A stretch of DNA of 64,000 nt from Caenorhabditis remanei (taxonomy: Eukaryota > Nematoda > Chromadorea > Rhabditida > Rhabditidae): assembly GCF_010183535.1 (NCBI RefSeq), contig NC_071329.1, positions 19,668,879-19,732,878 on the forward strand, given 5' to 3'. Positions 1-64,000 of this stretch are shown here, piece by piece. The notes beneath the pieces were generated by a model. The model did not search any database and was not told the origin of the DNA. It worked only from the letters and a program-made list of their open reading frames with translations. A program made the position numbers and the translations under genes. Position 1 is the stretch's first letter. Every line of letters starts with the position of its first letter.

Positions 1-740
1 GACCCTCGGAAAAAAACGGGTTCGATTTCGCTTTCCATTGGGATTTCTTCCTTTGGGTGGACATGCTCCAAACGGCATGGTCCAGGAGTCATCTGAGAGA
101 CTCCTGACCCGGAGACAGTCCTGCCTTTCACGTGAGCAGTTACCCGGAGCCGGCACTGACTTCCTGCACCGTGTAGAGCAACGTCCAGACAGTACTGGTG
201 TACCCGGAACGGCTTTTACTTGTCCGTATGGAATACCGACCGTGTGCAGACCCTCGGAAAAACGGGTTCGATTTCGCTTTCCATTGGGATTTCTTCCTTT
301 GGGTGGACATGCTCCAAACGGCATGGTCCAGGAGTCATCTGAGAGACTCCTTGACCCGGAGACAGTCCTTCTTATCAAATGTGTAGATACCCATGTGAGC
401 AGTTACCCGGAGCCGGCACTGACTTCCTGCAACGTGTAGAGCAACGTCCAGGCAGTACTGACGTACCCGGAACGGCTTTTACTTATCCGTGTGGAACACA
501 GACCGTGTGCAGACCCTTAGAGAATTCTTTCTCAACTGGGATTTCTTCCTTTGTTTGAACATGCTCCAAACGGCATGGTGCAGGAGTCCGCGAACAGACT
601 CCTGACCCGGAGACAGTCTTTCGTATCACGTGGCAGTTACCCGGAGCCGGCACTGACTTATTCTGCAACGCGTAGAACCGTGGGGCACGGAGCGTGTGCA
701 GAAACCCGGAAAAAGCGGTTTTGATTTCGCTTTCCATTGG
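1..740. repeat. Tandem satellite-like repeat, unit about 250 bp, three copies
   Basis: Units begin near 1, 248 and 509. Each holds the same ordered landmarks: GACCCTCGGAAAAA, a CGATTTCGCTTTCC block, ATTGGGATTTCTTCCTTTG, CATGCTCCAAACGGCATGG, GACCCGGAGACAGTC and GTTACCCGGAGCCGGCACTG. Copies 1 and 2 are close; copy 3 is more diverged and is shortened near its end. The array probably extends beyond the left edge of the window, because position 1 already lies in a unit. Open frames here run through every unit and are a by-product of the repeat, not genes. Confidence 0.85.
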
Positions 741-1963
741 GATTTTCTTCCTTTTTTGTAGAGAACGTACTTGACGGATCTGAAAATATATGAAGTTTGC
801 GAGGCGGTAGTTGAAAACAAACGAGAGGGGCGGAAAGAAAAACGAGTGAACGAGAAAATATGAGTTTAAAAAACACAGCGGAGAGTCTCAGAAAGTCCGA
901 AAAAGAATTGGCAAGTCTAATAGAGCAGAATTGATTTTTTACGTACGAATGTTGTATTTTTTTTCAAATTGCGCGCAGTAGAAGGCCGCTCTGCAGAAGG
1001 GCGTGCTAAAGGTGATACAGTGGACTAAAAATGCCAACACCGGGGAAAATAAGTTAAAAAGCCAGCAAATCGAGAACATTTTGGAAAAAAAAAGAAAATC
1101 AGTCAAAATCCTACATATGTTGAAGTTTGAAAAAAGCGAACAATTAGCCAAAACTTCGATTTTGTTGAAATTCGAAGACTTTATGTCGAAAATGAGGAGA
1201 AAACTGTGCGAAGCGATTAGGGAATGAGCCAAGAAAGCTGAAATTGACAAAAGAAATGGTCGAAAATTGGTTTTCCTAAAAAAAATTTTGAAAATAGCGT
1301 TTTCAAAGCGATCAAAAATGGTCTGCTAGCTCTCCGACTGTAGTTTGTAGTGAGTTAGCAGACCAATTTCCGAGAACTCGATTTTGGTCTGTTAGAGATT
1401 TCCTCGTTTTTGGACAGTTTTTGCCAATTTTCATTGTTGTTTTGCAAACATTTTCACGAGGAACACTTTTTTCGGAAGAATCCACAAGTGAAACGTACGT
1501 CAGAAAATCGTAAAAATTTTTTATTAAACAGGAACAACTAGATATTGGTCTGCTAGCTCTACTACAAACTACAACTTCAAAGCTAGCAGACCAAAATGAG
1601 TGTTTCTGGTCTCTTTCACCAGTTTTTCTCAGTTTAAAAACAAATTTTGTGGTTTTCTCCGCGAAAAGTGTTCTTTATAAAAAATTTAGTGAAAAAGCAA
1701 TGAAATAAGCAACAAAAAAAACGACAAAACAGCGGAAATCAAGAAAAAACAGTCCAAAATGAAGAAATCAGATGTTGGTCTTTTTTTCACCAGGTTTTCA
1801 GTAAACTTTTGGAAAAAACACCTAATACTACGAACTGTGCAACATTGGAACAGACCAACTGTCATCACCATGGCAGCTGTTGAATTGTAAACAACAGCTG
1901 AAGTAGTCTTTTGGGTGCGCAATACACAATTACACTTTCTCTCTATTGATTACTCATACTCGA
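741..1963. other. Intergenic stretch upstream of the DUF3557 gene
   Basis: No gene is supported in these 1.2 kb. The stretch holds two full copies of the TTGGTCTGCTAGCT palindrome (1319-1366 and 1545-1594), a half copy near 1384, and part of a longer repeat (about 1640-1800) that recurs near 4210-4354 and, inverted, near 5617-5800. A 74-codon open frame at 1003-1227 is lysine-rich with no recognisable domain and I do not support it as a gene. Confidence 0.5.
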
Positions 1964-3190
1964 ATGCTCACCTACCCCTGTCAATCTGTAGTTTTTCTAT
2001 TTCTGGACTTCGAAAAACGGTAATTTTCTAATTGGCTCCGCCCACATTACTATTCTATTTCCAGATGCCACGTGGCGAAACGTTGCCGTCAAGTTCGAAA
2101 TCGTCACCGAATACTGCCACTGTACATTAGAAATCTAGAAATCTCTCAATTCGAAAACTACTTTCATCTAAAAATTGATAATTATAACACGTGGATTTTT
2201 CCGGATATGGACCGCCCGTTTTCAGAACATTGGACGTGTATAAATCACGAGAAAGAAGCTATCGGAAACGAGAAAACTCAAAAAATCAATTGCCACGTGG
2301 AAAAAATTGTGGAGAAAGTTTTGATCTACTATTTGAGAAGAACGGATACCATAGTGCAGAATTTAACAATAAAAGTGAGTGATAGACTACAAACTACAAA
2401 AAATTCTAACATTTTTCGTAGGGAAAAGTTCGGATTTCAAGCCAGATCTCTCCTATGAAAATCTCAACACTGCAAGTTCGCTCCGATGAACCTATTGCCA
2501 CGTGGTACCACGTAGCTTCGGGTAATTCGTTCAGTGACGTGGCAATGGGAGGACGGGCGGTTTTCGATTTATTAAAAGAGCCCGAAATCCAAAATTCAAA
2601 ACGTGTGACAATTGCTACGTCATCGAAAAATATTCAAGTGATCGCCAGAGAGAAGTTGACAAAATGCCTGAATCTGAGAATCGAATTTAGCAGTTTTCTA
2701 GGGAATTATCATCAATTATCACAGGTTGGTCTACTGGACTATAAACTATAAAGATGGAGCTAGCAGACCAACTTCGCCACATCACATTGGTCTGCTAGAT
2801 ACCATATCGTAGTTTGTAGTGAACTAGCAGACCAATTCTTCTCTTTTTCAGGAAATCTTCGAAATTTCACGTGAAAACCGTCCAATTGGCGCAATTATCG
2901 ACTACTATGTTCATGACTATTTCAACACTAAATTATACCCGAATTTCGCAAAAATCGTGGCTGATCTCAAAGCGAAACGGACGAAAATTGGCAGGATGTA
3001 GGCTAAATTTTTTTTTAGGAATTATTGAATTAAATGGAACGATCTAATTTTATTCAGAAATGCAATAACGATTCCAATGGAGAGCGACGCCGAATTGAAT
3101 GTATTCATAGTTCCAGAAGACGAAGAGAGAATTAAAAATACGTGGATTCTAAGGATGGCAGTGATGGAAAAAAGAAGAAATGCTGACTAA
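1964..3190 (+). CDS. DUF3557 family protein (nematode-specific), five exons
   Basis: Exons read as 1964-2019, 2065-2374, 2422-2724, 2852-2997 and 3058-3190, giving 315 aa with all phases matching. The function of this nematode-expanded family is unknown. The N-terminus starts LTYPCQSVVFLFLDF, the family's usual opening (LTYP followed by a hydrophobic helix), then the CHVAKRCRQ segment and a PLYIRNLEI stretch. The C-terminal part has the family's IPM..DAE motif followed by a short beta-rich tail. The start was chosen because LTYP is normally within a few residues of the N-terminus. Intron 3 (2725-2851) holds two copies of the local palindromic repeat. The family assignment rests on recalled motif order, not on a search. 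Confidence 0.72.
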
Positions 3191-3902
3191 TTGACTATTT
3201 TGTTTATACCTAATAAACTATGAAAAAACACGCTTTTTCAATAAAAACGAATCAAACGATCGTTGGTCTGCTAGCTCTGGATTTGTAGTTTGTAGTGAGC
3301 AAGCAGACCAACTTTGCCGTTACGAAAGTAGCGAAGCTTACCGAAAACACAAAAACATAAGAAGGTGCCGCATTTGTTTTTTAATCGATTTATGCGCAGG
3401 TAGATAGAAAAAAAAACCGCGAAAACCTCTGTTTTCGGGATTATTGATTGACTGCGCATGACAAAACACCGGCCGGAAACGCGCGTATTCTCGTAGGTCA
3501 ACACAACGACACAAGAAGGTATGCCTAGAAACTCAATATCCAATAAAAATGATTGTATAAAAATACCATGCCTTCAACTATACCGTTGGTCTGCTAGCTC
3601 ACTACAAACTACGAACAAATAGCTAGCAGACCAATTCAGATGTTTCGCAAGCGAAAAACTGCAGTTTTATAATGAAATATCGGAAGAGCATCGGTTTGCG
3701 ACTGAAATAATTAATTTAAAGTCCCCCTCGAAACAAAATCTTCATTATATTCGATTTTCTTCCCCAAAAAATGTGGAAAATTCAATAAATATGATAAAAT
3801 TAAAGAGAATCTGGGCGGGGAAAACATTGTACAATGAAATGAGTAAGTAGTAACGAGTGTAAATACATATAGACGTCAATTAGTAAAATCTTCACACACA
3901 AA
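3191..3902. other. Convergent intergenic region
   Basis: This is the space between the 3' ends of the plus-strand DUF3557 gene and the minus-strand coiled-coil gene. It holds an AATAAA-type signal shortly after the DUF3557 stop, a second near 3229-3244, and two palindrome copies (3263-3311, 3586-3634). I see no gene in it. Confidence 0.5.
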
Positions 3903-5968
3903 TTAGTATTTTTCGATGAATTTCTCAGAAGACGTCGACGCTCCTGCATCGGAATTCATTGCATTTTCGAGATTCTGAAGATGACGATGATCACGGAACC
4001 ATTTTGCACGTTCCTCCTCTTCCTCGTCAAATTGAATGGATTTCGAGTCGGCTGGTGACTGAAAATGGGTGATTATTGTGAACGAGCGCTAGCTAGCGTT
4101 GGTCTGCTAGCTAGTGAACCTGTAGTTTGTAGTGCGCTAGCAGACCAATATCGAATTATTTCTGCTTTTGGCGATTTTTCGAGATTTCCTGACGACGTTT
4201 AACTTTTTTGGTTAAAAAATCGGTGAAAAAGCAATGAAATAAGCAATAAACAACCGAAAACACCGGAAATCAAGGAAAAACAGGCCAAACTCAAAAACTC
4301 GGATGTTGGTCTGCTAGCTCACTACAAACTACAGTCGGAGAGCTAGCAGACCAACACCAACGAACTGTTAAATTCCAACTCACTTTTTGCAGTTCTGGAA
4401 TCTCTTTCGGCGTGCTCGTATCGATCGGCAGTCCCACGTAGCGATCGGTGACCTGAATAGGGGAAAATAGGGCATTTTTTTCGTGCTGATAAGCTACAAA
4501 CTACAAACAGGAAGCTAGCAGACAAACATTTCTTTTTTTGTAGTTTATAATCTACCAAGTGCATTAAAAATTTTGAAAAAAGCAAGTACATTATTAGAAG
4601 AATCAGTAGTATTGAATGAGAAATCCGTTGATGACGAGAAGCTGACAGTTGACACGTGGCGGACGGGAACACCGTTTCGCAACTCTTTCATCACTTTCTC
4701 CTGAAAATCGATTTGTTTTTAACTGATTAAACACGGGCGGTACTTTCTGTCGACGTGTCTCCTCGAGTTCCATCTCCAGAAGAAACGCCTTCTCTTCAAG
4801 GCGATGAAGATTCACTTCGAGACTTCGACGCTTCTTCGCTGCACGGTCTTCTGCAAAATTAGATATTGGTCTGTCAACTTGGTATTCGGTTCAGTTCAAA
4901 ACTATCGAAGAACAGCTGAAGACACCAACTGGTCTGCTATCTCAACTACAAACTACAAAAAGAGAGCTAGCAGACCAACATCAAGCACATTGTTGCCATT
5001 TCGCTACAATTTTTACAAATTTCTTTAGGAAATCAGTCCTTTTTCCTGCTTTCGTCAAAATTGCAGAAAAAACAAAAAATTAGTATGGAGAATTGTGGAA
5101 AAATCAAAGAAAGATGAAGAAAATACAACAAATTCATACTGGTCTGCTAGCTCAACTACAAACTACAAAATCGGAGCTAGCAGGCCAACAAAAAGAAAAT
5201 CGTTGCCATTTCGCTATAGTTTTGGCAAATTTCATCACTTTTTGCTAGTTTTCAGACTCAAAAGTCAGTCCTTTTTCACCTTTTTCCTGCTTTCGAACTA
5301 AAAATTGCAGAAAAAACAAGAAATTTGCACGGAAAAACTAAAGAAAGATAAAGAAAATGCAACAAATTCATATTGGTCTGCTATCTCAACTACAAACTAC
5401 AAAATCGGAGATAGCAGGCCAACAAAAAGAAAATCGTTGCCATTTCGCTGTAGTTTTGGCAAATTTCATCGCTTTTTGCTAGTTTTCAGACTCAAAATTC
5501 AGTACTTTTTTCATTTTCTGCCTGCTTTCGTACTAAAAACTGCAGAAAAACTAGAAATTTGCACGGAGAACAGTGAAAAAATCAAAGAAAGATGAAGACA
5601 ATACAACAAATTCATATTGGTCTGCTAGCCCTCCGACTGTAGTTTGTAGTGAGCTTGCAGACCAACATCCGAGTTCTTGATTTCCGCTGTTTTCGGTCGT
5701 TTTTTGCTTACTCCATTGCTTTTTGTCATCAGCATTGTTATGCAGAACACTTTTCGCCGAGAAACCACGAAAAAAGTCAAACGTCGTCAGGAAATTTTGA
5801 AAAATTCACAAAAACCGAAATAACTTGATATTGATCTGCTAACTCGACCACAAACTACAAAACGAGAGATAGCAGACCAACAACGAAAATAACTTTTTTT
5901 GGTCATTTTCGTAATTTGTAGCGCCCAAACTTACTTTCCGATCCCAAAATCGACGTGAGGAACTTCAT
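3903..5968 (-). CDS. Small coiled-coil protein, basic-zipper-like N-terminus, five exons
   Basis: Exons on the minus strand are 5968-5935, 4850-4744, 4700-4590, 4452-4384 and 4058-3903, giving 158 aa in an open frame. I do not recognise the family. The N-terminus MKFLTSILGSEK is followed by a basic run (DRAAKKRRSLE) and a leucine-spaced helix of about 40 residues (LHRLEEKAFLLEMELEETRR), which resembles a bZIP but lacks the NxxAAxxCR core, so it may be a plain coiled coil. A Ser/Thr-rich middle and an acidic segment with DEEEERAKWF follow; the protein ends SSEKFIEKY. Intron 1 (about 1.08 kb) is filled with ~230-bp tandem repeats and palindromes; intron 4 also carries palindromes. The start exon is inferred from phase and could be wrong. 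Confidence 0.6.
4965..5620. repeat. ~230-bp tandem repeat inside an intron
   Basis: Three consecutive units, the first and last partial, share the order AAATTCATA, a palindrome copy, AAAATCGTTGCCATTTCGCT, TTTTGGCAAATTTC, TTTTTGCTAGTTTTCAGACTC and a GCAGAAAAA block. The clearest units run about 5064-5300 and 5307-5540, with a third starting near 5541. They fill intron 1 of the minus-strand coiled-coil gene. Apparent open frames on the plus strand here (for example 5095-5301 and 5305-5595) are copies of each other and arise from the repeat. Confidence 0.8.
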
Positions 5969-6710
5969 CGAAAAGTAGTTTTTCGCTGAAAGAAACTCGA
6001 TTAAGGAGAAACGAAAACGTCACTCTGAAAAAGGAAAAAACGAGCGGCACCATCAGAAAAAAACGAATGCGGGGAGAAAGAGAAAAGAATTAATTAAAAT
6101 GATGGATAGCCAGCGGTCGGAGAAGTGGGGACCACAAAACAAGCCGATAAAACTGCAGAGAAAAACTGACGAGACAGAAAATTCTAGAATTCTGGCCGAA
6201 ACTCTGTCCAAAAATAAAGAAAAGACGGCCTCATTGAAAATTCATCAAATTTGTTTGACACACAGTTTTGATGAGACGTGGAAAATGTTGAAAAACATAT
6301 TAAAAATTGATGAAATAAAGTTTTCTAGTTTCAAAAAACAGAAGCTTCGCGGTGATTCTTAAAATGCGTACAGTGCATTTCATTTTACGAGCAGGTTACT
6401 GTACTGAAAGCTAAAATTTGGTGGGTTTTTGCTGATTTTTTCTCATTTTTTAAGAAAAAATAGTGTTGGAAATAGCAAAACTAAACTGATATGTAAAGTT
6501 GATGACTAAAAATTAAATTTTCAACAAAAAAAATTGCAGAAAAATGTATTTTTTCGAGGTTTTTCAGCTGAAATGCGTACAATGCATTTAATTTTATGCA
6601 CAAGATTTTTGACGGTTTTTGCCGATTTTTTAAATAAAAACTGATAATGAAAGACATTTATTAAGTGGAATTTTTCAATAAATTATATAAATTAGCAACA
6701 TTAAAAAATG
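5969..6710. other. Intergenic region
   Basis: This 740-bp gap lies upstream of the minus-strand coiled-coil gene and downstream of the minus-strand secreted-protein gene. An 87-codon open frame at 6099-6362 begins ATGATGGAT but shows no domain, no clear splice context and no paralogue, and is not supported. The remainder is AT-rich, with a repeated AATGCGTACA(A/G)TGCATTT motif near 6363 and 6573. Confidence 0.4.
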
Positions 6711-8764
6711 TTACAAGCAAAGAACTGTAGCCAAGACAATAGTGAGGAAGGAAGCGATCACCGAGAACTGGGCGGAGCTTCCCTTGGGTGTCAGTGGATA
6801 GGCATCTGGTGCACCAGTTGGAATGGTAATCTCGGATCCATCAGTGTTTGACCATGGTGGGTAGAATGTTGAGGTCTCTGGGTTACCAGGGAATGGAATG
6901 GCTGGACCACATGCTCCCTGAACCTCGGATGATTCCACTAGTTTCAGGTAGACGGCTTCGGAACATGGGATTTGCAATGATGGATATCTTTGGAAGATCC
7001 GTGAGAAGAACTGGGCGTTGATTTTGATTTGACGTTGACGGATGGGGGTGCACGATTGGCAGCACTGGAAATCGCAAAGTTCAAATTTTATAACTTCTCT
7101 ATAACTCACTCCTTGTCCGCTTAGATTACGGATACCACAGGATACTGTAGCTTGGAGGAAGCGTAGGTCGATGGAACAGCATTCACTGAAAACATTTATA
7201 TTAGTTTAGAATTCTCTTGACTACTCATTTTTAGATACCCCCTAAAAACGTACCTATTTCCTACTGGAATCACTGGTCCAGGTGTCGTTGTTCCAATGGA
7301 TACTGTAGCTGTCGTAGTCTCTGGAATCAGATATGAATCTACTGGGGGTACTGTAGACGGAGGAACAGTCGGATATCCAGAAGTGGGCGGAGTCACGTAG
7401 GAAGACGGTGGTGACGTGGCATATCCTGTTGGAACTGAGAGAAAACAGATTGGAACTTAGATGGGGGGAGAAATAAGGGAACTCAGAAAATGAACAGAAA
7501 ATGAACAAAGAAATCGAAATGATATATGGGAGGAGGCTTACCAGTTGGTGTTGGAGTAGCGGTGGTCGGTGGGGTGTAGGTGCTGAAAAATAATTTCATA
7601 ACTAGACTTTCGGTAATTTTGACATACCATGGCGCTGGAGTGGTTGTAGTAGTAGTAGTGGTAGTTGGTGCCTGAGTTGTGGTACTAGTAGTAGTGCTAG
7701 TAGTTGTGGTCACTGGTACGCATGGTGGATTAGTGACAGGTGGTGGAGTCACGTATTGTCTGAAAATTTATATCGTTTCTAATAACCTTGGTTAGAGTGC
7801 ACTTACCCTGGAGCAACTGGGTAGGAAGGATAGACTGGGTGTCTTGGATATTGTGGGTTTTGTGGGTTCTGTGGGTTTTGCGGGTTCTGCGGGTTCTGTG
7901 GGTTCTGTGGGTTCTGTGGGTTTTGTGGGTTCTGTGGGTTTTGCGGGTTCTGTGGGTTCTGTGGGTTCTGTGGGTTCTGTGGGTTCTGTGGGTTCTGTGG
8001 GTTTTGCGGGTTCTGTGAGTTTTGTGGGTTCTGTGGGTTCTGTGGGTTCTGTGGGTTCTGTGGGTTCTGTGGGTTCTGTGGGTTTTGTGGGTTCTGTGGG
8101 TTCTGTGGGTTCTGTGGGTTCTGTGGGTTTTGTGGGTTCTGTGGGTTTTGTGGGTTCTGTGGGTTCTGTGGGTTTCCTGGGAATGGAACAGTTCTATATC
8201 CTCCGTGTGGGGGTACTGGGTAGGTCCAGGTTCCTGGGTGGACTGGTGGGGATGGTTGAGCTGGTAGGGATGGTTGAACCGGTGGGAATGGTTGAGCTGG
8301 TAGGGATGGTTGAACCGGTGGGAATGGTTGAGCTGGTAGGGATGGTTGAACCGGTGGGAATGGTTGAACTGGTGGGGATGGCTGTCCTGGAGGAGATGGT
8401 GGGATCACCTGGACCGTTGGATTATTTCCGTAACAGCAGAGACGACACACAGCGCAGTTCTGTAAAGTAAACAAGATTTATGAGGCTAGTGACTCTAGAT
8501 ATTTTTTTGAATATTTGAATTTTGAATCCCAAACTTCAGCTATTTTCCGATTTCGTAAACTGTTTTAGGTAGCCTGATTAAGATCTCTGTGCACTCCTAT
8601 CAAAAACTCACAATTCTGATTCTTGTACCATTTTTGACATAATAAATCGCATGGGGCACACCATTTGGAGCCTGGCCACCGCCTGATCGGATTGGATAAC
8701 CCAATGAGTTAAAGGCGGCGACAGAGCACCCGAGAAGGACGAGAAAGAGGGAGAAACGAAGCAT
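6711..8764 (-). CDS. Secreted Pro/Thr-rich protein with Asn-Pro-Gln repeats, likely GPI-anchored
   Basis: Exons are 8764-8612, 8459-7807, 7759-7628, 7582-7542, 7434-7254, 7185-7110 and 7064-6711, giving 529 aa. MLRFSLFLVLLGCSVAAF is a signal peptide. Then come a CxxCRLCC cluster, PPVQPFPP-type repeats, about 35 Asn-Pro-Gln units, Thr/Pro-rich mucin-like exons, a CC pair with a Cys-rich segment (CCQSC) and a conserved INAQFFSRIFQR stretch. The C-terminus is a hydrophobic tail (FSVIASFLTIVLATVLCL) after a small-residue site, typical of a GPI signal. A paralogue with the same seven-exon plan lies head to head at 10148-11955. The ATG at 8764 was chosen because it starts the signal peptide and follows an AG acceptor. 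The role is probably cell surface or cuticle; I do not recognise a named family. Confidence 0.8.
7848..8175. repeat. 9-bp minisatellite encoding Asn-Pro-Gln
   Basis: Roughly 36 head-to-tail copies of a 9-bp unit lie inside exon 2 of the secreted-protein gene; on the plus strand they read GTGGGTTCT or GTGGGTTTT. On the coding strand each gives NPQ, with one NSQ variant near 8015. The corresponding part of the paralogue at 10439-10872 has no such array, so it expanded after duplication. The unit length keeps frame, so copy-number change would lengthen or shorten the protein without frameshift. Confidence 0.92.
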
Positions 8765-10147
8765 CGGTAGGTGAGAAGACTGCAATTACAGAATATTGGG
8801 AGAAATTTTCTATAAAAAGTTATTTGATGAGAAAAACTAGAAAAAAAATGTTTTCAGAACCTGAAAAGATAGTAGAAATGAAGAAACTGATATGTTCTTC
8901 ACACCATCTCACTTATCTTTTATACCCATATCGATTTCACAAAAGTGGGCGGAGCCTCTTCCGGGTCCAAAAATTCAAAAAGCACAGGGAAGCGTAGAAA
9001 CAATAGATTTGCGAGTAACTATACGATTTGATTAGATGAACATTTTGTGTCTCTTCCTGTACCAGTACTACATGTACCTGAAAACAATAGAAATGGACAA
9101 TAAAGGGTCTGTGACTCAGCCCCACCACTCCTACTCGCTCCTTTTTCTCTTTTCTTACTTTCTCTCCATATTTTGCACTATTTCATTGCCTTTTTGTAGA
9201 AAAATTTCATATTTTTTATTATAGGTAGTAGTTCGTACTATAGTTGGTAGTACACGGATGTGACGAATTCTGTAAGCGGGCCCCGCCCACTTTTTTCGTC
9301 TGGAGAATTGTCTGAAAATGGAAAGATGGGCGGTATAAAAGAGGGATCCGGAAGGGATGGGCAGAGCATCTTCTGGTTGTTTTGTAGTTTTTTGAAATCT
9401 TTGAGAAATATTTGATTTATGACTTTTTTCCCGGATTTTTTATTCGAAATACTAAAAACCAGTCCATCGCGCGTCTGTAAAAAAAATCGGAGCGTTTAGA
9501 CATCCTTCTACTGTTGAAAACCCCATATCTAGAAAATATGCGTTTTAGGGTAAAAATAATGAACATTTTGCCATTTTTGACATAAAAATCATTTATAAGA
9601 GGCATATTTTACCTCAAAAACACTTCTTCAGCAAAAAAAAAAAGAAGAAAAAAGCAACCTCCAGTAGAAATACGTTTTTTTCAACTAAAAATTGCTAATT
9701 TTGTGCTGAAAATCTGGGTTTCTTGCTATTTCTCACCTCAAAAACGACCAAAATCGTCATTTTTCGCATGAAAAACACTTTCAGCACAGAAAATAACTGG
9801 CCGGATCAGAACTGGTACGAATCAAAATCGTCGAAAATAGGTTTTATTGTTTTAGTACAACATTTAACCAGTTCCGATTCATACTAGTTCTATATCGGGT
9901 AGTTCCGATTCGGTCTTTCATTTCCAGTTAACCAGATAATACAGTCCAACAAAAAATTGATGTCCGAGAAATAACTTACAGAAATTTTTGATTCGACAAG
10001 TTAGGGCTGTAGGAAAAATTGAAAAAAAAATTGGTCGTTTACCCGTCACCGCACAATTTTTTTGTTGCTTTCATCTATTCATCTCACTAACTTTTCTTAT
10101 TTTTTCAGAACCCCCATTCTCATCTTGACTCCGCCCTACCTACCACC
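8765..10147. promoter_or_regulatory. Shared intergenic region between head-to-head paralogues
   Basis: These 1.38 kb separate the start codons of the two divergent secreted-protein genes and so must hold both promoters. GATA-type sites (CTTATC near 8914, TGATAAG-like) and a CCGCCC box (TGGGCGGAGCC near 8945, CCCCGCCCACTT near 9283, ATGGGCGGTATAAAAGAG near 9328) are visible. The last includes a TATAAA box on the plus strand near 9336, but it lies about 800 bp from the plus-strand ATG. I found no supported coding exon. Confidence 0.45.
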
Positions 10148-11955
10148 ATGTTGCTTCTCCATCCAACTCTCCTTCTGCCCGTCCTCATCGGCTGCTCCCT
10201 AGCATCATTCATCTCTCCGCACTACGTCAGCTCATATAACGGATATTATCCAGTCGGTCCGATAACGGATCCAGAAGGTTCTGGAACAGGAAGTAGTGAC
10301 GATACAGGTGCAAATGGAGGCTACGCGATTTCCCCATCACCTGGAACCATTTTCAAGGTTTATAGAATAACACCACAAGGGAAGGTGCTAGTAACGGTAA
10401 GTGAGGAATGTTGAATAAGCAAAAACTATTTTGTTCAGAACTGCAATGTGTGCCGTCTCTGCTGTACCGGTCGCAACATTTCTGTGGAGATTGAGACCAT
10501 CCCAGGGCATCAGAATCCAGGAAATCCAGGAACACTAGACATCCCGCGCCTGCCACATCCAGGAACCCAACCAAATCCGAATCCTTTAGGAAGCGACAAT
10601 CAGTGGTCATACCCATTACCATCACAAGAGGGTTACAGAACTGCTCCTTTCCCACCAGTACCAGGACAGCAAACATCAACACCTGGACCCCTTCCATCCC
10701 CGGCTAGTCCAGAATCAAACCCACCAAAGCCGGATTCGCAATCAACATCTCCGGTTCCGCCTGGACCCATCCCAACTAATCCAATCCCACCTAACCCAGA
10801 CACTGTATCCACCCCAAATAATCCTCAATACCCACCGTATCCAAACTACCCCTACTACCCAGTTGCTCCAGGGTAAGCACTTTCAAACCGAGGTTATTAG
10901 AAATTAAATAAAATTTCAGACAATACGTGACTCCACCACCTGTCACTAATCCACCATGCGTACCAGTGACCACAACAACTAGCACTACTAGCAGTACCAC
11001 AACTCAGGCACCAACTACGACTACTACTACATCCACTCCAGTGCCATGGTACGTTGAAAAAGTGAAAAAGTGACATAAAAACTATCTCATAAACTTTTTT
11101 CAGTACCTACACCCCACCGACCATCACTACTCCAACACCAACCGGTAAGTCTCATACCTTTCCTTTCAGTATCTTTTGTTCTCTTCCAATTTTTTTAAAG
11201 TTTACTCATTTCTTCCTTTTCTGAGTTCCAACTTTCTGTTCTATCTCAGTTTCAACCGCCACGTCACCACCGCCTTCATACGTGACTCCACCCACTCCTG
11301 GATATCCGGCTGTTCCTTCCTCTACAGTACCCCCTGTAGATTCATATCTGATTCCAGAGTCTACGCCAGCTATTGAAAAAACGACACCTGGAACTGAAGG
11401 GCCAGGAGGAAATGGGTACGTTTTTTGAGGGTATCTGGAGAAGTGACTTCTAAACTAATAATGATTCCAGGGCATGCTGTACCATCGACTTACGTTCCCT
11501 CCAAGCTATTGTATCTTGTGGAATTTCTGTTGGATCCGGAGCCACCCAAGGGGTAACGGATACAAATTTTGAGAGTTTTGAAGAATTCTCTTTACAATTT
11601 TCAGTGCTGCACCCAATCTTGCTCTCCGGGATCAATCCGTCAGCGTCCAATCCAAATCAACCCACAATTCTTCTCCCGCTACTTTCAACGACTTGAATCA
11701 ACACGGATCACATGTGAACAAGCCGTCAACATGGGATTGATCAAGTCTACCGACATCGAGGGATTCTGCAATCAATATGTTCCATGGCCAACAAATCTAA
11801 CTGGACCACCATCTGGGGGAGAGACAACAGTACCCTCTGTTGGGCCAACCGGTGAACCAGGGAACTATGTGATTCCACCTACTCAAGGATCTGCCAACCT
11901 ATCCGTTATCACCTCCATTGTCACTATTGTTATCGCAACCGTACTCTGTTTCTGA
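10148..11955 (+). CDS. Secreted Pro/Thr-rich protein, paralogue of the 6.7-8.8 kb gene
   Basis: Exons are 10148-10396, 10439-10872, 10920-11048, 11104-11144, 11250-11415, 11471-11552 and 11605-11955, giving 483 aa. A signal peptide (LLPVLIGCSLASF) is followed by a longer Gly/Ser-rich segment, the same CxxCRLCC cluster at the start of exon 2, a proline-rich region without the NPQ array, near-identical exons 3-5 (QYVTPPPVTNPPCVPVTTTT and so on), the paired-Cys exon and the INPQFFSRYFQR block. The C-terminal tail SVITSIVTIVIATVLCF again looks like a GPI signal. Intron positions and phases match the minus-strand neighbour exactly, which indicates an inverted duplication. Exons 3-5 are the most conserved part. 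Confidence 0.82.
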
Positions 11956-12235
11956 ATTGAATAATTAGATCTTTGATTCCTTAATTTATTTCTCATAATG
12001 AAGATTTGTAACGTTTAACAGTTTTCTTCCTTTATTCATCATAAGTATCCAAAATATTTGCAAGAGGGGTTCCAAAATATTAATGTGCGTTTTTTTCGAG
12101 GGGAAGGAATAATAACTCGTACTATTTACAAGAGTAGGTGAGAGTGAAGAGGGGACAACTAGACGGTGGGAAGACTTTTTGTGAGAGAGATGAGAAGAAA
12201 ATGATTCTGGGGAGACAAAAGGTTCAGACGACAAA

Positions 12236-12666
12236 TCAATAGATACGACGGAACATGAAGAGATGGTTCTCTCCGTCGGTGTCATCTGAAGCGGTGGTAA
12301 CGTCTCCGGAAGTCATGGCGGCCTTCTTGATTTTGGAGTTCCCGTTGAGCATACGCAAGAATGTGCGTTGTTGGAACGAGGTCTGAAAAACAAATCAGTT
12401 GTAGTTCTCATTCTCAAGTTCTTGACATTTCCAACATATCACCTGTCCTTTTAAGTCATGCAGCCTAGAACCCATTCCCCAGGTTAAATATTTCACTTGG
12501 CTCTCTGCCAACCCCTATTACTAACCTGACTGTTCTCCTGGTTATGAACAAATGGCAATCTGAGAACCATACGACGTTTGACTGGCATCGCCTTTGCGTG
12601 ACAGCAGCTGATGATGATGGTGGACACCAAGATCCACATGATGAAACCCTTTTTGAGACTGTTCAT
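12236..12666 (-). CDS. Short secreted peptide precursor candidate (95 aa, two exons)
   Basis: Exons are 12666-12526 and 12382-12236. The N-terminus MNSLKKGFIMWILVSTIII followed by SCCHAKA is a signal peptide. A dibasic-type site VKRR follows at about residues 29-32, then a peptide beginning MVLRLPFVHN. Exon 2 carries RTFLRMLNG followed by a KIKK run, so a second cleavage site is possible, and ends in MFRRIY. The size, signal peptide and basic cleavage sites fit a neuropeptide-like or hormone precursor, but I do not recognise a known peptide. An AG acceptor lies just upstream of the ATG. The start and intron are well supported by phase; the function is inference. Confidence 0.65.
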
Positions 12667-15600
12667 TTTTAGAGTGAGTTGTCTGTCGAGTGTTGGCGAT
12701 GAACTCTGGAATCAAAAAGAAATTGGAAATTTTAGGGGGAAAATTGGGAAGCAGTAAACAAGTAAGAAAAAAAAGAATACGAAATGACATACTTTGGGGG
12801 ATAGAAGTTTGAATGATAACAAAAGGAGGCGGAGCCAATTGAGCAGTTTTTGGAGCGGTTTTTGATTTTTTGGACTTCGAAGTGGTTTTTGAGGGAGAAT
12901 GGGAGAATAGGGTTTTGGAAAGGGAAAAAATATTTTTCAGATGTGCCAGAACTAAGATTCCTGAACATTTCTAAAAGGGTTTCATGACGAAATAATGGGG
13001 AGGAAGACCTTACCCAAAAGATTAGATTTTTCAAATTTCGATGCAAAAGCGGTAAACAAGAAATGTGCCATTTTGTGCTATTTGATCCTCCTACGTGAGC
13101 TTCTTGCCGTTTTTGTTTGAGCTATGAGCTCAAACCAATTAACTTTGGACATAAAATGACGAGTCCTCCCTCTCAGCGGCGGACCAACGAGAGGACAAAA
13201 TGAGAAAATGAAATAAAAATGAGAGGGTCCTATTAATATATACTTCTTTTTAGAAGAAGGAGGTGGGGACATGTCCCCCCACAACGTCATCCATTCAACA
13301 TAATTTTCCATTGAAATAATTTTTTTGGAAGAGGTTAGGATTACGGACAATGGGTATCCTAATCACCCCCAACTCTGATTCATTTAAGGAATAACAAGTT
13401 AGGGAGGTTTTAGGGTATACGTCAAACTGTGTATGCAGGAAGGGCAAGAAAACGAAGAAGAGAATACATATGTAAGTTGGTCTTTATTGACCGGGTGGAA
13501 GGAATGGTCTCTGGGCTACAAGCTTTCTTGACAAAACGGCACTGTTATGATCAGAATTTAACGGAGAACACAAGTTTTTGAAACCTTTGAAAGTTCGCAT
13601 TTCTAATTTCTAATTTATCCTGTTGAAATCGACAAACTTCTTTTTTTGAGATGCCTGTAGTTTTATTTTAATTAGGAAAGGTCATAGAGATTCAACTACA
13701 AACACCTTTCAATTCTACAAATACTAAAAACCCTGCCAAACATAACACTACGTTCAAAAACCACCCCAATCAGTCTTCATACAAGTCTGGAAACGTGGTT
13801 TTCAGCAAGTGAAGCATCACACTCAAAATACTATCAAGACTCCTGATTCAAGAGTAGAAGTTCTAAATATGTAGAGAGCGTCACAGAGTTCAAAAGTTGG
13901 GAAAATTTGGCTGGAATCCCAAATTTGGTCTCAATATAAAAAATTGCATGCTGAGTCCAAGGAAATACTTTAAAACCGGCTAAAACTACTAGTTTTTCCA
14001 GAAAACCCTTAATTATCACCTAACTTTTTCAAATCTCAAAAATCGCTAGATCACGAAGAGAATTTTGGCTTAGAATAATCAGCAATTGATGAAATTTTCC
14101 ATGAGTAATTCTTCTCAACTTTCACCGTAAATATTCCCATTTGGGAATAGTCACATGCACTTGTTATCGATAACAAGAAGAATCCAAAAAGTGAACAATC
14201 AGACTAGAATTGAGTTGTGACGAAACGAAATGAAAAGCAATAAAAAGATAAAGACAAAAAAGTCAGAAAATAGAATTCGGGGGGATTTTAGGTATCTAGA
14301 CATAAGTGACGTAGAGGAGAGCGGAAGAGGAGGCTTAGTCTTATCATGTATATGATAAGATAAGGTAAAAAAGACAATAGGAAGTAGAAAGAGGCCTACG
14401 TAACAAGAAAAATTAGATAAATATATGTATATGCACCGGAAATTTGATCAGGTTGGGTTTTTGAGCAAAACTGGGGATTGGGATCTGTAAAACAGTACAA
14501 AAATTAACTAAACTATGAGCAATAATTTTATAAATTCAAAACTTCTAAAATAAATCCAGCTGGTTCCGAAACCTAATCTTGACACATAAGAATGTGCCAG
14601 AATGACAAAAATTCTCAGAAACTCTGCTCCTTTTTAAATGCCAGATCTCAGTGCACAAGGTCCAACGGCAGGTGGTATTGAAATTACGTAAAATGTACCT
14701 GATTACCTCATTTGGGTGGAAGAAGGTAATTTAGGAAGGCAAATCAGAACATGAATCCGAAATAGAAACTAATTTGAAAGAAAGTGAGCAAAAAACACTT
14801 TTCTGCTTCAATTTTAGAGCCCAAAAGATTTTTTACACTATGACTCACTGAAAGGAGATACAAAAATTAATAATCTCAAAAACTTCTTTCTACAATCCAT
14901 TCACGAATTCTTTATAACTAACTAATACCTCCAAAAAGGTATAGAAAAAGTAAAAACGATACATCTTTTTTAGGAGTAATCGTGCTAATCCATTTTACTA
15001 TTCAAAAACTGAATAGAAATGCGATAAAAGGTTTGATTTTTACACTTTGACTTTTTTTGGAATTCCTGGGGTTCAGTTATTAATGATACGGGATGTGCTA
15101 GTTCTCAGAAGAATGGAATTCATATGAAGTATTTTGATGACAGTTGGCCTGAGCTCCAACTGACACAACTTTTTCTGACACTGGGATACTCCCAAAAATT
15201 CCCTCCCCGAAAATTCTAATGTATGCATGTCTGAGTTTTTTCTTGGTCATTTCTCGTGTCCAAAATTAAAAATTCTCGGAAAGATTATGATTTATGTCCG
15301 GGATGGTGACTCCACTATTTTTTTAAAAGTTTTTTTTCTTTCCTACGTGACTTTTGATCAGTTTTTAGGGTAGAGGGTCCTGGGCAGTCAGGTGTTATCC
15401 ATAGAAATAATTTTTCTGGAAAAATAGATTTTGCTAGAAGTCATGTTTCCGGGAGAATAAAAGATGCAACAAAGTCATGAACAAAAAAAAATAGCGATGG
15501 GGTGGAATCAAGGACGTCTAGATATATTCTGAGATTGAGTTCGATATCCCAAAGCCTGTGTCAAAATAGATAAATAAGAGAAAAGTAATGAACAAATTCC

Positions 15601-18600
15601 ACTAAAGAGATTAGTGACAACTTGCAGCTTTATGATTCGTACCAAGCTAAAGAGGGAGTTCTAAAGAAAACCACTTCAAAAGATAAGAAATGACTAAAAG
15701 TGTCCACCTTCTCCAACGCCTCTTTTGTATAAATTATTAATAAGGGGTGACTAAGCAAAGGGAAACGAAAAAATGAAGAGATGAAAGATAAATGATATAT
15801 ATGAACTCCGGTTATGGTATGTTTTAAGGAGGAAATAAGGCTAATCTGGATATACTGATGTTTAACCAGATTGGGAGACCAACATGTAGAAGCTAGACCA
15901 AAAAAAAGTGAACCATCAGAGTACAAGTACATTTTTAGGGTGGATAAAGCTATGTTTAGACACAAAGAGAGGAATGACCCACGCAATTATTAAGTGATGA
16001 TTGGTCAAGCTCAGAAATATTAGAAAAAGGGTGCGGAGGAAGAAAAAATTAGATTTGTTGACTATATTCGTTGAGATAATGAAAGTCAGTGACAGTTCAC
16101 TGCGTGATTGCTGGGATACAGGTAGTGAGGATATATTCTTTTCTTACAACCGTGCTCTACTGAAAGCGAAGAAAATTGTATGCGAAATTGAGAGACTCAA
16201 AGAAAAATATACATTTTCAAGGACATTTTGGTGAAAAATTGAAAAGGAAATAGCAAAGGAAAAATCCTAAGAACCCAAAATTTGGTCAGATTTTTTCTGT
16301 CCTGGCCCTATATATACCTTTCCAACTACATACAACTCTTTCATCTGACGTGTACTCATTACAACTAATACCTCCAAAAGTACTCATCTTCCAAGAACTC
16401 ATCTTTTCAGGTACACCCACAAGAAAATGTGCTAATCCTTGTTTTTTTCCACAAAAAAGGAGTGGATCTGAATAGCAATCCGTTGAAAGCTTTGATTTTT
16501 ACACTTTCGACATATTTGGAATATCCTGATTCAGTGATCTATATCCATAATCAGTGTTGTCGCGTCACGAAGAGTAGGATGTGTCGATTTTCGGGTTTTC
16601 AAATTTTTGAAGTTTTGGAGAACTTATTTTTGGATTTAGAAGGCGACATTCATTTTGCTATGGTAGTTAGACAGAGTATACAAATTTTAACATTCGAGAT
16701 CCCCATTTCATCAAAATTTCAAATACCGTAAATAAAACGGAATCCGTAGATTGTTTAAAACTTTTTAGTATCGTTTTTACAAGATCAAACCATCCCATAT
16801 CGCCTATATCAAACCATCCCATATCGCCTATAAATCAAAATAACAACCTGCAGCCTGATTCACCTCAATGTGATCTGTTGAGCGGATGTCTTATAAAAAA
16901 CTTGAACTAGAACTTTGGTTTCTTTTGCTTTTTTATGGAATTTTTCTAGCTCCAGGACCAGAAAACATCTGGAAGCAAAATGATATCATTCTTGTTCCCA
17001 AGCCAAAACATTTTCTTCTTTTTTGAAGATCACCAAAAAGAGAGGTTATGAATAGATAAGTAAAAAAAAGGGGGGATTTGGAATTAGGGAACATCATTTT
17101 TGAAAAGGAACGAAAAACATGATAATAAGGGGGAGGGAACCTGAGTGATGTTTGTGTTTTAATATTTGAACAAAAAGTTATCGAGGAACTGAAAAAATTA
17201 GGGTTATGTGCCTACTCAAAGCTGGAACACCAAAAATCCTTTTGTTAAAATACCTGGTTATGTTTTGAAAAGAAGCTGCTCGTCAACTTTTTGAATTTTT
17301 TACAAGTTTTGCTACCTATTTTAGTGACTTGTTGTCTAGACGCATCCTTAAGTGCCTTCTGATTTAGTACACCCAGCAGGTGGAAACCAACAGAACAAGA
17401 AAAAAAAGCGAGGAATTTTAAAAATACGGTGTAGTTTCGAAAGGAGGAAGACACAAATTACCAACTGGGATTATCGCTGACATCAGGAAGAGACAGAAAT
17501 TTACGAATTCTTTAAGGATTAATAATAAGTCAGATTAGTTTCAAGAATGGTGTCATTTTAAAATGTAATTTTATTAAAAGAAGAAAAATTAAAGATGCGG
17601 GATAAAGGAAGATAGTTATAAAAATTTGAGATTATGTAAAAAAAATCTTAGAAATTTTCTGGTGTGTTGTAGAACTAGTGAAACGTCCATTTTTGTGATT
17701 AAAGTCCAAAACATTCTGAGACTTGTGAAACAGTTATAATAATGGTGATTATAAGGCGGAAGACTTGCTAAGAGCCTAACACCTAGAGCTTTGGAGTTTG
17801 ACCTACCTCCGTGAACTACAGTAGTAACCTTTGAAACCTAGTGTTTCGTTCAAAACACGCCAACTCAAAACATGTTGCAAAAAATACGTGAGATTCTGGA
17901 AGTCAAAGTCATGTGGTCCATTATTTTCATATTTGTTGCAAAAATAATATGACAAAACAGGGATACGAATATATATCCATTTTTTCTCACATTTTTTTAC
18001 CCACTTTTTATATGTAGTTTTGTAGGGGATGACGCTTTGCGAAGAAAAAATCTAAAAAGAGGTGGTGGAGACAAACAAAAAATAAATGATGAGTAGTTTA
18101 GAACTTTTTGGAATTATTAATGAACACTTGAGAGGAAGAAACTAAAAGGACGGAAGATCTATAAATGTGAGAAAAACATCTAAAGATGTAGTAAAGAAGA
18201 ACAAAATTTACATAAGTGTCCCAGCAATAATAAAATAAGAACTCAAAGTGCACAAGTGGGTTTGACCTGGATATGGTAATGAAAAAAGAACAAGGGTTTC
18301 CTCAAATGTAGATCTCGGTTCCACCAACAAAAATTGACTTGATAAAATTTGTGTTCAAAGGAACTAAATCATGTCCGTCCTAACAGGTCAAGATGGGCTT
18401 TAAACTTTCAAATTTCATGACGAATCTGAATATTTTATTCAAAACCTATCAAAACCACGTCTTTTTTGACAAAAAATACCGCGGGGTAGAAGTCAGACAT
18501 GAATACATTTGCTATGAGGAACTTTTTCTCGGATATGATTTTTTGACAAGATCGAAATTGTAATAGGGAATGTTTTGGAAGCTAGAGGGACAGGAACTGA

Positions 18601-21048
18601 TTGGAAAGCATAAAAAACATGAAAAATCTGAATCTGTGGCCTAATTTCTGGAAAAAATTAATTAAAATTGTGTTGAAACAAAGACACGGAATGATCTAGT
18701 TTAATTTATCTTGCACGTGACGAGTTCTTCCCATTTTTCTGGTCTAGACCTGTCATTTCCAGAACATTTTCTAATATTCAAAATCAAGACAATTAAGAAG
18801 TGCAGTTTTTGAAAACTTAGGCCCTATATGTTTATTTATACAAAATATGAATGTTCCTTTTGACCAGTACTAACCAAAACACAATATATGCTGAACTAGG
18901 TCATGACCCATAAGGGTCTTCCACATTTATGTTATTCGGAAAAGTCATAGGAAGCCTTAATGTACAGATGGTCAACCCATAGATCTCTATCAAATTAATT
19001 TCTCGAAGAAATATATTTTTGTCAAATATCTAACCTGACTCAATACACACATTATGTTTCCCCTCCCTTGAGAATTTTCTAATTCCATGTGTCTAGGAAA
19101 CTTGTTATGTGCTCATTTGCTTATTCTGACATTTTCGTGTTCCTGATTTTTCAAATTTCTTCTTTGAGTGACCGTAAATCTTTGGGCAGGAGTCATAAAT
19201 CTTATCTTCGGTGTTCGAGAGGGGTTTTGGAGGAAAGGGAATGGCAAAACGAGGAGGAAATTGCAAATGAAATCGAAAGATTAAAATTGGAAAATAAGAG
19301 GAGAAGTAGAAGAGTACCACAAGTGACAAATTAGAACATTTGAATGTGATCCTGATCATTATTACACAAAAAATTCACACAACATGCACTTTACTTTTTC
19401 ATAATTCCCTTATACACATTGCTCAGTTCACTAGTCTGAAAAAGACAGGTCTGAAAGACTTCGGAGAGTAAGTAAGCACTTGGAAAAAGGGAAAAATGGG
19501 GAAGATTTTGGTGTAGGAGAAGTGAAAAGCTCCAGATTTCATAAAAATTCAAAAATCACATTCCACAACAAAAAAAACCAGGAAACTCCAAAAGTTTTTC
19601 GAGCAAAAATCCTATGAATAATGCGACAGATAAAAAAACTCGAGAAATAAAAAATAAGGAAGTGAACCGGAAATAATAGGAAGAAATTTTCTTTATTTTC
19701 TTTGGTTGCTTCTTATTGTTTTTTGAACATTTCAGAGAGTACTCCGTCTGGGAGCGGTGACTAACAATAGGAGGTACAATAATTGGGACTAAAGATTGTT
19801 TGACCTACTTTATTTTATTCATCAAGGTCAACATGGAAAACATGAAAAACAGCAAGACATTTTTGACCTATCAGAATAAATTCTGCAGAGTCACTCAAAT
19901 CAGGTACACCTATATATACTCCCTTTTTAAAGATATACTCCATTTTTAAAGTCCTGCAAAATTCTAAAACAAAAAAATGACGTAAAACTAAAGGATAACC
20001 CAACAATGATGTATACATCTATATTTCCCTCTCTTTCTTCAAAAACCCTAATCCACCCACCCTCTTGCGTTTGATGGGACACAAGGAGAGGGGGAAAAAG
20101 GGATTTGTTATAATTGAGGAGAGCCTAGAACACTTTTTGTTTGTCATTGAGTTTAGGCTTGTCAAGTTTTTCAGGTTTAAAGCACAAATCATGGTTACAC
20201 AAAAGGAAACAACCATAAAATTACTCAAAACTCACAAAAAAGAGGAAGTTCCTGACAATTAACCCTGAACTAAGACAATGGAAAATTCTGAAAAAGGAGT
20301 CAGAAATTGCTCCGAGCAGTTCAACATAAATGACGAATTTAGAAATAAAAGTTCTGACTTTTTGGTTTTATTTGGGACACAAACTTTGAGGTAAGAAACA
20401 AAAAATAGCGGAGGAGAACTCGATGTAAAAATGAAATATAAAACTTGTCTGCTCAAAAAAGTTCAGGGGTCTCCAGTTACCAGGAATATATTCATATAAG
20501 TGATCTTTACCCTGACGGTAGAAAAATTCAAAATTTGAATTCGTTCAAAAAATGTTCCGACTACGCTCTACCGAATTATTTTTGAAAATGCTCCAATATT
20601 TTCCCTTAACAGTATATTCCGGGATCTACTATATACTTATGCTTAAAATAAAACGATAAAACATTTAAAATTCATTCTAGAAAGTTTCAATTTCCATTTT
20701 TCCCCATTTTTCCTTTCTCACTATTAAGTATTCCACGTGGCATATATACATACAACATTTAATGACGCAGCGTTTTTGTCGGAATAAAGTAATCTTGTAT
20801 TGTAGGTCAAACATCTCCTTCAAACTGAACTTCCGGATACAAAGTGATGACATTAATGGAATTTGACTGTTTTTAATCCTTTCTTGAGGTTTCAAATCCG
20901 AAATTTTGTATCCATGATGTCAGGGCCTATGTTTTAAAACTCAAAACACAAAGATGAAAACTAAATAAGCAAATTTTGAAAATAGGGGAACTGGGAAAGT
21001 TGCCATTTTTATTATGCCCATTCATACAATCACCAGAATTCACAGAAA
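12667..21048. other. 8.4-kb gene-poor region
   Basis: No multi-exon gene, RNA gene or complete transposon is recognisable. The sequence is AT-rich with scattered short open frames on both strands, none with a domain or consistent splice context. A ~24-bp direct duplication (CAAACCATCCCATATCGCC) lies near 16786-16832. GATA-like sites and CTTATC/TATATA stretches are frequent (for example 14340-14420). It may hold distal regulatory sequence or poorly conserved non-coding genes; nothing specific can be claimed. Confidence 0.4.
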
Positions 21049-22801
21049 TTAATGCTTATTGTCTCTAATCTTCCACAGAGTACGATTTTTGTCCGACGAC
21101 TTCTTGGAGGAGCACTCTTTCTCAAGATTGACTGGGAGAAATTTCAGACTGCGTTGTTCGAAGGTCTGAAAAATTGATTAATGCTTTGAATTATGAAAAA
21201 ACTATAGTAAACGAAACCTACTTTCAATGGGCAAAACTCAGAGTTATGCGGACATCCTTTGGCAAGATGCGTGATGACATGGTAGTTGTGATGGAACGCG
21301 CTGTGGAATAACACCTTAAGAAAATCAATAAGTTTTCTCAACAAATGGTTCCGACCTACCCTAACACTTGGTCCTCCATTTTTCAAATTCCACAACTCCA
21401 CGGCGACCGAAGCTGTATAGTGGGGCATTCCTCCCTCGATGACTTTCTCCTCATCTCCAAAAGTAGTCAAGAAGGCGTAGACAGTGGTGTCGTGCTGAAA
21501 ATGAAAAATTCTAGTATGAAACGGTAAAATTTTGGAATTCACTGCCTACCGCACTATACGCATGATATTTGAGTCTTCCAATCCATGCACACTCCTCCCC
21601 TTCATTATTTTTCTTTGCACAGCTTATTTTGTGATTCATTTTGTCAATCATAGCACCCAGAAGTGGTCCTGAAACAAAATTTTGCAGTGCGTGCAGTCCG
21701 AAAGTTTTTTGTACCTCCTCTAAGACGGATCAGCTCAGGAACATATGGGTCACCGATTCCGAATAAGAATCGTGTGGAGACTTGAGACAGGTTGCGGAGC
21801 TTCATTCCCACGTCATCAGTTATCCAATCGGGTTGAGACATGTTGTAGAGTGTCTGAAATAATAACCTAGGATTTTAAAAGTCTTATAAAAGGGCCACTC
21901 ACCTCAATATAATGTGCATCATTGATCATGTAAATCTCGGGCATGATCACTTTTTTCCCAGTCTTCTCCGACACAAAATCCAAAAACTCCTGATTCTCAG
22001 CTACAAATTTCTGGAATCCAGAACCCAAGTAGATATTTTTAGTAAGCTCCTCAGCACGTGGACACGGTGCAAACACGTTTCCAACTGGATCATCTTTTTC
22101 GGCAAGAGTGTGAATCGGAATGGGTGTCCAGTTATTCGGCCATCTCTTCGAATCTGGGTAGTCTGCGCCGCGGTTTCCATTCTCGAACATTCCTGCCAAG
22201 TTGGCTAATGCTGATACAAGCGTACGGTTGACGTCGGTAGAGCGAATGTAGACCTTGAAGCAAATAAGTGAGAGAATATAAATAATTTTAAACTGATTTA
22301 CCTCTTTCGAGTTATAAGAAGAGCTCAACAGTGGCTCGGCTGGTCCAGTTGAGTTGACATATCTCTTGTATAGAAGACGACCCAAGGCATACTGTTGGCG
22401 CATTCCAAGCTGAAAGATTTGCTTTAGAATTGCTATATAATAAATAAACTTGATACCTGAGTAAGCTCTCCCCATCCATTTGGCCAAGCCTCTTCCTTAT
22501 GTTGATCTGTTGGATAAGTGCCAGTTGGGGCGCGGTCGCCGTGACGCCAGACCTGAAATAATTGAGTGAAGTGGATTGTCATGCAAAAATCGCAAAAATC
22601 CCTTGAACTCACAACTTGTGAGAGCAACAGCTCATCTCCTTCTTCCAACTTTCTCGGCTTGTATCCACGTGGCTTATGCACTGGAATGTCTTGTTCGGCT
22701 GTGATTACTTCCTCATCTGCGTGAGTTTGATCTTCAGCGTGCCCTGCTAACACTAGTGAAGAAACCAGGAGGGAAAGGAAAATGAGGTGAGAATACCTCA
22801 T
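21049..22801 (-). CDS. Histidine acid phosphatase, secreted or lysosomal type
   Basis: Nine exons: 22801-22613, 22552-22457, 22409-22302, 22253-21903, 21853-21715, 21668-21550, 21494-21360, 21314-21222 and 21165-21049, giving 448 aa. The protein hydrolyses phosphomonoesters at acid pH through a phosphohistidine intermediate. A signal peptide (LIFLSLLVSSLVLAGHA) precedes the catalytic VWRHGDRAPTG motif (nucleophile His about residue 67). The second catalytic motif HDTTVYAF (HD about residues 335-336) opens exon 7. Cys residues in the C-terminal third and several N-glycosylation sequons fit a secretory-pathway enzyme; no C-terminal membrane helix is present. It matches the prostatic/lysosomal acid phosphatase family that nematodes have as the multi-copy pho genes; I cannot say which member. 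Confidence 0.93.
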
Positions 22802-23209
22802 TTCTTGAATCTGAAATATCTATTGAAAGGTCTAGACAAAAATCGAAAAATCGAAAAATGAAAAGATATCTAAAAGTGCTTGCCTGGAGAACGGGCTCCT
22901 GGCACCATCAGATTATTACACAGTCAGAAAGAGAAGAGAGATGAGGTCAGTTGGAGACGCAAAGATGCACAGACATAATGGAATCCCGAGGGATAGATGA
23001 CATGTGTCACTTTTTTATCAGTAGGTTTGAAACAAAACGATTGGAAGGAATCAGGTGGTGTTTGAGTGGGGGAGAAACTTTTTGACCGGAAAAAATATTT
23101 TTTATCAAGGACAAAAACAGTTCCAAAAACCAGGAAAACATGTTTACAGCGTTGAACCTTACAGGAAATTAAAACGTTTATTGCATTGAAAAATCAAAAT
23201 AAGATCAAA
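22802..23209. other. Intergenic region between phosphatase and metallopeptidase genes
   Basis: About 400 bp lie between the start of the phosphatase and the 3' end of the upstream minus-strand peptidase gene. It should hold the phosphatase promoter. GATA-type sites (AGATAT near 22865, CAGATTATTACACA near 22910) are visible. No coding exon is seen. Confidence 0.4.
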
Positions 23210-25633
23210 TTATCCTCCCGGAGGCGGTGGACACTGCACAATTTCGTACATCGGCGGAAGGTGTTTTATAATCGGGCATTCTCTTTGTTGTCCTCCATTA
23301 TCAGTCTGTAAATAACAATGACAGATAATAAATACTTGATGTCACTGTGATAAAAATTATAGTGTGACTTGTGCTCCGACCCACTCACCCCTCCAATGAC
23401 TCGTCGCATTTCGCATCCCTTATCACTTATTTTGTATAGTTTTTGGGAATTGGGAAGTTTGTAGCACATCTGAAATTCGTGGAAAATTGGGAAATAATAA
23501 AAGTATCTCAAGTTCACATTTTTATGATTCCTTGAACAAAACGGAGCAGTTTTAAAATTGGGTTTCGTAGCCTCCGTAAATCTGATGAACTCATGACACG
23601 ACTTTTCCAAAAATACACAGCCAAAATTCCTTCCATATGAGTATTGGTCGGCTTCCGGTGTGATATAAGTGCGGTTGATATGATACCACTGTCTGGAAGT
23701 TTTTGTTGGGACATATCTTGATTAGAAATACTTACTGGTCCCCATTATATGTCCTCTCAATAATTCCAACTGATATCCAGCTGAATATGTTTCCAGAAGG
23801 TTCCAAATGAGTGGTCATCAGTTCGTTCTAAAAATAAAGTAGTTACATAGCCAACAAAGGTATAATATTCTTTAAATGCATAATTTTTAAAAACATTTTA
23901 ACAACCCTCTCCAACTTACCCCAAAAACATACTCATTTAAATGATTTTTTCTCTCTCCATCTGCCGGTATTCCCTTCATGTTTGAACACCCAAAATGCTC
24001 CTTTCCTGCCTTTAAAGCAAAATTATCGAAATCCAAAAAGTGTCTGTTTTCCGGATGTCCCACTCCGTTGGCGCCATGCCATGTCATTTTTTCAGATGGT
24101 TTATCGGTAAGACCTGTCTTATCTACTATCAAACCGTAACCCAGTCCGTGAAGAGTTTCATGACGGAAAAGGTCGTAGTAGAATCTGGAGTCCAATTGTG
24201 AATTCTGATGACGTGGATTGTTTTGAAGACAAATAGACATAACAGCGAGGGGAGGTCTGTAAGGAAATTTTAGACACCGAATAATTCACTATCATACCTA
24301 GTGTCCGGTAGCAACACTATTGGTAATGCTTCTGCTAACAAATCTGGTTCTCGGGCGCATCGTCTAGGGTCCTGAGCAACTATGAATACAGTGAAATCGG
24401 AAATTTCTAGCAGACTTTTGAGGCCTTTGATTCTTATGTTCTGACGGTGTAGTGGAGTCTGAACTAGTTAACAAAGGTTTTTCTAATTCAATTTATTACC
24501 AACCTGAACGAGAACACTACTGAATTTTTGATATTCCGGAATTCTTTCATAGATATCGCTGATTTGTACAGGATGAGAGGATTTATGAACAAGAAATGCG
24601 GATTGGAACCAATTCAGGGAGTTTTGGAGTTGACTCTGAAAATGAAAGCATTGCCAAGTCTGGCTGTGCTGTTCTGGGTAAGTCTTTTCTATTTTTCTGA
24701 AATATATAGGCTCTCCACATTTACCCTGAACAGGTTAAGAGCAAAATTGCTCCTTACTAGGGAGGCCAGTGTGGAGTTATTGAACGTAATTAATATCGTT
24801 TGAAAACTGAGAAAACGTTGATTCTAAATAAATAAATAAATAAATATATATATATTCAGTTTAGGCCCTTGAAGTCTGGTATTTAGTTTTCAGACAGTTA
24901 CTGTGAAAAAAAACGTTTACCAAACTTTATTTTTTCACAGTAGAAAGCGTTGAAAAAAAAAACGCGAAACTTTTTTTGTACAAACATTTTTTTGGAGACT
25001 TTTGTGCCTAAGGCTGAGCCAAAAACACATATTTTGTGTCTATCTGTCTATCGGTGTGTTTGAATGTCTAAATGTCAAAAAATTCCAAAATTAGGTTATG
25101 TTTCCCGAAAGTTACAAAGCTTTGCAAAAAAAATTGCAAACATTTTTTGCGTGTCAGAAAGAGAATCTATCAATTTTGCTGAATTTTAACATTGTTTTTA
25201 GAATCAGCGTTTTCTCAGCTTTCCAATAATATAGATCATGTTCCGTATCTCTACACTGACTCCATGACCTTCCCTAGTTAGGTAAAGGACAAACTACTCA
25301 AGTTTTTTTAGAAATATGGAAACCGCATGTTCCATACATATGATATAACTTGTTCTTACTACCACATTCTTATCATCCTCCTCTCCCATTCGTCAGTTGC
25401 CATAAATGACCAAGTAACCAGTTTCCTTCTTATCACTCCACACTAGTCTCCCCCATCTGATAACATAACATTTCCTTGACTAGCATAGACCAGTTCTTAT
25501 TAAACTAGTTGGTTCGTACCTGCATCTCTGGTTCCAAACTTCCATAACCACTGACCACCGCTATTTTCATGGGTGTCAGGGACCCATGTGCTGACAGAAA
25601 GTAGGTCAGAAAATATATCAGTAGAGCTTGCAT
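23210..25633 (-). CDS. Leishmanolysin-like zinc metallopeptidase (family M8)
   Basis: Eight exons: 25633-25520, 24635-24504, 24458-24298, 24256-23920, 23827-23736, 23692-23518, 23469-23389 and 23305-23210, giving 395 aa. A signal peptide (MQALLIYFLTYFLSAHG) is followed by the M8 zinc motif HETLHGLGYG at about residue 168. Some 70 residues later comes NHLNEYVFGNELMTTH, which supplies the third zinc-binding His and the NELMT Met-turn; the long spacer between them is diagnostic of M8. The segment before the zinc site (RPPLAVMSICLQN) fits the family's strand. Cys-rich C-terminal exons end in QCPPPPGG without a membrane helix, so a soluble secreted enzyme is likely. Intron 1 (0.88 kb) contains a MITE at about 24757-25281. 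It is shorter than full leishmanolysins. Confidence 0.85.
24757..25281. mobile_element. MITE with ~90-bp imperfect terminal inverted repeats, in an intron
   Basis: The left end CTAGGGAGGCCAGTGTGGAG and the right end, whose complement reads CTAGGGAAGGTCATGGAG, are inverted relative to each other. The inner arms also match: ACTGAGAAAACGTTGATTCTAAA on the left against TTTAGAATCAGCGTTTTCTCAG on the right. The ~525-bp body is AT-rich and non-coding. A solo end of the same family lies at 41538-41613, and the element at 30490-30932 has related termini (CTAGGGAAGTCTGTGGAG). It sits in intron 1 of the M8 peptidase gene and so is spliced out. Confidence 0.75.
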
Positions 25634-25813
25634 GAGGAAATGAAGGCTGTGGGATGTTAATGTTTTTTTATGGGATATTTGATTTTGTTGTGTTTCAGAC
25701 AATGCGCTCTTGGGAACGAAAACATTGAAAATGACTCATTTTATTTTCCCAAAAAGGGCTGAAAGACACACAAAATGGCACAAAAAAGGTGTGTTGCATG
25801 ACACCCCCATGAC

Positions 25814-27297
25814 TTAATATCCAGGGGCGGTACGTGGTGGTGGACAGTGATCGCATCCTCCTCCGGATCCTGGTGCTCCTGCCTCTCCAGGTGATCCTGG
25901 TGCTCCAGCGTTTCCTGGTGCTCCGTCCGGTCCAGCGTCTCCAGCTGGTCCTGGTGGTCCTGGCTCGGAAGCTCCGGCAGATCCTGGGTTTCCTGCTGGT
26001 CCTGGTGGTCCGGCTGGTCCTGGGTTTCCAGCTGGTCCTGGGGTTCCTGGAGTCTCGGTGACTTGTCCTGGAGCTCCTGGGTTTCCTGGTGCTCCTGGGG
26101 CTCCGTCGTTTCCGGCTGGTCCTGGTGGTCCTGGTGGTCCGGCTGGTCCCTCGCCTCCTCCTGATGGAGTGTTTCCTGGAGCTCCGGCTGGTCCTGGTGG
26201 TCCAGCTGGTCCTGGTCCTCCGGCTGGTCCGGCTGGTCCTGGTGGGCAGTCAAAGCAGAAATCGGCGGCGGTTGGAGCGGCAGCGGCCTCGGCGTCAGAT
26301 CCAGCTTGTCCTGGGTTTCCAGCCTTTCCGTCCTCTCCTGGGTTTCCGTCTTTTCCTGGTGCTCCGGCTGGTCCAGCGGCTCCGATTCCGCAAGAGCAGC
26401 ATGATCCTCCGGCGGATCCTCCGCCTCCTCCCTCGGAGTATCCTCCACGACGAGAACGGGTGTCTCTCTTGATACGAGAGTCAACTCCCTTCACTGTCTC
26501 GAACTGAAAATAATTGTTTTTTTCTGAAATCTCTAATCAAAAATGGAAAATGGAAAATTTTCGTCTGTATCTTTAATTTTAAGAAAATGAATATAAATAT
26601 AAATCTAACCTTAAATAGAAATTTCGAAAAACTGTTTTCAAAAATGTCGCTTTGAGTTCTGGTTAATTATTGAGTGGATAATTGGAATATCTTTTTTCAT
26701 GGTAATTAATTTCACAAACTCACTCTGTGGAACTCATCCCAGAGTCCGTCGGTTCGGTGCTTACAGAATTCGACCTGTAAATAATATTCATAAAAAATTC
26801 ATTCATTTCATTGATATGCTTTACCTCATTCTGAAGGGAAGATTGAACGTGTTGCATGTAGTTGTAGAGCATTGGCACGGCAATGATGGCGGTCAGGGTG
26901 GCGATGGTCGACACCGAGATTCCTAGAAATAGTTTGATAAGGAAAACTAGCTGGGAATAAGGAATAATAACATTTAAATTAATTTAAGTTTTTTAAAAAG
27001 AAATATTACTAGAGGAAAAAAATCCAGTTTTCTAAATCACAGAAAAACTGAAAATAATGAAAATTTTAGTTATTTCAGAAAAGTTATACTATGATAGTGT
27101 CAAAGCTAAATTTTTCAGAAAATGTTCAGAGAACAAATAGATTTTCAAATAAGAGAAAATAAAAGAAAACGGAGAAAAATCAGCTTAATATAAAGATAAT
27201 TTTTAAAAGAAATAAACTTTTAATTCCGAAAAAACATACCAAAGAAAGCGAGTTTCTTGAGGCTCTCAGCCTCGGCAATCTTCTGTTTCTCTTCCAT
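25814..27297 (-). CDS. Cuticle collagen
   Basis: Exons are 27297-27240, 26922-26825, 26774-26724 and 26503-25814, giving 298 aa. The N-terminus has a conserved leader ([16 protein letters not shown]) and a hydrophobic signal-anchor ([19 protein letters not shown]). After that come the usual linker and a furin-type site DSRIKRD near the start of exon 4, where cuticle collagens are cleaved. The triple-helical part is Gly-X-Y repeats broken by short interruptions and flanked by Cys motifs ([15 protein letters not shown] and CDHCPPP), which form inter-chain disulfides. It ends PPRTAPGY. Length and plan are typical of nematode cuticular collagens; I cannot assign a specific col gene. Expression in hypodermis before a moult is expected from the family. 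Confidence 0.95.
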
Positions 27298-28660
27298 GAT
27301 TACTGTGGGTTGTGTGTTTAAGGGTATGGTCTACAATCAAACGAAAGCAGACGAACGAATGGCATAATGTCTTCGAACATCTTATATATGATCCGAATAA
27401 GGCGACGGAACTTGTCATCCTCCTCCCCCTCGCCGTTAACTTGTTATTTTTGTATTTTTCTTCACTGCCTCCTTTTCTTGTACGCGTACTAGTTGGTTAG
27501 TTAGTTAGTCAGTTTGGAAAGAGAAGGGGGACAACGGATGAGAAGATGATAGGCATCTTTATTTGGGGGAGAAGAAGGGCAGATGATGATAGAAAATTAG
27601 TGTATTTGTTTTTTATTAATTCAAGTGGAAATGCCTGTGGACATACATGTGTGTGTGTGTGTGTGAGTGTGGGGGGATAAAGATCTGTTAAACTTTGCAT
27701 ACAGAAATCAAACAACACAATATATGCAGAGAATGGTTTATGTAAGAAAACAATAATCAGGGGTATATGACAAGTTGAGAATCAAAAACTTATAAATTAA
27801 TTGCCATTTTTTTTAAATTCTTAAGTTTTCCAGATTTTTCAGAACATTTTTTCAGAACTATACAAGTGAATTTCATGCTTTCTAGTGTTCATCTTCTATT
27901 TGCAATACGGCGTTATTGTTACCGTTTAACAATTTTTCAGTTCTAATCTGTTGACATTTCGATTCTGAAAGACTACAGTTGTCAAGATTTCCAGTCATTG
28001 TACCCGAATAATGTATTTTTTTTGTAAATCAGCTACCAAGCTACTGTCTACACCAATTATCTTATTGTTTCAGTTTGCGCACATAAAACTGAACAACACA
28101 ATTGCAAATTCATTTTTTCTCTTGAATTTTAGTTTTTCTCAATATTTAATGCTTTCCGCTTCAGAATATCTTATCATCAAAGATCTTCTATGATTTCATA
28201 TCCATAATATTACTTATCGACTTCTCCGATACTATATCAATATCAGTTCCAGTGTTCTGATCAAATTAGTTCTCCCCACCCAGCAAACCAGTATACTTAT
28301 CAATACATGTGTCCTGTGTTTTCATCTGAAACCAATAATCTAATTTCCGAAATTCTTACTTTCCCAAAATCTAGAATTTTCTGAATTTCTAATCAAGAGG
28401 AACGTGTTCTCCCATTTGTTCGATGTCTCAAGAAAAATGAAAGTGAAAAGTGATATGGAGAGAGAGAGAAAAGGGGAAACTACTATTGCTTGGTATGGGT
28501 GATAACAATAAAACAATTCTGTCCTCCTCCTTGTTTTGATAGTGACCAGTTTTCTTTTTGCAGGAAAATAAGGGAAAAAAGGGGTTTATTACTGTTTTAT
28601 GAGTGGCTAGGGGCAACGAAAAGGTTCGGAACAATACATAGAACTCAAAAATATGAACAA
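27298..28660. other. Intergenic region upstream of the collagen gene
   Basis: This 1.36-kb gap holds the collagen promoter and the 3' flank of the minus-strand coiled-coil gene. A short (GT)n tract lies near 27650-27666. TTAGTTAGTTAGTCAGT repeats are seen near 27493-27512. No supported open frame with a domain is present. Confidence 0.45.
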
Positions 28661-31067
28661 TTATAATAAGTTATTCTGATAAAATCGTGGCTCAGGAATA
28701 TTCGAATAGCTCTCGGGCTTAGCCCTCGCCAAAATACTCCGCAGTTTAGTTGTAGTATGCACATCGAACCCGTTAACAGAAGAGTATGCCTCCCGGATTG
28801 CTCTTACTGGGTCAGCACAAGAAGAGTACTGAAAATGACAATTTCAAAAACAATTGAAGTTTGTTTATCTCACCTCAAAGTTATCAATAGACTCCAGAAT
28901 GTTGAAAAACTTATCGCAAATTGAGACAAAGTTTACCATTAGAAGTTTCAGAAAAATCTTGTCTTCGTGAACTTCAGAGTATTGTTTAGCCACCTGCCAA
29001 GCTTTGTACATAATACTGTACGCAGAAAACGTGGAGCAATGAAGATTATTGAGCTCGTACTGAAAATGAAAAATGTCTCGCTCAGATAGTTATATCTTAT
29101 CTGTGTACTTCCATCTCACTCCTCGATGTTTCATACACCATTGTGTTCTCAAAATTTGAAAATTGCATTTTCGCTCCAGCAATCGTTTTCTGCAGCATTT
29201 GCAACCAATCCGACCATTCTTTTTCTTTGACATCAAAACTTAGTTTCAAGATGAGACACTGGATCACTGTATCGGTGACTTGCTGGAATCGAATGAATGC
29301 TTCTTCTTCACGACGCTTGGTTTCTTGCTGACAATGAGAATAAAAATGATTTCAGAACTCCGCTTATTTCTACTAACCTGATAGCTCTCCCTTTCCTCTC
29401 GTTTTTCCCTTATTTTTTGTTCGTTCTCTCTCCTCTGCTCTTCCAATCTGTGGAGATAGGTCTCAGATTTTTTCTGGCCACCTTCAAAAATTTTTTTCCA
29501 TTCTTCTTCTCCATTAGTCTGGATAGCTAATTTCTGCCTGTTGTGATGAACCAGAGCCAACTGTTCTTTTTCATTATCTATCTTATCTTTCATCGTTTTT
29601 TCTTCCAGTTTCTTTTTATCTATTTCGGTTTGTGCAGTAAATTTGTTGTTAATTTCAGAAGCGACATTTTCGGTTTCTTGGCCTAAAGTTTGTGGGATTT
29701 TATGCTTTAAATGATAAAAATCTAACCGCAAGTACTCGGCACTGCTGTTGGGGCTATCCATGCAGTAACTGCAGAACATGCTTCTTGAATCCGTGCGAGC
29801 ATACCAGTCATGTTCTGGAAAAAGATATTGAAAACTATTTATTTAAAGTTATCACCTCCTCTTCTGACGGTACTTCTGTCAGGTTATCATTCATGAATTT
29901 TTCGTCCTTATCGATGGGTACAGCGGGCGTAATGGATAGAGATTCAGGAGGTTCAAGGCTGTCCGAAGATATAGAACCATTTGGTTCTTCCTCAAGAATA
30001 GGATTTACGACAGTTCCAGCGGAATAATCCGTTACTGGTGGAAAAGCTGCATCGTACTTCGCTTCTATTGCTTTAATGTTTGCTGTGTGAAACAAAAATA
30101 CACGCATTATCTCCCAGAATACATCCAGTTGGTTTCCTCTCATTGAATTCAGTCCATTTTTAAGTTTTTGGAAAGATTCTGAATTCCTCTTATTTTTGAA
30201 ATTACGATCCTTAATAAGCTTCTCTTTTTTTTCAGCTAACGATGAAGATTCTGGAAGAAGCAAAGAAAAAATTATAATCAACAAACTATTTCTGAAACTC
30301 ACTTGAATTCAACTGCTTTGTTTTCTCTTCAAGTTTTTTGTCGTTTTTTGAATTGACTGGCCTTGTTTCTTGATTTTTTATATAATCCTCAACTTCCTTC
30401 TCCAGTTTTTCAATACTGTTATGAAGGTCACGTACCATGTTCAAATCCTGCAACAATTAATAATGTAAAAGATTCATTGGTGCTGACTAGGGAAGTCTGT
30501 GGAGACGCGGCTTTCGATCGATCTATAAAATTGGTTATAGGTATTCTCGACTACGGGGAGTCCATTTCTGCAGTCAAAACCTGCTGAATGTCTCTGCGAG
30601 CCAAGTTTTGAGCTCTCAAACTTTCCATGTGGTCAATATTTTTTTCTGAATCGGCCGCACATACGCCACCGTTCGGTCCCATGTGTGTTCCCCAATGGTT
30701 AACCTGTGTTTATACGTTGCAAAATGAGAAAATTTTACGTATACTATTTCCCTATTTTCAATTTTGTGTGAAAACGCTTAACTATGTGAAAAGTTTGAGA
30801 GCTCATAACTCGGCTCGCAGAGACATTTAACAGGTTTTGACCACAGAAATGGACTCTCCGTAGTCGAAAGTACCTACATATAACCACATTTATAGATTGT
30901 TTGAAAGTGGCGTCTCCAAAGACTTCCGTTGTGAGGGTTTTAAGAGCAAGAAACGTTCAAAGCAATCTTACCTTCTCAAAGTTTCTGTGCCACGACTCCG
31001 CAGCACGTGTCCAGTTTTTGCAATCATCAGCAATATAATTACAAGTTTTTTCGAAAAACTTCGACAT
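28661..31067 (-). CDS. Coiled-coil protein of unknown function, eight exons
   Basis: Exons are 31067-30972, 30447-30303, 30250-29856, 29814-29727, 29682-29378, 29327-29109, 29059-28874 and 28828-28661, giving 533 aa. I do not recognise the family. The protein has a short N-terminal helix (MSKFFEKTCNYIADDCKNW), charged coiled-coil segments in exons 2 and 5 (KKLEEKTMKDK; RRENEQKIREKREERESYQ) and a helical, less charged C-terminal third. The plan resembles the three plus-strand genes that follow, so all four may be paralogues. Intron 1 holds a MITE at 30490-30932. The exon 6 donor is uncertain: GTACAC at 29108 keeps frame, whereas the better-looking GTGAGA at 29119 does not. An AG acceptor sits a few bases before the ATG. 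Confidence 0.7.
30490..30932. mobile_element. MITE with ~140-bp terminal inverted repeats, in an intron
   Basis: The left arm (CTAGGGAAGTCTGTGGAGAC onward) and the right arm are near-complements over about 140 bp. Shared blocks include GACTACGG(G/A)GAGTCCATTTCTG, GTCAAAACCTG and TGTCTCTGCGAGCC, followed by GAGCTCTCAAACTTT. The ~150-bp centre is unique and non-coding. The element lies wholly within intron 1 of the minus-strand coiled-coil gene. The CTAGGGAAG terminus relates it to the element at 24757-25281. Confidence 0.82.
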
Positions 31068-31468
31068 ATTCCTGCAAAATAGTAATTACTGAAGTTTTAT
31101 TCAATAATGACAAATAGTGAATTTCTTTTATTTTCTACCAGGTCGCGAAATATCAGATAACATTATTGCTCACTACTAACTAGTAGATTTTTGTTTGATA
31201 ACAGCAATTCAGGTGTAAACAGGACACAAAATTTACTGATAAAGACAGGGAAATTTCACTATGATTTTGTTTCATGTTTACAATTATAACATGTCCATGA
31301 CATGATTTAACAGTGAGCAATAAAATCGTAAACAAGGCTGAGGAAAAAAGGGCGTGGCTATATGAATACCAGAGAAAATAAAAAGAGATGCATTTCAATG
31401 CTTTATTGTTTCTCTCTGGCGTTTAATTTTCTAATTTCAACTTGAAATTAACTCATTATTTTTCAGAG
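31068..31468. promoter_or_regulatory. Divergent promoter region between coiled-coil genes
   Basis: About 400 bp separate the ATG of the minus-strand coiled-coil gene from the ATG of the first plus-strand coiled-coil gene, so both promoters must lie here. The region is AT-rich. A GGGCGTGGC box lies near 31350. Acceptor-like TTTCAG sits immediately before the plus-strand start, and TTGCAG before the minus-strand start. Confidence 0.5.
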
Positions 31469-33496
31469 ATGGGACTGTTCGGTGAGACCGACGATGAGCT
31501 TGCTGAACGGCTGAAAAATGAACGGCGCGCCAAATTGATCGAGCTCCGAGATCAAACCAGAGAAAAAATTAAGTGAGTTGACAATAAAAATCCCGAAATA
31601 CTTAAACTGTTTATTCCAGAGCTTTTGAAAACCATTTCTCCAAAAAATGTGAAGAGGAGCGAACTGAAATGATTGAGACTAAGAAGAAGCAGATCAATGA
31701 TTTGAGAGATGAAACTGAAGATCAACTCAGAAGTGAGTTTTTGTAGTTCGCTTTCAAAACACTTTTCATAGTTTTCAGAGATCGAAGAACTCATTTCTGC
31801 TGAAAATGAAGGGCTGTTAACACAACAAAATGCAATTTTGAACCAAGCAGAGAATGCTTTGGAACAAGCAGCTTTGAAATTGAAAGAAAATATAGCGGAT
31901 ATCATTAAAAATTGGGATGTACAAGGATTTGAAATGGATCAGGTACTTTTTGAAACTTCTTGTGATGAGACTTTCACTGTTTTAAGTAGTTTTCATTTAG
32001 GGTTGAGTTCTTGCTTGTTGAAATATAAATATATATTCGTGGGACAGTTAGTTGTACTACTATGACACACTCTCAAAGGTGGGCATTTTTAATTGAAAAT
32101 GGTAAAGTATGATTTTTTTTGGCCGGTACTGTATAATACCATGATCTGAAATGTATCGCAATACATTTATCGTGTTCTTTGGTTTTTCTCCATCATCAAT
32201 GTTTTTATTTTAACAATAGCAATGTGCGTGTGAATTTTAACATTAGCAATACGACGCTACTCTTCAATCCTCATTTTTTAGAAAAGGACAAAGATCAAAA
32301 CTATGAAACATACCTATGTACATATCATATCATGAGCAGAACATATGAGTCTTAGAACGCATTTGTTTTATAATTGTGTAACTATCAACTTGGGGTCATC
32401 GGAACTTGTGAAGAAATCTTTCTCTTATTTTCAAACTGTTTAATTTCATTTGATCAAATTTTTAAAGTTTTTTTCAGAAACTAGAAGATCAAGAGTCTGG
32501 CCTGGAGCTAGCTCGCCAGAAGAATCAAATTGATCAAATCCAGGGAACCCGAGAAAATGAGCAATTCAGAAGTGAAAAAGTGGCAGAGCAAGAATCTGAA
32601 GACAAATCGAATTTTGAGGAAATTCGTCGACAATGCAAGGATAACACGGAAAAAGAAATGCAGTTGAAGAAAGAACTAGTGAAAAAACAAAAAGACGGTG
32701 CTAAATTAGTAAGTGACGATAGTTGTCAATTATAGAAAAGTTTGAATTTCAGGAAAAGAAACGACAAAAAAAGTTAATGGCATGCAAACTATCCGCACAT
32801 AAAACGTTGAACCAAATCAAGCAAGCCGAAATTCAAAGTGATTCTACTAACGCATTGCATCAAGGAATCACCGATATGAAACTAATAAAAAATGGGATCC
32901 AAGGAACACTAGATCAATGCTACCGGTATCTGGTAAAGGATTTCGAATGGGATAAAGAAGCGAGGGATTCTGCAATCAAATATTTTGGAGTCCTGGCAAC
33001 TCGACTACAATCTCTGTCTGTTCATATTGTGAATATGCAACAGATGATATCTGATATTGAGAATGACACGGAAAGGGAGAAAAGAGAGAAGGAGATTGAG
33101 GATATCAATGGAAATGTGTCACAGAGCGGATCTTGTATTGTAACGTTTTCTAGTCAATTGGTGGTAAGTGTTTTGTCAGTAAAAATAGAATTTGCCGGTT
33201 AAAAAAACAAAATCTAAGAAAGTTTGAACTCAACTCCTATGCCTAGGCGTAACGCTGACTTTCACATCATAAATAACGCTGTTCCAGAGCGGGAAGACTG
33301 ATTGGGATGAGGATCGAGCAACAAAATTTAATGATTTGATGAAGAAAATCACCTCTGGGGTATGTCCACTAATTCTGTACCTAGTTTTTATGAAGGAATT
33401 TCCCAGATTGACAAAGTCAGATTACCGCCCTCTGGTCATTTGCAACTGAACCGTCAGTTGAAAGCTGCTTCAACAAGCAATTCGATTACATTTTAA
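31469..33496 (+). CDS. Coiled-coil protein of unknown function (cluster member 2), seven exons
   Basis: Exons are 31469-31572, 31620-31732, 31779-31942, 32478-32708, 32753-33163, 33288-33359 and 33407-33496, giving 394 aa. The first 220 residues are charged heptad-rich helix (DELAERLKNERRAKLIELRD; KKCEEERTEMIETKKKQ). Exon 5 is a less charged helical domain containing DQCYRYLVKDFEWDKEARD, comparable in position to the FRRQC and FRRDC segments of the next two genes. The C-terminus is short and Ser-rich. Intron 3 (535 bp) carries a relic of the transposon seen complete at 63471-63924. No known domain is recognised. Confidence 0.75.
32040..32137. mobile_element. Relic end of the TACAGTACCGG TIR element, in an intron
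   Basis: The string ACACACTCTCAAAGGTGGGCATTTTTAATTG through to GGCCGGTACTGTA matches the right end of the 63471-63924 element (GACGCACTCTCAAAGTTGG...GGACCGGTACTGTA). Only the right terminus is clear. It lies in intron 3 of the 31469-33496 gene. Confidence 0.65.
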
Positions 33497-33654
33497 CGTA
33501 TTAAATTAATTTTTGCCTCTAGAAGTGAACAAATATATATTGTATCATTTTTTATTTAATTCCGTTTTTATTATTGGGTTAACTTCCCATCTTACTTTGT
33601 GTTTAGTTTATAGGCTTTTCTTTATTTCAAATTCAGGTCTTCATCTTTTTCAAA

Positions 33655-35657
33655 ATGAGTTCTGCACCGGCTATATCAAGAAGGGCAAAGCTCCTTGAAG
33701 ACCATGAAAAGAATATGATGAATGAGACGAATCAAGTGATCTCGGAAGAAGCAGAGGACGCGAGAAAAATTCGAGAGGTACGAATTCATTATTTTCCGAA
33801 TTGAGATGAGCCAATTAACATTATACTATTTTAGAGCTACGTCCAACAAGCCTCAAATAATCGAAAACTTTTTGACTTGGATGTTGTCAAGGAGGGAGAG
33901 AAATGCACTGAAAATGTAAAACGTGGAATCAGTCGTCTCGATGATCTACGCGTAGAAAACCGTCTCACCTTGACGAAACTCAATGAGGATCAAGCGAAAT
34001 CTAACAAACAAAAACTTCAAGAAATGGAGAAAAATGGGCAAAATGAGGTTGAGCAGAGGAAAAACCGAATTCAAGTACTTGAGAAGAGAATTCAAGATGT
34101 GAAAAATACCACAGAGAAAGGTACCGAGTTCAGAAGAGTAGTCCTGAAAACCTTCGAAATATTTGTAGAAAGAGAACGAGAGCTAAGAATTAATGGTGCA
34201 TTGCAAGCAGAGAAAACTAATATTGCTAAGAAACTGGAATCGAAGAAGACAGAAAAAAGAGAGAGCCACGAGAAGAAAATAATGGAGCTGGAACAGAAAA
34301 ACGCAGATATTAGGTTAAAGTATGAAGAGGAAATGAAGAAAATGGAAGAGGAGTTGAGGATCAAGAATGAGCAGAAGATGGCAGAGGTGTTCAGGTTGCA
34401 AGAGAAATCAAGTGAGTTTTACAAGAGTCATCTTTCACAAAGTTATGATGTTCTATTGAAAACGATAGACATCTCAAATCATGGAACTACAGTTGTAAAC
34501 TTTGCATTTTTTCAGTAAAAATTCTCCAACTTTGAGAAGATGTTACGGTAATACTGATTGTCCCATCAAGTAGATTTTTAATGAATTATGCGTTCACAAG
34601 AATAAACCTCTAAGATTAGTTTTCAAGTATTTGAAGTGAGACGGAATCAGTACTTCACAAAGAATGTTTTCTGATAAACCCACAGTGAAATAATGTGTTT
34701 TTTTACAAAAAAAAAAACAAATGTATCTCTTCAGTGACGGGAAATGGTAAAATGATCGAGGCTGCTCACAATGACAGAAAACATAATGATTTCCGTCGGC
34801 AATGTCGGATGGTCGTTCATTTATTCATTGAAGCCAGAAAACATTTTGATGATGAAGAGCTCCTAATTATGCTCATCATATCCGAAATCAAAAACGAGCG
34901 GAAATTGGTATTAAATTAAATAATAGATGTTCTAATTTATACTATATTTCAGACTGCCAGTCCAGTGTTGGGAACAATCACGAATGCTCTTCAAAACTTA
35001 TTAAATGCTATTCAGATGCTGGCAGTTCCAGATGAACAATATGAGATACTTCAAGTGAAAGTTCAGAGAATTGCATCGGATTTGACAGCTGAGATCAAGA
35101 AAATAGAGAAGGAAATATTCTCGTTTAAGAATGTAGTAAATTATTAATTTTTGAAGTGAAGTCCTACGTATTTCTCATGTTTTTTAGGGCAAAGGAGACA
35201 TTGAAACTCTGGAATTGTCACACGAAACCGCAAGGGCATTGATGCTTCAACTGAGTGAACTTGTGCTTTTGGTAAGTTCTGTATTTTTGGCCAACTATCA
35301 TTATTTTGGTCAACTATCAGTGATGAAACCTAATAACGGCTAGATTGGATAACTATCTTGACAATATTTCAGTTTAACATCCGCCCTTCGACACAATTCG
35401 GCGAAGTTCTTGCTCTCGAAGTGAAGAACTTGAGTATTACCTCTTCTCCATCAGAACTTAAAATTGAAAACTCGAAATTGGAAAATGGTTCAGAAATTCC
35501 AAAAACAATAAACAATATTTCTGCCAATGACGAAACTGAAGACACAGAGGAAGGAGATGCAAGCGACGAAGACGAGGATCAGGGAGAGCTACGATATGAA
35601 GGATTGGTAGAAGATGTAAATGAAACTGAGTCGGAAAATTTTGAAGTTCTCGCTTAA
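33655..35657 (+). CDS. Coiled-coil protein with acidic C-terminus (cluster member 3), six exons
   Basis: Exons are 33655-33777, 33835-34411, 34735-34907, 34953-35132, 35188-35271 and 35373-35657, giving 473 aa. Exons 1-2 form a long charged coiled coil (about residues 15-230, including KKLESKKTEKRESHEKKIM and RLKYEEEMKKMEEELRIKN). Exon 3 starts a helical domain with DFRRQCRMVVHLFIEARKHF; exons 4-5 continue it. Exon 6 ends in a very acidic tail (DETEDTEEGDASDEDEDQG). Intron 2 carries a fragment of the TACAGTACCGG element (about 34515-34612). The domain order, coiled coil then helical domain, matches the neighbours; the function is unknown. Confidence 0.78.
34515..34612. mobile_element. Fragment of the TACAGTACCGG TIR element, in an intron
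   Basis: The stretch with GATTGTCCCATCAAGTAGAT followed by TTTTAATGAATTATGCG matches 63559-63592 of the complete element (AATTGTCCCATCAAGTAGAT, TTAATGAATTATACA). The element's outer terminus is not preserved. It lies in intron 2 of the 33655-35657 gene. Confidence 0.6.
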
Positions 35658-35811
35658 TTTTTTTTGATCGGACGATTTTTGGGAATAAATTTTTTGCAGT
35701 TTTTTATTTTTATTGGTTTTTTGGTCGTTATTTCGATTTGGTATATTTGAGACACCACATTCTTCAAATAAAGTTAATCATAGTTACATATATTCAATAT
35801 TTTAGTTAGTG

Positions 35812-37112
35812 ATGGGATCTCGGGGGTCTAAGACGAAACAAACAAAAAAGGATGCAACTCATATGAAAACTGGTAACAAACTGTACGTGTTTTCAAGGTT
35901 CACCTTTACTTTATTTAGACTTCATCAATGATTTCGCCCAACGGATCGAAGAAATCTTTCTTAAAAACGTAGAAGAAGATTTGGAAAACTATAGAAAACA
36001 GTTATTTGAACTTACATCAATGACGGATTGCTTAGTAGAAATCCAAGGTCAGCTTCACTGCTGAAATTATTGTAAATTCAACGTAACAGTTTCAGATATT
36101 CCCACCTTTGTTTCTGAAAAAGAAAGTTTAACAAATTCAAAATCTACGGTTGAGCAAGGACATAAAGCAATTACCCATGAACCAATTGAAAAAACTGATC
36201 TGCCGCCAAATCTGGATGCAGATATGTTGACTATTACACAAATTAATCTACAAACTGAACAGTTGATTCAAATGTGCAAGTTAGAAGAAACCAAGTGTGA
36301 GTTCACTACCCTTTTATTCACCAAAAACCTTAGTTTTTACAGTGAACAAGATTTTCGAAGAATTATCAACAATATCCAGGAAAAAACGATATGAAAGATT
36401 CAGAAGAGATTGCCAGAGTCTGGTTTCGATATTTGAACAATTTGAAAGCTCTGTGGAACAAAATATTTCTCGAATTCTGAAAAGAAATGAAATGATGAAA
36501 CAAGGAAAACGGTTGGTGAGTGTTTCACATTGCTAATAGTAAGACATGTTGTAACTATTATTCATGCACTATTACAGACTTATCTCCCAAGTCTACCCGA
36601 TATCTTACGCTATTTGCAAGTTTTTACCCAATCCAATCAATTGCTTACATTGACTACCGATGAGCCTCTCAGTTTCGATTTGTATGAAGTTCAAGTTTGT
36701 ATTCTACAAAAATCATATGAAATCCGCTTTCAACTCAATCAAATTTTATGTGATGTATATATTTATGAAGAAATTCATTACAAGTCTGATATCTTAAGAG
36801 AAGGATGCAATACGGAAACATTAGGGAGAACAACGAATCCACGGAACAAAACGAAAAGAAATCACGAGAGAAGAAAACGAAGGAGGCAACGACGGAGAAA
36901 ATGGAAGAGGATGAACAGAGTGAAGACTGAACAGGACACATATCGAATTGGTTCAAGCTTTGAATATCTAACAAATTTGGTGTACGAGTTGAAAATACTA
37001 GTGGAACAGGTAGTATCAATGAAAGTATAAGTTTTCATAACATCTATAATTTCAGTTGAAAATTCCTCCATTTGAAGAGCGACTTGTGAAACAGAAGAAC
37101 ATTTATAAATAA
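35812..37112 (+). CDS. Helical protein of unknown function (cluster member 4), six exons
   Basis: Exons are 35812-35872, 35919-36047, 36096-36296, 36343-36515, 36578-37009 and 37056-37112, giving 350 aa. A Lys-rich N-terminus (MGSRGSKTKQTKKDATHMKT) is followed by short helical exons. Exon 4 contains RYERFRRDCQSLVSIFEQFE, similar in position and pattern to FRRQCRMVVHLFIEARKHF of the preceding gene. Exon 5 has a strongly basic run (RNHERRKRRRQRRRKWKRM) that could be nuclear-localising or RNA/DNA-binding. The coiled-coil part is much reduced relative to the neighbours. The same strand, the 154-bp gap and the shared helical motif suggest tandem duplication with divergence. Confidence 0.72.
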
Positions 37113-37470
37113 CTCAACATTTATGTATATTTATTACGTGAAAAATTTCGTGGTTTTCGTATACAAAAATAAAGTGAAATTGAATCGATATAATTTCAAG
37201 AGGAAAAAATCATAAAAGCAAAAATAATACAAGAATATAGTTCAGTGACAAAAAAGCTCATAACGGAATGAATCGAACAAATGTAGAAACGGAGATATAA
37301 AGCTAGTAAGGTTTTTGTCTGAAAAATGGACAAAAATCGTTGGGAAAAGAAAAGACAGAGGATCGTTGAAGAATCTCAAGGAAAAACATATTGCGAGAAA
37401 AAATGAAATAATTTTTTGCTTTTTTTTTTGAAAAAAAATTTCAAAGTAATTATAGATAAAGGAAATAGGT
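37113..37470. other. Convergent 3' flanking region
   Basis: The plus-strand coiled-coil gene and the minus-strand transporter gene converge here. AATAAA signals occur near 37169 (plus strand). The remainder is A-rich with long A runs near 37420-37440. No gene is seen. Confidence 0.5.
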
Positions 37471-39969
37471 TTATTGTGGTGTGGATTCAATGAACTTGAG
37501 CTCTTCAGCATTGTTGACCAAGTTCTTCTTAGCAGGTGATTCGAAGGATCCATCCAAGTTGAGTCCTTTACGGAGTCGCTGGAAAAAGAACAATTCGAAT
37601 TAATTTAAAACGTTTTCGAGATTCCTATAAAAAAAGAAACGTATTTCTTACCTCCTTAAAAGTGAGATGCTTATTGGTGAACAGCAAATAGTACACAGCG
37701 TATCCTGGGATAACAATCATAGAGCATGACGAGAGGAACCATCCGAATGCATTAGCCCAGACTGGGAAATCCGCACCAGTTGGATACTTTACTGGGTGGT
37801 AGTACACAATGCAGAAGACGAAGAGCACCTATAAAATAGGGAGTGAAACAAACAAAAAAAAACAAATCTCAGTCACAAAACTCACTAGACTAGTAGCTGG
37901 GGCGCAGAACTTCCAGACGTATTCAATCCAAATAGGCAAGGTAATTCCAACCATTTCCTTGAGAGCATGACGAATGTTGTGTGCGCCGAAACCGTAAGCC
38001 AGTCCAACAACTTCAAAGAAGACGACGAAAAGGAGAGCGTATCCTGATGCACCATAGGCGTCAACAAGGGTGAGCCAGTGAGAGCCGGACTGAAATGTAC
38101 ATTTTCAGATAAAACACAAATTTATAATCTAGCAACTTCAAACTCACATAGGTAACCATCGGAATTCCAAGAATGAAGAAGAAGAGACAGAATATACCAA
38201 GGGATAACTTTTTATGTTTCCTCAAAATCGGAAAGGCGTCTTCCAGTGCAGTGAACAATCCCTCCACCATACAAACTTGAGAATCCAAACCCAAAATAGT
38301 GATCATCAAGAAGAACAGAACGGCGAAGACTTGTTTCATTGGCAAGTTAGAAGCAACTTCTGGATAAGCGAGGAAGGCAAGTCCGACTCCTGAAAATTAA
38401 AACATTTCTTGATGAGTCAACCGGAAGGGGTGCTATACCTGGTTTTACAATCTCAGAAATATCTTTTTGTGCCACGTGAGACATGTATCCAAGAATCGAG
38501 AAGACGGCGAATCCAGCGGTGATGGAAGTGCAACCATTGATGAAGCACATGGTGATGGCGTCTCTGGAATATTTTCATGGGGGTTGGGAAATTTTTTACT
38601 ATGCTGTTCTTGTGATAGTGGTCACTCACTTGAAACAATTGTGGTCAAATTTGTTGTGTGATCCCAAGGCGATCAAGGCACCAAAACCGACACCATAGGA
38701 ATAGAAGACTTGAGTTCCTGCGTCTTTCCATACAGCAGTGTCCAGAAGTCTTGTTGTGTTCGGCTTAAGGTAGAAGTAAATTCCATCGGCGGCACCTTCT
38801 AATGTAAGACCACGGACCAAGAGGATGAAGATCAAGACATATGGGAACAGAGCGCAGAAGTAGACGAACTGAAAGTAAAAGAAGGTGAAACAAAGTGCGG
38901 AACATGTTCTCACCTTTCTAGCCTGAGTGATACCCTTCCAAAGCGCAAAGTAAACAATCAACCAAGCAGCGGCCATGATGAAGAACAGCTCCCATTGGAT
39001 TCCTCCAAACTCTGCGATATCTCCCGTATCATGAAGAACACGTTTCTCCCAGAACTGCTCGACGGAGGTTTGGGTGTGACCGCCAGCGCTGGCAACCAGG
39101 GCCTGCAAAATGTTTCTTATTTTTCCACCAAACTTCAGAATCGCTTATGGTCTACCTTAATTCTAGCTAGCTCGGTCACATTTTCTTTTCCAGTGACACA
39201 CGTGGCATCATTCCAATAGTTAGAGCATGTCTCCCATGGGAAAACCCAAGCAATCGAACTGATCATGTAGAACATTGCCCAGGCAACGATGACACAAAAG
39301 TAAGCAATACACATGAATGCGATGACCACATTTCCAATACCGACACCACGGAAAAGAGGGCACATAAGCCACATCTCCATTGCACCTTTTTGGAGGTATT
39401 GACCGATGGTTACTTCCATAATGAAAATTGGGACAGCCGCCAAACAGAAGAAGATTGCGTAGACCACAAGGAAGGACCCACCACCGTTTCTTAAATAAGC
39501 AATTTTATCAAGCAGAATAAATTTCACAGAAAGTTCCAGAGAATTTTCAGCACGCTGTTTCTAAATTATCTGAGAATGAAGCGGATGACACCAAAAGTGA
39601 GATTATAATTTTCCACTGCTAACTCACTTGTAACATAAATATGGGAATCGCCACACATTACCAAGTCCCACAGCATAGGCAACCATACTCATCAGAAAAT
39701 CGAATTTTCCAGTCCATTGACCTCTGAAAACGAAACTTACATACGAACGTGTCTTGGAAGTTTGAAACACATTGGCTTGGAACAGTAACCTAACCATTTT
39801 AATAGAAAATTAGGCGACTATGCTTTAAAGTGAAAATAACATAGAATTGAGAAAATATTAGTACCCAAATTTCCAAAACTAACCTATCCGGCTCTTCAGA
39901 GTGTTGAGATTCGAGTTCCTTAGCTTTCGCCTCATCCGTCGGCAACGGCACATGTTCGGAAGTACCCAT
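37471..39969 (-). CDS. Na+/Cl--dependent neurotransmitter symporter (SLC6/SNF family)
   Basis: Ten exons: 39969-39884, 39723-39628, 39489-39156, 39102-38914, 38868-38630, 38563-38439, 38389-38148, 38089-37886, 37828-37652 and 37578-37471, giving 599 aa with twelve predicted membrane helices. It should carry an amino acid or amine into the cell with Na+ and Cl-. TM1 contains [20 protein letters not shown], the family's ion- and substrate-binding signature. The second extracellular loop has a Cys pair ([12 protein letters not shown]) and an NVT glycosylation site. TM6-7 reads [20 protein letters not shown], closer to the GABA/betaine/taurine branch than to monoamine transporters. Nematodes have about a dozen snf genes; I cannot fix which one this is. 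Exon 1 is a short cytosolic N-terminus ([20 protein letters not shown]). Confidence 0.93.
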
Positions 39970-42900
39970 CGTTCTGGAATATCAAGTTTCAATATGAGTT
40001 TAGATGAGATGTCGAAAATTATAGAAGAAAAGGACCAGGAACTGAAAAATACTCCAAAAAAGTTTAATCAGAAAAATTGTGGCAAAAATGTTTGTAAAAG
40101 GAGCCGTAAATGAGCCTCTCTCTAATAAAAACAATGTCTAGTCTCGGTTAGAGCACACAATAAAAAACATGAAAGACACACAGAAAAGGCGACAAAAACA
40201 CGAGAGAACACGTGTTTGTTTGTTTTGGCATACTGGTAAGGGGGAATAGGTAGGATAGGGGTTGAAAAAGAATCAAAATGGTATTTACTTGTTTTTTTCC
40301 GAAAGAAATCAGTATGTATGTTCTTGTTGGAATGACACCTGGAAGGGTGTCAGTGGCAAGTAGAATGGTAAATATTGAAAAGAACGGTGAGCTGGGTGGG
40401 GAAGAGCAAATTTGTTGGAATTTCACAATTTTTGGAATTGGGAAGGTCTTGGAAAGCTTTGAGTGTACTGAGTGACAGAGAATTCGGAATCAGAGTGGAA
40501 CCAGGGATCTTCTAGTCGCCATATAAGAAAGAGTAAAACATCCTAAGATTTCATCTGATCTAATTAAGATTTCAGTATCAACAAGATCATTTACTGGGAT
40601 AATTTCAGATAAACCCCGATACAAAATTCCATAGATATTTTTTTCATTTCTTCTAGCCTAAATCCTTCAGACCTCAGTCAAGAGAGAAAGATGTTCCCCA
40701 CAAGAAAAAGCAAAGATTATTTTTAATTATTTAATCTTCCTCTTGCAGTCATAAAACCATCGGAACAATCTAACAAGAAGGAAAGATATTCTCTCAGTTT
40801 TTATGAATCTTGGCTAACATGAAAACAATATTTCAAGATTAGTAAAACCAAATTGCTACAGTAACCCAGTTCAACCTACGGATCCTGAAACTTTTTAGGC
40901 CAAAAATTACCAACCGTGATTACAGTATTAAACGGATGAAAAACTGTGTAAATCAAAAACTGTAAATTTTAACACCTACTAAAATTATCAGCAACAAAAA
41001 AAACAATTCAACGACTTCTTCTTCGTCTTTTTTTGTATGTCTCCTTTCGTCTGACTGACCAATGTGTCAGAGAGTGTGTGACCTTGCGGTTGTTTGAGAG
41101 GGGGTTAGGAGAAGTAAGTAAGTGTGAAGAAAAAAAAAGAAGAAGATAGAACCGGTTGATTGTCTCTCTCCCTCCTCCTACCAAACTGAAGATGTGTTAA
41201 TTCTGACGACATTTTGATGAATTGATCAAGAGAGTATTTTTGATGGAAGTAGATTAACGAGGGGAAGTGAAGAGATTGAGAGATAGATGAGAAGATAGAA
41301 GTGTTGGGGTTTTGATTTGGTTTAGTAAAGTAACGGTTTGGTGGTGAAAGAGGTGATAATTCGAATTAGAAGGGAAATGAATAAGGAAAATGTTCTTTAG
41401 TTTCAAAGTGTGAAACCGGAGGGATTAAGAAACTATGAGCAGTTTTACTTACGGTATTGACTGACTTGCCAGGGGTTTAAACTTTGACCTAGTTTTCCTC
41501 GGATACCAGACCACGAGGGGAAAAAATAATATATATTTGGAATCAGCGTTTTCTCATCTTTTCAATAATATCGGTCCCGTCACATGTCTTCACACTGACT
41601 CCATGACCTTCCCCCGTACATTTGAACTTGTGAAGAAAAGTTTGTGAGTTCACTATGCTAAAATAATGCAGTAAATCAAAATAGCAAAGTTGGGGTGTTG
41701 TTATAAGTGCCACACGTGTATAATAGATATTCATTTTTGTAGTAGGCAAAGTTTTTTGTATCAGAAGGCATACTGTAGTTTTTGTTGCACAATAACGATC
41801 TAGAAATATAACTCAAAATAAGGAAATCCAATCTGAGTCTACTATCAAACAGTACTGTAACAGTTGTTAAACTAACTGAAATCAGTCAAAACACAAACCT
41901 ACCAAGATTAGCCTATTTTCCTCCGCATACTGTATACCAAATTATTTTTTTTCTATATCAAAACATAAGTCAAGTCATGTTTTATTGTCTACCACAACCA
42001 TTTGAACGCATGTAACTGTAAATAAATGCCTCCTCTTTCTATTTCGCAGTGTGACTGGATTTACGACCGACAAATTGACTTCATAATAACCTCTCTCATT
42101 TCCATGAGACGCAAACCGGACACATTTTTATATACGAATGTTTGGAAAAAAACATTTTGTTTCTGCCGGAAAGAGGGAAATGTTGCGATTTCGAGGTGTT
42201 AAATTTATTGGAACGGAACCAACGGAAAAATAAGATTTGAAAGAATTAAAAACAGAGCAAGGGGATTGTTATACCTACCTAAAAGCTACATTCTCACTCA
42301 GATCCGATTTGTAGCAGAATAAAAAATAAGTGAATTGTCCTAATTAGAGGAAATTAACCGATTTGTAGTAGTTGTGGTAGTAAATAGGTTGAACAGGAAC
42401 AGGTACTCAAAAAATGACCACCACTACTGGAGATGTTTGTATTTTTTGACATTTTTCAGACCCCTCAATTTGATTGATAGATCAGGAATTATTGTCGTCC
42501 ACATCACAATACGGAACTAAATTAGACAAATTAGAAATAGGTAGAGTGATTTTCAGATTATCAGTTTTATCTATGGCTAGAAATGGAGTCAAGAAAGGGG
42601 TTACAGGTGTCCTGAATCAGAAACTGGGAAAAAAATTACGAGTAGAAATCGGTTCCAATTTTTAAGCAAATCCCACAGAGAACAGAGAAGGTTTTGAATT
42701 TCAAAAAAAAACAAGATTTCAAGATTAAAAATTTCAAAATCGGTCCAATATTTACAAGAGATCACAAAGTTTGAGAAACTTCAATTTTTGATGAATCAAA
42801 AAAACCCAATTCAAAAAAATTTTGTTGTCTGCCCAAACATTCAAACATATACAAACTACCTACTTACTCATTGTTCGACCAAAAAAGTACACACTAACAT

Positions 42901-45868
42901 AATTCTCCTTTTTTGTATGTATTTAATCGTCGATCGTCCCCCTCCTGTTCTTCTCCCGCCATTTAATTCATATATAGTGAAAGTTACCCGTCCGTGACCG
43001 TCGGATTTCGGTGAAAAAAAGAGGAGACGTAGAAAAAAGTATTGGACAATTGGGAATTGAGCTTTGGTACTGATAGCTTGTATAATGGGTTTTTAAAAGT
43101 ATGAAAAGGCATGAGCTCTTTTTTAGTAAAAGGGAATGTAGTAAGAGGTAAAAATCTAGGTTGTCCCTTTTGTAGTTGACAATTTATCTCTTTTAAAACT
43201 AGGAGTTTACATAGTTTTTTGTTCAACTTTTAACTTTAAGAATCTTTTCAATTTGAGAAAGTTTCAGAACCAAAATCTACTCACTTCTACCTTGAAATTC
43301 ATTCCAAAATCCAATTTATTCAGTTTACCTATGTTCCTCCTCTTCCATCAATTCCCAAAAATCGCAACAACAAGGTCAAAACTCGTATTGCTATGGTAGG
43401 TAGTAGTGGTAGTGGAGTGACATAACATAAGATGAAAAGATGGAATTGGAAAATCATCATCATCGTCAAGAAGGGGCGAAAGGATGGAAAGTGAAAATCG
43501 GAGGTAATTTCGGAAAAAAGAGAGAGAGAAGGAGTGTTTGTTTGTGTGTATACATGTTGCCATGTACAAATACGGGCAGATACCAACTAAAATTGAGGGA
43601 AATATCACATCGAAATTGCCAGAAATTTTCTTTGTTGACCCTCGTCTCGACATTACTTCTTTTTAAGGAATTGAAAGAATACGAGATGGGGGACTGTAGA
43701 CTGGCTAGTGTTAGTCTGAAATTCATTTTCTTAACACTCCAAACTGTAGTAAATTTGCTGACGTATTCTTACCATATAGTTTGACTAATCCGTTAACCGG
43801 ACCGCTAACCAGATTAGTCCAATAAAAAAGGTGTTAACCGGTGTTTGACCACCTAGTAAGATAATAATTACGCCCTTTTCTCGCGCGGCGAACCGGTTTT
43901 ACAAAATTGCACAAGATGAATGCATAGGCTGTACACGTGGGATATGGAGATAAGGGGTTCTGAGATTTCTAAAGCAAAATACTCAAATAAAAACTGCATA
44001 CCATCAAAACTAAAACTCTTCTGGTTTTAACTTTGTCGAGAACAAAAGTTTTCTTATACACAAACTGAAAACCTAGCCTCTTCAAAATTTTAATTAAACA
44101 ATGAAAAAAAAACGCTTTCAATGTGCGTCCTGGGCAGTCAAGTACATCTCAATGTAAACTCCAAAGACAACCATTGAAGGAAAAAAGTTGAGTTTTGAAA
44201 TTTTCTGAAATTTCTATCAAAAATAGTCAAAACTCCTATGTACACTTGAGTTTTATTGATATGTAGAAACATAGTCGAAAATTCGACTTTTTTGCAAAAA
44301 TATTCAAAAAAAATCCAATTTTTGTACTGTGAGCCCCAGAGCTTCTAGATATCACTTTGATATGAAAAATTCTCTGAAATCAATTCTTTTCTAAAAAAAC
44401 TGAAACCAAAGATCTACCTTCTTTTAGGATATCCTTCTTTTGATCTTCGAACCCTCACCTCTGCGTCAGATTACTTAACGCTAAAGAGTGATCTGCTTCA
44501 GATCATATTTCATACCACATGAAACAATTAGAAAACTAAAAAGTAAAAAGGTTAAATGTCACACAAAGGTAACATAAAACATCAGGAACTTCTCAGAGAA
44601 TGGGGGTGTAATATGAAGAAAAGGGAGGGAAAAATAGCCAAGGGGAGCACATGTGATGTGCTCATCTTGATTAATGTGCTAACCTATTTTTATTGTAATT
44701 GGCAAATAAGAGAGGAAGAGGACACATAACAAGAACGTGGGATAGCTAGGTAGCTTTTGTGTTTTGAGGAGAAGGATAGCGGCGGATAAATGGAAAAAAA
44801 CTTTAATTTTTCTAAAAAATTCCCGAATTGCTTTAGATTTCTAAAAATCTCTATTTAGTGAGGATTTTTCAAAACCTCAAACACCATGCCCTTATCTGAC
44901 CAGGATATATTTGAAAAATTAAAAGAACCCAACATCTATAAAATCTAGAGGTCCCCAAGGGACGATTTCAAGCAAATTAAAAACAAATTTATTTCCTTAT
45001 TTTTTAGTTTATTTTTTAGTGTATTTTTTAGTAGAGCTACTAAAGAATCGTAACGAAAACAAAGGGGTCCAGGGAGAGAATTGTGGGTGGTATCTGATCG
45101 ATTTTGTGTACTTTGATCTCTGGGGAATACTCGAAGCTTTGTACTTTGATCTCTGGGGAAGACCACCCAAGAAGAAAATATGAGCCATCGCAACTATGCG
45201 CGTAATTGATTATTTTGGTCGAAACAGCTGTTTTTGTGTATTTTATACAAATTTGCCATTTTTGTCCATTTTTGTTCATTTTTGTTCATTTTTGTTCATT
45301 TTTGCTTAAAATTTGAATATTCAAGTACTTTATAATTTTAAGTCTGATCTTACGATAGATAAAGTTGGAAGAGGTGGCCGAATTCTGATGGCCTAACTTT
45401 TGCAAATAGCCGGAGACTGTATCTCCAACGACTTGTTTGTTTTTTGTTTATTTTTGAATTAATTATCAATTAATTATTGTTTTAACTAATTAGTTCGCTA
45501 TCGCTAATTAGTATTTCATTAATTAGTTAAAGTAATTAGAAAAGTAAATTCCGGAAGTTTGTCACGTGAACATTATCATCTTGTCACGTGAACAGCTGGT
45601 AGACTCAATTCATTTTTGTGTTGATTGCGCTAATGGATTTTTGTTTTCTTTTCGGATGACGTCTCATATGTGTCGCGCAAAGAATATACTAACAAGAGTT
45701 CTATTCAACAACCATTTTATTTGGAAAAAGGAAATTCAAATCAGGGATATAAATGTGTGTGGGCTGTGATACAGGCATGAATCTCTCGTCGAAAAAACCA
45801 AAAGTGCACAATTGTGAAGAATACTGTAGAAAATCAGCAAGTTTGACATATTTTTGAGAAATTAAGCA
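39970..45868. other. 5.9-kb region without a recognised gene
   Basis: This region lies between the transporter start and the left end of the Maverick. The proximal part (39970-41500) should hold the transporter promoter. A MITE end of the 24757-25281 family lies at 41538-41613. An imperfect inverted repeat GACTAATCCGTTAACCGG / CTAACCAGATTAGTCC is at about 43783-43821. Near 45108-45163 a ~37-bp segment (GTACTTTGATCTCTGGGGAA) is tandemly duplicated, and TTTTTGTTCA is repeated four times at about 45255-45305. An AT-rich, partly palindromic TTAATTA-rich stretch is at about 45455-45540. No open frame has a recognisable domain. Confidence 0.45.
41538..41613. mobile_element. Solo end of a MITE family
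   Basis: GGAATCAGCGTTTTCTCATC followed by TTCAATAATAT and CACACTGACTCCATGACCTTCCC matches the right end of the element at 24757-25281 (GAATCAGCGTTTTCTCAGC...CACTGACTCCATGACCTTCCC). The partner end is not visible nearby. Confidence 0.65.
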
Positions 45869-46126
45869 TTATCCGGAAGCAACATGATATTTGGAATGAG
45901 CATCTTTGTAAATCTTGACAGTTCCAATAAGAGTCATTGTTTTGAAGGCATCTTCCAATAGCGGTAGCATGTTTGGATGAGAAACATATTGAGGAAGAGG
46001 GGTGTAGATAGGAGTTTGGTTCATAACCGTAGGTTGAGGAGCCTGTTTATTGGGAATATCCGGTTCTGGAATTTGGGGTTCCAGGGAGCCGGGTGGAAGA
46101 GGCACTTCTTCTGGCTGGTCAAACAT
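45869..46126 (-). CDS. Small proline-rich protein, Maverick-encoded
   Basis: This 85-aa protein starts MFDQPEEVPLPPGS. It has a proline-rich first half (EVPLPPGSLEPQIPEPDIP) and a C-terminal part with MLPLLEDAFKTMTLIGTVKI. The ATG is one base past the protease stop (TAA, C, ATG), which fixes this start over an upstream in-frame extension and suggests coupled or polycistronic expression. It is the last gene of the leftward cluster. I know no function; its position among virion genes suggests a structural or scaffolding role. Confidence 0.6.
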   Translation of the reverse strand: MFDQPEEVPLPPGSLEPQIPEPDIPNKQAPQPTVMNQTPIYTPLPQYVSHPNMLPLLEDAFKTMTLIGTVKIYKDAHSKYHVASG

Positions 46127-46127
46127 G

Positions 46128-46646
46128 TTAAAATGACAGCGGAGAAAATAATTTTTGAGAATGGAAGGGCTTGAATATTTTGCTTTCACAGGACTTTAGG
46201 TGGTTTTTGACCCACTTTACTACAAATTCGTCATTTTTGGCCAAATTTTTGGAAAATGGGGTCTTGATTCCCTTGTTGCCATGTTTTCTTGTTTTTCTAA
46301 GCAGAAAGTAAATACAATGATAGCCGCACACATTGGAGAGAAGGCCTTGAATCGGGAACTGAATCACTTTCTTCCATTTGACACAATTTTTCGTAAAAAA
46401 GACCAAAAACTCGGTTTGAGGGTCACAACCACTACTATCGAAGAAATATCCATAATTACGATCGTCAATCCACAAAGCAACCCAATGTTCACCTTCTTCG
46501 GTACTTGGTGCTGTATTCCAAATAAACGAACAAGGTCTCCTTGAAATGATGGGATGGTGGTCACTCGGAAAAACACCACCGAAACTTTCTCTAGTTTGTC
46601 GGCATGTGCTTAGAAATTTCTCTAGTTGGATAGTGGAAAGAGACAT
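46128..46646 (-). CDS. Adenovirus-type cysteine protease (Maverick maturation protease)
   Basis: This is 172 aa, intronless. It belongs to the adenain-like C5/C48 fold, which cleaves capsid precursor proteins during virion maturation. The catalytic residues are visible in canonical order: His54 in GEHWVALW, Asp70 in YFFDSSG, Gln100 in PIQG and Cys107 in NVCGYHC. The spacing Gln-x6-Cys is as expected. The start MSLSTIQLEKFLS was chosen by ATG and by the fit of His54. It lies 29 bp downstream of the stop of the spliced unknown gene and is followed at once by the proline-rich gene. All catalytic residues are present, so the enzyme appears functional. Confidence 0.92.
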   Translation of the reverse strand: MSLSTIQLEKFLSTCRQTRESFGGVFPSDHHPIISRRPCSFIWNTAPSTEEGEHWVALWIDDRNYGYFFDSSGCDPQTEFLVFFTKNCVKWKKVIQFPIQGLLSNVCGYHCIYFLLRKTRKHGNKGIKTPFSKNLAKNDEFVVKWVKNHLKSCESKIFKPFHSQKLFSPLSF

Positions 46647-46675
46647 TTTGTGACAACAGTTTATTGAAAGAAAAG

Positions 46676-47299
46676 TTAGAAAAGACAGATACGGATCCAA
46701 ATTGCCTCAACCGGATACAAACGACCTACTGAATCACGCAAAAGTGGAGAATTGGGTTGATTTAGAGATATTTCGTATTTTTCTTCAAAATAGCGTTGAA
46801 CACACACAAATCGTCTTTTAGCCGGTGGTTTAGGAATAATCATATTCACAAAATAATGATTTCTTGGCGTAGCGTCTCTGAAAATACTACTTTTATAGAA
46901 TATTGTGCAATTTTCAACTTACAGACTAAGTTCCGACGTAAGATCGACAGACAGGCCATTACAACCATTCCACATTTTAAGAATATTCAAGTCGAGAAGG
47001 TGATAATTCATGGTACGTGTTTGATTAGGAGTAGAAAATGCAAGACGTCCAAACTTTTCCATTAGATGATTTGCCAAGTTCACATCGACACACTGAAAAT
47101 TTGCAAAAGTTGTATATTTTCCGCCCCAAAAACAACATAACAACATCGCCCCTTATTGAAAGCATGCCAAAGGGTCACAACAAGTGACCTGGAGGCAAAG
47201 CGTGTTCAATATGCTTATACTTAAAATTGCACTTACCCCAACAGCTGGTGGCACATAGTCGGCGGGAATAACAATTGGACGATTTGTTCCCGGAAGCAT
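46676..47299 (-). CDS. Unknown Maverick protein, three exons
   Basis: Exons are 47299-47237, 47092-46923 and 46877-46676, giving 144 aa with matching phases. The N-terminus is MLPGTNRPIVIPADYVPPAVG; exon 2 has HLMEKFGRLAFSTPNQTR; exon 3 has PAKRRFVCVQRYFEEKY. I recognise no domain. It lies between the major capsid and protease genes, so a minor virion or assembly protein is plausible. It is unusual among the late genes in having introns. Intron 1 contains a copy of the GGTCAC-AACAA-GTGACC palindrome found twice in the internal non-coding block. Confidence 0.6.
47173..47189. repeat. GGTCAC-AACAA-GTGACC palindrome, copy 1
   Basis: A 6-bp inverted repeat around a 5-base loop is followed by TGGAG. 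The same motif with the same flanks (GGGTCACAACAAGTGACCTGGAG) occurs at 53158-53174 and 53658-53674. Upstream flanks are also similar (AACAACATAACAAC here, AACAACATAACCACC there). All copies lie inside the element. Confidence 0.75.
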
Positions 47300-47338
47300 G
47301 ATACGACCGCCCTCTGTGTCAAAACAAACGAAATGAAC

Positions 47339-48595
47339 TTAACGAGGACCAGTCACGACCACATTTCTGAACCCATCGACTTCATAAGATGCATCAAATT
47401 GTGACAAAACTATCGCATTTAGGCCACCTTTGGGTGTTTTTTGCGAAAAACGCATTTTCAGCTGTGTACTTCCACTTTTTTGAAGTTCCCAAGCATTTGA
47501 AGTATCAATTGGAGAAATGTTAAAAACAAAGAAAGTATAGCCTGTTCGGAACATTTTGTAGGAAATCTTGGGACACGACTTGTTTGAAACACAACCAAGT
47601 TCTTCGTACATTCGGGTGAACGCTTCGGCATAGTTTTTGTTCGAAAAGTCACAGTTGATAGGTTGAGGAGGGTACATAACACCTCCCGCGTCAAGTTGAA
47701 TTTCCGAAACATGGTAGTGGTCAAAATTTAAAGAATCTTTTGTGACAGAATTTTCCGGGTTGAGCAAGCCAATGATAACGAGTCTTGGAATTATATCGTG
47801 ATAAATGGTGTTGAATGGCAAATCTAGACGCCCTTCAGGAATTGAAATAATTTTGACCTTGGAAATAGTAAAAGGGTACAAGGCGGGTGTTGTTCTAAGA
47901 CGATTTTCCAAAGCTATGGCAGCTGATGAAACTACATCGATAGCCCGCATGTGAAGTTTCAAGTCAGAAATTTCCAATTGGGCTTTAGTGGCCTTTGCAG
48001 CTTCAAGACAAAATTCGTCAGAGTTCCGATAGAATGTCAATGTAATATTCACATGAGGAACCAATAGTTTTTCTGTTTGGAATACTTCCAAAAGTACAGG
48101 AGCGCACACATCCAGTTCTTTTGTAGAACTGAGAATTCGCCCATCTTGAGATCCGTCAGGATCACACCAGCCAGCAGCGGTCAACAATCCTCCTTTTGTG
48201 TCCCCATTTTCTCCGAATAGTGTATGTATATAACTCTTATAGTCATAATTATTTGAATCATATACTATCACATTGTTGAAAAACAGTTTCACTTGGTTGA
48301 AGAAGGTTGCACCAATAAAATTTGTGTGGGAAATAACGTTTGCGTCCACACCATTTGTCGCGGCTTCAACATTTTTCAGAGAAAGTTTGAAACTCACATA
48401 AGTCTTGTTGAGTTGGAAGAAGTGAGCACTGTCATGAACATTAAAAGTATAGGAAGTTCCGGAATCCACAGGATTTGTCGGGGTATAAGTCATCCATTGT
48501 CCTTTATTGAATGCCACCTGACTAGGTGGGGTATCAAAAATACAAAGGCTGGAAGGAGCACTCGGTGCGCTTTTGTTACTCATCAATTTGGCCAT
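47339..48595 (-). CDS. Major capsid protein candidate (double jelly-roll type)
   Basis: This is 418 aa, intronless. Polinton major capsid proteins form hexon-like trimers. The N-terminal region reads YTFNVHDSAHFFQLNKTYVS, followed by beta-rich sequence with conserved aromatic and Asn-rich segments (FFNQVKLFFNNVIVYDSNNY), a pattern found in nematode Maverick capsid proteins. Size and position (between the basic protein gene and the protease) fit. Its start overlaps the upstream gene's 3' end by 13 bp. I assign it from order, length and pattern; a structure comparison would settle the double jelly-roll. Confidence 0.78.
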   Translation of the reverse strand: MAKLMSNKSAPSAPSSLCIFDTPPSQVAFNKGQWMTYTPTNPVDSGTSYTFNVHDSAHFFQLNKTYVSFKLSLKNVEAATNGVDANVISHTNFIGATFFNQVKLFFNNVIVYDSNNYDYKSYIHTLFGENGDTKGGLLTAAGWCDPDGSQDGRILSSTKELDVCAPVLLEVFQTEKLLVPHVNITLTFYRNSDEFCLEAAKATKAQLEISDLKLHMRAIDVVSSAAIALENRLRTTPALYPFTISKVKIISIPEGRLDLPFNTIYHDIIPRLVIIGLLNPENSVTKDSLNFDHYHVSEIQLDAGGVMYPPQPINCDFSNKNYAEAFTRMYEELGCVSNKSCPKISYKMFRTGYTFFVFNISPIDTSNAWELQKSGSTQLKMRFSQKTPKGGLNAIVLSQFDASYEVDGFRNVVVTGPR

Positions 48596-49104
48596 TTTCC
48601 AAAAATATCAGTTTTCCGCGAAGATGATTTTGGCAGAGATCGTTTTTTGGTGTTTGTTCGTTTTCTTGCCACTTTCGAAGATTTTCGCTTTCTTCCTCCC
48701 TTTTTCACTTTTCGCGTCTTTTTGATACTTTTGCGGGTATGACGGATATTTTTCCTCTTTATACGTCCACCAGACTGTTCCAACTTGTTGATTGCACGAT
48801 TGACAAGAGAATTATAAGAATCAGAAGCGTTTTTAGACAAAGACTGTTTGAAAGAATCACCAGCCACTACGTCGTTTGCAACACGAAGTGATGAATCCAT
48901 AACTTCACGACCCATGGAGACTCCTATTCGTTTTAGCAAGGGAACAGCGGAAATGAAGAGTTTTCCGAGTAATTGAGAGAAAGGGCCGTTTCCACGTTGG
49001 TAAAGACTTCCGGCACGAAATCCACCAGAACCGGTCTGGTCGAGGTCATTTTCAAAGAAATGGACCCAATCAACAGAATTGTCAGGATCAAAGTAAATAA
49101 GCAT
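48583..49104 (-). CDS. Basic virion protein candidate with Gly-rich hydrophobic centre
   Basis: This 173-aa protein has three parts: an acidic N-terminus (MLIYFDPDNSVDWVHFFEND), a Gly-rich and hydrophobic stretch (GSGGFRAGSLYQRGNG, then PFSQLLGKLFISAVPLLKRI), and a very basic tail (KKTRKVKKGGRKRKSSKVAR). The pattern resembles small DNA-binding or membrane-active core proteins of adenovirus-like virions, such as precursor core or protein VI-like factors, but I cannot choose among them. It sits directly upstream of the major capsid gene, with a 13-bp overlap, and 45 bp downstream of the minor-capsid candidate. Confidence 0.65.
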   Translation of the reverse strand: MLIYFDPDNSVDWVHFFENDLDQTGSGGFRAGSLYQRGNGPFSQLLGKLFISAVPLLKRIGVSMGREVMDSSLRVANDVVAGDSFKQSLSKNASDSYNSLVNRAINKLEQSGGRIKRKNIRHTRKSIKKTRKVKKGGRKRKSSKVARKRTNTKKRSLPKSSSRKTDIFGKWPN

Positions 49105-49149
49105 TTGTAAACTCGAGAATTGCAGAAATTATACGATCTCACGTTTGTT

Positions 49150-49923
49150 TCAACCATCAAAAGATGAACTGATAGGACGAAAGTGAAGAACAATCACAAT
49201 CTTCCCAGAGTTAAATGGAATGAAATGATTACGATCGTTTTTGATTTGAATGCCAATCTGGTTCATCTCTTTGCAACGTACAGGCACATATAGTGGGGTT
49301 ATGAACGATTGTTCAACATTTCCCACGTTTTGCGAACTTATGCTGATAATCTTCAAAAGTGGTACTTTCATGTGACTAACAGTCTGCGGCTCCACTAATC
49401 CTTCAGAATAGATATACATCAAGTCGGAACCAGAAAACATTGAATATTGTCCATGTTTAGGGAATTTGTCACAAATTTTATCAATTCCCAGGAAATAACT
49501 GAGACGATCCGAAAACTCCACTTTTGAGACTTTTTCCGTTTTTTCACACGTCACTCTCTTGAATGTTTGATCATAGGTAAATAGAACGGCATCAGGTTTT
49601 GAGGCATTTGTTAGAGTTTTCAAAGATTTGCTCAGTGTTTGATTCAAAATATCTATAAGTTCGGAAGGTGATGTAAAAGAACAATTTGGAACTTTGCACT
49701 TGACAACCTTCTTTTCGTACCAAACCAGGAACTCATTTTCGTAATTTCCATTTGATTCCAAGTTTTTTGATATCAAATCATGTGAAGTCGGATAAATTAT
49801 GGAAGTCAAAGCAACTTCATAAGGTTTGTTGAAATTGATAGAAGATGGAAGACTTGTCTTGAAATTGGAAATTGTAGACTCGATTTGAGCATTACTGACC
49901 AAAGTGATATAAAAGTCAGTCAT
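49150..49923 (-). CDS. Minor capsid (penton-like) protein candidate
   Basis: This is 257 aa, intronless. The N-terminus MTDFYITLVSNAQIE is followed by NFKTSLPSSINFNKPYEVAL, a pattern shared by a conserved Maverick protein (a SN...F...LP....L....EVAL arrangement). It continues with TSIIYPTSHD and a beta-rich body. Size and position next to the capsid gene cluster fit the Polinton minor capsid protein, although I cannot see a jelly-roll directly. The ATG overlaps the upstream small membrane protein's stop codon in an ATGA arrangement. Confidence 0.65.
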   Translation of the reverse strand: MTDFYITLVSNAQIESTISNFKTSLPSSINFNKPYEVALTSIIYPTSHDLISKNLESNGNYENEFLVWYEKKVVKCKVPNCSFTSPSELIDILNQTLSKSLKTLTNASKPDAVLFTYDQTFKRVTCEKTEKVSKVEFSDRLSYFLGIDKICDKFPKHGQYSMFSGSDLMYIYSEGLVEPQTVSHMKVPLLKIISISSQNVGNVEQSFITPLYVPVRCKEMNQIGIQIKNDRNHFIPFNSGKIVIVLHFRPISSSFDG

Positions 49924-50126
49924 TCTTTGATTTTTGGGTTAGGTAGCAAATATCCGATACAAGAACCAAGAATAATTAGCCACTGTTGGTGTTGGGGGTA
50001 GTCAAGAGTACAAATTTTATATAAAGCGACAAGAGTGACAATGTAAATTATTAACACTTGTGACACAAATACAAGCAATGCTTTGGAACAATGAGTGTTT
50101 CCACAAGACCACTTCGACCCGTCCAT
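49920..50126 (-). CDS. Small two-helix membrane protein, conserved in Mavericks
   Basis: This is 68 aa. A Cys-containing N-terminus (WSCGNTHCSKA) leads into a helix ALLVFVSQVLIIYIVTLVAL, then a short loop and a second helix (WLIILGSCIGYLLPNP) ending in KIKE. The LGSCIGYLLPNP ending is a pattern I associate with a small Maverick-encoded membrane protein. It might act in virion membrane or egress functions, but that is inference. Its stop overlaps the next gene's start (ATGA). Confidence 0.7.
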   Translation of the reverse strand: MDGSKWSCGNTHCSKALLVFVSQVLIIYIVTLVALYKICTLDYPQHQQWLIILGSCIGYLLPNPKIKE

Positions 50127-50209
50127 AAATGAAAAATGAACAAGTGGGAAAAAGAAAAAGACAAAAAACAGAAAAAATTCGAAATTCTTTAATATTTTTC
50201 AAAATATCA

Positions 50210-51203
50210 CTAAACATCTGGCTTTCTGTACAAAACCATCTCTTCTTCATACCATATGCCATCTACTTCGTTTTCCTCCACATCTGCCAAAATGTAAACA
50301 GGAATGTCGTATTCGATTATTTTGACAACTTTGAACACTTCACTAGTCCATTTTGCCCTTGTACCTTTCGCAAAGGGAGAATTTTCCAAAAGTACTCTGA
50401 CGGGATCACCAACTTTATACTTTGGAGAACGAGATTGAACAGTACCGTATAGACGATTCCAAATCTTTTGTGAATTATTGCTTGTGACTTTATTGGGACT
50501 TGTTCCAATTGAGTCCATATACGTATCGTTCAAACCTTCAACAATATCACTTAATACTCTCGTCCATTCGAAGCTATCTGTAGCAGTAAACCACTTTTCC
50601 AACTTGTTCTTTATTCTCATAATTGCATTTTCAGCATAACATGCCTTCACATTTGTATTTTTCGGGTTCATGTGGCAAATTCCTAGTGATCGAACAAATT
50701 TTTGAAATGTTTTCCCCATAAATTCGGTACCTGAAATAAAAATAGCAAATTTCAATAGTTTTCAAAATACTCTTACCTTTATCAGTATATAAACGTGCGG
50801 GAATTCTCCAACTGGAATGCAAAATGTCTTCATAAGCCGTAGTGACAGTTGAACATTCTTTGTTCTTTAGAGGTCGCGCAAATACATACCGACTAAAAAC
50901 ATCAACAACCACCAGTATGTAACAAAATCCCTTGTTATATCTTTTGAGAGTGGGTAACATTGCGAGATCGGCCATATGGTGACTGTCAGGTCCTGTGGCC
51001 ACCCAAGGATTGTGTTGAATATGTCTCGCTTTTGGAAAGTGTCGAGTGTAAGCATTGTTTGTATGAAGATAGGCAACAACTTCTTTTCGAGTAATTCGAC
51101 GATCAACTTTTCTGGCAGCTGCGAGTAAATTTGAAACACCACGGAAACCTTTTTTCGGATCATTGTATAACTTCTCCAATAATTTTGTATTCAATGTCTC
51201 CAT
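50210..51203 (-). CDS. Retroviral-type DDE integrase
   Basis: Two exons, 51203-50777 and 50730-50210, give 315 aa. It inserts the element's DNA into the genome. The rve core is clear: Asp79 in HHMADLAML, Asp141 in LYTDKG (at the exon junction) and Glu175 in CYAENA, with spacing close to the classical D,D-35-E. Between them are IVVVDVFSRYVFARPLKN-like strands (FCYILVVVDVFSRYVF). The C-terminal part (KYKVGDPVRVLLENSPFAKG) resembles the SH3/chromo-like DNA-binding tail of Maverick integrases. All three acidic residues are present. The start overlaps the preceding gene's end by 13 bp. Confidence 0.94.
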
Positions 51204-51913
51204 GCTTTAACAGAAAAACTTCTTTGACTGGAACGGGTTGGGTACTTGCGTCGCGGATTGAGAATGAATTTCTCAGGAAATCCTGATTGTTTGAGGGCTT
51301 GAGTTAAAAGAGGAAAGTTGGGACAAGCACCGGGAAGAGGAGTAATGTTCGAAAAATCATTCAGAATACGGTTTAGAGTGAAAGTTGGAATTTTTGTGTC
51401 ATTCACATATAAAACCGATGAAGTGTCCTGAAATCGAAAAATTTGTGGATTTGTTTCCAAATGTTCTAGTAATTCCGCCTTTGCCTCGGATCCACTAATT
51501 GGTTTTGGAGATCTTGGTGTTCTTGAACCTGTTGACGCTCTTATAGTTATAGGTATTTTTGGAGTTATCGGTGTGGCTGGAAGAAATACATCATCGTTTA
51601 GCATTTCTTCCTCCTTTTCTTCTTCAACACCTGCTGTCTCAACCCTTGGCAAATTTTGCGGAAAAGAGGGGGTTTCTTCACTTTGAGGTAACATAGGTGT
51701 ATGTTTGGTCTTTTTTCGATCATCTTCTTCAATTTCGTTATTATTCAACCTTTTGTTCACAATATTGGTCAAATGACTTTTAATGTGTGCAAGTTTGACA
51801 TCACTTTCCATGGGAGTATTGAGTAAATTGCCAATAGGATCAACTTCTTTCCGATTTGCGATTAAATCTGCATGTTCTTCGATCGAAAGCAAGACATATT
51901 TACCGTAGGACAT
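51191..51913 (-). CDS. Conserved Maverick protein of unknown function
   Basis: This is 240 aa, intronless. It begins YGKYVLLSIEEHADLIANRK, has a low-complexity acidic middle (ETAGVEEEKEEEMLNDD) and a Pro/Thr-rich segment (PATPITPKIPITIRASTG). The C-terminus is a compact domain with VNDTKIPTFTLNRILNDF and a basic end. A YVLL...EEH opening and a C-terminal globular domain recur in a Maverick protein of unknown function encoded near the integrase. Position suggests a role in integration complexes or virion assembly. Confidence 0.6.
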   Translation of the reverse strand: MSYGKYVLLSIEEHADLIANRKEVDPIGNLLNTPMESDVKLAHIKSHLTNIVNKRLNNNEIEEDDRKKTKHTPMLPQSEETPSFPQNLPRVETAGVEEEKEEEMLNDDVFLPATPITPKIPITIRASTGSRTPRSPKPISGSEAKAELLEHLETNPQIFRFQDTSSVLYVNDTKIPTFTLNRILNDFSNITPLPGACPNFPLLTQALKQSGFPEKFILNPRRKYPTRSSQRSFSVKAWRH

Positions 51914-52259
51914 GTTCGAGAATACTGGATGCAGCAGAAATCAGAACGGGTAATAGAATAGTGAGGGGACTACCACCAGATTGAATGAGAAATTCACGAG
52001 TTTCGTCAATGTCCCGGATATTGGACAAATGTCTCAAAGATTCAGAGTAAGGTTTCAACTTTTGGACTGAACGAGGGGAAATCTTGATTGTACCGTTTAT
52101 TATGTTGAAAACGAGTTCCACAAGACAAATCAGCACATTATCCGGAATATCTTTCAATTCCGAGATTCTATCACTTTCTGACAAATTTGAAGACAAAGCG
52201 AGAATTTTGTGAAAAGTGTCCAAATCCCATTGGGAACAGTTATTTTGGGATGAAGACAT
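51900..52259 (-). CDS. Conserved small Maverick protein, helical with Gly-Gly motif
   Basis: This is 119 aa. It is helical throughout, with LVELVFNIINGTIKISPRSV followed by QKLKPYSESLRHLSNI, then FLIQSGGSPLTILLPVLISA. The order of a helical N-terminus, a short loop and a QxGG...LLP.L hydrophobic tail matches a small protein often encoded next to the packaging ATPase in animal Mavericks. The function is unknown. It overlaps both neighbours (14 bp with the downstream gene, 20 bp with the ATPase). Confidence 0.6.
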   Translation of the reverse strand: MSSSQNNCSQWDLDTFHKILALSSNLSESDRISELKDIPDNVLICLVELVFNIINGTIKISPRSVQKLKPYSESLRHLSNIRDIDETREFLIQSGGSPLTILLPVLISAASSILEHVLR

Positions 52260-52869
52260 GTGTTATTCTGCCAGGAAGAATATTGTCACGATATCGAATC
52301 TCGTCGGGACAATTTTTGTGAAGATCGATAAGTAAATACGTGTAAGGTTGACTTGTAGCGTCGTTATAAATGGCCAAGAAAGTGTTACAAGCACCAGGCA
52401 TAAGTTGAGATCCCAAACACCGCACACTTGACTTGTCCGCGTTGTTTTTGAACAAAATGATATAACTTGCCTGAAGACGAAGGTTTCTGATAACTTTTGA
52501 GTAAAAAATAGTGTGAAGTAAGAAAATAACAGTCATATCGTAGTGGTGGGCCAAAACCGAAACAAGTCGTTCCATTCCAGAGTTTTGGTCAATTTTTGTC
52601 ATTAAATCGTCTATAACCACCAATACTTGATCTTTTTTGTATTTCTTCAATTCTTCCAAGTTCGGCAATCCTTCCCGTAACATGATATCAGGCCGATTCT
52701 TCATCGAGTCGGGTACGCTTTCAAAAGTATCGTAATACCAAAAGCAAATTTTGCTGTCCACATCAAAAATAGTGTTCCGCTTCTCCACAATTTGACGAGC
52801 CAGCGTGCTTTTTCCTTGGCCACTGGGACCGACAATCAGAATAGTGCTCTGCCAAGACAGCTTAACCAT
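52240..52869 (-). CDS. A32/FtsK-HerA-type genome packaging ATPase
   Basis: This is 209 aa, intronless. It should pump DNA into preformed capsids. Walker A is GPSGQGKST at about residues 14-22. Walker B is VLVVIDDLM at about residues 82-90. A downstream HTIFYSKVIRNLRLQASYII segment fits the sensor region of poxvirus A32-like ATPases. Length is typical of Polinton enzymes. It is the first gene of the late cluster, so its upstream region (52870-53100) may hold the cluster promoter. Both nucleotide-binding motifs are intact. Confidence 0.93.
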   Translation of the reverse strand: MVKLSWQSTILIVGPSGQGKSTLARQIVEKRNTIFDVDSKICFWYYDTFESVPDSMKNRPDIMLREGLPNLEELKKYKKDQVLVVIDDLMTKIDQNSGMERLVSVLAHHYDMTVIFLLHTIFYSKVIRNLRLQASYIILFKNNADKSSVRCLGSQLMPGACNTFLAIYNDATSQPYTYLLIDLHKNCPDEIRYRDNILPGRITHVFIPK

Positions 52870-53117
52870 GTTGAATGAATTATTTTTGTGCCTTTATCAC
52901 CATTTCCAAGTTTCGAATATAACAAGAAAATGATCCATTTTTGTATTTTTTATCGAAATTATACTTTTTGTCCAGAAATTATACTTTTTGTCAAGAAATT
53001 ATACTTTCCGTAACATTTCGAAGTTACGGACAACTTTTCTCTAGTTGGCAAGATTCCAACATGATGTCATCGGCGACATGAGAGAGAGAGAAATGTTTTG
53101 TTTGTCCTCCCCTCTTT

Positions 53118-53258
53118 CCCATATAACAACATAACCACCAAGAAAAGCAAGTCGGAGGGTCACAACAAGTGACCTGGAGATGAAGCGAAAGCCAAAGGCT
53201 AAACCTTCCCTTCACCACTCCTCACCGGAGCGGCTCATTGGTCAGGTTCTGAAAAGGG
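53118..53258. repeat. ~140-bp module, copy 1
   Basis: The module begins CCCATATAACAACATAACCACC, includes the GGTCAC-AACAA-GTGACC palindrome (53158-53174) and ends near GGCTCATTGGTCAGGTTCTG. A near-identical copy lies exactly 500 bp to the right at 53618-53758. A third, partial copy holding only the last ~55 bp is at about 54754-54810. Confidence 0.85.
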
Positions 53259-53282
53259 AATTGTGTTGTGAGAGATTCCATT

Positions 53283-53490
53283 CCAAAACCGTGTCCCATA
53301 GCATGTGGAAATCCAGACACTTAGTGCAAAAACTCCAAAACCGTGTCCCATAGCATGTGGAAATCCAGACACTTAGTGCAAAAACTCCAAAACCGTGTCC
53401 CATAGCATGTGGAAATCCAGACACTTAGTGCAAAAACTCCAAAACCGTGTCCCATAGCATGTGGAAATCAAAACACTCAGTGCAGAAATT
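53283..53490. repeat. 52-bp tandem repeat, about four copies
   Basis: GTGTCCCATAGCATGTGGAA recurs at 53291, 53343, 53395 and 53447, each followed by ATC(C/A)A(G/A)ACACT(T/C)AGTGCA. The fourth copy diverges at its end, and single degenerate ACTTAGTGCAAATT copies continue to about 53600. This is a direct tandem array without unique spacers. Confidence 0.88.
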
Positions 53491-53617
53491 ACCTTCTGTT
53501 TCCTCCCTCACCAATGCAAATTCGCATTTTATGTGGGGACCTCACTAGTGCAAATTGGCATTCTTTTTTCTTTCCCCAATACTTAGTGCAAATTCGCTTT
53601 CTTTTTCGCCTTCACTT

Positions 53618-53758
53618 CCCATATAACAACATAACCACCAAGAAAAGCAAGTCGGAGGGTCACAACAAGTGACCTGGAGATGAAGCGAAAGTCAAAGGCT
53701 AAACCTTCCCTTCGCCACTCCTCACCGGAGCGGCTCATTGGTCAGGTTCTGAAAAGGA
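53618..53758. repeat. ~140-bp module, copy 2
   Basis: Near-identical to 53118-53258, with the GGTCAC-AACAA-GTGACC palindrome at 53658-53674, and ending CACCGGAGCGGCTCATTGGTC. The identity over 140 bp against a diverged surround suggests recent duplication or functional constraint. Confidence 0.85.
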
Positions 53759-54045
53759 GTTTGTGTTGTGAGAGACTCCATTTCAAAGTCTTGGGAATTT
53801 CCATGCAATGTGAATGTTGAAATAAGTTCTAAAAGTTGGCACGATGCCAACTCCTACCGGAGCTTTTGGTACTCTGTGATGACTCATCCCATTTGTCCTT
53901 GACAAACGGACGTTTTGGTGGTATAAATAGCGCCTCATTGCAGCGTTTCCCTCATTCTATATCATTTTTGGACACCAGTGATGTCCTATCTCTATTTTCT
54001 GATTTTTTCTGAGTGTTAGAAATCGTTATTGCAACTCGCATCCAC

Positions 54046-54656
54046 ATGGTTCGAACGTCTTCGACTTTACCGATTTATGGAAATGGTTGGAGGAGAAAGC
54101 ATTACTGGTATGTCTGGAGTACCCAAGAAGTGGTGGACAAATAAGTTGGGAACAAAGAAGGAACATTTATCGAAATCAACGAGAAATTAATTCAAGATGA
54201 GAATGAAACTCTTCTTCGACTCGTCCGAGAAAGTCACCCAGATTATGAAGGAGATAACGAAGAACTGAAAATTCAACTGAAAAGTGAGTTTACATATACA
54301 AGACGAGGAAAGTTACTTATTAATTTACATATTGCAGGACAACTGAATATGCTCATCCCAACTTCTAGTGAGAATGAAACGGAAGACGATTCGGAACAAT
54401 CAAAACGAAAAAAGAATGGAAACAAGGACAACAAGAAAAAGTACAACCGATATAGAAGAAGTTTGTTGAAGAATGAAGTCCGGGAAGGCTACATTGATGT
54501 TTTCGAAGAAACCACTTGCATTCAGAAAAACCAATTGTCTTGGATGTAAAACCATCTGTTTCAAAAACCAGCTCGGTTGTCAGTCAGAAATATCTCGCAT
54601 GGTTCAGTCAAAAAGAAGCAGTTCAAGTTAACATTATTGATCGACACCTTTGAATA
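54046..54656 (+). pseudogene. Inverted, internally deleted polymerase-derived sequence
   Basis: An open segment from about 54125 with a GTGAGT donor (54284) and a TTGCAG acceptor near 54338 leads into a Lys-rich exon ending at the stop at 54549. Within it, NRYRRSLLKNEVREGYIDVF is almost identical to the polymerase exon 3 sequence on the opposite strand (58725-58815). Right after it, and in another frame, is sequence matching polymerase exon 8 (VSQKYLAWF against LSQKYLAWI; opposite strand near 56950-57030). So distant parts of the polymerase gene are juxtaposed with the exons between missing. The upstream part (54046-54283) has no match I can see. It may be a remnant of a second element or a rearranged copy; expression as a short protein is possible but unsupported. 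Confidence 0.7.
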
Positions 54657-54991
54657 TTGTTGTACTTAAATTGTTTGAAATAAAACATATATTTTTGAAA
54701 CCAACTTCCTCTAGATAACAAGGGAGCTGGAGTAGAAGTGCTAGCAAATTGCCTAACCTTCCCTTCACCACTCCTCACCGGAGCGGCTCATTGGTCAGGT
54801 TCTGAAAAGGTGATTATGTTGTGAGAGATAGTTGACCACAAAAACCAAGTGCGGGAAATGACCTCTCTCTTCCCCCTTTTTCCCGCAGGCCTCCTCCTCC
54901 TTTTTCCCCCACTCCCCCTCCCTTCTTCCTCCCTTATGTTTTCCCGCATAGTGCCCATTCCCCACCAAAAAGACAAGTTTATAATAATTTA

Positions 54992-57900
54992 TTATTCAAA
55001 GTATCCAAAGGGAAGGGTTGAACCATCGGGTAATAAACGGCGTTTATTAAAAGTATAACGGAACTGCTTGAGTGTGTTCCGACTATACACACTGTGGTTT
55101 TTGTCTCGGACCATTGTGTGTTGTGGAAGAAGGAGAGACGTCCTCGAATCCTCCTTTCCCAGCACCTCATCAACCATCCCCTTCATTTTTTCAAAGTTCA
55201 GCTTTTTGGCGACTTCCGAGTTGATGGTTATGCCCTTCGCCTTGATTGCCACCTTCTCCTCGCCATTTGCCAACTGTTCCTTGTAAGAATACGTTTTGGG
55301 ACCAAGGCTAACAAATTCTTTCATGGTCCCTTTGAGTTCATTCGTCAGTTGACCAAGGTACGATCCCATCTTATCTTCCAAGGGATTCGGTGTGCCATGT
55401 GGGAGTTTGAAGATGATTGAGTCCGTGTCTGAAAATAGAAAAATAGAATTTTTGACGATAATTTATAATATTTACCTGTATAGACAATGTTGTCGGGGCC
55501 AACGGCTTCCATCAGACTATAGAGACGGAGTCTTGCATATGCTGTGACATATGCAGCCAGATGAACAGCACTCGTCTTCAAACTTGAGAGAGTTTCTTCT
55601 CTTTGCCTGTATTGAACAATCAGCACATCGTTTACCGGCCTCACATCCAGAAGATCCAGGGCAGTGTCGTGGACAATCTGCCAAAATTTTCCTGGATCCA
55701 GGATGATCTCTGTATTGACTCGGTCGGCTCGCTGTGCGAATTTTCCCCACTGAAAACACATTTTTTATAAAGTTTCAATATTGAAATACTTACCAATGCA
55801 TTGAGTAACAGTTTGGCGACTGCTCTCATTCCGGCATTCCCCTCGAAGAGACTTTCTAGCAGTTCAATGTTCTCCTTCTCCATGTACCCCCGGCAGAATT
55901 CCAATTTTTCTGCATCGGTGACCACATCGGAAGGCCATCCACTGCTATACTGAAAAATTTTTCAAAAGTACGAAAAATTATTTCCTCGAAAAAACTTACA
56001 ATCTTGGCCTTCATCATCGTATCAATATAAGAAGTGAAAAGGCCACCTTTTCCACTGGCATCATTCTTCACCCACTTCTCATACTTGATTCCGTGGTACA
56101 CCTCGACGATCTTGTATCCGAGGCTCAATGCTTTTTTCAGCTCCACGGTGGTGAAGGTTCCGGTGAAAGACCGTTCTTCGTCGGAATGTGTGCATTTCTC
56201 CTGATTTCCTTCCTTTGCGCACACTAAAATTGAGAGAAAATTTGTGAAAATGGAAAGAAAAACTCACACTTGCAAAGGAAAAACATCAGTCTTCCAGAGA
56301 CTTTTCCAGCGATGACTGGAAGCCTCAAATCCCTCGGAGCCTGCAGCTTGCAGCTCATGAAGCCTTCAAAGGGAATTCCATCAGGAGAAACAATCGGGAG
56401 GGCGAACGTGCTTCTTTGAACATTTTCCGGCGCTCCAATCGGAAAAGCTTCGTGCTTCATGACGGTGGGGTACAGACTGACCACGTCTACATAGTACCCC
56501 GTACCGTCCTTGCAATCCACATACACGCGGAAGACTTCCGTACGGCCTCCAACAAGGGCACGTTGACACTGAAGCACATCGACGGCTTCGTAGCTGTCAA
56601 AGAAGTCAGCCATTTCACGATTGGACCGAAGTTCAGCCTTCACATCACATTCATATACGACACGGACAGGACATTTTCCGGATTCTTTCAGAGCTTTGAT
56701 TCTCTCCTCATCCGCCTTCCAAATGTCCCGGGCACTCTTCTCGCCAATAACCGACTCTTCCGAATAAGTACAAGTATGACCATGATAGTAGCACCCCTGA
56801 ATTTAAGAATAGTCAACTGAAATGTAAAGAAAAACTTACAAAAAATTCAATTATTTGGCCGTCAGGGTACTTCTCACATGGCGGAATATAACCATCCACA
56901 CGATGATTTCCAATTTTTTCCTCACCATATGTTGTGGACATGTTTACTTGCACTTTCTCAGATTCACAAATCCAAGCCAAGTATTTTTGGCTCAGGATGG
57001 AATTGTTCATGGAGACGGAAGGTTTGGCATCCAACACAATTGGCATTTTCGGGTCCAGATGGTTTCGCCGGAAGACGAGGGCAGCAGCTGATGCGGCAGT
57101 CGTGGTCTCCTGAAGAGATTCAGAGTGTGAGAGTGAAAGAACGTACCCCCACTATAGAGAAATAGACGAAAAAGTTACCTCGAAGAGACAGACGTTGGTC
57201 ATCTTTTCAAATTCCCTCTCGAAGAGTCCCATTGAGGTCGCCAGAATGTATACATCGTTATAGCAATATTTCAGCAACTCGTCATAAAAGTTGAAGACCT
57301 TTCCATCAGCCCTCTCCTTCTCGAGGAAGCTCTCCAATTGCTCCCGATGTTCTCTACTCTTGTTTTCCAGAGCATAGTACTTATTCTCCGGAATTGGTCC
57401 ATTGTATTGGAAGTTCTCCTTCCGAATGAAATGGACTGGAAAGTCCCCCTTGAGCGAATCCACCTTGAAGGTCTTCCCTACCATCGATAGACTCATGGTG
57501 AGGTATTTCAACGAGTCAACGAGTCGCACTCCATTGTATTCCAGATAGACCAATTTGGTTCCATCCAGACAAACAGTAGGGGCGGCTTTGTTGCTCGCAA
57601 TCAGAGCCTCCAAGATGAACTGACCATCGAAGCTAAAAAATTCAGAATAAAATTTAAAAATTTCAAGATTAAAATTACCCAGAAGCATTGTGCGCCACAA
57701 ACGTGAAGCCTCGATGCTTATCATCAAACATCCATTCCGTAAACGTGGCCCCGACGTCGATGCCTTCGTCCTTAATCTCATCGATGACTTTCAGACGACC
57801 GTCCGGAGAACAGTTCGAACACTTTGAGTCTTCACCCTCGTCAGTAGTCTTCGGAATGTCACTCGAGCATTTGGGACAACATTTGACACAAGTGAAGAGA

Positions 57901-59647
57901 GTTGGAATTTGTCTTTTTGTGGTCTCACAAACACGGGTCTAAAAATACAAGTATAATTTTTAAATTATTATTGAAAAAAGTACCTCAACATCAAAAAATC
58001 CACGCTTCCGAGTCAACTTCTTTTCGTTTTTGATGGAAGGCATCATTGTGCAAGTATGGCCGGCTTGCTTCTTCTCTTGACATCTGTGGCAATAAGACTC
58101 TCCGCATTCATGTTTTCCAGTCCTCTTGTTGGTATAATAAGACTTTGAACACTTTTGACAATATTTGGTGTAGTCACAGCGACTTTTTCCACCATTTGGG
58201 CCTGGAAATAACGGTTTAAATAGTTCCAGACACTCAGAAACTAACCTTTCTGCAGATGATTCTTATAGCACGTCTCCGTCTCAAAAGTCACACAACAGAC
58301 TGGACATCTTTTTGCCACGTCATTTTCAGTTTTTGGAGGGCAGTTGGGCTTTCCGCAAAAGCGATGAAGAAGGCGACAAGCATAGTGGGATTCAGCAGCC
58401 CTACTTCTTGAGAAACACAAAAAGCAATAATACGAAGTTTTTAGAAGACTGGCTACACTCCTCAATCCACAATAATGCCCATCAGCTAGATATAACACAA
58501 TCTGCTTTTCTTTTCCAACATAGGGACCAGAATAATAAGGAAGAGTGGAGTTTTTGACAAAGACAATCAGTTGAAGCTGACCCGCAAAGCATTTTTCTTG
58601 GAACACAGAACAATCAACACTATCGAAGTCGTACATTTTGGTGATTCCCGCTTTCTGAGAACAAACAAAATGTATTTTTAGAACAAATTCTTTATTTTAA
58701 ACCAACCTTTTTCAACTCATTGACCTCTTGGAAAACATCAAGGTAGCCTTCACGAACTTCATTCTTCAACAAACTTCTTCGATATCGGTTGTGTTTTTTC
58801 TTGTTGTCCTTGTCTTGCTTCCATTCTCGGTGACGAAGAGATTGTACTATGGCATGGACGAGGCAATTACGGGAAACTGAAAAAAAAAAAACAAATTTTA
58901 GAAAATTTCGATTTCGACCAACCTTTGTTAGGCATGAGATGATGTCGTTTTGGCAAAACCTCTTCAAGAATCTCGACATTGTCCAAGTCACCCAAATCTT
59001 CTTCATCACTCTCACTTCCTTCTTCTTCTTCTTCGTCCCTTTGCTTCTTTGTTGAGGGGAGACCCAGAATTTCTTCAATACCAAAACTTTTCCTTTTTCC
59101 TCCACTCTTTTTCGCTGGCGTGGCGACTTCACCTCCTTTGTTGGAGGCTTCTTCTCCACTGCCAGAAGGTGTGTTGAGGTAGGTGATGTGAATTGTGATA
59201 CTGGGTTCCTCAAGCTCGAGCAAGTTTTTGTTGGATTGAGCCATGTCCTCCATACAGTCGGCAATGTCCCGTGGCAAAACATTTGCCAACTTCTTGAATG
59301 AGAGACCCACACTCTCCACAAGCTCCTCAGACTCAAACTTGACCCCGACTTTCAAATTAGCTGGGGTCATACCGGCAGGGATATGGGAGTCGATCAACTT
59401 CACGACGGCCTCCGAGAAAAGGTCCGGACCACTGGGGGAAGCGGTGAAAACCGTGGGAATGTCCACATCTAGACTAACAGTTTTTACACTATTCTTAAAA
59501 CGTCCACCAGACTTAGCAACGAATACCCTTCTCACTTTCAGCAAAGCCCCGCCCACTTGGACCTATAAAAAGACTATAAAAATTGAAACACCCTCATTCA
59601 CTCACGTTTTCAACCTCCTGTCCGGTGACCTCTTCGATTCCGCTCAT
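54992..59647 (-). CDS. Protein-primed family B DNA polymerase (pPolB)
   Basis: Thirteen exons: 59647-59606, 59562-58923, 58876-58707, 58654-58246, 58201-57984, 57938-57679, 57632-57179, 57109-56840, 56796-56268, 56223-56000, 55949-55794, 55749-55476 and 55428-54992, giving 1360 aa. It replicates the element from protein-primed ends. The N-terminal part has an acidic linker and RNCLVHAIV; exons 4-6 carry several CxxC pairs. Exo II is HNASGFDGQF (split by an intron) and Exo III is YCYNDVYIL. GCYYHG, typical of pPolB, opens exon 9. Polymerase motif A is DVVSLYP, motif B is KLLLNALWG (split) and motif C is YTDTDS (split). All catalytic acidic residues are present, and all exon phases agree. The start follows an AG acceptor. 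Confidence 0.93.
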
Positions 59648-59669
59648 TTTTCAGCTTTCTACTCTGAAA

Positions 59670-59927
59670 ATGTCAATTCATCCACAAATTATTCCAAAGA
59701 AAGAAATCAACCAGTCTGGAACGGCTTACGTCATTCCGACCCAAACTGACTATTTCGATAATACGACGGTAAGGAGAAAGGAAAACTATTCAAAAATAAA
59801 AAACCACTTTCAGATACAAGAACAGCCATTCTTTGTAAATCCAGTGAAAACTGAGAAAAAGCCGGATACGTACACCTTCCATTTTGCGAAAGGATCCGCA
59901 CCAGTCATCACCATCCAAAATCAATAA
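59670..59927 (+). CDS. Small Maverick protein of unknown function, two exons
   Basis: Exons are 59670-59768 and 59814-59927, giving 70 aa. It begins MSIHPQIIPKKEINQSGTAY and ends in a beta-like tail FHFAKGSAPVITIQNQ. It is transcribed divergently from the polymerase gene, whose ATG is only 22 bp away, so the two share a promoter or have overlapping leaders. No domain is recognised. The size and the divergent position suggest a small regulatory or replication-associated factor, which is inference. Confidence 0.55.
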   Translation: MSIHPQIIPKKEINQSGTAYVIPTQTDYFDNTTVRRKENYSKIKNHFQIQEQPFFVNPVKTEKKPDTYTFHFAKGSAPVITIQNQ

Positions 59928-60360
59928 TGATAATGGAGGCTCGGCTCCCAGAAGGAAGCCCCGCCCACTTTACACTTTTATCAATTTGCCCCCTTTTCCA
60001 CCAAAATGGCCCCCTCCCGATGATGACTCACCCCATTTCCAATCAGTTTTGCACCATTTTGCTCAATTTCGTCTCCTCCTCGGATGAGTCATCGCGTCCA
60101 TATCGCCTCCATGTCCCCCTTTCTTCAACTTACAAACCACTTCCCTCATTTTTCCTCATTTCCTGCATTTTTCAACTTTCCCCTCATTTCACCCAGTTTT
60201 TCAACTTTTTCCTCATTTCCTGCATTTTTCTGTAAAAATTGCCAGGTCCAGTTTCCCTATATAAAGAAAATTGAATCTTTCATTCCGTCTTCATTTGTCT
60301 CTTTGAGTATGCGTGTTTTCCTTTCTCTCTCTCTTTAAAAAGCCTGTTTCCGTTATAGAA
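59928..60360. promoter_or_regulatory. Pyrimidine-rich intergenic region upstream of the right-end gene
   Basis: About 430 bp are rich in TTTTTC and CCCC tracts, with a tandem-like TTTCCTCATTTCCTGCATTTTTC pair near 60149-60230. A TATATAAAG box is at about 60259-60267, roughly 95 bp upstream of the ATG at 60361, so this probably holds that gene's promoter. A short TCTCTCTCTC run is near 60323-60336. Confidence 0.5.
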
Positions 60361-60875
60361 ATGGCCATCACCCGTTGGGACATGTCCAAAGCTTCCGAAT
60401 CTGAGAAGAAAAGCTCTGTAAATGACGATTCAATGACTTTGAACGAAATCGTCAACGATTTGGCGAAGAAGAATCCATTCTTGAAGACCCCAATGAAGCG
60501 TCGTCGTGAAGAGAAAGAAGAAGTTTCCGCTGGAGAAAAACGCTTGGTAAATTTAATATTTGGAACAATTTTGATTTAAATATTAAATTTAAGGAATGGT
60601 TGAAAGAAAAAGCCAAGAAGGCAGTGATTCCAACGGAGCAAGTATCGACCTTGAAGCCGGAGCACATCTTTTTGGAGAATGGCCCCCTCATCATCCACAT
60701 GTGTCTGGAATGCAAGAAGTTCAACTCCACACGCACCGTCACAAACCTCGGAGAGGGGAAAATCCAACTTCCACTCGGGCTCTGTACCATCTGCCGCTCC
60801 CACATTAATCGTCAACGGGCCGTCAAGTTTTTCGAGCACGAGCTTCCAGCCATCAAAAAAACGTATGATCTTTAA
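60361..60875 (+). CDS. Maverick protein with a CxxC/CxxC zinc-binding-like module, two exons
   Basis: Exons are 60361-60546 and 60594-60875, giving 155 aa. The N-terminal half is charged (SESEKKSSVNDDSMTLNEIV; MKRRREEKEEVSAGEKRL). The C-terminal half holds MCLECKKFNSTR and LGLCTICRSHINRQR about 33 residues apart, a pair of CxxC motifs that could bind one zinc ion. It is the outermost gene on the right. A zinc-binding protein here could be a transcription or replication factor; no family is recognised. The start follows a TATATAAAG box and begins MAITRWDMSK. Confidence 0.65.
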
Positions 60876-63470
60876 ATCTAGTCTTTCATTAATTTTAAGT
60901 ATATTTAACTTTAGGTACATTTTGATTTTTATTTTTAGGTTATAGATATATTTAAATTTGACTTTAGGTAGATTTTCAAGTGTATTTTAAGTTTAGGTGT
61001 GTTATATTTAAGTTTAGGTATTTTTATTCGATCCTGTATGTGTTTTTTCTATTTCCCTCTCTCCAACTTTCCTCCTTCCTCTTCCTTCCCTTTGTTTCAT
61101 TTTTCTATTTTCCAACAATAAATTGGTGGTAAAATAGAAATGTGTTCTCCATTTAAACCACATACACACTACATCTTCCGTAAGCCTCTTTCGCTTTTTG
61201 GTTAACAGCTTTGTCTCCCAAAAATCAGATCCGGGATCGAACCTTCTTAGTGAAGGTTCTCTTTTTTATTTTTTGTTGTTGTATACAGACTCTCAAAATT
61301 ATAACTTTTCAAAATTCTGAAGCATACGCCATCTTCCCAAACCCCCAAAATTCTGAAGCAATTGCTCACAATAAAATGCAAAAATCACTCAAAATATGCA
61401 AAAATGCAAAAATAATGGTAACAAATTATGAAATATCGCTTCGAGACCCAAAAATTCGAAATCTACGCAAAAATCCAGTCTAGAAAAATACCATTTCAAT
61501 GATTTTCAGAAAAAAAAAATTTTGCGCTGGGTACTGTAAGGATGCGCTAAACTTCAAAGGGTATCAATTAACAACCGTAACCAAAACATCCCGCTCCCGT
61601 GAAAAGCGAAAGAGTATAGAAAACGAGGAGACGCAGAGAGTGGTCGTCTCGCGAGGGGAGCAAACATAGCGAAAGAGTGTGTGAGTGCGAGAGACGCAGA
61701 CACGCCCTCCCCTCCCCCTTAGGCTAAGTGACCAAAGATCAAACTGTGTTCCAGATACCTTCCCCATTTCTCTCCAGGGGTCTAAACCACAAAACAACAA
61801 ACATGTGTTCGTGGTGGTGGGGGTAAGAACGGAATGGAACACTGGCAGGTGATATCGAAAAATTATATTGAAAAAAACTATATTTTGGGAAGAAAAAGTA
61901 TCACAATCATTGAAAATAAGGTTCTCGCTGGAAATACGAGTTTAGACTGAACAGCATTAGAAACTACATTTTACGCTCTAAAAACCACCTAACCAACTTA
62001 TGGAACCCTGAGAAACGAAAAAAAAACAAGAAAACAACTCCCCAAAAGTCTGGAAGATTCTGGAAAAGCCACCCATACGAATGAAATGAACATGATATGA
62101 TTTCTAAAGAACACAAGGACAAGTGGGCGGAGTCATCCTGCAAAACCCACGTTGTCTTTTCCCCTTTTTCTCTGGAATCTCTTTCATATGATTTTTGAAA
62201 ATCGCCCTGTGAAGAGAGAGAAGGAGACATTGAGAAAAGAGAGCAGTAGGGGTGTTTTATGCAAAAATTTAAGAATTTTCGAGAACAAAGACAGATTTTC
62301 TCTATAAATGGACATTTCATGAAATTTTTTATGAAATACAAGAAGAAGCAAGGTATTACTTGAAGCTGCATGACTAGAAAAAGAAGGAATTCTCGGGAGT
62401 TTTGTTTTCCTCAGATTCCGATAAAAGAGCATACTAAAATTTTTGTTTTTCGAATCGGACATATTCTTATTTCAATAACACTTGAAATTCATCCCTTTTT
62501 TTAAATTATCATAACACCTCTTTCCCCCATTTTTCTCAATTCTCGGGAATTCTCCATCCCAATTTACTCTGCACTCTCTTCATCTCTCTCCCTTCATTTG
62601 AATTTTCGAAAGTCGCGTCTCTCTTCCTGAGAGACCCAGAGCGTCTAGAGACCACACGATTCTTGGAGAGCACCCAGACATTGCTCTGATGTCACAAAAA
62701 GTGAGAAGAGAGGCAATCTTTGAAAGTGAGCGGTGTGTGAAGAGGGTGGGAGACTTAGAGAGATGAGAGAGTATAGTTAGAGTAAAGAGAGTCTTGTTTA
62801 CACTTTTTGGAATGAAGAGAAAGGGGGAATTTTTGATAGCCGGAGGGGAAAAAGAACAAATGGATATGATGAAAGTGTCAGGAAGGAAAAGGATAGACCT
62901 TTGAACTCTTGAAATGGGGGGAAGAAATGGACATCGGGAAAATCTTAAAATGCAACTGTAGGTTTATAATTTTCATGTTTTCAAGTTACGTTGACTTTTT
63001 ATGTTATTCTTTGAATATTTGTATAATTTACAGTTTTTCAATGATTTTCGAACGTTTTCAACAAATTTGTCAGTTCTATGCTTATTCCACGATGTTCTTC
63101 AACAACTTTTTCCCTTTTCAATAATAATTTTCATACCGGAAACAAAAATTCAGACTATCAATAATCACTTTGATAGCAAATAAACATTAACTGATCTCAG
63201 TTTTATTGTCGGCGTTTTCAAAGCTGACATCAAATCAGAAATCAAAAGATGATGAACACCTTTTAATAAAATGAAAAATACATTGACATTCAAAAATTCG
63301 CAATCTTCTTTCATCCTGAAAGCGCCAAAGACCAGATAATATGTAAGCTGAAAGCGGAATTATATATAAGTTTCAAAGCATTTTAAAGATACTATGTTGT
63401 ATATTAGTGGGAGTCCCAGAAGATATTTTACATAAACATAGCTGTATACCTTTAACCTTGCATAATATTG
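60876..63470. other. Right flank, no recognised gene
   Basis: About 60896-61040 has repeated TTTAGGT(A/G) and TTTAAGTTTAGG units and is AT-rich; it may belong to the Maverick's right end. A GATCCGGGATCGAACC string at 61228-61243 resembles a tRNA B box in reverse but has no cloverleaf around it. 61590-61720 is purine-rich with GAGAGACGCAG repeats. 62570-62780 is rich in GAGAG/CTCTC. Short open frames lack domains. The true right end of the element probably lies in the first few hundred bases. Confidence 0.4.
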
Positions 63471-63924
63471 TACAGTACCGGTCAAAAGGTTGTAAACTTT
63501 CGCCGTTTTCAGTTGAAATGATCTAACTATGAGAGTGTGTCATGGTAATGCTAATTGTCCCATCAAGTAGATTGTTAATGAATTATACATATCACAAGTA
63601 GAGCTCCGTTTTTGTAGTCGACAATTTTTTGTACAAAAACTCCCTAGAGAGTTATAGTCATTTTAGGACGACAGCTCAAAAATCGCACTATTTTACACTG
63701 GAATTTGTCGATTTGAGGGAGAAATTACTTTGTCGATATGTCACTTGCTAGAGAGTGTCCGCACAAAAAAGTTGTCAACTACAAAAACGGAGCTCTACTT
63801 GTGATCTGTATAATTTATTAAAAATATATTTGATGGGATAATCAGAATTACCATGACGCACTCTCAAAGTTGGTCATTTTCCGCTGAAAATAGCCAAAGT
63901 TACCACCTTTGGACCGGTACTGTA
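63471..63924. mobile_element. TIR element (MITE) with TACAGTACCGG ends
   Basis: The left terminus TACAGTACCGGTCAAAAGG and the right terminus CCGGTACTGTA are inverted. Internal blocks also mirror each other: CACAAGTAGAGCTCCGTTTT on the left against AAAACGGAGCTCTACTTGTG on the right, and CATGGTAATGCTAATTGTCC against GATAATCAGAATTACCATG. The ends begin at TA, fitting a Tc1/mariner-type MITE. No open frame is present. Relics lie in introns at 32040-32137 and 34515-34612. Confidence 0.85.
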
Positions 63925-64000
63925 ATATCTTGGAAATTTCTCTAATAAGAATCTATTTGAAGAATTTCAGCGTCATTTTTAAAAGTTTTTTATCGCAATA

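What the first reader, a model, noticed from the sequence alone, without database searches (positions are those of the whole stretch)
45869..60875. Apparently intact Maverick/Polinton with complete virion and replication gene set
Polymerase, integrase, packaging ATPase and protease all keep their catalytic residues (seen directly), and capsid-type genes are open. Old copies usually carry stops or deletions in several genes. A copy that can still be read end to end might be recent, horizontally acquired or still mobile. No envelope-fusogen-like gene was recognised in this copy, although some nematode Mavericks carry one.
Basis: partly seen in the sequence, partly recalled or inferred. Interest (0 to 1): 0.92.

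Follow-up and report, generated by a model that had tools for sequence, protein, structure and literature searches.

The report
Complete Polinton scarred by palindromic kin
This stretch of roundworm DNA holds a complete virus-like mobile element (a Polinton) with its core genes open and a duplicated target site at its ends, and the same genome holds palindromic relatives that carry the polymerase but no detected integrase or capsid gene, which likely depend on complete elements like this one.

Summary
The gene and exon pieces examined are open: polymerase (13 exons by GT-AG borders), integrase (2 exons), and predicted ATPase, protease, double-jelly-roll capsid and penton. Related copies lie on three other chromosome-size contigs and one rearranged contig. 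Between copies dN/dS is about 0.1, so the genes were under selection, but capsid-half synonymous divergence is 4-5%, so very recent movement is not shown. The polymerase half is a mosaic (13-27%). No fusogen candidate was seen. As such it is a new member of the known nematode Polintons.

The unexpected part lies around it. Twenty pairs of facing polymerase genes, 16 on chromosome-size contigs, have no integrase or ATPase match nearby. Seven were examined further: 4 of 4 read at their ends have 6-bp duplications, and in 4 of 4 compared the arms are identical over 200 bp while elements differ by 8-35%. The window's subfamily carries an inverted polymerase relic closer to one group of these (71-83%) than to its own polymerase (55%). 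I infer capsid-less satellites that recombine with complete Polintons; help in trans is untested.

The parts
45075..61773 (.). whole Polinton, 16,699 bp
   Evidence: homology to dispersed copies, matching ends, 6-bp duplication
45069..45074 (.). left target-site duplication CCAGGG
61774..61779 (.). right target-site duplication CCAGGG
45075..45098 (+). left terminal inverted repeat (first 24 bp; the same 24 bp occur at both ends of the C4 and C5 copies)
61750..61773 (-). right terminal inverted repeat, decayed (6 of 24 differ)
45869..46127 (-). small ORF, unknown (separate or C-terminal to protease)
46128..46646 (-). predicted adenain-like cysteine protease
   Evidence: Pfam Peptidase_C5 E 0.0012, under cut-off; weak match (E 0.058) to solved viral protease S273R
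46682..47302 (-). unknown gene, 3 exons
   Evidence: open exons; 0 amino-acid changes in 122 codons against each of 3 copies for the two exons tested
47339..48595 (-). major capsid protein, predicted double jelly roll
48583..49101 (-). basic core protein-like, unknown family
   Evidence: open, 0-1 amino-acid changes in 172 codons; label recalled, not from a call
49150..49923 (-). penton (minor capsid) protein, predicted
   Evidence: Foldseek best hits mavirus penton 6g41/6g42; 98% to CRE_29162 of C. remanei
49920..50123 (-). small hydrophobic protein
   Evidence: open in copies; hydrophobic by eye
50210..51200 (-). retroviral-type integrase, 2 exons, intron splits the TDKG/TEF motif
   Evidence: Pfam rve E 2.1e-08; exons open in copies; splice site by eye
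51191..51913 (-). unknown gene
51900..52259 (-). unknown small gene
52240..52869 (-). predicted packaging-type P-loop ATPase
   Evidence: 0-1 amino-acid changes in 209 codons; packaging role recalled from the family
53116..53787 (.). repeats: 172-bp direct repeat and 52-bp x4 tandem array
54046..54660 (+). relic: scrambled inverted polymerase fragments (exon 3- and 8-like, weakly exon 12-like) with a fragment of another gene
   Evidence: exon 7-like part in the C4, C5 and C114 copies, closest to palindromic elements when the C4 version is searched
54993..59648 (-). [quoted passage not shown]
59670..59927 (+). small gene S; a similar ORF seen by eye in the palindromic arm read
60361..60875 (+). 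gene with CxxC pairs (zinc-ribbon-like by eye; no Pfam match), 2 exons

Best explanation
Window 45075-61773 is a complete Polinton with a 6-bp target-site duplication, open polymerase and integrase genes and predicted ATPase, protease, capsid and penton genes; it likely spread as a virus-like element copied by its protein-primed polymerase, and it likely recombined with capsid-less palindromic relatives that would borrow integrase and capsid from elements of its kind. Shown: ends, duplication, open exons, copies at other sites, purifying selection, uneven polymerase divergence, an inverted polymerase relic, and facing polymerase pairs without integrase or ATPase in the same genome. Inferred: particles, replication intermediates, recombination as the source of the mosaic and the relic, and help in trans.
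For: Ends and duplication: 3 of 3 copies whose ends were read (window, C4, C5) carry different 6-bp duplications. Gene set open. dN/dS against the C4 and C5 copies 0.10 and 0.11 in the capsid half, 0.08 and 0.12 in the polymerase, so virion genes as well as the polymerase were kept by selection. Synonymous differences 4.4-5.4% in the capsid half against 13-27% in the polymerase, uneven among polymerase exons (p 0.0009 to 1.6e-16), with near-identical patches beside diverged ones. Relic: its exon 7-like peptide matches one group of facing-pair elements at 71-83% but the subfamily's own polymerase at 55%. Palindromes: integrase or ATPase match near 0 of 20 facing pairs, MCP near 1 of 20 (C124, in range of a neighbouring complete element), against 33 of 54 other polymerase hits that have all three; 6-bp duplications at 4 of 4 examined.
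Against: No copy is near-identical, the right end of the window copy has decayed, and nothing here shows transcription, excision or particles. Sister copies carry lesions: a stop in the C4 protease and a 1-nt indel in the C5 capsid gene, a split ATPase in the C6 copy, and C114 is rearranged. The palindromes' ends (AGAGAGGTA...) share only the first five bases with the window's (AGAGAATTG...), so another Polinton subfamily may be their helper. Other palindromic groups match the relic at only 56-65%, no better than capsid-bearing elements (37-61%) at the low end. Gene content was read in one palindrome only (C1), with 2.7 kb of its arm unread, and absence of genes rests on homology to the window's proteins.
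Confidence: 0.8

Rival explanations
1. An old, inert Polinton fossil that happens to have kept open frames; nothing moves now.
For: Right terminal repeat decayed at 6 of 24 positions; other copies carry stops or indels; no near-identical copy.
Against: Exons open in the window copy and dN/dS about 0.1 across copies; intact duplications at 3 sites. Selection could however predate insertion of these copies.
Confidence: 0.25
2. The inverted polymerase relic arose by fold-back duplication of the element's own polymerase, not by recombination with a palindromic element.
For: It lies tail to tail with the polymerase, and its exon 3-like part is close to the element's own exon 3 (80-84%).
Against: The exon 7-like part, tested in the C4 copy, is 71-83% identical to one group of palindromic elements and 55% to the subfamily's own polymerase. 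Both routes may have contributed.
Confidence: 0.2
3. The facing polymerase pairs are long-read assembly artefacts (palindromic reads).
For: Several unplaced contigs are near-perfect palindromes.
Against: 16 of 20 pairs lie in chromosome-size contigs; 4 of 4 examined sit between different flanks with a 6-bp duplication; the central about 400 bp of the C1 element is asymmetric while the arm parts compared are identical, unlike a read folded on itself.
Confidence: 0.07
4. The polymerase mosaic reflects gene conversion between chromosomal copies, not recombination between replicating extrachromosomal genomes.
For: Patches of near-identity between copies fit conversion equally well.
Against: Conversion would have to spare the capsid half, and the diverged patches need donors outside the four copies compared; no donor was found for the C5 exon 4.
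Confidence: 0.35

Closest known systems
Nematode Polintons/Mavericks (C. briggsae polinton 1, P1-CB; Jeong et al. 2023, Widen et al. 2023)
   Same: Integrase, polymerase and capsid genes in Caenorhabditis (meeting summary passage of PMC10680173); polymerase with a vOTU-like region (passages and legends of PMC11071308).
   Different: No fusogen or cargo gene recognised here; inverted polymerase relic; co-resident palindromic relatives. The two primary papers are not held; what they contain beyond these passages is recalled or unknown to me.
Mavirus virophage
   Same: Solved penton is the best fold match, solved capsid among the fold matches.
   Different: Here an element integrated in an animal genome; no giant-virus partner known.
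Adenovirus defective genomes with inverted end duplications (recalled; one search, listed no direct source)
   Same: Protein-primed linear DNA; a palindrome made of one end duplicated, keeping the origin and losing most genes.
   Different: The palindromes here keep polymerase genes and are integrated with 6-bp duplications.
Capsid-less linear plasmids with a protein-primed polymerase
   Same: Polymerase kept, capsid lost; treated as Polinton relatives (passages of PMC11071308).
   Different: Those are free plasmids (recalled); these are palindromic and chromosomal.

Membership tests
[quoted passage not shown]
   DNA_pol_B_2 (organellar and viral) in two exons; motifs by eye in open exons. Terminal-protein part not tested.
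Polinton/Maverick | retroviral-type integrase | tested here: met
   rve E 2.1e-08, above cut-off
Polinton/Maverick | packaging ATPase | tested here: inconclusive
   P-loop protein with generic family hits only; packaging type recalled
Polinton/Maverick | adenain-like protease | tested here: inconclusive
   Peptidase_C5 19 bits vs cut-off 21.3; S273R E 0.058
Polinton/Maverick | double-jelly-roll capsid and penton | tested here: met
   predicted folds match at modest model confidence
Polinton/Maverick | terminal inverted repeats and 6-bp target duplication | tested here: met
   the repeats are short, and decayed on the right
Polinton/Maverick | forms particles, moves between cells | not testable with these tools
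   sequence only
nematode Maverick with fusogen | fusogen-like gene | tested here: not met
   no ORF above 262 aa in the element besides the capsid gene; ORF listing and family searches only, small ORFs were not modelled
Polinton satellite (palindromes) | no integrase, ATPase or capsid, but Polinton-type 6-bp duplication | tested here: met
   by homology to the window's genes; duplications read at 4 of 20 pairs
Polinton satellite (palindromes) | depends on complete elements | not testable with these tools
   inferred

The most novel reading that the evidence does not exclude
This genome runs a two-party system: complete Polintons such as the window's act as helpers, and palindromic Polintons made of two copies of the polymerase end, without capsid or integrase, act as their satellites, copying one arm from the other at each round and recombining back into the helpers, which keep the scars. 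It would be an animal counterpart of defective-genome satellites, built into chromosomes.
Probability: 0.5. Interest if true: 0.82.

Novelty: new variant of a known kind. Interest (0 to 1): 0.6.

Why it matters
Polintons are thought to be central to the origin of several eukaryotic DNA viruses and linear plasmids, yet whether animal Polintons behave as viruses is open. Selection on capsid genes, mosaic polymerases and a dispersed class of palindromic derivatives would be expected of elements that meet and replicate outside the chromosome. Polymerase-only derivatives would also show, inside one genome, the step from capsid-bearing element to capsid-less replicon that is proposed for linear plasmids.

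Tried and rejected
Long terminal repeats were sought within the window alone and no pair of 40 bp or more marked the ends; comparison with other copies gave the true ends. The 54.1-kb ORF was first taken for a gene; its frame is broken in the C4, C5, C6 and C114 copies and it is a scrambled relic. A whole nested palindrome at 54 kb was considered; no AGAGAGGTA word lies in window 44-63 kb. The idea that the C5 copy took its diverged polymerase exon 4 from a palindrome was not supported: its best matches are its own subfamily (80-88%), the rest 59% or less. No match to the capsid protein was found in viral contigs, with the tool's caveat that records near this genome may be left out. Papers: four searches bore on palindromic, capsid-less or non-autonomous Polintons or on nematode Polintons since 2022; in the parts listed (15 of 44, 8 of 8, 25 of 32, 12 of 177) no title or abstract start describes such elements. 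Those papers were not opened except for passages of PMC10680173 and PMC11071308, and the main nematode Polinton papers are not held, so absence from print is not claimed.

Errors on the way: one search used wrong frames for the penton, integrase exon 2 and zinc-like gene exon 2; the table was redone, which is the one cited. C114 values include one gene cut by its rearrangement, so its capsid dN/dS (0.26) is not used. In some searches polymerase exon 7 aligned with a pair of 2-nt gaps against all three copies; the protein alignment has no gap, so I read this as an alignment effect. The C1 end-arm count (1 of 1,323) took in four flanking bases; one search gives 0 of 1,319 within the element.
Full report
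What was checked. The window lies at G000:C2:19668879-19732878 in an unnamed assembly of 130,466,896 bases in 186 contigs.

The element. Copies on C4 and C5 align to the window from 45074-45075, and on the right fade at 61702-61722. Reading the edges gives ends AGAGAATTGTGGG... at 45075 and its decayed inverse at 61773, flanked by CCAGGG on both sides. The C4 and C5 copies keep the 24-bp end word at both ends and are flanked by AATGAG and GACACT. Such 6-bp duplications fit Polinton integration (recalled for the family). Length is 16,699 bp.

Genes. On the minus strand, from the right: polymerase in 13 open exons with GT-AG borders, ATPase, two unknown genes, integrase with one intron inside its TDKG/TEF motif, a small hydrophobic protein, penton, a basic protein, major capsid protein, a three-exon unknown gene, protease. 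On the plus strand at the right end: a small gene S and a gene with CxxC pairs, zinc-ribbon-like by eye and without a Pfam match. Family evidence is firm for integrase and polymerase and weak by sequence for protease, capsid and ATPase. Predicted folds support the capsid (mean pLDDT 65.7; PBCV-1, mavirus and Sputnik capsids among the matches) and the penton (mean pLDDT 77.3; mavirus and adenovirus pentons). Exons 3 and 4 carry a Cys- and a His-containing stretch that fits the vOTU-like region described for such polymerases in PMC11071308 (passages); this is by eye. No ORF above 262 aa remains besides the capsid gene, so no fusogen candidate was seen. In a related complete element on C4:19.92-19.94 Mb, 7 of 26 ORFs of 110 aa or more had no match to the window's element, the longest 187 aa, with two helicase-like by eye at the edge of the stretch.

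Copies and selection. With the ATPase as query, 41 of 90 matches are 82% or more identical and nearly full length; 25 more lie at 27-32% and form a second Polinton lineage. The window's own subfamily has the window, C4:5.72 Mb, C5:17.99 Mb, C6:21.1 Mb and the rearranged contig C114. Against C4 and C5, capsid-half dS is 0.045 and 0.053 with dN/dS 0.10 and 0.11; polymerase dS is 0.18 and 0.34 with dN/dS 0.08 and 0.12 (the first polymerase exon and a few short pieces left out). The C5 alignments of polymerase exons 2 and 3 are partial and gapped, so frame calls there are not used; the C5 exon 3 peptide itself reads open at 48% identity. Sister copies carry lesions: a stop in the C4 protease, a 1-nt indel in the C5 capsid gene, a split ATPase on C6. 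The window copy has none in the pieces examined, but a decayed right end.

Mosaic. Per 250 bp, copies differ by 0-5% over most of the capsid half, with a few bins to nearly 10%, and by 0-19% in patches over the polymerase half. For C114 against the window, synonymous differences are 1 of 160 sites in exons 3-5 and 0 of 65 in exon 12, but 79 of 401 in exons 6-11. Capsid versus polymerase contrast: Fisher p 5e-09 to 3e-47 for the three copies; heterogeneity among polymerase exons p 0.0009 to 1.6e-16; among capsid-half genes p 0.011-0.09. Sites are not independent if a patch was exchanged as a block, so these are descriptive. Recombination between elements is the simplest reading.

The relic. Between ATPase and polymerase the subfamily carries plus-strand pieces resembling polymerase exons 3 and 8, in the window also a weak 47-bp match to an exon 12-like stretch, and in the C4, C5 and C114 copies exon 7; the window adds a fragment 91% identical over 203 bp to a locus on C3. 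The exon 7-like peptide of the C4 copy (51 aa), searched in the genome, finds outside its subfamily first C124 (83%), C3, C98 and C5 (77%), C4 (73%) and C2 (71%), all facing pairs, whereas its own polymerase is at 55%. Other facing pairs are at 56-65% and capsid-bearing elements at 37-61%, so the link is to one palindromic group.

The palindromes. Polymerase exon 4 gives 98 matches. I entered 94, leaving out 4 that are second fragments or a contig-edge piece; the hits of ATPase, capsid and integrase were entered one per locus, leaving out further fragments and, for integrase and capsid, weak last rows, none of them near a pair. Pairs were counted if + and - hits face each other 6-17 kb apart: 20 pairs, 8.3-15.9 kb, 16 in chromosome-size contigs. 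Integrase or ATPase matches lie near 0 of 20; an MCP match lies near 1 of 20 (C124), in range of a neighbouring complete element. Of the 54 other hits, 33 have all three genes nearby, 3 have some, and 18 have none or only a distant MCP, 16 of these on unplaced contigs. The zinc-like gene lies outward on both sides of 6 of 20 pairs; elsewhere it was not detected. Ends were read for four pairs and 4 of 4 have exact 6-bp duplications: C1 GATAAC, C4 CCCCAG, C2 CAGTTT, C5 CTGCGA. The C1 element is about 18.65 kb; its two ends are identical over 1,319 bp, its inner arms are identical outside the central about 400 bp, and the centre is asymmetric. The parts of its arm read hold the zinc-like gene, an ORF like gene S, and polymerase exons; 2.7 kb of the arm was not fetched. 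In four elements (C6:9.37, C5:13.47, C4:10.57, C5:20.65 Mb; one of them also among those read at the ends) the two arms are identical over 200 bp while the elements differ from each other by 17-69 of about 200. So arms are alike within each element. I infer that one arm is copied from the other during replication, or that each palindrome formed recently from one arm; the data do not choose. For 13 of the 20 pairs the palindrome rests on facing exon matches alone.

How it likely works. The complete element would be copied by its protein-primed polymerase and integrated by its integrase; its capsid genes were under selection, which fits particles. A palindrome would result if a replicating strand folded back and duplicated the polymerase end: both ends would then carry origin and polymerase, and the capsid half would be lost. 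It would need integrase, and capsid if it travels, from complete elements. The relic in the window's subfamily suggests that the two forms met and recombined. Helper dependence, fold-back origin and particles are inferences.

What is known. Nematode Mavericks with integrase, polymerase, capsid genes and a putative fusogen, carrying cargo between species, are described in a meeting summary (PMC10680173, passage); C. briggsae polinton 1 in passages of PMC11071308. The two primary papers are not held. Four searches listed no paper whose title or abstract start describes palindromic polymerase-only Polintons, which does not prove absence.

Noticed in passing
G000 contigs C75, C86, C92, C174: Unplaced contigs hold near-perfect palindromes with ATPase- and integrase-bearing Polinton parts; in all four the two ATPase copies are 324 bp apart, and C92 repeats the unit at 13.7 kb beside a 43-bp satellite. 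Assembly artefact or real is undecided.
   Followed up: partly
G000:C114 (68.5 kb): Two palindromes that break a window-type element at the point matching window 51700/51701; arms 99.9-100% identical.
   Followed up: partly
window 54091-54416: Fragment matching a locus near C3:5146000 at 91% and 83%, and more loosely one at C1:4846894; possibly a captured host gene.
   Followed up: partly
G000, 25 loci such as C1:13162703 and C4:19311560: A second Polinton lineage with ATPase only 27-32% identical; some loci (such as C4:1.94-1.96 Mb) show zinc-like gene matches at both ends, hinting at long terminal repeats.
   Followed up: no
C3:10678412, C6:3261756, C6:21351512: Complete elements with an extra polymerase fragment (73% over 51 aa) in inverted orientation at the far, capsid-side end.
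   Followed up: no
window 63486-63910: Inverted repeat with 145-nt arms, 82% complementary, also found in the C3 locus L042; probably a small transposon.
   Followed up: no
window 7852-8174 and 25866-26359: Tandem arrays: a 9-bp unit in 36 copies, and repeats with periods of 9 to 36 bp that look collagen-like (label recalled).
   Followed up: no
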